Shown here piece after piece: positions 1 through 36,919 of a stretch of DNA of 36,919 bases. How positions within the stretch are numbered: the stretch's first letter is position 1; every line of letters starts with the position of its first letter. Below the pieces are notes generated by a model. The model was given only the letters and a program-made list of their open reading frames with translations. It searched no databases and was not told the DNA's origin. The translations under genes and the position numbers were made by a program. The stretch is from Bifidobacterium breve (GTDB lineage Bacteria > Actinomycetota > Acidimicrobiia > Acidimicrobiales > Acidimicrobilacustridaceae), in contig CAMAYJ010000021.1 of assembly GCA_945862505.1 (NCBI GenBank), positions 1 to 36,919 of the forward strand. Direction: 5' to 3'.

Positions 1-1210
1 GAAGCGAAAGTTGGAGTGAATCCATGCCCCGAAGCACCAGACGACCATTCCACGCTGGTGCGCCCAAAGCCTGCAGTTCAGGGAAGCGACGGATCAGCCG
101 AGTGATGGCAATTGTGCCCTCAAGTCGCGCCAATGAAGCGCCGAGGCACTGGTGCGTGCCACTACCGAAGGCGAGATGACGAGCCGCATCGGCACGGCGG
201 AGATCAAGTTGATCGGCCGTAGGTCCAAAGGCCGCGGGATCATGGTTAGCCGAACCAAGACTAGTGAGCACAAACACGCCGGCGGGAATTTGGTGACCGG
301 CGAGTTCAATTGGTTCAAGCGTGATGCGACGCGAAATCTGCACCGGCGAGTCATAGCGAAGGAGTTCGTCGATGGCCGTTGCTTCCACTGACGGGTCGTC
401 TCGTAACAACTCGAACTGATCGCGGTTCTGCAGCAATGCCCAAGTGCCATTGCCAATGAGATTCACCGTGGTCTCATGACCAGCGATGAACAGCACATTC
501 ACCTGATCGAGAAGTTCAGTATCGGAAAGAACATCGCCATTGTCTTCGGCAAGAATCAGCGCGCTCAACAAGTCGTCGCCAAGATTCGATCGCTTCCACT
601 CAATCACACCCGCAATGTGTTGACGGAGGTGTTCGCCCGCAGTCACTGCAGCCATCAGTTCTTCGGGGCTAATCGTGAAGTCAAGGATCTTCACCAGAGC
701 ATGCGACCACTCACGCAACTGCGCGCTGTCACCATCGGGCATTCCCAGCATTTCCGAGATCACCGCAAACGGAAGCGGGAAGGCGAGGTCAGCAATGAGG
801 TCCATCTGTTCGCCACCGGCCACTGCGTCGAGATGTTCGTCGACAATGCGTTCAATCATCGGGGCAAGGTCGGCCACGCGTCTCGGCGTGAAAACGCTGC
901 TCACCAGTTTTCGCAAGCGCGTGTGATCAGGCGGATCGATATTGAGAATTGATGTGTCTTCCCGCGGTGCCTTGTCGGGAAACAACTCGGAACGCATCTT
1001 TGCTCGGTCGCGCGGGTCTTCGCCCAGAATCTCAATGGCCTTTCGTACATCGACACTCAAGGTGACGTCACGAAGAAGTCGCATCGACTCGGCGTGTTCA
1101 AACACAATCCACGGACCAAACGGCGTTTGCTGGATCGGTTCGGTTTCGCGCTGGGTCCGATATTCCCCATAGGGGTACTCGGCGAAGCCCGGCACGAAGG
1201 GATTGAACAT
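1..1210 (-). CDS. Cytochrome P450 (3' end cut by window edge)
   Basis: Haem-thiolate monooxygenase of the soluble bacterial CYP type. Translated from an ATG at 1210 the frame stays open to base 1, so only the last few residues are missing; the visible end (MDSLQLSL) is where bacterial P450s normally stop. The I-helix oxygen-binding motif AGHETT, the ExxR motif in DELLRYDSP, and the haem-binding loop FGSGTHQCLG with its cysteine ligand are all present. No hydrophobic N-terminus is seen, so it should be cytosolic and need a ferredoxin partner, none of which is in view. It is the last gene of a minus-strand run after the acyl-CoA dehydrogenase (38-bp gap). The Shine-Dalgarno is weak. Substrate unknown; the neighbours suggest an acyl or isoprenoid-like compound, which is only inference. 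Confidence 0.93.
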   Translation of the reverse strand, partial: MFNPFVPGFAEYPYGEYRTQRETEPIQQTPFGPWIVFEHAESMRLLRDVTLSVDVRKAIEILGEDPRDRAKMRSELFPDKAPREDTSILNIDPPDHTRLRKLVSSVFTPRRVADLAPMIERIVDEHLDAVAGGEQMDLIADLAFPLPFAVISEMLGMPDGDSAQLREWSHALVKILDFTISPEELMAAVTAGEHLRQHIAGVIEWKRSNLGDDLLSALILAEDNGDVLSDTELLDQVNVLFIAGHETTVNLIGNGTWALLQNRDQFELLRDDPSVEATAIDELLRYDSPVQISRRITLEPIELAGHQIPAGVFVLTSLGSANHDPAAFGPTADQLDLRRADAARHLAFGSGTHQCLGASLARLEGTIAITRLIRRFPELQALGAPAWNGRLVLRGMDSLQLSL

Positions 1211-1248
1211 CCCGAATGTCTACAGGGAGTCGTACAAAACCGTGAAAG

Positions 1249-2466
1249 TCAGTGCGGCAATTCGCGGAATGGCGTGGTGCGATCGTTGCTCGGTTCGCGA
1301 GGCAGGCCGAGCACACGCTCGCCCACGATGTTGCGCTGCACATCTTCGGTGCCGCCGCCGATGCGAGCCATCCACTGACCCATGAACACCATGGTCTGCC
1401 AGTAGCCATCGTCGATGGCGTCGGAGCCCCACAACATTCCATCGGCACCCATGAGCGATTCAACCAAATCGCCCTGGAAGGCACGACGATCAGAAATCGC
1501 AATCTTCATAGTTGAAACCTCGGGCCCGGGAGCGATTCCCTTTGAGGCCGCAGTGCGCGTGCGGAAGCCGATGTACTTCGAAATTTGGTAGCTCGTGTAG
1601 AGCTTCATGAGTTCTTGGCGAACAACCGGATCACTTACACGGCCGTACTGCTGCGCGAGTCGAAGCACGCCAGCAAAACCATCGCCATGTCCGGCACCGA
1701 TATCGGCGCGCTCACTGGTGAGCGTGGTCATTGCCACAGCCCAACCACCGTTCACTTCACCGAGAACATTTTCTTTCGGGATGCGCACTTCTTCGAGGAA
1801 CACCTCGTTGAACTCTGCACCGCCGGTTGCTTGCACAAGCGGGCGAACATCGATGCCCGGTGAACGCATGTCGACAAGGAAGTAGGTAATGCCACGATGC
1901 TTCGGCGCGTCCCAGTCGGTACGAGCGAGCAGCATGCCCCAGTCAGCAACATGCGCCGACGAAGTCCACACCTTCTGACCGGTAATGACCCATTCATCGC
2001 CATCGAGTTCGGCCTTCGTGCGCAACGCAGCAAGATCGGAACCAGCATTCGGTTCGCTGAACAACTGACACCACACCTGTTCACCACGAAGAATCGACGG
2101 AAGGAACTGCTTCTTCTGTTCTTCAGTGCCGTGGACGACGATCGACGGACCAACCATGCCGATGGCCTGAGCGAACATGCCAACCGCGAGGTCGTACTTG
2201 TACTCCTCTTCGAGGAAGATGCCCTGCTGCAAACCGGTGAGTCCACGGCCGCCGAACTCCTCCGGCCAGGTGAGACCGGCCCAGCCGTTCTCTGCCTTCG
2301 TGCGCTGCCAATCACGACACGCCTGCACATGGGCATGCTCGTCTTCGGAAAGCGTGCTCATCACGTTCCGTGGAGCACCTGCAGCCTTCATCGTTGAGTG
2401 CTGGTCGAGGAATGCTCGGCACTCAGCGCGAAATGCGGCTTCTTCTGGTGTCTCTTCGAAATCCAT
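1249..2466 (-). CDS. Acyl-CoA dehydrogenase family protein
   Basis: FAD-dependent dehydrogenase that would introduce the alpha-beta double bond in an acyl-CoA. The 405 residues match the family's usual length. Recognisable parts are the N-terminal helical domain (DFEETPEEAAFRAECRAFL), the substrate/FAD loop around LFSEPNAGSDLAAL, the ITGQKVWTSSAH strand of the central beta domain, and a C-terminal GGGTEDVQRNIVGERVLGLP segment typical of the actinobacterial FadE-like branch. The ATG at 2466 has AGGGGG about 5 nt upstream. It lies 39 bp after the crotonase gene and before the P450, so it is probably cotranscribed. The exact substrate cannot be read from sequence; the divergence from short-chain classics leaves medium-chain, branched or steroid-side-chain acyl-CoA possible. 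Confidence 0.93.
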   Translation of the reverse strand: MDFEETPEEAAFRAECRAFLDQHSTMKAAGAPRNVMSTLSEDEHAHVQACRDWQRTKAENGWAGLTWPEEFGGRGLTGLQQGIFLEEEYKYDLAVGMFAQAIGMVGPSIVVHGTEEQKKQFLPSILRGEQVWCQLFSEPNAGSDLAALRTKAELDGDEWVITGQKVWTSSAHVADWGMLLARTDWDAPKHRGITYFLVDMRSPGIDVRPLVQATGGAEFNEVFLEEVRIPKENVLGEVNGGWAVAMTTLTSERADIGAGHGDGFAGVLRLAQQYGRVSDPVVRQELMKLYTSYQISKYIGFRTRTAASKGIAPGPEVSTMKIAISDRRAFQGDLVESLMGADGMLWGSDAIDDGYWQTMVFMGQWMARIGGGTEDVQRNIVGERVLGLPREPSNDRTTPFRELPH

Positions 2467-2505
2467 AGTTCCCCCTACGTACGTGTGGCCATCATTGCCG
2501 GTGAC

Positions 2506-3258
2506 TCAGCGGCCCGACCAATTCGGGGGGCGCTTTTCGAAAAAGGCCGTTACGCCTTCACGGGTGTCTTCGGCATTGCGAATGACATCTTCCGATTCGA
2601 GGGTTTCTTCCCAGCCGTGAACTTCATCAGGCGCATCAAGCGAGGCCAAGAACCGCATCGTTTCGCGAACCGCTACCGGGCCATTGGCGCAGATACGTTC
2701 AGCGAGACCTACCGCGTCGTCGAGCGCATCGCCGGCATTGGAAAGGATGCTGGCGAGACCGAGTTTGTACGCCCGCTTGGCATCGATCGAATCGCCAGTG
2801 AGCAGAAGTTCACGCGCCACATTTCGCGGCAGCGCCTTGGGAGCACGGAACAGACCTCCACAGATCGGCACGAGGCTGCGCTTCACTTCTGGCAATCCAA
2901 ACTCGGCGGTCTTCGACGCAACGACAAGATCGCAGGACAACACGACTTCGAACCCACCGCCAAGCGCGGCACCTTCCACCGCAGCGATGAGGGGCTTGGT
3001 GCGGTAGCGGCGAATGATTCCGTACTGACCGCCACGGTCGGTGGAATGAACGCCGGCACGCATATCAGTGCCCGCACAAAACACCGACTTTGTGCCGGTG
3101 ATGACGCCGGCCCAAAGTTCGGAATCGTCTTCAAGTCGATTCAGCGCCTCGTCGATACCTTCCGCGAGTTCGACGTCGATCGCGTTGCGCTTTTCTTCAC
3201 GCTCAAGACGAATGATCAGAATCCGGCCACGGACTTCAGTCTTTACGGTTTCGGACAC
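2506..3258 (-). CDS. Enoyl-CoA hydratase/isomerase (crotonase) family protein
   Basis: Crotonase-fold enzyme of 250 residues, the usual size. Family hallmarks are the CoA-binding RNAID segment near residue 24, the oxyanion-hole strand FCAGTDMRAG (about 60-69), the VEGAALGGGFE loop (about 94-104) and GLPEVKRSLVPICGG (about 121-135), which retains the glutamate used in hydration. GTG start at 3258 with a strong GAGGAGA 5-6 nt upstream. It lies 22 bp after the aldehyde dehydrogenase and 39 bp before the acyl-CoA dehydrogenase, so the two beta-oxidation enzymes are probably translated from one message. Whether it acts as hydratase, isomerase or hydrolase cannot be fixed from the sequence. Confidence 0.93.
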   Translation of the reverse strand: MSETVKTEVRGRILIIRLEREEKRNAIDVELAEGIDEALNRLEDDSELWAGVITGTKSVFCAGTDMRAGVHSTDRGGQYGIIRRYRTKPLIAAVEGAALGGGFEVVLSCDLVVASKTAEFGLPEVKRSLVPICGGLFRAPKALPRNVARELLLTGDSIDAKRAYKLGLASILSNAGDALDDAVGLAERICANGPVAVRETMRFLASLDAPDEVHGWEETLESEDVIRNAEDTREGVTAFFEKRPPNWSGR

Positions 3259-3280
3259 GGGTTCTCCTCGATCGAATGTC

Positions 3281-4702
3281 TCAGTGCTTAATCATGACGT
3301 GTTTGAGCTCGGTGTAGTGCTCAAGCGCGTATTTCGACATGTCTTTGCCGTAACCGCTGTTCTTGAACCCACCATGTGGGAACTCGGAAACGATCGGAAT
3401 GTGGTCGTTCACCCATACCGTGCCGAACATCATCGAACGAGACATGCGCATGGCCCGTCCAACATCTCGAGTCCAGACCGACGCAGCCAATCCGTAGTCG
3501 ACGTCGTTGGCCCAGGCGAGCGCTTGGGCTTCATCGGCAAACTTCTGCACGCTGATTACCGGCCCAAACACTTCGCGTTGCACAAGTTCAGAATCCTGCG
3601 CCGGCCCTGCAACCACTGTGGGTGCATAGAAATAGCCAGGACGATCAATCGTTTCGCCGCCAACGACAGTGCGCGCGCCCGAAGCAACCGCTCGGTTCAC
3701 CATGCCATCGACTCGATCGCGTTGCGATGCCGAAATAACTGGGCCGACGTTGGTTGCCGGATCGTTGGGATCGCCAGTGATCAGGGCGCCAACCGACGCT
3801 TCGAGTGCAGCAACGAGATCATCGAACACCCCGGGGCCGGCGATCACACGACATGGCGCGGTGCAGTCCTGCCCGGAGTTGTAATAACCGGTCTCGGTAA
3901 GCGTCGCGACAACCGTCTCGATATCGGCATCGTCGAACACCACAACAGGTGCTTTGCCACCAAGTTCAAGATGCACGCGCTTCAACGTGTCGGCAGCGTT
4001 GCGCGCAATCATCTTTCCGGTGTTGACATCGCCGGTGAGCGACAGCATCGCAATACCCGGGTGACGAACAATTGCATCGCCCGCAGTTTCGCCCTGACCA
4101 ACAACAACATTGAACACACCTGCAGGAAGAATCCCTTCGGTGAGTTCTGCCAAACGAAACGCGGTAAACGGCGTCAACTCCGATGGCTTCAAAATAAATG
4201 TGTTGCCAACGGCGAGCGCGGGACCCATTTTCCAGATCGCCATATTCAGCGGATAGTTCCACGGAGCAATGCCGGCGACAACGCCAAGCGGATCGCGTCG
4301 CAGCATCGAGGTGTGGTCATCCATGTATTCGCCCGCGGCCTGCGCATCCATCGTGCGCGCCGCTCCTGCGAAGAACCGAAGGTTGTCGATCGTGAGGTCG
4401 AATTCGAAGTCGATAATCGAGACCGGCTTCCCAACGTTCTCGCCTTCAATGGCTTTGAGTTCATCGATGTTCTCCTCCAGGCGATCGGCCAGCGCCAGTA
4501 GCGCTTCGGACCGAGCTCTCGGCGTGGCCGTTCCCCACTCAGCAAATGCGGCACTCGCCGCAGTCACTGCGACGTCGACGTCGGCGGCGCCACTGGAGGG
4601 AACGGAGGCGATGACCGCTCCCGTGGCCGGCGCCACGACCTCATCGGTCGCACCGCTTTGGGCGGGAACCCACTTCCCGCCAATGAAATTGAGATGAGCC
4701 AC
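3281..4702 (-). CDS. patD: Gamma-aminobutyraldehyde dehydrogenase-like aldehyde dehydrogenase
   Basis: NAD(P)-dependent aldehyde dehydrogenase that in this context probably oxidises 4-aminobutanal to GABA. I place the start at GTG 4702, which has GAGGAG 6 nt upstream; a longer reading frame opens at 4786 but lacks a ribosome site. This gives 473 residues, the length of PatD/YdcW. Catalytic residues visible: Glu246 in HLELGGKAP and Cys280 in [12 protein letters not shown]; the Rossmann segment [18 protein letters not shown] (about 146-163) is typical of the aminobutyraldehyde/betaine aldehyde group. It is divergent from the polyamine transporter operon, with an inverted repeat between them. 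Betaine-aldehyde or another amino-aldehyde dehydrogenase is the main alternative. Confidence 0.88.
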
Positions 4703-4920
4703 GTTTACTCCTCGTCCGATTTCCGTCACCGCATCGTGGGCCACCAAGGACCAAACCGCAAGGGATGTCCGCGAGCCGAGCCCCAAAATCTATTGTTCAT
4801 CAACTCCCAATCGCTCAATTCTTGCGGTAAGCCCGAATTCAGGTGATCCTTATCAATTCGACCGGGTGCGGCGCACCTGTGATTGCGGAGGGGTGAGAGC
4901 TGACAGAGAACTCAATTGCT
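4703..4920. promoter_or_regulatory. Divergent control region patD / potA with inverted repeat
   Basis: 218-bp intergenic region between two divergent genes of one pathway, so it must hold both promoters. At 4865-4877 there is a perfect 13-bp inverted repeat, GGTGCG-g-CGCACC, 43 bp upstream of potA. It has the size and symmetry of a GntR- or TetR-type operator. No regulator gene is adjacent. The binding role is inferred from position and symmetry only. Confidence 0.5.
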
Positions 4921-6072
4921 ATGACGTCTCCACCTGTGGCCGACCTTTCCGCTCCAGTCATCGAGATCGATCATGTCGTGAAACGATTCGGCGATTTCGT
5001 CGCGGTCGACGATGCCCATTTCTCAATCGGGCAAGGCGAGTTCTTCTCGATGCTCGGTCCATCTGGTTGTGGCAAGACCACAACGCTCCGGATGATCGCC
5101 GGTTTCGAACGACCCACAACTGGCGCCATTCGACTTGGCGGCGTCGATGTCTCGAAAGTTCCTCCGAACAAGCGCGATGTGAACACCGTGTTCCAGCAGT
5201 ACGCGTTGTTCCCCCACATGAATGTCTTCGACAATGTGGCATTTGGCCCACAGGCGAAGCGAGTCGACAAAGCAACGATCAAAAAGCGCGTGAGTGAAAT
5301 TCTTGAGATTGTTCGCCTCACCGAATTTGCCAGTCGTCGACCTGCGCAGCTTTCTGGTGGTCAACAGCAACGTGTCGCACTTGCTCGTGCATTAGTGAAC
5401 CTTCCCAAGGCGCTTCTTCTCGACGAGCCCCTCGGCGCGCTCGACCTCAAGCTTCGCCATGCGATGCAGTTTGAACTGAAACGCATTCAGCGTGAAGTGG
5501 GCATCACGTTCGTCTACGTCACGCATGATCAAGAAGAAGCGCTCACCATGAGCGACCGCATCGCCGTCATGTCAGACGGTCGCGTCGAACAAATCGGCAC
5601 CCCCGCCGAGATCTATGACAATCCCGCAAGCGTTTTCGTTGCCGGATTCATCGGCCAGGCAAACCTTTGGCCAGCAACTATTACTGAACACGCGACAGGT
5701 ACAACACGAGTGACTGCACTCGGCGGAGCTTCTCTTTGTGGCTCCTGCGGAGATGTCACACTCGCTGTTGGATCAGAAGTGACGCTCATGGTTCGTCCCG
5801 AGCGCATCTCAATCTCACTGACACAACCGACGTCACAAAATGGTGGCGATCAATCAGTGAGCGCAACCGTTTCCGACCTCGCGTTCCAAGGCCCGATCGT
5901 TCGACTCGCGCTCGAAGCAGCCGACGGTTCGCCGATCATCGCCAATGTCGATCCCGATGCCGACCTTCCGCTTCTTCGCCCCGGCGACAGCGTGTGGGCA
6001 TCGTGGACGCAGAGCGCTGCTTGCGTTCTGCCATCTGTTCCCAACCAACAACCGCAATTACTGGAGGACTGA
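4921..6072 (+). CDS. potA: Polyamine (spermidine/putrescine) ABC transporter ATP-binding protein
   Basis: ATPase that powers polyamine import through PotB/PotC. In 383 residues the order is: Walker [10 protein letters not shown] (46-54), Q-loop Gln92, signature LSGGQQQR (144-151), Walker B with LLLDEP (about 165-170), switch His202 in VTHDQEEA, then a C-terminal TOBE-like beta domain (about 290-375) as in the MalK/PotA branch. First gene of a tightly packed operon; its stop is followed after 2 bp by the binding-protein start. ATG 4921 has no good Shine-Dalgarno. The GGAGGGG at 4887-4893 lies too far upstream, so the exact start is uncertain by a few codons. Confidence 0.95.
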
Positions 6073-6074
6073 CC

Positions 6075-7241
6075 ATGACCAAACCAATCGACCCCGAGCT
6101 CCTTGAGGCCATGGCCCAGCACCGAACATCGCGCCGCCGATTCCTCGGCATGGGCGGCCTTGCCCTTGGTGGTCTTGCCGTTGGCCCGACATTGCTTGCC
6201 GCGTGCAGTTCCGGTTCCAGCAGCAGTAGCGGTGGCAGCAGTGATGGCATCACCGTCCTCAACTGGCCGCTCTATATCGAAGGAGATGAGCCCAGCACCT
6301 CGGCAACGCTCAAGGGCTTCACGTCCTCAACCGGCATCAAGGTTGACTACAGAAACAGCATCGACGGCAACGAGTCGTTCAACACGAAGTATCAGGCCAC
6401 ACTTGAGAAGGGCCAAGGAATCGGCGCCGACCTCATCGTGCTCACGTCGTGGAACGCCGCTGCCTACATCGGCGCAAATCTGGTCCAGCCGTTCGACAGC
6501 GCCGCATTCCCCAATAAGAAGAACGTAATCTCTCGCCTTTCCAGCCCGTCATGGGACCCAGGACGCGCAAACTCAATTCCGTGGGCCGTTGGTCAAACCG
6601 GTCTCGCCTACTGGCCTGACAAAGTCGGCGGAAAGATCACCGACGTCAACGCCATCTTCGACCCGAAGTTCAAGGGCAAGGTCACCATCCTCGACGAAAT
6701 GCGCGACACCGTTGGCCTCACCATGCTCGGCATGGGCGCCAACCCGACCACAGGGACGACCACGCAGATGCTTGCGGCAGTCGACAAGATTGAAAAGGCC
6801 CGAGACGCAGGTCAGTTCAAGAAGGTCACTGGCAATAGCTACACCGAGGATCTTGCCATTGGCGATACTTGGATTGCCGTTGCATGGTCTGGCGATGTTG
6901 CGCAGTTGCAGGCCGACAATCCCGGCCTTGAATGGGTCATCCCGAGTCAGGGCGGAATGTTATGGGTTGACAACGCCATGATTCCCATTGGCGCGAAGAA
7001 TCCCGAGGGTGCAAACAAACTCCTCAACTACGTCTACGACCCTGCCGTTGCTGGTCCGTTGTACGAAAGCATCTTGTACATCCCGCCGGTCACCGGCGCC
7101 GAGAAGTACATGACTGCCGCTGCCCAAGCCAGCCCCTTCATCGTCCCGCCGGCAACTCCGCCGTTGTACGAGTTCGATGTCATCAGCCCAGACGTTGCCG
7201 AAGAAGTAGAGCGCGCATTCGTTGCTGCGACCGAGCAGTAA
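6075..7241 (+). CDS. potD: Polyamine-binding lipoprotein with Tat-type signal
   Basis: Extracytoplasmic solute-binding protein of the PotD/PotF family delivering polyamines to PotABC. The frame is open upstream to 5736, but the start is ATG 6075, with GGAGG at 6063-6067 overlapping the potA stop. This gives 388 residues. The N-terminus has a twin-arginine motif RRRFLG (about 21-26), a hydrophobic stretch and a lipobox LLAAC with the acylated Cys44. The protein should therefore be exported folded and tethered to the membrane. A Ser/Gly linker follows and the mature domain starts with ITVLNWPLYIEGDEP, the usual first strand. A Tat signal on a polyamine-binding protein is common in Actinobacteria but unlike E. 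coli PotD. Confidence 0.94.
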   Translation: MTKPIDPELLEAMAQHRTSRRRFLGMGGLALGGLAVGPTLLAACSSGSSSSSGGSSDGITVLNWPLYIEGDEPSTSATLKGFTSSTGIKVDYRNSIDGNESFNTKYQATLEKGQGIGADLIVLTSWNAAAYIGANLVQPFDSAAFPNKKNVISRLSSPSWDPGRANSIPWAVGQTGLAYWPDKVGGKITDVNAIFDPKFKGKVTILDEMRDTVGLTMLGMGANPTTGTTTQMLAAVDKIEKARDAGQFKKVTGNSYTEDLAIGDTWIAVAWSGDVAQLQADNPGLEWVIPSQGGMLWVDNAMIPIGAKNPEGANKLLNYVYDPAVAGPLYESILYIPPVTGAEKYMTAAAQASPFIVPPATPPLYEFDVISPDVAEEVERAFVAATEQ

Positions 7242-7250
7242 CACCGCTCA

Positions 7251-8135
7251 ATGACCGCTGCCGCTGCGCCGTCGCGCTTTCGTCGCCCTCGCCGTGAAAA
7301 CGGTGGGGACGACAGCGGCGTGTCGGCACGGCGGTGGTTTACGCCCTGGCTGCTCATTGCTCCCGGCGGTTTATGGCTGCTGATTTTTTTCGTCTTTCCG
7401 CTTTTCAGTCTCGGGCGCTTATCGCTACAAGACGGCGGATTGTCGAATTACTCGACGGTGATCTCTGACAACTCAACGGTGATCATCCGCACATTCGTGT
7501 ACGCGACGATCTCCACCCTGGCCGCGATCATCATCGGCTACCCGTTGGCCTATGTCATTGCCACGAAAGGCGGGAAGTACAAGAACCTCTTTCTTGCACT
7601 CGTCATTCTTCCGTTCTTCGTGACCTACCTCGTGCGCACGCTGTCGTGGAAGATCCTGTTGTTCGATAACGGCCCCGTTGTTGGCATTTTGCAATCAGTC
7701 GGCATCTTGAATGACAGCCAAGGCATTCTCGGCTCGCCTTTTGCAGTCGTGGCCGCGCTCACCTACAACTTCTTGCCGTTCATGGTGCTGCCCATTTACG
7801 TGAGTCTTGAAAAGTTGGATCACCGTCTGCTCGATGCTGCTGCTGATCTCTATTCGTCACCAGCAAGAGCGTTTCGGAAAATCACTCTGCGTCTCTCGCT
7901 GCCTGGCCTCTTCGCCGGAACACTCCTCACCTTCATTCCTGCGGCTGGCGACTTCGTGAACTCGGAACTCTTGGGTTCCGACCGCACCGTCATGATCGGC
8001 CAGATCATCGAAAAGAACTTTGGCAAAGAATTTTTCCGGCCTGAACTCTCTGCCTTGTCGTTCATGCTCATGGCGATGATCCTCGTGGGCGTCATTGTGT
8101 ATGCGCGTTTATTGGGCACCGAGGAAATCGCATGA
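7251..8135 (+). CDS. potB: Polyamine ABC transporter permease
   Basis: Inner-membrane channel subunit of 294 residues with about six hydrophobic helices; the first is at about 33-54 after a basic, charged N-terminal tail. The cytoplasmic EAA-type coupling loop is visible in DAAADLYSSPARAFRKI followed by LPGLFAG, which docks to PotA. It starts 9 bp after potD without a clear ribosome site, suggesting translational coupling. It overlaps the next permease by 4 bp. Assignment to PotB rather than PotC follows the gene order and the longer N-terminal tail. Confidence 0.93.
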   Translation: MTAAAAPSRFRRPRRENGGDDSGVSARRWFTPWLLIAPGGLWLLIFFVFPLFSLGRLSLQDGGLSNYSTVISDNSTVIIRTFVYATISTLAAIIIGYPLAYVIATKGGKYKNLFLALVILPFFVTYLVRTLSWKILLFDNGPVVGILQSVGILNDSQGILGSPFAVVAALTYNFLPFMVLPIYVSLEKLDHRLLDAAADLYSSPARAFRKITLRLSLPGLFAGTLLTFIPAAGDFVNSELLGSDRTVMIGQIIEKNFGKEFFRPELSALSFMLMAMILVGVIVYARLLGTEEIA

Positions 8136-8977
8136 ACCCGCCCAATTGGTTGCGCGCCATCGGACGCGTCTCGCTGTGGGTATGGGCAGTGCTCGGCCTG
8201 CTCTTCCTCTTCACACCGATCCTCGTCACAGTCATTTTTTCATTCAACGAACCAACCGGGAAGTACAACTACATCTGGAACAAGTTTTCGCTTTCCGGTT
8301 GGACTGATCCGTTCAGGTACCCCGAGCTAACTGACGCACTCATCTTCAGTCTCAAAATTGCCGTTGTCGTCACCGCCATTGCCACCGTGCTGGGCACACT
8401 CATGGGCTTAGCCATGGTGAAGTACAAGTTCCGGGCGAAAGGAATGATCGGTGCGATTCTCATCCTCCCGCTCACGATGCCCGAGATCGTCCTCGGCTTT
8501 TCGCTTCTCACCTTGTTCGTGTCCATCAACTGGTCACGAGGGTTCATCACCATCGTCATCGCTCAGGTGATGTTCTCGGTCAGTTACGTCGCCACCACCG
8601 TCCGCGCTCGGATTCGCGGTTTCGATTGGCGCCTCGAAGAAGCGTCACTTGATCTTGGGGCATCGTCGTTCCGAACATTCCGCAAAATCACCCTCCCGCT
8701 TATCGCTCCAGGCGTCGTTGCTGCGGCGATGCTTACCTTCGCTCTTTCACTCGACGACTTCATCATCACCTATCTGAACTCGGGCCTCGACAACACCTTC
8801 CCCATTCAGATTTGGAACATGAAACGCTCAAAGGTCCCGGTGCAAATCAACGTTTTCTCGACGGCATTGCTGATCATCAGCGTGATTCTCGCCATCACGG
8901 TCGTCGTCGGCGGCAACCGTCGAACTCGGAAACTGGCCGGATTGACCGCCGACTCCGGCGCTTCAGTCTCTTCCTGA
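8132..8977 (+). CDS. potC: Polyamine ABC transporter permease
   Basis: Second channel subunit, 281 residues, about six membrane helices. The periplasmic loop after helix 1 carries SFNEPTGKYNYIWNKFSLSGW, a pattern typical of PotC/PotI. The EAA coupling loop reads LEEASLDLGASSFRTFRKI followed by LPLIAPG. The ATG overlaps the potB stop (ATGA), so the two subunits are coupled in translation. Forms the heterodimeric channel with PotB. Confidence 0.94.
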   Translation: MNPPNWLRAIGRVSLWVWAVLGLLFLFTPILVTVIFSFNEPTGKYNYIWNKFSLSGWTDPFRYPELTDALIFSLKIAVVVTAIATVLGTLMGLAMVKYKFRAKGMIGAILILPLTMPEIVLGFSLLTLFVSINWSRGFITIVIAQVMFSVSYVATTVRARIRGFDWRLEEASLDLGASSFRTFRKITLPLIAPGVVAAAMLTFALSLDDFIITYLNSGLDNTFPIQIWNMKRSKVPVQINVFSTALLIISVILAITVVVGGNRRTRKLAGLTADSGASVSS

Positions 8978-9083
8978 CCAATTCCTCCTCACCGTGATTG
9001 CCGAATGGCCGGCACCGGGCAAGAATCAACCGAACGATCAATGGCACGCCCGATACTCGGGCGGTCTCTCTCGGGAGCAACTC

Positions 9084-10478
9084 ATGAGCCGGACCCCTGC
9101 GGAACTCCGACAGCTCGCCCAGTCCCATCTGTGGGGACACTTCAGTCGACTCGGCCCCGGTGACGGCGGTGCTCCCATTATCGAACGCGGCGACGGCTGC
9201 TGGGTGTGGGACGTTGAAGGAAAGCGTTATCTCGACGGACTCGCCGGTTTGTTCACCGTGCAGATCGGTCACGGCCGCAGCGAACTCGGCGAAGCCGCAG
9301 CGAAGCAGGCCGCCACCCTTGAGTACTTCCCTATCTGGACCTACGCCCATCCAAACGCGATTGAACTCGCAGCGCGCCTCGCCCACCTCGCACCGGGCGA
9401 TCTCAATCGCGTGTTCTTCACTACCGGTGGCGGCGAAGCGGTCGAGTCCGCGTGGAAACTCGCGCGGCAGTACTTCAAACTTCGTGGCGAACCGCTGCGC
9501 ACAAAAGCCATCACTCGTTACCTCTCGTATCACGGCACAACAATGGGCGCGCTTTCACTTACCGGCGTTCCGGCGTTTCGCCAAATGTTTGAACCGCTCG
9601 TACCCGGTGTCGGCCGAGCCGCGAATACCAACCGCTATCGCTGCAACATGTGCGAAGGTGAAAGCGAATGCAACCTCGGATGCGCTGACGACATCGAAAC
9701 GATGATCCTGCGCGAAGGCCCCGACACCGTGGCGTGCGTCTTTGTCGAACCCGTACAAAACGCCGGTGGGTGTTTCACTGCTCCCGACGAGTACTTCACC
9801 AGAGTTCGTGAGATTTGTGATCGTTACGGAATTCTCATGATCAGCGATGAAACTATTTGCGCGTGGGGTCGCCTTGGTGCGATGTTCGCTTGTGATCGCC
9901 TCGGCTATATCCCCGACATCATCACTTCAGCAAAGGGACTCACCTCGGGTTATTCACCGCTCGGCACCATGATCGTGAGCGATCGCATCGCCGAACCGTT
10001 CGCCGAAGAGGGCGTTTCGTTTCTCCACGGGTTCACCTTCGCCGGCCACCCGGTGAGTTGTGCAGTGGCCATGGCCAACCTCGACGTCATCGAACGCGAA
10101 GGCATTATTGATCACGTGCTCGCCAATGAAGCCGCGTTCCGCGCGACCCTCGAAAAACTTCTTGATCTTCCGATCGTTGGCGATGTCCGTGGCATGGGGT
10201 TCTTCTACGGCATCGAACTCGTGAAGAACGCGAAGACACGCGAAACCTTCAACGCCAAGGAATCAGAACTTCTCCTTCGAAGTCATCTTTCGAAACGACT
10301 TCTGGAACTCGGCCTCGTTTGCCGGGCCGATGATCGCGGTGAACCCGTGATTCAAGTTTCGCCTCCGCTCATTGCTGGTCAAGATGAGTTCGACGAAATT
10401 GAACGAATCATCCGCATCGCTCTTGTCGAAGCAATCGAAATTCTCGCCGAAGCCGGCACGCCGGTCGCCCTGACATGA
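9084..10478 (+). CDS. Class III omega-aminotransferase, probably putrescine/polyamine:pyruvate
   Basis: PLP-dependent fold-type I aminotransferase. The frame is open from GTG 8994, but ATG 9084 has GGGAG 7 nt upstream and gives 464 residues, close to SpuC-like enzymes. Schiff-base Lys284 lies in TSAKGLTSGYSPLG, the cofactor aspartate is in ISDETICAWGRLG, and the PLP phosphate loop is TTGGGEAVESAWK. Directly downstream of potABCD and overlapping alanine dehydrogenase by 4 bp, which points to a pyruvate-dependent enzyme making alanine. Unusual: a cluster of four cysteines at 187, 190, 196 and 200 (C-x2-C-x5-C-x3-C). Beta-alanine or GABA aminotransferase activity cannot be excluded. Confidence 0.88.
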   Translation: MSRTPAELRQLAQSHLWGHFSRLGPGDGGAPIIERGDGCWVWDVEGKRYLDGLAGLFTVQIGHGRSELGEAAAKQAATLEYFPIWTYAHPNAIELAARLAHLAPGDLNRVFFTTGGGEAVESAWKLARQYFKLRGEPLRTKAITRYLSYHGTTMGALSLTGVPAFRQMFEPLVPGVGRAANTNRYRCNMCEGESECNLGCADDIETMILREGPDTVACVFVEPVQNAGGCFTAPDEYFTRVREICDRYGILMISDETICAWGRLGAMFACDRLGYIPDIITSAKGLTSGYSPLGTMIVSDRIAEPFAEEGVSFLHGFTFAGHPVSCAVAMANLDVIEREGIIDHVLANEAAFRATLEKLLDLPIVGDVRGMGFFYGIELVKNAKTRETFNAKESELLLRSHLSKRLLELGLVCRADDRGEPVIQVSPPLIAGQDEFDEIERIIRIALVEAIEILAEAGTPVALT

Positions 10479-11605
10479 CTTCGCTCACCGTCGGAGTGCC
10501 TCGCGAAATCAAGGAAGAAGAGCATCGCGTTGCCATCACCCCCGACGGAGTTCGCGAACTTCTTCATGCCGGTGCAACCGTGCTTATCGAGCGCGGAGCG
10601 GGCATCGACTCCTCAATCCCCGATGCGGACTACACCAGAGCGGGAGCTGTCATCGTCGAAACGGCAGTTGAAGTGTGGGAACGAGCCCAACTCATCTGCA
10701 AAGTAAAAGAACCGTTGGAATCGGAGTTCGCCTACTTCCGTCCCGGTCTCGTTCTCTTCACCTATCTCCACCTCGCGGCCTACCCCAAGGTCGCCGACGC
10801 GCTCATTGCCAACGGCGTCACCGCAATCGCGTATGAAACCGTCCAACTCGCCGACGGCTCATTGCCGCTTCTCGCTCCCATGAGCGAGGTCGCCGGTCGC
10901 ATGAGCGTGCAGATTGGTGCCCATTTCCTTGAACGCCACAACGGCGGTCGCGGCGTTCTTCTCGGCGGCGCCCCTGGCGTTCGCCCTGCACGCGTGGTTG
11001 TACTTGGAGCAGGAAATGTTGGTTGGAATGCTGCCTGGATGGCGGCCGGTCTCGAAGCCGAGGTCGACTTGCTCGACAAGAACATCGATCGGCTTCGCCA
11101 TGTCGATCAGATCCAGATGGGTCGCATCACGACAATCACCTCAAATCGCGGAGCAGTCGAACGATCTGTCGCCGAGGCCGATCTTGTTATCGGAGCGGTG
11201 CTCGTCCCGGGCGGACGCGCGCCAACGGTCGTGAGCGAGGACATGATTCGATCGATGAAGCCCGGTGCTGTTGTGATCGACATCGCCATCGATCAGGGCG
11301 GCTGTATCGAGACCTCTCACGAAACCACACACTCCGACCCAACGTTCATCAAGCATGGGGTCGTTCATTACGCCGTCGGCAATATGCCCGGCGCTGTTCC
11401 GCACACCTCCACACTTGCTCTCACCAACGCCACGCTCCCCTATCTCGCAGATCTGGCGAGATTCGGTGCTGCTGAAGCGGTGCGACGTGACGCGGCCTTA
11501 GCAATGGGCCTCAATACCGCTGCCGGAACTGTCACCAATGCCGCGGTTGCTGAAGCGCTTGCCAAGCCATTCGTCGAGCCCGAAATCGCTCTCGTGTCTT
11601 CCTGA
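10475..11605 (+). CDS. ald: Alanine dehydrogenase
   Basis: NAD-dependent oxidative deamination of L-alanine to pyruvate and ammonia, reversible, cytosolic. The 376 residues match Ald. Visible are the N-terminal VGVPREIKEEEHRVAITP signature, the catalytic KVKEP lysine near residue 75 and a histidine in YLHLA near 96, the Rossmann dinucleotide motif VVVLGAGNVGWNAAWMAAG (about 169-187), and the VHYAVGNMPGAVPHTST segment. It overlaps the aminotransferase stop by 4 bp (ATGA), a coupling that suggests it regenerates pyruvate from the alanine produced by transamination. Confidence 0.95.
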   Translation: MTSLTVGVPREIKEEEHRVAITPDGVRELLHAGATVLIERGAGIDSSIPDADYTRAGAVIVETAVEVWERAQLICKVKEPLESEFAYFRPGLVLFTYLHLAAYPKVADALIANGVTAIAYETVQLADGSLPLLAPMSEVAGRMSVQIGAHFLERHNGGRGVLLGGAPGVRPARVVVLGAGNVGWNAAWMAAGLEAEVDLLDKNIDRLRHVDQIQMGRITTITSNRGAVERSVAEADLVIGAVLVPGGRAPTVVSEDMIRSMKPGAVVIDIAIDQGGCIETSHETTHSDPTFIKHGVVHYAVGNMPGAVPHTSTLALTNATLPYLADLARFGAAEAVRRDAALAMGLNTAAGTVTNAAVAEALAKPFVEPEIALVSS

Positions 11606-11606
11606 G

Positions 11607-12836
11607 TTAGGAAAGCGCGGCGATCGATTCGCTAAGTGCAACGACACACTGGTCGAGTTGCGCATCGGTCGTCACGAACGGCGGGCAAAACGCAATCGTC
11701 GAAAGCCCAATGGGCCGTGCGATCACACCGCGCTTCATCATTTCGTTTCGTACCGCAGGTGCGGATAAACCCGGTTGGAGTTCAGCACTCCAAATGCCGC
11801 CGACACCGCGCGCTTCGACGATCGCTCCTGACGCACTCAATGCCGTGAGTCCGCCGCCGATTCGTTCCGCAATCGCCGGAATGCGATCGAACAGGTTCTC
11901 CTCAAGCAGAATCGCTGTGTTCGCAAGTGCTGCTGCACACGCACTGGGGTGGCCGCTGTAGGTGTAGCCGTGTCGAAGGATGTACATCGGGTCAGCTTCA
12001 ATCACATCGAGTACCGCATCGCCCACCACAACTCCACCAAGCGGCAAGTATCCCGAGGTGCAGCCTTTCGCAAACGTGATCATGTCGGGAACAACGCCGT
12101 AGTGCGATGCAGCAAACCACGAGCCCAAGCGACCAAAGCCCGTGATGACTTCATCGAAAATCAACAGCACGCCGTACTCGTCACACAGTTCGCGCAAACG
12201 AATGAGATATCCCTCAACAGGGGGATGCACGCCACCGGCGCCTTGCACGGGTTCAGTGATAACCGCGGCGATCTTCGCACCCGAACGTGCAAAGAGTTCT
12301 TCGACCTCACCAATGTCGTGAGCCGACACCTGATGCACCGTGTCAAGCAGCGGACCAAAGCCCTGCTGATTGAGTGGAAGACCTTGCACGGATACGCCGC
12401 CGTAGGCAACGCCGTGGTACGAGTTCACACGGCCTACGAACTCGTTTCGTTCAGGGTTGCCCTTCAACGAATGAGTGAGTCGCGCCAGTTTCAGTGCAGT
12501 CTCGACTGCTTCAGAACCTGATGAGGTTAAGAAGATTCGACAATCGTCCATCGGCGCTGCGGCGGCAACAAAAGCGGCGAAGGTTTCAACCGTTTCATTC
12601 GTGAAAATGTCGAAGGTGTTGTAATTCTCGAGCACCGCCATTTGCGATGCGACCTGATCGACGATTTCCCAGCGGCCGTGGCCAACGTTGCAATACCAAA
12701 GGCTGGCTATTGCATCGATGTACTCATTGTCTTGGTTGTCCCACACCAGCGCGCCTTCGCCACGAGTGATGGTGACGAACTCTTCGGCGGCAGCACCAGG
12801 GCGAGCGAACGGATGGAGAAATGGGCTTCTCGACAC
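11607..12836 (-). CDS. Class III aminotransferase (omega-amino acid:pyruvate / GABA-type)
   Basis: Second PLP-dependent aminotransferase of the window. I choose GTG 12836 (GAGG 6 nt upstream, protein beginning with SRSPFLHPFA after the initiator) over the longer frame from 12953, which would run into the divergent gene. This gives 409 residues, slightly short for the class. The PLP phosphate loop TSSGSEAVETALK, the aspartate in IFDEVITGFGRLG and the Schiff-base lysine (residue 257) in TFAKGCTSGYLPLG are intact. It is convergent with ald (1 bp between stops) and could perform the next step, GABA to succinic semialdehyde, but sequence alone does not distinguish this from a second diamine transaminase. 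Confidence 0.88.
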   Translation of the reverse strand: MSRSPFLHPFARPGAAAEEFVTITRGEGALVWDNQDNEYIDAIASLWYCNVGHGRWEIVDQVASQMAVLENYNTFDIFTNETVETFAAFVAAAAPMDDCRIFLTSSGSEAVETALKLARLTHSLKGNPERNEFVGRVNSYHGVAYGGVSVQGLPLNQQGFGPLLDTVHQVSAHDIGEVEELFARSGAKIAAVITEPVQGAGGVHPPVEGYLIRLRELCDEYGVLLIFDEVITGFGRLGSWFAASHYGVVPDMITFAKGCTSGYLPLGGVVVGDAVLDVIEADPMYILRHGYTYSGHPSACAAALANTAILLEENLFDRIPAIAERIGGGLTALSASGAIVEARGVGGIWSAELQPGLSAPAVRNEMMKRGVIARPIGLSTIAFCPPFVTTDAQLDQCVVALSESIAALS

Positions 12837-12883
12837 GATGACCTCGAATGACGAAGGGTGAGGTCCCAGTCTCCCACGATCGC

Positions 12884-12895
12884 TAGCCTCGCTCT
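12884..12895 (+). promoter_or_regulatory. -10 box of a leaderless promoter
   Basis: TAGCCT at 12884-12889 fits the actinobacterial TANNNT -10 consensus and is followed by exactly 6 nt before the GTG of the nucleotidyltransferase. No Shine-Dalgarno is present. Transcription would start at or next to the start codon. Inferred from spacing. Confidence 0.5.
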
Positions 12896-13456
12896 GTGGG
12901 TACTGAGCAATCATCGATTCGCCGGGCGGTCTATCCCGGCTCTTTTGATCCACCCACGATCGCCCATGTGCACTTGGCCCAAACTGCCATTAGCCAACTT
13001 GGCCTCGACCGCGTTGATTTCGCCATTTCATCGACAACGCTCGGCAAAGACGATTCCCACCTCACGCCGATTGACAACCGCGTCGACGAGCTTCGGGCTA
13101 TTGCCCAAGGCGACGATCGCCTTGGTGTCCTCGTCACCCCCCACAGTCTTCTCGCCGATATTTCCGAGGGCTACGACGTCATCATTCTCGGCGCCGACAA
13201 ATGGCAGCAAGTGCTCGATCCGGTTTGGTACGGGGACTTCGACGCGCGAACACAAGCGCTGTTGCGCCTCCCTCTTGTTGCGCTCGCGCCCCGACCACCG
13301 TGGCCCATGCCGGCCGACGACCCAGCCGCCGAACCACCGGCCGGAGTCGCGGTAGTCATCCTCGATACTGACCCGGCGCATCATCCCGTTTCGGCCACTG
13401 AAGTTCGAGCCGGACGTGAAGAGTGGCGGGCAACAAGAGGCCTGAACGACAAGTGA
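12896..13456 (+). CDS. NadD-like nucleotidyltransferase
   Basis: Adenylyl/cytidylyltransferase-superfamily protein of 186 residues. Near the N-terminus YPGSFDPPTIAH (about 13-24) matches the (H/T)xGH nucleotide-binding loop, with Thr in place of the first His. Near the C-terminus SATEVR resembles the ISSTxxR motif of nicotinate-mononucleotide adenylyltransferases, and LTPIDNRVDEL resembles their TPxxxR region. GADKWQQVLDPVWYGD corresponds to the GxDxxxxxxxW segment. The protein is shorter at the C-terminus than typical NadD, so it may be a paralogue rather than the main NAD enzyme. GTG start, leaderless. The next gene starts 16 bp downstream but has its own -10 box. Confidence 0.75.
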   Translation: MGTEQSSIRRAVYPGSFDPPTIAHVHLAQTAISQLGLDRVDFAISSTTLGKDDSHLTPIDNRVDELRAIAQGDDRLGVLVTPHSLLADISEGYDVIILGADKWQQVLDPVWYGDFDARTQALLRLPLVALAPRPPWPMPADDPAAEPPAGVAVVILDTDPAHHPVSATEVRAGREEWRATRGLNDK

Positions 13457-13460
13457 GCGA

Positions 13461-13472
13461 TACGGTCAGACC
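13461..13472 (+). promoter_or_regulatory. -10 box of a leaderless promoter
   Basis: TACGGT at 13461-13466 followed by 6 nt and the ATG of the nitrilase-family gene; no ribosome site. Same geometry as at 12884, 16812 (minus) and 30100 (minus). Confidence 0.45.
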
Positions 13473-14270
13473 ATGAAGGTTGCGGCCGTTCAACTCAAAT
13501 GTTCGTCGGAACAGTCCGACAACTTTTCGCGTGCAGCCTCAATCGTTCGCTCTGCATCACAACAGGGTGCTGAATTGGTGGTGCTTCCCGAACTTTTTGC
13601 ATCGCTTGGTCGGACCTCGCATATGCGAGAGATTGCCGAACCGCTCGATGGGCCAACGCTGGCCTGGGCACAATCGACTGCGCAAACAAGCAAGTGCGCA
13701 CTCATCGCCGGTTCATTTATCGAACGCGACGGCGATGCGCTGTTCAACACTTCAATTGCAGTTGACGCCGATGGTGCGCTACTTGGCAGCTACCGTAAAA
13801 TTCATTTGTTCGATGTCGATATCGAAGGCGCTCGATCGAAAGAGTCCGACACGTTCTCGAGTGGCACCGACCCAGTTGTTGTCGATATCAACGGGCTACG
13901 CGTCGGGCTCACCATTTGCTACGACCTTCGCTTTCCCGAACTCTTTCGGGCCGAAGCCGACCAGGGCGCCGACATCACCGTTGTTCCCGCAGCGTTCACG
14001 GAAGCAACCGGTCGCGACCATTGGGAACTGTTGCTCCGCGCAAGAGCGGTTGAGAACCAAACAATGATCATTGCCGCGGCGCAATGGGGAACCAGCCCCG
14101 ACGGCACCGAGCGTCACGGCCACGCACTGATCGTTGATGCATGGGGACGAGTGCTTGCTGACACTGGGCCCGAAGGCGACACCTTCGCCGAAGGCGAATT
14201 CGACGCAACCGCTCAATCAGAGATTCGCAACCGACTTCCAGCGCTCACGCATCGGCGACTCAACCGCTAA
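13473..14270 (+). CDS. Carbon-nitrogen hydrolase (nitrilase superfamily, Nit2/omega-amidase-like)
   Basis: Cytosolic amidase of 265 residues. The Glu-Lys-Cys catalytic triad is clear: Glu40 in VVLPELF, Lys109 in YRKIHLFDVD, and Cys149 in LTICYDLRFPELFR. The RKIHLFD and DLRFPELF motifs are those of the Nit1/Nit2 branch (deaminated glutathione amidase or omega-amidase, removing the amide of alpha-ketoglutaramate). Such an activity would fit next to transaminases, but the true substrate is open. Its 3' end overlaps the convergent MBL gene by 11 bp. Confidence 0.9.
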   Translation: MKVAAVQLKCSSEQSDNFSRAASIVRSASQQGAELVVLPELFASLGRTSHMREIAEPLDGPTLAWAQSTAQTSKCALIAGSFIERDGDALFNTSIAVDADGALLGSYRKIHLFDVDIEGARSKESDTFSSGTDPVVVDINGLRVGLTICYDLRFPELFRAEADQGADITVVPAAFTEATGRDHWELLLRARAVENQTMIIAAAQWGTSPDGTERHGHALIVDAWGRVLADTGPEGDTFAEGEFDATAQSEIRNRLPALTHRRLNR

Positions 14271-14988
14271 ACATCGCCAGCCACTGTTCCGGCGTCTTTG
14301 GTCGGAACACGAAATTCGCATGACGAGTTTCACTCATCGATGCGGATGGCGCTGCGGAGTAGAGATGGCCCGGAAACAGAATCGAATCGTCGGGAACCTT
14401 GGCCAACTTCTGCGTGAGGCTTTGGTACAACGCCAATGGATCGCCGCCGGGAAGATCGGTGCGGCCGCAACCTTCAAGAAACAGCGTGTCGCCCGAAACC
14501 AATGCGCCGTCGAGCATGAAACATTGACTGCCTGGTGTGTGCCCGGGCGTGTGAATCAACTCGATGGGAATGTTGCCGACCATTACGACATCGCCACTGC
14601 TGTGGGTGACGAGATCGGCGTCGGTGAGGTTCGTGACTTTGCGCACGTATTCGGCTTCTTCGGTTTGCACATGGATCGGCACCGAAACAATGTCGAGCAG
14701 TTCGTGCACGCCTTCGATGGAGTAACCCATCATCTCTCCGCCAACATGATCGGGGTGATAGTGGGTTGCGAGCACACCGGTAAGTTTCATGTCATCAGCG
14801 GCGAGCACATCGACAATGCCTTGCACGTCGTAGGCCGGATCGATGGCGACGGCTTCGCCGGTCTCGCGATCGCCGATGAGGTAGACGAAGTTCACCATTT
14901 GCCGGGCGAGCGGATCGGCCGTCGCGATGTCGCGACCAGCAAGCAATTGGCGGAAATAGAGGCGATCAGTTGCGGCGGCATCAGTCAT
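14260..14988 (-). CDS. Metallo-beta-lactamase-fold hydrolase (glyoxalase II / persulfide dioxygenase-like)
   Basis: 242-residue metal hydrolase. The metal-binding HxHxDH motif is THYHPDHVGG with His76, His78, Asp80 and His81; further ligands are in HTPGHTPGSQCF and VSGDTLF, and a terminal FPGHLY histidine. The GCGRTDLPGGD segment resembles ETHE1-like and rhodanese-associated members more than classical glyoxalase II. Overlaps the nitrilase gene tail to tail. Thioester hydrolase or persulfide dioxygenase are the likely activities. Confidence 0.88.
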   Translation of the reverse strand: MTDAAATDRLYFRQLLAGRDIATADPLARQMVNFVYLIGDRETGEAVAIDPAYDVQGIVDVLAADDMKLTGVLATHYHPDHVGGEMMGYSIEGVHELLDIVSVPIHVQTEEAEYVRKVTNLTDADLVTHSSGDVVMVGNIPIELIHTPGHTPGSQCFMLDGALVSGDTLFLEGCGRTDLPGGDPLALYQSLTQKLAKVPDDSILFPGHLYSAAPSASMSETRHANFVFRPKTPEQWLAMFSG

Positions 14989-15080
14989 GGAGACAGTCTT
15001 GCCGACCCGCCCCGGTGCTGTGAGATGCTCTGATCCAAGACGTACGACACCGTCGGAAGCAACAAGGTATGGGGTAAGAG

Positions 15081-16286
15081 ATGACTGACACAGGCAAAGT
15101 GCACGAGCCGCTCACTGATCTATTTATGGGTTTCACGCTCGACACCGATGATCCATTCCCCATCTACGCCCAGTTGCGCGAGCAGAACCCCGTTGCCTGG
15201 AACGCCACGCAGGGTTTCTGGGTGGCCAGTCGTCACGCCGATTGCATGGCGGTGTCCACTGCTCCCGACACGTTCCGCTCGGCCAAAGGCATTCTCACAT
15301 TCGAGATCGGTGCTGACTACGCCACTCCCCCGACGATGATGCACACCGATCCGCCCGACCACACTCGCTACCGCAATCTCGTGCAGCCGGCGTTTGGCCG
15401 CAAGGTTGTTCGCACGCTTGAAGATTCAGTGCACGCCGCCGCGAAAACTCTTGTCGATGCATTGCCCCTTAACGAGCAGATCGAAATCGTTGCGCCGCTT
15501 GCCGTTCCGCTTCCTGTTCAGGTCATCGCACAACTTCTTGGGCTCCCGGAAAGCGAATGGGACAAGGTGTGGGACTGGTCTGAGGCTTCCATCCCTGGCA
15601 CTGAGATCTTCAACAACGAAGAACTCAAGAACCGTTTGAATGGCGAAATGATGGCCGAACTCATGCGCCTCGTAGCCACGTCACGCACCGAGCCACGCGA
15701 AGACATCATCTCAATGTTGTCAAGTGTTGAGATCGATGGCGATCGTCTCACCGACGATGAAATCGCCATGTTCCTCAACCAGATTCTTGTTGCGGGAAAT
15801 GAAACGACTCGCAACACCATCAGCGGCGGTTTAGTTGCGCTCGCTGAGAATCCTGATCAGTGGGCGCGACTTGTTGCCGATCGTTCGCTCGTTGCCAGTG
15901 CCGTCGAGGAAATCCTGCGTTGGACAACTGCGGTTATTTATTTCATGCGCACCGCCGCTGTCGACACCGTTCTCGGTGGACAGCAGATCAGCGCCGGCGA
16001 CCCAGTTGTCATGGTCTACGCATCGGCCAATCGCGACGAAGCCGAATTCGGGCCGACCGCTGATCAGTTCGATGTTGGTCGATCACCAAACCATCAAATT
16101 GCGTTCGGATTCGGTGCGCACTTCTGTCTTGGCGCTGCGCTTGCTCGTCTCGAGGTTGCCGCCGTTCTCGAACAGTTGCTTGATCGCGGCGTGACCCGAC
16201 TCGAACTGCTGTCGCCCGCAGGCATGTCCGCCAGCAATGTGATCGCCGGCGTCAACCGCGCCGAAGTAATCCTTCACACGAACTAA
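15081..16286 (+). CDS. Cytochrome P450
   Basis: Soluble bacterial P450 of 401 residues. I-helix motif AGNETTR (239-245) with the acid-alcohol pair, ExxR at Glu277-Arg280 in EEILRW, meander and haem loop FGFGAHFCLG with the ligand Cys349. The PPDHTRYR segment near residue 91 is conserved in the CYP105/125/142-like actinobacterial groups. The truncated P450 at 1-1210 is related but not a recent duplicate (the haem loop differs: FGSGTHQCLG). No redox partner gene is adjacent. The stop codon overlaps the stop of the convergent toxin-like gene in a CTAA. Confidence 0.94.
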   Translation: MTDTGKVHEPLTDLFMGFTLDTDDPFPIYAQLREQNPVAWNATQGFWVASRHADCMAVSTAPDTFRSAKGILTFEIGADYATPPTMMHTDPPDHTRYRNLVQPAFGRKVVRTLEDSVHAAAKTLVDALPLNEQIEIVAPLAVPLPVQVIAQLLGLPESEWDKVWDWSEASIPGTEIFNNEELKNRLNGEMMAELMRLVATSRTEPREDIISMLSSVEIDGDRLTDDEIAMFLNQILVAGNETTRNTISGGLVALAENPDQWARLVADRSLVASAVEEILRWTTAVIYFMRTAAVDTVLGGQQISAGDPVVMVYASANRDEAEFGPTADQFDVGRSPNHQIAFGFGAHFCLGAALARLEVAAVLEQLLDRGVTRLELLSPAGMSASNVIAGVNRAEVILHTN

Positions 16287-16558
16287 AACGCTGACGGACC
16301 GACGTACTGAATCATGATCGCGTCATCAATGTCAGGGTGAGGTTCCCAGATGACAATCCACTCATCAGCACCGGATGCAACGATCACGCCCCACATGCCA
16401 ATCCAAAATCGGTGTCTTCGGAGGTGGAGTTGGTTCGAGTCGAGCTCAAGGTCTGAGAGAACTGCGTTAATGCGATCGAACAGGCGGCGGCGCGTTTCGT
16501 CAGCCTCTAACTCGTAGAGCAGTAAATCAGCGGGAGCAGCAAACCAGAGTTCAGGCAT
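16283..16558 (-). CDS. Small RelE-like putative toxin of a toxin-antitoxin pair
   Basis: 91 residues from ATG 16558 (the frame opens 5 codons earlier). Composition and order (helical LLYELEADETRRRLFDRINAVLSDLE, then short strands RFWIGMWGVIVA and EWIVIWEPH, then IQYVGPSAF) are reminiscent of RelE/ParE-fold toxins, but no diagnostic catalytic motif is certain. The start overlaps the antitoxin stop by 8 bp (ATGCCTGA), the usual coupling in such pairs. An unrelated small cytosolic protein is possible. Confidence 0.6.
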   Translation of the reverse strand: MPELWFAAPADLLLYELEADETRRRLFDRINAVLSDLELDSNQLHLRRHRFWIGMWGVIVASGADEWIVIWEPHPDIDDAIMIQYVGPSAF

Positions 16559-16805
16559 CGTTGGTCTGACCACGGCGGGTGCGCTTCACGAGGCGACTCG
16601 GATCTGCCCTGTTGGACAAGATCTCGTCGACTAGTTCGTCATTCGCGAGGAGCTTGAGTTCAAGCTCGCTGAGCACCACTGCCGGGGTGAAAACCAATGT
16701 GCCGTCTGCTTCTTCGGAGACCAGATAGCGAGTGTGTTCCTGACGACCGATTCGGCCCAGGCTCACCCGCCTCCGTTCATCGAGTTCAACGAGTTGTTCT
16801 GGCAC
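16551..16805 (-). CDS. Small AbrB-like putative antitoxin
   Basis: 84 residues from GTG 16805; a GTG two codons upstream is also in frame, but 16805 has TAGTCT (16812-16817) exactly 6 nt before it, the leaderless geometry seen elsewhere here. The N-terminal half LVELDERRRVSLGRIG followed by a strand and TLVFTPAVVLSELEL resembles a swapped-hairpin AbrB/SpoVT DNA-binding module. The C-terminal helix LVDEILSNRADPSRLVKRTR would contact the toxin. First gene of the pair, as expected for an antitoxin that represses its own promoter. Confidence 0.6.
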   Translation of the reverse strand: MPEQLVELDERRRVSLGRIGRQEHTRYLVSEEADGTLVFTPAVVLSELELKLLANDELVDEILSNRADPSRLVKRTRRGQTNDA

Positions 16806-16811
16806 AGCCAC

Positions 16812-16817
16812 AGACTA
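16812..16817 (-). promoter_or_regulatory. -10 box of a leaderless promoter for the toxin-antitoxin-like pair
   Basis: TAGTCT reads on the minus strand and lies 6 nt before the second in-frame GTG. It would make the first GTG untranslated and settles the start at 16805. Confidence 0.4.
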
Positions 16818-16854
16818 CCAGAATTACCCCATAGGGGCAGTTGGGTATTTCGGA

Positions 16855-18132
16855 CTATTTCGAGGACTGTCCGTCGCGCCAGGCCTGTTCGGCTCGGCGG
16901 GTGACCTCTCGTAGCGGCAGGCCCAACGCCCGTGCGGCCTGAGCAGCATCGTCGTGTTCGGCCTTCACGCGACCAGCGGTGACTTTCACCTTTACCGATT
17001 GACCATCGACTTCGACCATGTCGAACGCTCGCGATTGCGGCCACCGTTCAAGCTGCGTTCCGCGCACACCCATTGTCCCGGTTTCGCGCACAAGCACGTC
17101 ACGAACTGCTGCTGCCTGCGCCGGATCAACGAGCGCGCTCACCGTGTGTGCAGGTCGGCCCTTCTTCATGATGATCGGGGTGAGCCAAGCATCATGCGCG
17201 CCCGCCTCGAGCAACGCGTCAATCGCATAGGCCAAGGTTTCGCCCGTGACATCGTCGACATTCGCTTCAAGCAGCATCACGGGCTGACCTTCAACAGAAG
17301 GCGAATCGGAACGAGTGCCGATCACCACACGAGTGAGATTCGGACGATCACCAAGATCGGCAGTTCCTGCGCCATAACCGGCGGAACGAATGGTCATGGC
17401 CGGCATTGGGCCCCATTGCACAACATTCGCGGCCAACAACGCTGCGCCGGTTGGTGTGGTCAGTTCACGAGGAATGTCGAGGCCATAGGTGGGCGCGTCG
17501 GCCAACAACGACACCACTGCGGGAACCGGAACCGGCAACACACCGTGGGCAGCGCGCACGGTTCCTAAACCATCGGCCACCGGCGATGACGCGACTTCAT
17601 CAACACCCAACAACTCGAGCGCAATGCACGTGCCGACAACATCGATGATGGCATCGAGCGCCCCAACCTCATGAAAGTGCACCGTTTCGGGCGGCTGACG
17701 ATGCAGGTGGCCTTCGGCTTCAGCCAGCGCACGGAATGTTGCCAGCGCGCGGCGATGCACACGGTCGGGAAGGCCCGCATCGGCAACGATCTGCGCAACA
17801 ACGGCGGCGGAACGTGCAGGCGGAGCGCTTTCGGTGTGCACATGCACTTTCGTGCCGGCGATTCCTGAACGAAGAACGGTTTCAGTCTCTAACGACCAGC
17901 CCTTGACCGGAAGTCGCTCCAACATGGAACGAATCTCTGCAACATCGGCACCCGCATCGATCAATGCACCGAGCGCCATATCGCCGGCAATACCTGAGAA
18001 GCAGTGAAACCACGCAACGGTTCTGTTCGCTCCAGATCCCTCGGACCCCGAAGGAACCGTGACGCCTTCCCACGCAACCGTTCCTTCGAACACCGCGTCA
18101 TCATGAACGTGATCGTGCGAATGCTCAGACAT
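16855..18132 (-). CDS. larC: LarC, nickel insertion protein for the nickel-pincer cofactor
   Basis: CTP-dependent nickel chelatase that inserts Ni into the pyridinium-3,5-bisthiocarboxylate nucleotide used by lactate racemase-type enzymes. From ATG 18132 there are 425 residues. A His/Asp-rich N-terminus (SEHSHDHVHDD) may bind metal. The family signature WFHCFSGIAGDMALGALIDAG follows, then HFHEVGALDAIIDVVG and LEANVDDVTGETLAYAIDAL, and MKKGRPAHTVSALV in the C-terminal domain. It is one continuous frame, whereas Lactobacillus LarC is made by ribosomal frameshifting. Its start overlaps the larB stop by 8 bp (ATGTCTGA). larA and larE are not in the window. Confidence 0.93.
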   Translation of the reverse strand: MSEHSHDHVHDDAVFEGTVAWEGVTVPSGSEGSGANRTVAWFHCFSGIAGDMALGALIDAGADVAEIRSMLERLPVKGWSLETETVLRSGIAGTKVHVHTESAPPARSAAVVAQIVADAGLPDRVHRRALATFRALAEAEGHLHRQPPETVHFHEVGALDAIIDVVGTCIALELLGVDEVASSPVADGLGTVRAAHGVLPVPVPAVVSLLADAPTYGLDIPRELTTPTGAALLAANVVQWGPMPAMTIRSAGYGAGTADLGDRPNLTRVVIGTRSDSPSVEGQPVMLLEANVDDVTGETLAYAIDALLEAGAHDAWLTPIIMKKGRPAHTVSALVDPAQAAAVRDVLVRETGTMGVRGTQLERWPQSRAFDMVEVDGQSVKVKVTAGRVKAEHDDAAQAARALGLPLREVTRRAEQAWRDGQSSK

Positions 18133-18922
18133 CGCTGCGTTCCGAGACCCGAACATTCAACATGCGAATAATCGCGATCGCTGCACCAAAACCGTTATCG
18201 ATTCCGACAACCGTGAGTCCCGACGCGCAAGAGGCCAGCATTCCCAACAACGCGGTAATGCCATCCAACGAAGAGCCGTAACCAACTGAAGTCGGCACGG
18301 CGACAACCGGTGCCGACGAAAGTCCGCCCACAACACTGGCAAGTGCACCTTCCATGCCCGCAACAACAACAATCGCATCGACTGCAGCGAGTTCTTCGGC
18401 CGCATCGAGAATGCGATGCAGCCCCGCCACGCCAACATCAGTAATGCGCAACGGCCGCAATCCATGTGCCGCAAGGGTCGCCGCGCATTCATCGGCCACC
18501 GGAAGGTCGGCAGTTCCCGCCGTGACGACCGCTACGCGTTCGCGACGTTCGGCCGCTGGACGCCACACCACTGTGTGAAGTCGCGCGTTCTTTGGATCGC
18601 CGCCGCCGGCTTCGATCACATGGCCATCGTCCGAACCAGCCAACGCTGCAGCAACCTGATCGGCCGAGGCCCGAGACAACAACACCGGAGACGAACCGGG
18701 CTGGGCCAACAATTCGGCCACGATCCCAGCGCATTGTTCCGGCGACTTGCCGGGAGCGAACACGGTTTCGGCCAAGCTCTGGCGCAGCATTCGATGGTGG
18801 TCAACCTTGGCGAAACCGATATCAGCAAAGGGCAAACGTCGCAGCGCAGTAACAGCATCGTCAGGGCTGACCGCCCCCGTGCGCACCTGTTCCAACAACT
18901 CACTCAAAGCTTGGGCGTCCAT
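18125..18922 (-). CDS. larB: LarB, pyridinium-3,5-biscarboxylic acid mononucleotide synthase
   Basis: Carboxylase/hydrolase acting on nicotinic acid adenine dinucleotide, first step of nickel-pincer cofactor synthesis. 265 residues from ATG 18922; an in-frame ATG six codons earlier (18940) is possible. The N-terminal helical part (ALSELLEQVRTGAVSPDDA) is followed by a PurE-like domain with VAVVTAGTADLPVADECA, DVGVAGLHRI, VVAGMEGALASVVGG and VPTSVGYGSS, all conserved in LarB. Transcribed ahead of larC. Divergent from pheA with only 21 bp between starts. Confidence 0.93.
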   Translation of the reverse strand: MDAQALSELLEQVRTGAVSPDDAVTALRRLPFADIGFAKVDHHRMLRQSLAETVFAPGKSPEQCAGIVAELLAQPGSSPVLLSRASADQVAAALAGSDDGHVIEAGGGDPKNARLHTVVWRPAAERRERVAVVTAGTADLPVADECAATLAAHGLRPLRITDVGVAGLHRILDAAEELAAVDAIVVVAGMEGALASVVGGLSSAPVVAVPTSVGYGSSLDGITALLGMLASCASGLTVVGIDNGFGAAIAIIRMLNVRVSERSDV

Positions 18923-18943
18923 TCCCCTATCCTTCCCCATATC

Positions 18944-19915
18944 GTGACTTCATCTTCAGCACCAGAATCCGGCATCGACTGGACCCGCCGTACGATCGCC
19001 TTCCTTGGCCCCATCGGCACGTTTTCCGAGCAGGCGTTGCTGAGCCAAGCCGATCTCGCCACGGCCAACCTGCGCCCGATCGACACCTTTGCCAATGTGC
19101 TCAGTGCCGCTGAAGACGGCAAGGTCGATTACGCCTTCCTTGCGCTCGAGAACGCCATTGAAGGAACGGTCAACATCACTCAAGACGCGCTCGCGTTTGA
19201 TTCCGATCTGCTCATTCAGCGCGAGATCGTTCTGCCCATTCACCTCGAACTGATGGCCCGACCCGGCGTCAAGCTCGAAGACATCACGCAGATCTGGTCA
19301 TACCCCCACGCCCTTGCGCAATGTCGCAAGTACTTGAACGCGACTCTTCCGAACGCGGTGTCTGAAGCGTCAAACTCCACCGCCGAAGCCGCACGCATGT
19401 TGGCCGACGCCACTGATGCACTCGCCACAAACGGTGCCGCCATTGCACCAGCGCGCGCCGCCGAGGTGTACGGACTCAACGTTCTTGCTTCTGCCATTGA
19501 AGATCACGACGACAACGCAACACGCTTTGTTCTCGTTGCACCGAAAACCATTCCAGCACCAACCGGCCACGACAAAACGTCAATCGTTGTCTTTCAGCGC
19601 GCCGACGAACCCGGATCGTTGTTGTCGATTCTTCAAGAGTTCGCCGCACGTGGCATCAACCTGACCAAGCTCGAATCACGCCCGACTCGTCGTGGCCTGG
19701 GCGACTACTGCTTCCTCATCGATCTCGAAGGGCACATTTCCGACGAGGTCGTGGCCGACGCGCTGCGTTCGCTCAAGTCCAAGCACGCCGAAGTGAAGTT
19801 CATGGGTTCCTACCCCGCCGCCGGCGAACAAGGCCATGCCGTTCGCCAAGAAGTCGCCGAGGCACAGGACAAGGCCACCGACTGGATCACCGAACTTCGC
19901 AATCGCGTCGACTGA
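18944..19915 (+). CDS. pheA: Prephenate dehydratase
   Basis: Decarboxylating dehydratase converting prephenate to phenylpyruvate in phenylalanine synthesis, 323 residues. The frame is open from 18416 but lies opposite larB; GTG 18944 is the first start beyond larB. Catalytic domain: AFLGPIGTFSEQAL (19-32), LENAIEGTVN (68-77) and NATRF (191-195), the TRF threonine being the catalytic residue. ACT regulatory domain about 212-290 with the ESRPTRRGLGDYCF phenylalanine-binding motif, so feedback inhibition is expected. No ribosome site; the short gap to larB suggests a leaderless or very short leader. A single-function enzyme without a chorismate mutase domain. Confidence 0.93.
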   Translation: MTSSSAPESGIDWTRRTIAFLGPIGTFSEQALLSQADLATANLRPIDTFANVLSAAEDGKVDYAFLALENAIEGTVNITQDALAFDSDLLIQREIVLPIHLELMARPGVKLEDITQIWSYPHALAQCRKYLNATLPNAVSEASNSTAEAARMLADATDALATNGAAIAPARAAEVYGLNVLASAIEDHDDNATRFVLVAPKTIPAPTGHDKTSIVVFQRADEPGSLLSILQEFAARGINLTKLESRPTRRGLGDYCFLIDLEGHISDEVVADALRSLKSKHAEVKFMGSYPAAGEQGHAVRQEVAEAQDKATDWITELRNRVD

Positions 19916-19932
19916 GCCACCCCACCCGCCCA

Positions 19933-19962
19933 TTGGGCCTGCCACGGGCGAGTCGCTATTGT
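19933..19962 (+). promoter_or_regulatory. Promoter of the tRNA-Ser pair
   Basis: TTGGGC (19933-19938), 18-nt spacer, TATTGT (19957-19962), then 7 nt to the first base of tRNA-Ser(TGA). The -35 keeps the TTG and the -10 matches TANNNT. Confidence 0.5.
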
Positions 19963-19969
19963 CTCGGGC

Positions 19970-20057
19970 GGAAGGGTGGCAGAGCGGACGAATGCAACGG
20001 TCTTGAAAACCGTCGAGGTGAAAGCCTCCGGGGGTTCGAAGCCCCCTCCTTCCGCCA
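19970..20057 (+). tRNA. tRNA-Ser (anticodon TGA)
   Basis: 88 nt including an encoded CCA. Acceptor GGAAGGG pairs with TCCTTCC (one G-T), anticodon stem ACGGT/ACCGT encloses the loop CTTGAAA with anticodon TGA, a long variable arm follows as required for serine tRNAs, then the GGGGG TTCGAAG CCCCC T-arm. Reads UCA and UCG. Confidence 0.95.
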
Positions 20058-20102
20058 TTCGAAATCGCAGGGGTTTGCCCTGTATGTTGCAACCCTGCAT
20101 AT

Positions 20103-20191
20103 GGAGAGGTGCCAGAGTCCGGCCGATCGGGCCTCCCTGCTAAGGAGGTGGCGGGTAACACCGCCCGTGGGTTCGAATCCCACCCTCTCCG
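20103..20191 (+). tRNA. tRNA-Ser (anticodon GCT)
   Basis: 89 nt to the discriminator G; no CCA encoded. Acceptor GGAGAGG pairs with CCTCTCC, anticodon stem CCTCC/GGAGG with loop CTGCTAA (anticodon GCT, reads AGC/AGU), long variable arm, and T-arm GTGGG TTCGAAT CCCAC. It lies 45 bp after tRNA-Ser(TGA), probably in one transcript. Confidence 0.95.
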
Positions 20192-20199
20192 CTCGCAGT

Positions 20200-20236
20200 G
20201 ATGGGCCTCGCTTCGGCGGGGCCCATCTCTCTTTTT
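20200..20236 (+). terminator. Rho-independent terminator of the tRNA-Ser operon
   Basis: GATGGGCCTCGC-ttcg-GCGGGGCCCATC forms a 12-bp stem with one G-T pair and a stable UUCG-type loop, followed by TCTCTTTTT. Confidence 0.85.
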
Positions 20237-20287
20237 CCGCCTGACCCGGAAATGGGAGTCGATCGGCACCGGGAACTAGCGTCATGA

Positions 20288-22552
<2,265 letters not shown>

Positions 22553-22577
22553 TCCAGCATCCGCTCGAAATGGATTC

Positions 22578-22691
22578 GTGATTGCTCCCCGATCGGCCTC
22601 AGCCACCACTGCTACACCGACCACGAGTCCGAGTACAACAGAGACGCCTCAGACCACCACCACTGAGAACACGACAACGACCCTTCCTTGA
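22578..22691 (+). pseudogene. Thr-rich coding remnant or chance frame
   Basis: Downstream of icd a short frame from GTG 22578 reads 37 residues of Ser/Thr/Pro linker type, ending TTTTENTTTTLP. Such linkers occur in the secreted proteins at 23-26 kb of this window. With no signal peptide or domain, it could be the broken end of a similar secreted protein or random. The 22553-22775 gap holds nothing else I can identify. Confidence 0.2.
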
Positions 22692-22753
22692 ATCGGCCGA
22701 ATCCCGGCGCTAACTACGTCGAACGCCTGACCGATTTGGCCCTCACAGCGGAT

Positions 22754-22782
22754 TTCACCAAGGCCAAAACGGGCAGTACGAT
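22754..22782 (+). promoter_or_regulatory. Candidate promoter of tRNA-Arg(ACG)
   Basis: TTCACC (22754-22759), 17-nt spacer, TACGAT (22777-22782), then 9 nt to the tRNA. Fits TANNNT; the -35 is weak. Confidence 0.35.
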
Positions 22783-22791
22783 GTCGTCGCT

Positions 22792-22868
22792 GCGCTCGTA
22801 GCTCAATTGGATAGAGCATCTGACTACGGATCAGAAGGTTGGGGGTTCGAGTCCCTCCGAGCGCGCCA
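22792..22868 (+). tRNA. tRNA-Arg (anticodon ACG), integration target
   Basis: 77 nt with encoded CCA. Acceptor GCGCTCG/CGAGCGC, D-arm GCTC/GAGC, anticodon stem TCTGA/TCAGA around CTACGGA (anticodon ACG), and a GGGGG TTCGAGT CCCTC T-arm with one non-canonical G-T pair. Its 3' 51 bp are duplicated at 26805-26855, showing that mobile DNA has inserted here; the gene upstream of the crossover stays intact. Confidence 0.95.
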
Positions 22869-22869
22869 C
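22819..22869 (+). repeat. att site, copy 1 (inside tRNA-Arg)
   Basis: 51 bp from the anticodon stem through CCA plus one C are identical to 26805-26855. They begin TCTGACTACGGATCAGAAGG and end GAGCGCGCCAC. Starting in the anticodon stem-loop is usual for tyrosine-recombinase crossover in tRNA genes. Confidence 0.9.
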
Positions 22870-22892
22870 ATAAGTGCAGCTCAGAACGCTGG

Positions 22893-22922
22893 AGCCGATC
22901 CTACAGGGTCGGCTTCTTGCTT
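22893..22922 (+). terminator. Probable terminator after tRNA-Arg
   Basis: AGCCGATCC-taca-GGGTCGGCT forms a 9-bp stem (one G-T) followed by TCTTGCTTG, a weak T-rich tail. It lies 24 bp after the tRNA, already inside the inserted segment. Confidence 0.55.
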
Positions 22923-22923
22923 G

Positions 22924-22945
22924 TGGGGGGCAATTTGGGGGGCAA
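22924..22945 (+). repeat. Left pair of direct repeats (candidate integrase arm sites)
   Basis: TGGGGGGCAA at 22924-22933 and again at 22936-22945, 12-bp phasing. The same pair in the same orientation and phasing occurs at 26683-26704 near the other end. Followed at 22951-22975 by an inverted repeat GGGGCTT...AAGCCCC. Confidence 0.55.
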
Positions 22946-23085
22946 CTGGAGGGGCTTTCCGCTGCTGGAAGCCCCAAGATGTTTCTCACTTCCAGCAGCA
23001 CTGATGTGTTTCGCAACGATCATGCAATTAGCATTACATCGCTTTAGCCAGCGGGGCCTGAGCGTTTGATCGGCGGCGGGTAATC

Positions 23086-24975
23086 GTGATCACGAAGAAG
23101 TTGCTGTGGGTTGGGTCGGCCGCTGCAGCGGTTGTTCTCGGGATCACAATCGCTTTGATTGTGGTTTCTGGTGGCACCAACCGTGACTCTGGTTCTGCGA
23201 CCAACGCTCAACCTTCGCAGTCCGGTCAAGCGTCGACCACAACGACAACAGCCTCGGAAGATTCAAGTCTCGCTTCACAATTAGTTCGGTCTAAGTCGGT
23301 TGGCTTCTCAACTGGCCAAACTGATGCGGCTCAAGACCCCTCGCTGACGCTAAATAAGGTATGGGTCCAGCCGGGCGATCCGTTGGAAATTGGGGCAACG
23401 AATCTGGCGCCATTTTCCACGGTCCATCTTGAGATCCATTCCGAGGTTATCGACCTTGGTGATGTCATTGCCGATGATTCAGGTTCAGCGTCAACCGTGG
23501 TTACCATCCCGGCTTCGTTAGTGAACGATCAGGGTATCCACATGATCGTCGCCAATGGCATCGATTCCTCTGGCCAGCCATTTGAAATAACGAAACAAAT
23601 TCGTGTCGGGTTCGATTCAGAGGCGCCGTGGCTCGATCCGTTTGGTTCGCCCGGCAGGATTGCAATGTCGACGAATGAGATAGACACCTCTGCTGGTTCG
23701 CAGACGGTAACGATTACTTTGGGAATTCACGATGACTTGTCGGGCTTCGATACCGGCCAGTTCAACTGGATTAGTGAAGATGGGACGATTCGGCCATGGG
23801 CGCCACTTAGGAATTTGGGATACTGCTACCCCGGTGCTCTGTGCTCTATACGAAGTGGCGACGACATCAACGGAACCTACGCCGCTACGGTTCAATTCCC
23901 CATAGGCGGTCAGCAAACGAAATACACGTTTATGGGATTGATGCTTATGGATCGGGTCGGAAATGTCCGTACCTATTGTGATGTTCAGGCCAACATCATG
24001 GGACCATGCGACGTAAATCTCACGACACTCGCGTACGCGGCCGGATCATTCGATATCACCCAAACAGGTGCCGGAGATTCGACGGCACCGACAATCGAAC
24101 CAAATGGCGCATCAGGAGCCATGTCGATATCGACCAACACAATCGACACCTCTAGCAGTGCTCAGAACGTCATGTTTTCCCTAGGAATTCAGGATCCCTT
24201 GTCGGGCTTTGATAGTGGTTCCATGAGTTGGCATCTGGTTGGATCAAGAGGGTTGATCGTTACATGCATTTCGAAACTGATGGGTTCGGTTGGCACCGAA
24301 TTCTTTTGCAAGATCGATTCTGGAGACGAACAAAATGGCTCGTACTCAGGTGCTATCCATTTTCCTGCATACAGTCCGCCGGGAACATACGAGTTTCGAG
24401 GTGTGACTCTCAGGGATAAAGCAGGAAACTACGTGTCCTACGTCGATCCGTCACATTCTGCAGTTGCCGATCATCAACTCGATTTCACAACTCTCGGATA
24501 TGCACCCGGATCGTTCGACATCACTCAAATAGGTGCCGGAGACTTGGTTGGCCCATGGATTGATCAGTTCGGTTCACCCGGAGCCATTTCGTTATCGACC
24601 AATCGAATTGATACTTCAAATAGTTTGCAATCAGTAGCGATAACTTTGGCAGTCCACGACAATCTTTCAGGCTTCAAAAATGGTCAGTTCAACTGGACAA
24701 ACGGGGACGTCTCAGTATCGACCTGCGTTTTCAGGGGTGGTTCATGCGACATCACGTCTGGAGATCAACTCAATGGCACGTATGCAACGGCGGTCCGATT
24801 CGCCGCCAACAGCCCAGCAGGGGTTTACAAGTTCACGCGATTGACAATGTTTGATTACGCCGGAAACAACGTTGGTTACTGCGATTCATCGAACACTTCG
24901 TGTTTCGGCGGCGAAATAGACATAACGACACTCGGATACGCCGCAGGATCACTTGACATCGTCAACGGACCATAA
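23086..24975 (+). CDS. Membrane-anchored secreted protein with three Ig-like repeats
   Basis: 629 residues from GTG 23086 (GGCGGG upstream). An N-terminal hydrophobic helix (about 6-28) after ITKK, without a lipobox, acts as uncleaved anchor or signal. A Ser/Thr-rich linker (about 30-65) and a beta-rich domain (about 80-180) follow. Then three tandem repeats of about 150 residues, starting near 23620, 24085 and 24550. Each runs from a SPGxIxxSTNxIDTS block through DxLSGFxxGxxxW, SGDxxNGxY and DxxGN to TTLxYAxGSxDI. Such repeats are beta-sandwich, surface-adhesin-like modules. Several repeats carry cysteine pairs, suggesting extracellular disulfides. Cargo of the inserted segment; function unknown. 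Confidence 0.8.
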   Translation: MITKKLLWVGSAAAAVVLGITIALIVVSGGTNRDSGSATNAQPSQSGQASTTTTTASEDSSLASQLVRSKSVGFSTGQTDAAQDPSLTLNKVWVQPGDPLEIGATNLAPFSTVHLEIHSEVIDLGDVIADDSGSASTVVTIPASLVNDQGIHMIVANGIDSSGQPFEITKQIRVGFDSEAPWLDPFGSPGRIAMSTNEIDTSAGSQTVTITLGIHDDLSGFDTGQFNWISEDGTIRPWAPLRNLGYCYPGALCSIRSGDDINGTYAATVQFPIGGQQTKYTFMGLMLMDRVGNVRTYCDVQANIMGPCDVNLTTLAYAAGSFDITQTGAGDSTAPTIEPNGASGAMSISTNTIDTSSSAQNVMFSLGIQDPLSGFDSGSMSWHLVGSRGLIVTCISKLMGSVGTEFFCKIDSGDEQNGSYSGAIHFPAYSPPGTYEFRGVTLRDKAGNYVSYVDPSHSAVADHQLDFTTLGYAPGSFDITQIGAGDLVGPWIDQFGSPGAISLSTNRIDTSNSLQSVAITLAVHDNLSGFKNGQFNWTNGDVSVSTCVFRGGSCDITSGDQLNGTYATAVRFAANSPAGVYKFTRLTMFDYAGNNVGYCDSSNTSCFGGEIDITTLGYAAGSLDIVNGP

Positions 24976-25121
24976 ATGCCAGTCGGGGACGTCGAGCGGC
25001 TCAAGACTGTTGGGTGACGGTCAGTTTTTGATGCAATTTCGTTCGGCGCTCACCCGACGCATTGCAAGCGAACTAAACAACCACTGACATGGAAGATCGA
25101 TCGTTCAGGAGAAAGCAATTA

Positions 25122-25772
25122 ATGACCGATGAAGAACATCCAACTCGGCGTTCACGCATCTTTGGCGGACAGGCGACCCGAGCAGAGTTGTATGTGATCG
25201 CCATTGTCATTCTCGTCCTTGGCTTTGGCTCGGTCGGAGGAGCGATCGTCGTATCCAATAGCGGCGGTGGGCAAGAGGCCACGGTTGCAGAGAGCGATCA
25301 GACAACGGCTACATCCGCAGTCAATTCGTCGACGGAAAATGCAAGTACCGGAAACGACGCCGTGGATACTTCATCGCCTATCGCGGCTTCGCCTTCAACT
25401 GCCATCAATGGGCAGGTAACCCCGGGGACAAATTCTGCGGATGAAACTGCTCCGACGACTACGACTCGGTATACGACAACGACGCGCGACCCCAAATACC
25501 TTCAACCGTTTATCGGAGAAGCACGGACGCTGTCCTACTTGGGCGCTGGCTACATCTGCGCTTGGGACTTCCAAGCATTGGGCGGCTGGGGCTGGGGCTT
25601 CGATCCAAAAGAACCGTGCAACCGACAATTCGAGGCATACATCGCATCACACTGTGGCGTTCGAGGTGACCAACCTTGGTACCCGGGATCGCTTGGTTCG
25701 TGGACGGGCACAATCTTTTCTCAAAGATGCGATGAATGGGAAGCACGCGACCTTCCTATTTATTACGGCTGA
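25122..25772 (+). CDS. Membrane-anchored protein with Ser/Thr linker and Cys/Trp-rich C-terminal domain
   Basis: 216 residues from ATG 25122, chosen over an upstream ATG at 25089 because AGGAGA lies 9 nt before it. Basic N-terminus (PTRRSRIFGG), one hydrophobic helix (LYVIAIVILVLGFGSVGGAIVV, about 24-45), a long Ser/Thr/Ala linker to about 130, then a compact domain with four cysteines and many tryptophans, ending LPIYYG. Not a recognised family. Same architecture (anchor, Thr linker, extracellular domain) as the preceding gene, so the pair probably acts at the cell surface. Confidence 0.7.
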   Translation: MTDEEHPTRRSRIFGGQATRAELYVIAIVILVLGFGSVGGAIVVSNSGGGQEATVAESDQTTATSAVNSSTENASTGNDAVDTSSPIAASPSTAINGQVTPGTNSADETAPTTTTRYTTTTRDPKYLQPFIGEARTLSYLGAGYICAWDFQALGGWGWGFDPKEPCNRQFEAYIASHCGVRGDQPWYPGSLGSWTGTIFSQRCDEWEARDLPIYYG

Positions 25773-25885
25773 TTGACGCCGTTAAAAACACTTGCGCTGC
25801 ACCATTCGCAGATCCCACAGAAATTGATACTCCCCGAAAAGCGGCGAGCCAACAACAGTGACTGGGCTTTCACCTAGTCGCTAAG

Positions 25886-26611
25886 TCAGGAGGCGTCGAC
25901 GAAGGATGCGTCGACGGCTTCTTCCCGGTGTTGGTGGAGTTTCTTTCCGGTCCGGACTACTAGCCACGATTCCCAGCCGTCTTGGGCAACGACATCAGCC
26001 GCAACAACGGCTGCTCGGGACGGTGAGTTCCAAATCGTTCCGTCTGCGAGTTGGAATCTGCCGTCGAGAAGAATCGTTGCGTGATGCACCTCTCCTAGTT
26101 TCGGGCGTCTGAATTCGACCGGTTCGTTCGCCGTAAGTGAGCCGATGTCGATGAGATCTTTGACGGTGACTCTTCGACCGCTGGCGTCCTTTGTTTTATA
26201 CGGGGCTTTCGCTGTGGTGCTTGGAGTCGAAGCGGAGGCGACGGGGGCCGGGGGTTCGTGGTCGGCATCGATATCGACGATCTTTCGTCCTAAGTCGTCC
26301 TGATAGAGGGTTACCGGAATCACTGTTACGGGCACGCTGTTTTGTTGGAGGAACTCAAGTGCTGATCGGGTTCGTCCGTGAAAGTCGCGTGCAATGAGCA
26401 CCAGCGACGGAGATCCGGAGATGACTACGGGTGTTGATGTTTCGGTGAACTCTTGCCAGTCGCTGAAGAACGCTTGTTGACCAGCGTGGCCGTCTGCATT
26501 GCGGTTGTAGAGGCTTGCGATTTCGTCGAGGCTGGTTGTTCGTGCCCATCTGTTTCTTTCGGAGTCTCGATAGAACGTTCCTTCACCATTTCGCCGCTTC
26601 TTCGGTGCCAT
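25886..26611 (-). CDS. RAMA-domain (restriction-system modified-DNA reader) protein
   Basis: 241 residues; ATG 26611 has GGAGAAGGAA directly upstream. Residues 60-115 (VVISGSPSLVLIARDF, then TRSALEFLQQNSVPVTVIPV) resemble the alpha/beta half of a nuclease-like domain often joined to RAMA domains in Actinobacteria. Residues 147-229 form a RAMA domain: VTVKDLIDIGSLTANEPVEF, HHATILLDGRFQLADGTIW, SPSRAA (196-201) and DGWESW (211-216). RAMA modules are predicted to read methylated or otherwise modified DNA. Residues 5-23 (RRNGEGTFYRDSERNRW) look like the N-terminal arm-binding strand of tyrosine integrases. No nuclease catalytic set is certain. It lies just inside the right att copy, reading inward. 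Confidence 0.72.
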   Translation of the reverse strand: MAPKKRRNGEGTFYRDSERNRWARTTSLDEIASLYNRNADGHAGQQAFFSDWQEFTETSTPVVISGSPSLVLIARDFHGRTRSALEFLQQNSVPVTVIPVTLYQDDLGRKIVDIDADHEPPAPVASASTPSTTAKAPYKTKDASGRRVTVKDLIDIGSLTANEPVEFRRPKLGEVHHATILLDGRFQLADGTIWNSPSRAAVVAADVVAQDGWESWLVVRTGKKLHQHREEAVDASFVDAS

Positions 26612-26682
26612 TTCCTTCTCCAGTCATGTCGAACTGCTGAGACATCACACAGACGGCCACCACTCCACGATGAACGAAGGGT

Positions 26683-26704
26683 TGGGGGGCAACTTGGGGG
26701 GCAA
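26683..26704 (+). repeat. Right pair of direct repeats (candidate integrase arm sites)
   Basis: TGGGGGGCAA at 26683-26692 and 26695-26704, 12-bp phasing, 100 bp before the right att copy. Same unit and orientation as the left pair at 22924-22945. Confidence 0.55.
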
Positions 26705-26804
26705 CGCAAGGCTGCACTCCAAAACATCAGCAATGACGTACCAGCAGGATTCCCAGTGTTTTGGGTACTTCTGGCGACGTCTGAACACCTACGTAGAGCC
26801 TCGG

Positions 26805-26855
26805 TCTGACTACGGATCAGAAGGTTGGGGGTTCGAGTCCCTCCGAGCGCGCCAC
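26805..26855 (+). repeat. att site, copy 2 (3' tRNA-Arg fragment)
   Basis: 51 bp identical to 22819-22869, lacking the 5' half of the tRNA, so it is not a functional tRNA gene. It is the right end of the 4-kb segment and the left end of the following integrase-bearing element. No third copy is found to the end of the window. Confidence 0.9.
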
Positions 26856-26895
26856 CTGCTTTCGCTTGTACGTCCGGGTTTCTCCATGTGAGGTG

Positions 26896-26946
26896 TCAGT
26901 TCCTGAACACTCAGGAGTACTGATGCTCAGCCACCTGCTCAGCCAC
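26896..26946. promoter_or_regulatory. Dyad and phased direct repeats upstream of the integrase
   Basis: TCAGT-TCCTGA-acac-TCAGGA-gt-ACTGA (26896-26923) is an inverted repeat with a 2-nt bulge. It is followed by GCTCAGCCAC at 26925-26934 and 26937-26946, again with 12-bp phasing. Between att (26855) and the integrase start (27020), these are likely binding sites for integrase, excisionase or a repressor. Function inferred from position. Confidence 0.45.
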
Positions 26947-27019
26947 GGAACAGCAACTGCACCTTCACAGGCGTCAAACCTGTGCCTCGTCGAGACCCCG
27001 AAGGTTCGGTGAGTTGCAG

Positions 27020-28330
27020 ATGGCGAAGGCATCAAATGGGGCGGGTTCAATCTTCCCGGTCAAGAATCGGGATGGGAAAGTCACCGGTTATCGGGTTGAA
27101 ATGAGCCTTGGGTTCAAACCGAACGGGAAGCGGGCGCGTACTCGCCGGGTCGTCAAGACCCTGCGAGAGGCTCGGGATCTGCGAACACGGCTGGCGTCGG
27201 ATCTTCTCGATGGCCGCCTCTCAACTGTTCAGGCGGACACGGTGGCGAGTTACGGACTCCGCTGGGTTCGGGAAGTCAAGGCCCTACAGGTTCGTCCCAC
27301 GACGGCTGCCGACTATGAAGATCGGCTTCGACGTTGGATCCTTCCGAGTTTGGGTCACATCCGGCTTATTGACCTTCGTCCGCAGCAGATCGAGGCTTGG
27401 ATGGCGGAACTGCGGCAACGTGGCCTGAGTGCTGCAACAGTCAACGGCTCGCGACAGATTCTCAATGCGCTGTGCAAGCACGCTGCTCGAACTGGGGTCC
27501 TTTCCTCCAATCCGGTGCTGGCGACCGATCCCGTGAAGCGGCAATCCACGGACCCGACGCAGGTTCGGCAGCATTGGGGGCTAGATGAGATGTGGAAGGT
27601 TCTCGAAGCGGCAAGGAACGATGAACTCGACACGTTTCTTCACCTGCTGATTCACACAGGAATGCGACCCGGAGAGGCTCTCGGGTTGCGGTGGCAGGAC
27701 ATCGACCTCGACGGGAGATTGGTCCACATTTCAGGGACCCTCAAAGAGAGTCGGACCCTCAACTCAGATGGCAGTGGAGTGGTTCGACTGCTTCGCAACA
27801 GCACCAAGACCGAAGCAAGCCATCGAACTCTCGCAATCTCCGAGGCTCTTGCCGAGTCACTGATCCGTCAACAGATGCGTCAATCGATTCAGCAAGCGGC
27901 TTCAGTCGAGCGCTGGACAAATTCGGGTTTCGTGGTCACCACCGTTGTGGGGACACCGTGTTCGTTGTCCAATGTTCGGAAGATGTTTCGAAAATTCGTA
28001 GCGGAGATTGATGTGCGCTACATCCGGCTTCATGACATTCGCCATAGCGTTGCAACGGCGTCACTGAACGAGGGCCGAATGCCGATCGAGCAGACAAGTC
28101 AGGCGCTTGGACACTCACGGATCGACACCACAAAGCGCATCTATGCAAAGAATGTGCCTCGCTACAACCTTGAATTCATCGAGGGCATGAGCCGAATTCT
28201 GCCTCCGTCTCCAAATCGTGACGCAGGTCAGCCTTCGAGAGACTGGGCTTCGACTGCAGTGAAGTCGGAACCCGCGCTTAAACAACCGGAGTCGTTCCCA
28301 TCGACCGATATACATACAACCAAACGGTGA
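27020..28330 (+). CDS. Tyrosine site-specific integrase
   Basis: Recombinase that integrates the element at tRNA-Arg. ATG 27020 with GGTGAG 6 nt upstream gives 436 residues; a TTG two codons earlier is also open. N-terminal arm-binding domain (about 1-60, GAGSIFPVKNRDGKVTGYRVE), core-binding SAM-like domain (about 70-160), then the catalytic domain with Arg216 (HTGMRPGEALGLRW), Lys263 (STKTEASHRTL), His338-x-x-Arg341 (LHDIRHSVAT), His365 (ALGHSRID) and the nucleophile Tyr375 (KRIYAK). All catalytic residues are intact. First gene after the second att copy and reading inward, the standard placement. Confidence 0.95.
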   Translation: MAKASNGAGSIFPVKNRDGKVTGYRVEMSLGFKPNGKRARTRRVVKTLREARDLRTRLASDLLDGRLSTVQADTVASYGLRWVREVKALQVRPTTAADYEDRLRRWILPSLGHIRLIDLRPQQIEAWMAELRQRGLSAATVNGSRQILNALCKHAARTGVLSSNPVLATDPVKRQSTDPTQVRQHWGLDEMWKVLEAARNDELDTFLHLLIHTGMRPGEALGLRWQDIDLDGRLVHISGTLKESRTLNSDGSGVVRLLRNSTKTEASHRTLAISEALAESLIRQQMRQSIQQAASVERWTNSGFVVTTVVGTPCSLSNVRKMFRKFVAEIDVRYIRLHDIRHSVATASLNEGRMPIEQTSQALGHSRIDTTKRIYAKNVPRYNLEFIEGMSRILPPSPNRDAGQPSRDWASTAVKSEPALKQPESFPSTDIHTTKR

Positions 28331-28385
28331 CGGAGACCCTAAACGTGGTCTGAGGTGACCTACTTCCACGTCATTCGGTTCCCGG

Positions 28386-28426
28386 CCTCCCCGCTTTGCA
28401 GCCTTACGGCTGCTGCAGCGGGAGGG
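28386..28426. terminator. Nested stem-loop between convergent integrase and repA-like genes
   Basis: CCCGCT-tt-GCAGCC-ttac-GGCTGC-tgc-AGCGGG (28389-28422) forms inner and outer 6-bp stems, extended by CCTC/GAGG with a bulge. There is no T-run, so it may be a bidirectional terminator or a structural element. A second hairpin ATCCCGG-gccatt-CCGGGAT follows at 28452-28471. Confidence 0.45.
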
Positions 28427-28451
28427 ATGGCGAATTTCTTGGATCCCGCAG

Positions 28452-28533
28452 ATCCCGGGCCATTCCGGGATGTAGAAACCCTTCTATTTCCAGCATTTTT
28501 GACGTGGCCGAAAGACATTCGGGGATATCCCGG
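28452..28533. repeat. Recurring ATCCCGG / CCGGGAT motif beside the repA-like gene
   Basis: ATCCCGG occurs at 28452-28458 and 28527-28533, its inverse CCGGGAT at 28465-28471, with a near copy ATCCCGC at 28443-28449 and CGGGGAT at 28520-28526. The cluster straddles the 3' end of the RepA-like gene. It could be iterons of a replication origin; this is speculative. Confidence 0.3.
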
Positions 28534-29578
28534 ACGCTGTGGGGGACCACCATCCCCATGTCGATCCCGCGTCGTTGGAGGGATCAGACCCTTCGTCGAA
28601 GGTTTCACTCTTACTCCGTGGGCTAATTGAAGGCTCTTCTTTCCGCATTTTTGTCACTATTTCACTGACTTTCTTGGCGCATCTTTCACCCAGCGCTCCG
28701 AGCGCAGCACGTGTTTCATCGTTGGTGAGGCCGCGTGGAGTACCTGTGGAGTCGAGCAGGTCAGCCAATTGTTGCGCGTGAAGTTCTGCGCTGAGACCCC
28801 GTGTGTTTTCAGTGACCTTGTGGTGCAATGTTGGGGTGGTCTCTCGTTTGAGGGCGAGGTGTTCGAATCCCCCGTGCATGCGGGCTGCGTCACGTCGAAG
28901 GAAGATCCGACCGGTTCGATCGGCTGTCATCCGGATCACTAAGTCAACGTCTCCAGATTTTGCACTTGCTCCGCGCGCGCCTTTGGAATGATCTTTCCCT
29001 ACGTGGTCGATACGCAGGACCGCGACTCGTGCTTGTTTCATTGGAAGTTCGAAGAGTCTGTAGAAGGCATTCCACGTGTCGTTGCTGTTTTCATCTCCGT
29101 TCACGACTCTCGAGACGGTGTCGATGATGACAAGTTTGATGTCATGTGCCTTGACGATTTGGGCGAGTTGCGCCCCTCCGGCTGCCGTATCGAACGGCTC
29201 CAAGATCGGGTACCACAGGTAGATCAAGTTTTCGAAATTGCCCGGCTTGTATCCGAACTCCAGAAGTCGAGATTTAACGTCTGTCTCAATGTTGTTTTCC
29301 ATATCGATATACAGCACCTTTGTCTTTCGAGTAGGGCGACCCAAGACCGGTTTACCGAGAGATACGGCTACAGCAATCTCAAGTGCGAGAAGCGACTTCC
29401 CGATCTTTGCTTCTCCTACGAGTGCTGTGAGCCGGTCCTCAGCGAGGATCCCTTCAACGATCCACTTCTCTCCGACAAAGGGTGTTGTCATCAAAAGGTC
29501 GAGGTCGACGTAACCGGGGAGTTCGGTAACGCAACCAGTGAATTTGGATGAATTTACGTGGGCATACATGTGAATCAA
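28484..29578 (-). CDS. RepA-like AAA ATPase (replicative helicase-like)
   Basis: 364 residues from TTG 29578 (AGGA 7 nt upstream, 4-bp TTGA overlap with the previous stop) or 361 from ATG 29569. RecA-fold ATPase: Walker A GEAKIGKS (55-62), KVLYIDMEN strand (about 87-95), Walker B VIIDTVSR (about 150-157), and RIDHVGKDHSKGARGASAKSGDVD (sensor region). This is the AAA_25/RepA type found in plasmids and integrative elements, where it unwinds DNA during element replication. The C-terminal 80 residues are polar with a Ser/Asp-rich tail. Cotranscribed after the HTH gene. Confidence 0.85.
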   Translation of the reverse strand: MIHMYAHVNSSKFTGCVTELPGYVDLDLLMTTPFVGEKWIVEGILAEDRLTALVGEAKIGKSLLALEIAVAVSLGKPVLGRPTRKTKVLYIDMENNIETDVKSRLLEFGYKPGNFENLIYLWYPILEPFDTAAGGAQLAQIVKAHDIKLVIIDTVSRVVNGDENSNDTWNAFYRLFELPMKQARVAVLRIDHVGKDHSKGARGASAKSGDVDLVIRMTADRTGRIFLRRDAARMHGGFEHLALKRETTPTLHHKVTENTRGLSAELHAQQLADLLDSTGTPRGLTNDETRAALGALGERCAKKVSEIVTKMRKEEPSISPRSKSETFDEGSDPSNDAGSTWGWWSPTASGISPNVFRPRQKCWK

Positions 29579-30093
29579 TTTTCCTTTCGGGGTTTCCGGT
29601 TGATTTCCGGGTCGATGAATCCAGCCTTTCGGGCTAGGGAGATGCGCCGTGCTGCTGTGGAGACAGCAATACCAAGTGATTCGGCGACGTAGCGCTGCAC
29701 TGGCTTCGCTAGGCGATACGCATCGCTGTAGAGCGACGCAACGAGAAGTAAATCCTCGCGGGTGAGGTCACGGGTGCTGTCAGGTCCTGACCATTGGTGG
29801 ATGAAGTCTTCGGGAGACAAATCTGTCTGTGACGACGAATCTCCGCTCAACTTCTCGGGGTGTTGAGTTGTGAACTCCGTTCTGGCATTTCGGATCAGTT
29901 CAGCAAGACCGAGGTTTCGAATGACCACTGGGGTAACGAAACCATCGGTTTCAGCCGACTCAATCGCGATTGCTCCTACTTCGAAGCGGCCGCGGACCAT
30001 CTTGAAATCGAGAAACACTCTGAGTCGGCCATGGTTTGGAGACTCAACATCGAGGACAACGTCAGCGTCACGAGGGGTTTGGTTGTATGACAT
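29575..30093 (-). CDS. Helix-turn-helix protein of an integrative element
   Basis: 172 residues. The N-terminal 75 residues are beta-rich (ADVVLDVESPNHGRLRVFLDF), the middle is polar, and the C-terminal 129-160 contain a helix-turn-helix (KPVQRYVAESLGIAVSTAAR, then RKAGFI) and a basic tail RKPRKEN. The C-terminal shape resembles small DNA-binding proteins that precede RepA genes in actinobacterial elements. Leaderless start: TATAGT lies 6 nt before the ATG. Probable element regulator or replication accessory protein; no named family recognised. Confidence 0.7.
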   Translation of the reverse strand: MSYNQTPRDADVVLDVESPNHGRLRVFLDFKMVRGRFEVGAIAIESAETDGFVTPVVIRNLGLAELIRNARTEFTTQHPEKLSGDSSSQTDLSPEDFIHQWSGPDSTRDLTREDLLLVASLYSDAYRLAKPVQRYVAESLGIAVSTAARRISLARKAGFIDPEINRKPRKEN

Positions 30094-30099
30094 GTACTA

Positions 30100-30105
30100 A
30101 CTATA
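30100..30105 (-). promoter_or_regulatory. -10 box of the leaderless HTH-repA operon promoter
   Basis: On the minus strand TATAGT is followed by TAGTAC and the ATG at 30093. TTGTGT about 18 nt further upstream could be a -35. This would drive the HTH and RepA-like genes. Confidence 0.5.
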
Positions 30106-30301
30106 TCACCAAAACAGCGAACCACACAAATTTGGGATTCTCTAAGTGCAACCGCTGATTGATCTGCTTCGCTGCGCAGTAGACCGAATCGGGCCTGATG
30201 GTCCCGGACCGGAGCCATTTCGAGATGGGCGGTCCCGTTAGATCTAACCAACTCGCCTCAACTTCGTCCCCAGAAGTTGCATGGGGTTGAGGTTCGGCCA
30301 T
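30101..30301 (-). CDS. Small ORF, possible HTH/regulatory protein
   Basis: 66 residues from ATG 30301. The middle (DLTGPPISKWLRSGTIRPDS, then VYCAAKQINQRLHL) could form a short helix-turn-helix, and the end is hydrophobic. No ribosome site, and its last codons overlap the promoter of the downstream HTH gene. A real regulator of this operon is possible, but a chance frame is about as likely. Confidence 0.35.
   Translation of the reverse strand: MAEPQPHATSGDEVEASWLDLTGPPISKWLRSGTIRPDSVYCAAKQINQRLHLENPKFVWFAVLVI
30237..30248. repeat. Palindrome GTTAGATCTAAC (copy 1)
   Basis: Perfect 12-bp palindrome. An 11-of-12 match, GTTAGATCTAAT, occurs exactly 200 bp downstream at 30437-30448. The two copies flank the start regions of the divergent small ORFs, so they are candidate operators. 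Confidence 0.4.
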
Positions 30302-30335
30302 GGGAAAATTGGCTCTGAAACTTTGAGGAGTCGAA

Positions 30336-30521
30336 ATGACGCGAGAAGAAGCAAACGAACGTGCCGCTCAATGGACGCGATCACGCGGCCGTGCGAACAC
30401 TTTTCAGAGTCCCCGTCAACGAGTCGGGCAGGATCGGTTAGATCTAATGGCAGAGAAAAGCCGTCGCCGAGGACCGTTGGTAGGCCGGTATGTCACCGCG
30501 CGCGTGCTGGAGCGTCGCTAG
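30336..30521 (+). CDS. Small basic protein, tail-to-tail with the restriction enzyme gene
   Basis: 61 residues, very basic (RSRGRANTFQSPRQRVGQDR, EKSRRRGPLVGRYVTARVLERR). ATG 30336 has a strong GAGGAG at 30325-30330, 5 nt before it. Its TAG stop overlaps the stop of the 1608-aa enzyme on the other strand in one CTAG. Composition suggests nucleic-acid binding. No family recognised. It is the only convincing plus-strand gene between the integrase and the window end. Confidence 0.55.
   Translation: MTREEANERAAQWTRSRGRANTFQSPRQRVGQDRLDLMAEKSRRRGPLVGRYVTARVLERR
30437..30448. repeat. Palindrome GTTAGATCTAAT (copy 2)
   Basis: Near-perfect copy of the 30237 palindrome, inside the 61-aa ORF, 200 bp away start to start. 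Confidence 0.35.
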
Positions 30522-33500
30522 AGATTCAAACTAGGCAAACTCGCAACAATCTCGTTTGTCCGCATCGAGACGGTGACGATCCGTCGCACAAGGTCGAAGA
30601 TGTAGGTCGGGTCGTCGTGTTCGATAGCCCAGTCATTGGGGTCATTGACGATCCCAGAGTCTTTGTCCGGCTTGACTTGATAGCGGTCAACGACCCAATC
30701 CAATGCTGACTTAGACCCAACCATGTAGCGATGAGCATCTGGAGGAATGCCAGTTATGGACACCTCAGAATTGAATTCAATTCGTGTTCGATCAGTGAGT
30801 TTTCCCTCGCGACCATAAGAGAGTTTCGTTACGGAGATTCTCGAGAGAGTTTCGGCACCAGACGTGAAATTCAGGGTTGGCCAAGGGTCGACACGTTCGT
30901 AGTTGAGGTGCAAATCGGCCAGTTCGCTTCCCGAGTGAACAAACTTCGCGAAATCATTGGAATTGGCCGGTAGCGGAATCCGTGGGGCGGTCTTCTTCAA
31001 GTCGGCGGAGAATCTCTCTCGATACGTCGGATGGTGCAGAACTCCGTAGACAAAATTGAAGATGTCCTCGTTCGAAATCTGCATCTCAAACCGATGGCGG
31101 AGCATTGAGAGGGTTCCGGCGGCGATTCCTGACATGCGCCCGCGGCTCGGCTCTTGGTCTTCAAAAAGCCCCGGACTTCGAACGGCGTCTGTCTTGGCTT
31201 CCTTCTCGTAGACCCAGAGTGGAAAACAGGTTGAACCACTAATTCCCCACAATCCAAGGTCGGGAACAGAATCGACCATGAAGACTCCAAATGGCGAAGG
31301 GGACCCTTTTGCTGGAATGCAGATCACACGATTCTCTGAATCTGCTTCCGGAAACAAGCGCTCAAGTTGGTAGCGCGTGTTGTTCAGATCAGGGTGGAAG
31401 TTTACGTGTTCCTTCACGAACGGACGGTATGTGGACTCTCGTATGAACTCATCGGGTCGCTCGTACTCGCGACGAGAGGCAATACGATCGAAGTCGGCGC
31501 GATCCCAACTGAAAAGAGTTGGATCCAGTGTCACGAACTTCCTAATTGAATCGACTCGCTGACCGCGTTTACTCGGTGGATTAGGGAATTCGCGGTAGTA
31601 CTCGCGAAGTTGGGAGTTGTAGAAAGAAACCATTTTCTTGGCATTTCGCTGGACGCGATCCAGCGAAAAGTTGTAATTCCATGCATCACGGTTCGTTTTC
31701 AGCCCGCTTGTCTGCATGATGAAAAGACCCGAGGAATCTGGAGTCTCGAGGAGCGGAAAGAACTCTTGAAATTCCTCTGACCGAAGGTTCACCCAGTCGC
31801 CGAAATCATTCGGGTCGAGAACTGTCCATGGGACTGCGTCGAGCACCTCATCGGTCGAGTACCCGCGCACCAAGGCAAGTTTTTGGTCGCGAGTCATGTA
31901 GTCATCAACTGAGGAAAAATGAATCTCACCCCCCATCGCCGGGACTGGCCCGGGTTCTTTCACAAGCACGGTGACCGCAATTCCAACGCGAACGTTGAAG
32001 ACATTTCCGCCCTCGCGACGAAGGGAGTCACCAGTCAATCTCGAATTTCCACGTAGGTCGAAGCAATACACGTGGTGAAACTCTGATGCGAGCGTCTTCC
32101 TGAAACCATCAAACGTGTTTGAGTCGATGAATCCGCCGTTTGTTACGAAGGCAACGATTCCACCCCCATCACAACTCAATACTCTGTTCGCGGACCAGCG
32201 GAACGCTCGAACATACGAGTCATAGAGACTGTTCTTCAGTTTCGCACTGGAACTTCTCGCATAAGTCTCCGCTATAGAACCGTCGAGTGTTGGGTAAGTT
32301 AGATTTTGATTGTTGTCATTTTGACTCGACTGGCCAACTGAATATGGCGGATTTCCAACGATGACGCGGATGCCGAGACCCTTCTGATGCGTGGCACGTT
32401 CGTTGTTGATCGGGAAGACGTCCATTGATCCGGTGCCGTCACCGGCCTCTCCGAGTTGGAATGTGTCGGTGAGGACAATGCCGTCGAATGACTCGTAGTC
32501 GGCTTTGCCTAGTTCGCTAACCACTACGTCATGGAATGTGGATTCGATGTTGATTGCGGCGATGTAATAGGCGAGCAGAAGGTATTCGTTGCTATGAAGT
32601 TCGCGCTTGTACTTTCTCGCTAAGTCTTCGGGTTTGATGATTCCGGATTGGAGGAGTCGGACGGTGAAGGTTCCGGTGCCGCAGAAGGGGTCGAGGATGT
32701 TCACGCCCTCGTCAGTCATTGACATCCCGTTGAAGTGTTTGCGCAGGGCGTGGTCGGCGGCGTGGAGGACGAAGTCGACAAGTTCGATTGGGGTGTAGAC
32801 GATGCCGAGTGATTCGGCGGCTTTGGGAAAGGCCTTGGAAAAGAAGCCTTCGTAAAGTTCGGTGATGATCTTCTGTTTGCCTGCGGCGTTGTCGATGCCT
32901 TCGACTCGCATGCGGACACTGTCATAGAAACCTTCGAGCGATTCGGTTTCCTTATCGAGGGAATGCTCGTCGAGTAGGTCGATCATTCCTTGCATTGCCT
33001 TCGAAACCGGGTTTGATTCGGTGAAAGCGAATTCGGTGAAGAGCGCTTCAAAGATCGGTTTGGTGATGAGATGCTGGGAAAGCATCGTGATCGCGTCATC
33101 ACGAGTGATGCTGTCGTTGATGGTCGCGTGAAGTCCGGCGACGAAATGATCGAATGCTTCACTGACACCCACGTTGGGGTCTTCAATGAGGGCGGTGATT
33201 CGTGTGTGATGGCGGGCGGCGATATCGGCGACGTCTTTGGCCCAGTCTTCCCAGTAGTGGCGTGTGCCGACTTTGAGAACCAACTTGGCGTAGATGCCTT
33301 CTCGGAGTTCGTCGATGGGAAATCCGAGTTCGAGTTGGCGCTGCTTTTCAGGATCGTTGGGGTCAGTTGGGTCGGTTGCGTCATCATCGATGTCGGTAAC
33401 CGAGATGATTTCAATGTTGTCAGGCGGTTCTTCGTTCAGGTCAAGACGATTGATCGTGATGTTCATGCGGTCATCGTGTGATCGCAACGCGTTAAGTACC

Positions 33501-35344
33501 TGCCACACCGCTTGGAAACGCTTGTTGTCTGAAAGTGCTTGCTCTGGGGTTTGGTCTGACGGGATACCTACAGGCAGGACGACGTAGCCGAATTTCTTGC
33601 CCTCTCCGGCTTTGCGCATGACACGGCCAACGGCCTGAATCACATCAACCTGAGAATTACGAGGTTCTAGGAACAAGATTGCATCAAGAGCAGGAACGTC
33701 AACGCCTTCAGTAAGGCACTTGGCGTTGGAAAGAATCTTGCAACTGTCATCGGCAGGTTCGGTTTTCAGCCAATGGAGAAGTGATTCGCGCTTCAGCGAA
33801 TTGAATTTTCCATCCACGTGATCGACATCAACATGGAATTGGGAGTCGAGTTTGGCTTTGTTGTTCCACTGCGATGCAATCTCGGCGAAGAGGCCCGTGA
33901 ACTTCTTTGATTGAGCGATGGTGTTTGAGAACGCCACGGCCCGCTGCATTGGCTCGGGATCTGACGCGAACGAGGTGCCAAGAGCATCACGTTTCGCAAG
34001 GGCGTTGACACAGCCGACAATGCGGGTTGCGTCATCAAGTTTGATTTCGTTGTTTTCGTCCGACAGTTGTCGTTGGAACGCGCGCGAAACCGCGGCCTCG
34101 TCAACGGCGAGGATCAGAACCTTGTAATCGGTGAGGAGATCGCGTTGTACTGCTTCGTGGAATCCGAGTCGGTAGAACTCGGGGCCATAGAGCGTCTGGT
34201 CGTCCATTGACGCCAGTACTGCATCGGCTCCCGATGCTTTACCCTTCGCCGAGTCGCTGAACACGCGCGGCGTGGCAGTCATATAAAGGCGCTTGGCGCC
34301 TTTCACATAGTTGTTGTCATGCACACGCGTGAAGTTCGAGTCGTCCTCACCAGCGATGGTGACACCTGTGGTGCGGTGTGCTTCGTCGGCGATGATGAGG
34401 TCAAAATCGGGAACCCCGTTGGCTTGGGCGGCTTCGATGACGGGAAGTGATTGGTAGGTGGAGAAGAACACGGTCATGTTCTCCGTACCTGAGGTTCGCT
34501 TGTATTGGGCAACGATCAGGTCAGGGTCGGTCGTTGCCGGGAGTACGAGGTCGTAGGGGGAGATGTCCTCGGTGTTGCCTCGTTTCCCGGCCTTTGAGTC
34601 AGAGCAAATCGCCAAAGGAGCGAGAGGAATAGTGGCGTCTGCAGTCCACTCTTTGAGGGTTTGTGACAGCAGCGAAATCGATGGGGTGAGGACGAGGACG
34701 TTGCCGCCTGCTCCTACGAGTTCTTCTGCGATTCGCTGGGCAGTGAAGGTTTTGCCAGTGCCGCAGGCCATGATGAGTTTGCCGCGATCAGAGGTTTTGA
34801 AGCCGCTGAGGGTTTCGTCGAGGGCTTGGGTTTGATGCGGGCGTTGAGTTTTGCGGGGACAGACCTTCAGCGCTTCGAGATTGTTGAGATCCCACTGGCC
34901 CCAGTCAATGGTGGATTCATCAAGATCTTCTATCCCGATACGTTGAACGGGTTTGTCTTGACCGCGCAAAGCATCTTCAGCGTGCTTTGACCAGTTGCTT
35001 GATGTGGAGACGATGATGCGGTTCGTAAACGGTGCTTTGCCAGATGCGGTGAAGAATGAGTCAATGTCGCTTTTGTTGATGGTGTTTGTTGGTGCGTAGC
35101 ACTTGCATTGGATGGCGGTGTATCCGGATCCGTCTGCGTTTTCGACAACAAGGTCAATACCGGTGTCGACTTTGCCTTCGTTGCCGGGCCAGTCGCTCCA
35201 CATCCACACGTTGTTGAACATGGATTTATAGGTGCGGTCGCTACGAAAGAACGCGGCCATGAGTCGTTCGAATCGGTCGCCAACTTCTTTGGTGTTGGTT
35301 GATGATTCGCGGATGCGTTCGAGAACGTCGTCAATCGTTGTCAT
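30518..35344 (-). CDS. Type ISP single-chain restriction-modification enzyme (LlaGI/LlaBIII-like)
   Basis: One 1608-residue polypeptide with both activities, close in size to LlaGI-type enzymes (about 1570-1580). Domain order: Mrr-like PD-(D/E)xK nuclease with Asp64 (TGIDLVV) and Gln79-x-Lys81 (IQCKCY); SF2 RecA-like ATPase with Walker A ACGTGKT (193-199), DEAH (320-323), TATPR (356-360) and QAVGRVMR (570-577); an alpha-helical coupler (about 690-830); gamma-class N6-adenine methyltransferase with motif I DPFCGTGTFT (885-894) and motif IV NPPY (998-1001); and a C-terminal target-recognition region (about 1150-1600). All motifs are intact. In the family it methylates one strand of an asymmetric site and translocates before cutting. 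It follows the DUF262 gene by 5 bp. The recognition site cannot be predicted. Confidence 0.93.
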   Translation of the reverse strand: MTTIDDVLERIRESSTNTKEVGDRFERLMAAFFRSDRTYKSMFNNVWMWSDWPGNEGKVDTGIDLVVENADGSGYTAIQCKCYAPTNTINKSDIDSFFTASGKAPFTNRIIVSTSSNWSKHAEDALRGQDKPVQRIGIEDLDESTIDWGQWDLNNLEALKVCPRKTQRPHQTQALDETLSGFKTSDRGKLIMACGTGKTFTAQRIAEELVGAGGNVLVLTPSISLLSQTLKEWTADATIPLAPLAICSDSKAGKRGNTEDISPYDLVLPATTDPDLIVAQYKRTSGTENMTVFFSTYQSLPVIEAAQANGVPDFDLIIADEAHRTTGVTIAGEDDSNFTRVHDNNYVKGAKRLYMTATPRVFSDSAKGKASGADAVLASMDDQTLYGPEFYRLGFHEAVQRDLLTDYKVLILAVDEAAVSRAFQRQLSDENNEIKLDDATRIVGCVNALAKRDALGTSFASDPEPMQRAVAFSNTIAQSKKFTGLFAEIASQWNNKAKLDSQFHVDVDHVDGKFNSLKRESLLHWLKTEPADDSCKILSNAKCLTEGVDVPALDAILFLEPRNSQVDVIQAVGRVMRKAGEGKKFGYVVLPVGIPSDQTPEQALSDNKRFQAVWQVLNALRSHDDRMNITINRLDLNEEPPDNIEIISVTDIDDDATDPTDPNDPEKQRQLELGFPIDELREGIYAKLVLKVGTRHYWEDWAKDVADIAARHHTRITALIEDPNVGVSEAFDHFVAGLHATINDSITRDDAITMLSQHLITKPIFEALFTEFAFTESNPVSKAMQGMIDLLDEHSLDKETESLEGFYDSVRMRVEGIDNAAGKQKIITELYEGFFSKAFPKAAESLGIVYTPIELVDFVLHAADHALRKHFNGMSMTDEGVNILDPFCGTGTFTVRLLQSGIIKPEDLARKYKRELHSNEYLLLAYYIAAINIESTFHDVVVSELGKADYESFDGIVLTDTFQLGEAGDGTGSMDVFPINNERATHQKGLGIRVIVGNPPYSVGQSSQNDNNQNLTYPTLDGSIAETYARSSSAKLKNSLYDSYVRAFRWSANRVLSCDGGGIVAFVTNGGFIDSNTFDGFRKTLASEFHHVYCFDLRGNSRLTGDSLRREGGNVFNVRVGIAVTVLVKEPGPVPAMGGEIHFSSVDDYMTRDQKLALVRGYSTDEVLDAVPWTVLDPNDFGDWVNLRSEEFQEFFPLLETPDSSGLFIMQTSGLKTNRDAWNYNFSLDRVQRNAKKMVSFYNSQLREYYREFPNPPSKRGQRVDSIRKFVTLDPTLFSWDRADFDRIASRREYERPDEFIRESTYRPFVKEHVNFHPDLNNTRYQLERLFPEADSENRVICIPAKGSPSPFGVFMVDSVPDLGLWGISGSTCFPLWVYEKEAKTDAVRSPGLFEDQEPSRGRMSGIAAGTLSMLRHRFEMQISNEDIFNFVYGVLHHPTYRERFSADLKKTAPRIPLPANSNDFAKFVHSGSELADLHLNYERVDPWPTLNFTSGAETLSRISVTKLSYGREGKLTDRTRIEFNSEVSITGIPPDAHRYMVGSKSALDWVVDRYQVKPDKDSGIVNDPNDWAIEHDDPTYIFDLVRRIVTVSMRTNEIVASLPSLNL

Positions 35345-35349
35345 GGTGT

Positions 35350-36919
35350 TCAGTTGCTCTCGGTTGGGTCGTCGATTTCGATGTCGGATTCGTCGAACAG
35401 GTCGCGATATTCAGACCGGATGTCTTTCAGCGGCTTCCCTGTTGGTTCGTGGATCCAGAAGTCCCATCCGCCTTCGGCTTGGGTGCCGGTGATGGCCTTC
35501 GCTGCTCCGCTTGGGTATTGGCGGTGTTCGCCGTTATCAAGTTCGATGCTGCCGTCGGATCGCACCTTGGCATAGCGGTCACTGAAGGTACTGCGCACGG
35601 GGATGAGTTTGTCCCCTGCGGCGATTAGTCCGGCATCAACCAGAGTTGAGAGATACACGTAGGTTGACGACCCGTTGTCAGGCATGGGGTGTGTGATGTT
35701 CACCCGATGGCCTTCAGGGACCGGCCAGATCGTCAGAATGCTTCGGGCGAGAAGACGAGTCCTGCTGTCGATATTTTCGGCAGTCCAACCGTCGACGCCT
35801 ATTTCGATGATGTCTGCATTGAGTCGCAGTAGCGAATGTTCTTTCAGAGCGTCGCGCTTGCTCTTCTCGCCTAACCAAGGTTTGTTCGAGTTCGAACTGT
35901 TCAACTTGCCGGTGATCAAGGTGAGGTTCCCAAGCGTGTCGACGAGTTGCTTACGACCTGCTTCTGACTCACCCGGCTGGAGGGGCCAGTTCGCTTCCCA
36001 TCTGCGGGGCATGACGTGTTCGATGCTGAGCGTGCCTCGCGGGCAGCGGGCCTCTGCCTTTGGCGACGGTCCATCTGTGGTGAATCCACGTCGCTGATCT
36101 TCGAGTGCTTCGAGAATGAACCGGACACGTGGTCGCCGAAGGCGCCGATAGATGGGGAGTGTTGCGATTTCGCGCACGACTTCCTCGTCGTCTGGCCAGT
36201 ACGAGGAATCGGATGTCTGTTGACGAAAAAAGGTTTCGACGAAATCACCGGCTTCTGCGCGTGGCCCTTTGCGAATCTCCGCGACAAGTTGGGCAAACAC
36301 AAGGTTGTGACGTTTCGTGGTTGCTCGAACAAGCATCCGTCGAACGAGGAAACTCTCGATTACTCCAAGCGCCTTCGAGAGTTGCGATATCTCAATTGGG
36401 TCTTCCTCGGGGTCGAGAAGAACTAGGACTACAGCGCGAACGATGTCCACATCGAGGGCCTGCATCCGGTAGGAGAAGAGTCCGAGCCGGGAGATATTGC
36501 TATCTGAGTTGGTTGCTGACTTGAGGAAATCCTCGTAAATCACCGAGGACCGATGGATCTGTTCCAACAACTCGGCCATCGAGAGACCGCAAACATGGTT
36601 GGCGTAGTTCTTGAATTGTGCGAACACTTCTTGAGCAGCAACTGGCTCACCGAGTCGGGAAACGAGGAACGAATTCAAGAACATCGACGCGCGCGGATAG
36701 CGCAAACGTCCGACGCTGTCTTCTTCTTCCCAGAACGCCGTCTCAAAGTGCTTCCAATACATCTCATAGGAGCGCTCAGTATTCGCGCCCTCTTCGAGGA
36801 GTTTCTGAAACACAAAGTTCTTAATGAGATCAGCGGCGCTGAGTTGAGCGCCACGTGAATTCAACGTCTCGAAAATCTCTTGAGCGTTCTCATCACTGTC
36901 AAGATCAATAACTACGAGT
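35350..36919 (-). CDS. DUF262-DUF1524-RAMA protein (GmrSD-like, 5' end outside window)
   Basis: Frame is open to the window end, so the N-terminus is missing. Visible order: the C-terminal part of DUF262 with VVIDLDSDENAQEIFETLNS then RGAQLSAADLIKN (near 36919-36820), a helical middle, a DUF1524 HNH-type nuclease motif SIEHVMPRRWE (around 36018) with GNLTLITGKLNSSNSNKPW, and a C-terminal RAMA-like domain from about 35650 to 35409 (DKLIPVRSTFSDRYAKV, DGSIELDNGEHRQYPSGAAK, GGWDFW). DUF262/DUF1524 are the GmrS and GmrD parts of a modification-dependent type IV restriction enzyme; RAMA is a predicted modified-base reader. First known gene of the operon with the Type ISP enzyme. The DUF262 DGQQR motif would lie outside the window. 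Confidence 0.85.
   Translation of the reverse strand, partial: LVVIDLDSDENAQEIFETLNSRGAQLSAADLIKNFVFQKLLEEGANTERSYEMYWKHFETAFWEEEDSVGRLRYPRASMFLNSFLVSRLGEPVAAQEVFAQFKNYANHVCGLSMAELLEQIHRSSVIYEDFLKSATNSDSNISRLGLFSYRMQALDVDIVRAVVLVLLDPEEDPIEISQLSKALGVIESFLVRRMLVRATTKRHNLVFAQLVAEIRKGPRAEAGDFVETFFRQQTSDSSYWPDDEEVVREIATLPIYRRLRRPRVRFILEALEDQRRGFTTDGPSPKAEARCPRGTLSIEHVMPRRWEANWPLQPGESEAGRKQLVDTLGNLTLITGKLNSSNSNKPWLGEKSKRDALKEHSLLRLNADIIEIGVDGWTAENIDSRTRLLARSILTIWPVPEGHRVNITHPMPDNGSSTYVYLSTLVDAGLIAAGDKLIPVRSTFSDRYAKVRSDGSIELDNGEHRQYPSGAAKAITGTQAEGGWDFWIHEPTGKPLKDIRSEYRDLFDESDIEIDDPTESN

What the first reader, a model, noticed from the sequence alone, without database searches (positions are those of the whole stretch)
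30518..36919. Two-gene defence operon: Type ISP enzyme behind a DUF262-DUF1524-RAMA fusion
The sequence shows a complete 1608-aa single-chain restriction-modification enzyme (nuclease, helicase, gamma-MTase, target domain) 5 bp downstream of a protein joining GmrSD-type nuclease parts to a RAMA reader. Known Type ISP enzymes (LlaGI, LlaBIII) act alone. Here one gene would cut DNA lacking its own methylation and the other could sense modified DNA. That could cover phages that evade the first by base modification, or the reader could recognise the host's own m6A marks to restrain the nuclease. I am not aware of a described system with this composition.
Basis: partly seen in the sequence, partly recalled or inferred. 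Interest (0 to 1): 0.78.

Follow-up and report, generated by a model that had tools for sequence, protein, structure and literature searches.

The report
Two neighbouring restriction genes, not one system
A mobile stretch of bacterial DNA carries two different anti-virus DNA-cutting genes side by side, but each belongs to a known family and the two were not found together as intact neighbours in the other genomes examined, so this looks like an ordinary defence-gene cluster rather than a new two-part system.

Summary
Window 30518-35344(-) encodes a complete 1608-aa Type ISP enzyme; 5 bp upstream ends a DUF262-DUF1524-RAMA gene whose first ~203 codons are missing because the contig ends with the window.

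The pairing as a system is not supported. None of 80 fetched relatives of the fusion has an intact Type ISP gene in its flanks (one has a gutted remnant), and none of 57 other Type ISP loci has the fusion next door. A methyltransferase gene within 200 bp is no commoner beside RAMA-bearing GmrSD genes (8 of 88) than beside RAMA-less ones (3 of 31).

Best reading: two independent restriction layers on an integrative element at a tRNA-Arg gene: Type ISP against unmodified DNA, the GmrSD-type nuclease probably against modified DNA. That principle is in print (BrxU in BREX, TgvAB in a Type I locus), and GmrSD proteins with DUF4357, which overlaps RAMA, were reported in 2015. RAMA as an m6A reader is unproven.

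A full-length relative models best on DndI and SspE (self-mark-sensing nucleases), with a CcrM/MPND-like RAMA, so a methylation-restrained nuclease is not excluded, only unlikely.

The parts
30518..35344 (-). Type ISP restriction-modification enzyme, 1608 aa, complete
   Evidence: all five domains of LlaBIII/LlaGI, catalytic motifs present
34883..35242 (-). Mrr-family nuclease domain (Mrr_cat_2) of the ISP enzyme
   Evidence: residues 35-154; GID...QCK at 62-81
33611..34849 (-). SF2 helicase-like ATPase (ResIII 166-360, Helicase_C 467-578)
   Evidence: ACGTGKT and DEAH motifs
32882..33256 (-). ISP coupler domain
   Evidence: residues 697-821
32306..32875 (-). N6-adenine (gamma) methyltransferase domain
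   Evidence: DPFCGTGTF 885-893, NPPY 998-1001
30590..31726 (-). Type ISP C-terminal target-recognition domain
   Evidence: residues 1207-1585
35350..36918 (-). DUF262-DUF1524-RAMA (GmrSD-RAMA) protein, 522 aa of an estimated ~725; N-terminus beyond the contig end
   Evidence: 50 of 80 relatives' frames are 690-770 aa and 24 are 771-930 aa
36808..36915 (-). C-terminal end of GmrSD_N (DUF262), positions 161-199 of 199
35743..36198 (-). GmrSD_C (DUF1524, His-Me/HNH nuclease); EHVMP, GNL and Asn motifs
   Evidence: H301, N331, N340, N345 invariant in the 46 aligned sequences
35401..35673 (-). RAMA domain
27014..28330 (+). tyrosine (phage-type) integrase of the element that carries the pair
   Evidence: Phage_integrase E 2.8e-22
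28484..29578 (-). AAA_25 ATPase of the element (RepA-like is my label)
   Evidence: E 3.1e-30
29575..30093 (-). 172-aa protein with weak helix-turn-helix matches, overlapping the AAA_25 gene
   Evidence: HTH_24 E 0.027, below cut-off
22792..22868 (+). tRNA-Arg(acg), attachment site
26805..26855 (+). 51-bp perfect repeat of the 3' half of tRNA-Arg(acg): attachment-site copy 158 bp before the integrase

Best explanation
Two independent restriction genes ride side by side, probably in one transcript, on an integrative element inserted at tRNA-Arg(acg). The Type ISP enzyme methylates adenine at its own sites and, when it meets unmethylated sites, translocates and cuts (known for LlaGI/LlaBIII, inferred here from the intact domains). 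The GmrSD-RAMA protein is most likely a self-contained modification-dependent (Type IV-like) nuclease: DUF262 binds and hydrolyses nucleotide, DUF1524 cuts, and RAMA docks on DNA and may help to read a modification. Together they would cover unmodified and modified invaders. Neither needs the other. Shown here: anatomy, mobile-element context, lack of conserved pairing, mostly stand-alone habit of the fusion family. Inferred: co-transcription, activities, and what RAMA reads.
For: Domains and motifs. No intact ISP gene in the flanks of 80 of 80 named relatives of the fusion (65 of 80 have at least 5 kb downstream and 63 at least 5 kb upstream; 71 have at least 1 kb on both sides). No fusion neighbour at 57 of 57 other ISP loci (of the 58 loci counted with the window, 54 have at least 500 bp upstream, 39 downstream, 37 both). 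MTase genes within 200 bp: 8 of 88 RAMA-bearing GmrSD loci against 3 of 31 RAMA-less, so the fusion is mostly stand-alone, which PMC11037411 (passages) uses as the argument for modification dependence of another family. 46 of 46 aligned members match GmrSD_N, GmrSD_C and RAMA; DGQQR in 77 of 80 and EHxxP in 79 of 80 reading frames. tRNA-Arg attachment repeat and integrase. Precedents for GmrSD genes next to other restriction systems: PMC4619093, PMC8565348, PMC11411939 (passages).
Against: The 5-bp spacing and shared strand would also fit a real pair. In 'Candidatus Corynebacterium avicola' (L106) a Type ISP remnant lies 15 bp upstream of an intact fusion gene, so the two have met at least twice, in opposite order. 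The closest solved folds are DndI and SspE, nucleases that sense self marks, ahead of BrxU. Some fusion genes do sit beside methyltransferases (8 of 88, or 11 with three that the detector missed). No activity was tested, and the window's own DUF262 nucleotide motif lies beyond the contig end.
Confidence: 0.68

Rival explanations
1. A coupled system: RAMA reads the m6A that the ISP enzyme puts on host DNA and releases or restrains the GmrSD nuclease there, so that DNA without the mark is cut (DndI-like self/non-self logic with m6A in place of phosphorothioate).
For: The model of the full-length relative L056 matches DndI (9jfl, Z 23.9, rmsd 6.7 over 543) and SspE (Z about 22) better than BrxU (Z 14.8), with the C-terminal part matching CcrM (Z 13.8, rmsd 1.6, 88 residues) and MPND-DNA (Z 12.1, rmsd 1.6, 83 residues). 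DndI leaves self DNA on sensing its mark (abstract of PMC11662687). 5-bp spacing; ISP remnant beside the fusion in L106.
Against: Without a dedicated methyltransferase such a nuclease would attack its host, yet most relatives have none detected nearby and none of 80 has an intact ISP gene in its flanks. RAMA of MPND did not bind 6mA DNA significantly better (passages of PMC9963953).
Confidence: 0.1
2. Chance neighbours with no functional link beyond co-mobility; the fusion's target is unrelated to what ISP leaves uncovered.
For: Same neighbourhood counts; defence genes of several kinds flank relatives: a helicase pair in a mycobacterial locus, HipA, Type I and Type III genes.
Against: Shares nearly all evidence with the best explanation; differs only in denying complementary benefit, which precedents make plausible (PMC8565348, PMC11411939).
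Confidence: 0.17
3. One of the two genes is inactive, for example the fusion is truncated for real rather than by the assembly.
For: The N-terminal ~203 residues were not found on any other contig of the draft genome; the only match to that part is the C37 paralogue.
Against: The frame is open to the end of the contig and the visible catalytic residues are kept.
Confidence: 0.05

Closest known systems
Type ISP enzymes LlaBIII (PDB 4xqk) and LlaGI (PDB 5ffj)
   Same: All five domains in the same order; LlaBIII alignment over residues 3-1606
   Different: Own target domain; target sequence unknown
GmrSD-family Type IV enzymes (GmrSD, Eco94GmrSD, BrxU)
   Same: DUF262 + DUF1524 single chain with DGQQR and EHxxP motifs in relatives; BrxU fold Z 14.8 for L056
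   Different: Extra C-terminal RAMA domain; substrate unknown. GmrSD homologues with an additional DUF4357 were reported in PMC4619093 (passages), and DUF4357 matches 17 of 46 members here
DndI and SspE
   Same: Best fold matches of the model of L056
   Different: They sense phosphorothioate and work with dnd/ssp genes; none was seen among the window genes scanned; RAMA is additional
GmrSD-type genes next to or inside other restriction systems: BrxU in BREX, TgvAB in a Type I locus, RloF
   Same: GmrSD-family gene beside a methylation-based system (PMC8565348, PMC11411939, PMC4619093 passages)
   Different: Here the partner is Type ISP, and the pairing is not recurrent in the loci examined
RAMA domains of CcrM (6pbd) and MPND (7ydw)
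   Same: C-terminal domain of the L056 model superposes at 1.6 A
   Different: Fused to a nuclease; m6A reading unproven

Membership tests
Type ISP restriction-modification enzyme | Single chain with Mrr nuclease, SF2 ATPase, coupler, N6-methyltransferase and target-recognition domain | tested here: met
   full-length match to LlaBIII; PADLOC model covers residues 1-1607
Type ISP restriction-modification enzyme | Catalytic motifs of nuclease, ATPase and methyltransferase present | tested here: met
   with the alignment
Type ISP restriction-modification enzyme | Adenine methylation of an asymmetric site and cleavage after translocation | not testable with these tools
   needs methylome and cleavage assay
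GmrSD family (Type IV) | DUF262 domain with nucleotide motif DGQQR | tested here: inconclusive
   window gene is cut by the contig end, only positions 161-199 seen; motif present in 77 of 80 relatives' frames
GmrSD family (Type IV) | DUF1524 His-Me nuclease with EHxxP, GNL and Asn | tested here: met
GmrSD family (Type IV) | Cleaves modified DNA, not unmodified DNA | not testable with these tools
   only the mostly stand-alone habit points that way
DndI/SspE self-mark-sensing nucleases | Fold | tested here: met
   Z 23.9 and about 22 for the full-length relative L056 (the window protein itself was not modelled); SspE full-chain rmsd is about 20, so domain arrangement differs
DndI/SspE self-mark-sensing nucleases | Works with phosphorothioation genes dnd/ssp | not tested
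   no dnd/ssp genes among the window proteins scanned, but the genome was not searched for them
Dedicated two-gene ISP + GmrSD-RAMA system | The two genes recur as intact neighbours | tested here: not met
   0 of 80 fusion loci and 0 of 57 ISP loci; one remnant (L106)
m6A-reading RAMA domain | RAMA fold | tested here: met
   Pfam in window; CcrM and MPND superposition for L056
m6A-reading RAMA domain | Preference for N6-methyladenine DNA | not testable with these tools
   not confirmed even for MPND (PMC9963953 passages)

The most novel reading that the evidence does not exclude
GmrSD-RAMA is a nuclease whose action is set by adenine methylation through RAMA: it either cuts m6A DNA in contexts the host lacks, or is held off host DNA by the m6A that a neighbouring enzyme such as Type ISP provides, a DndI-like self/non-self switch built on m6A instead of phosphorothioate.
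Probability: 0.12. Interest if true: 0.65.

Novelty: new member of a known kind. Interest (0 to 1): 0.27.

Why it matters
The result mainly stops a pairing from being counted as a new system. It also marks out a widespread family that I found no test of in the papers searched: DUF262-DUF1524-RAMA proteins in, among others, actinobacteria, Nitrospira, proteobacteria and planctomycetes (80 fetched of 360 stretches that encode a relative; RAMA detected in 78 of the 80; the other 280 were not checked for RAMA). If RAMA senses adenine methylation in them, they would give a direct test of the unproven proposal that RAMA is an m6A reader.

Tried and rejected
Rejected: RAMA-bearing GmrSD genes as dedicated partners of adenine methyltransferases. 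Three of the first four RAMA-bearing relatives looked suggestive (L015 Eco57I-type, L017 helicase plus Eco57I-type genes that I would call DISARM-like from recall, L018 Type I), but the control gave 8 of 88 RAMA-bearing against 3 of 31 RAMA-less loci with an MTase within 200 bp, and 20 of 88 against 5 of 31 within 5 kb. That detector (home-made profiles) missed at least L056 (Eco57I-type fragment, gap 23 bp), L095 (HsdM, gap 61 bp, distance mis-estimated) and L123 (251-aa frame with NPPY); adding them gives 11 of 88. The RAMA-less set was not re-read by hand in the same way. The control set was 35 loci fetched, chosen because their frame is about 540 aa or longer, plus nine earlier loci (L017 to L025 set); five were dropped because no GmrSD frame was found (L209, L213, L216, L223, L224), leaving 8 RAMA-bearing and 31 RAMA-less. 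L022 is only a 199-aa fragment.

Dead ends: a scan of viral contigs with the fusion gave no relative and one with the ISP enzyme gave two (no fusion next door). The missing N-terminus was sought in the own genome without success. No Rfam family besides the tRNA at gathering threshold in 22000-36919. PDB hits of the L136 RAMA protein to recA-fusion chains look like linker artefacts. VIA-align rows under Z 5 were ignored. The output was cut in display (L090 to part of L106); the counts come, which cover all 80. Of the ISP places, 30 of 36 had loci and were examined; of 197 plasmid records, 10 were opened. L140/L141 are two pieces of one frame and L035/L055 probably two halves of one split gene, so 57 loci are about 55 genes.

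Literature: searches of the held open-access library; among the papers listed I saw none joining Type ISP to a GmrSD-RAMA gene. Listings were capped and subscription papers are not held. Papers were seen as passages (PMC4619093, PMC12839542, PMC8565348, PMC12707154, PMC11037411, PMC11411939, PMC9963953) or abstract and outline (PMC11662687); others only as search listings. No paper was read whole.
Full report
What is there. The window is the whole of contig C21 (36,919 bases) of a 2.32-Mb draft genome in 115 contigs. On the minus strand, 30518-35344 encodes 1608 aa with the nuclease, SF2 ATPase, coupler, N6-methyltransferase and target-recognition domains of a Type ISP enzyme. It aligns to LlaBIII (4xqk) across residues 3-1606 and to LlaGI (5ffj) across 163-1382, and its motifs are present. 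Upstream, after 5 bp, ends a 522-aa open frame with the end of DUF262, a complete DUF1524 and a RAMA domain. It is cut by the contig end. Of 80 relatives' frames 50 are 690-770 aa, 24 are 771-930 aa and 6 are shorter, and full-length ones begin about 203 residues earlier, so about 610 bp are missing. No other copy of that part was found in the genome apart from a RAMA-less paralogue.

Setting. tRNA-Arg(acg) lies at 22792-22868. A perfect 51-bp copy of its 3' half lies at 26805-26855, 158 bp before a tyrosine integrase at 27014-28330. Between the integrase and the ISP gene lie an AAA_25 gene and a small possible DNA-binding gene. G+C is 0.55-0.60 left of the tRNA and 0.52-0.55 over the pair. 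I read this as an integrative element starting near 26805 and running past the contig end, next to another insertion at 22869-26855. In same-genus genomes the tRNA site also has repeat copies (for example G019:C43), so it is probably an integration hotspot; that is inference. No relative of the fusion at E 1e-10 or better was found in the other 36 genomes of the family searched, in line with recent gain.

Are the two genes a unit? A scan of the contigs of 84,980 species' genomes found 360 stretches that encode a relative of the fusion; the best 80 were fetched with up to 10 kb on each side. Six-frame comparison found ISP sequence in 1 of 80: 'Candidatus Corynebacterium avicola' (L106), where stretches matching ISP residues 1-180 and 1457-1603 remain in about 1 kb, 15 bp upstream of an intact fusion gene, in the opposite gene order to the window. 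Of the 80, 65 have at least 5 kb downstream and 63 at least 5 kb upstream; 71 have at least 1 kb on both sides. From the other side, 57 ISP loci other than the window's, from the order, class and phylum samples, ten plasmids and two viral contigs, were tested with profiles of the fusion and of RAMA: 0 of 57 have the fusion; 1 of 57 (L136) has a different RAMA nuclease. Most genome loci carry only about 1.5 kb of flank, the plasmid and viral loci up to 6 kb. Of the 58 loci including the window, 54 have at least 500 bp upstream, 39 downstream and 37 both. The pair is therefore not conserved in what was examined.

What the fusion family does on its own. In 46 aligned members, the window's included, Pfam finds GmrSD_N, GmrSD_C and RAMA in 46 of 46, and DUF4357 in 17 (it lies within the RAMA region at L018). 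GmrSD homologues with DUF4357 were described in 2015 (PMC4619093, passages), so the architecture is probably not new. RAMA is found in 78 of 80 frames with a profile made from the family itself; the two without are a broken frame (L075) and one cut by a contig end (L096). AlphaFold2 on the full-length relative L056 with 45 others gave mean pLDDT 87. Its best fold matches are DndI (Z 23.9), SspE (Z about 22) and BrxU (Z 14.8); residues 616-707 match CcrM's C-terminal domain and 620-706 MPND's RAMA at 1.6 A. The whole-chain rmsd to SspE and BrxU is 18-20, so only the domains, not their arrangement, agree. A fold match does not show function.

Control for a methylation link. Among RAMA-bearing GmrSD loci 8 of 88, and among RAMA-less ones 3 of 31, have a detected methyltransferase gene within 200 bp; corrections and dropped rows are listed under Tried and rejected. 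So RAMA does not visibly go with local methyltransferases more than GmrSD genes do in general. The host itself carries a run on contig C37 of a methyltransferase-type gene, DUF262/DUF1524 without RAMA and two further genes, which I read as HsdM, HsdS and HsdR (the last two by gene order and similarity to Type I sets elsewhere, not by a Pfam scan), similar to the RloF arrangement in print. The same genome has three N6_Mtase matches, so a GmrSD-RAMA that cut all m6A DNA would probably damage its host; if it reads m6A, sequence context must matter.

Mechanism. I commit to two independent layers: ISP cuts unmethylated target sites (mechanism of the family as in the abstract of PMC4666363, search listing); the fusion acts as a modification-dependent nuclease. 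Stand-alone occurrence was used as the argument for modification dependence of another m6A-reading fusion family in PMC11037411 (passages). BrxU with BREX (PMC8565348, passages) and TgvAB inside a Type I locus (PMC11411939, passages) show the principle. The coupled alternative borrows from DndI, whose ATPase is stimulated by its mark and which then leaves self DNA (PMC11662687, abstract). What RAMA reads is open: MPND's RAMA bound double-stranded DNA but 6mA did not significantly raise binding (PMC9963953, passages).

Verdict. Observation confirmed; system claim not supported; each gene a member of a known family in a mobile defence cluster. The RAMA-bearing GmrSD family, for which I found no experimental test in the papers searched, is the part most worth bench work.

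Noticed in passing
window 25886-26611 (-): A second RAMA protein, 241 aa, similar to PADLOC PDC-S14 (E 1.6e-11). It lacks the first ~94 residues of its homologue L136 (34% identity over 218 aa), which hold that protein's nuclease-like part. The genome's only two RAMA matches are both in this window, and 1 of 20 other same-genus genomes has any.
   Followed up: partly
L136 567-1478 (G609:C11): A 303-aa gene with a C-terminal RAMA domain and an N-terminus that looks like a PD-(D/E)XK nuclease (weak NucS match) starts 1 bp after a Type ISP gene 50% identical to the window's.
   Followed up: partly
L058, L060, L063 (mycobacteria): A same-strand trio with gaps of about 20 bp or less: 2121-aa DruE-like helicase with MZB domain, 737-aa UvrD-like helicase, and GmrSD-RAMA. 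Domains were scanned in L058 only; L060 and L063 have frames of nearly the same length and start. It may be a real multi-gene system.
   Followed up: partly
L106 8367-9385: Type ISP gene reduced to stretches matching its first ~180 and residues 1457-1603, directly before an intact GmrSD-RAMA gene.
   Followed up: partly
G000 contig C37, L025 7252-15108: A same-strand run in the same genome: N6-methyltransferase gene (HsdM-like) - DUF262/DUF1524 without RAMA - two genes read as HsdS and HsdR.
   Followed up: partly
L191 10926-11765 (Komagataeibacter plasmid pGX5): A gene annotated as TIR-like nucleotide-binding protein starts 14 bp after a Type ISP gene.
   Followed up: no
window 23086-24975 (+): 629-aa protein with DUF7035/DUF7743 matches between the tRNA-Arg and its repeat copy, in a stretch of lower G+C.
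   Followed up: no
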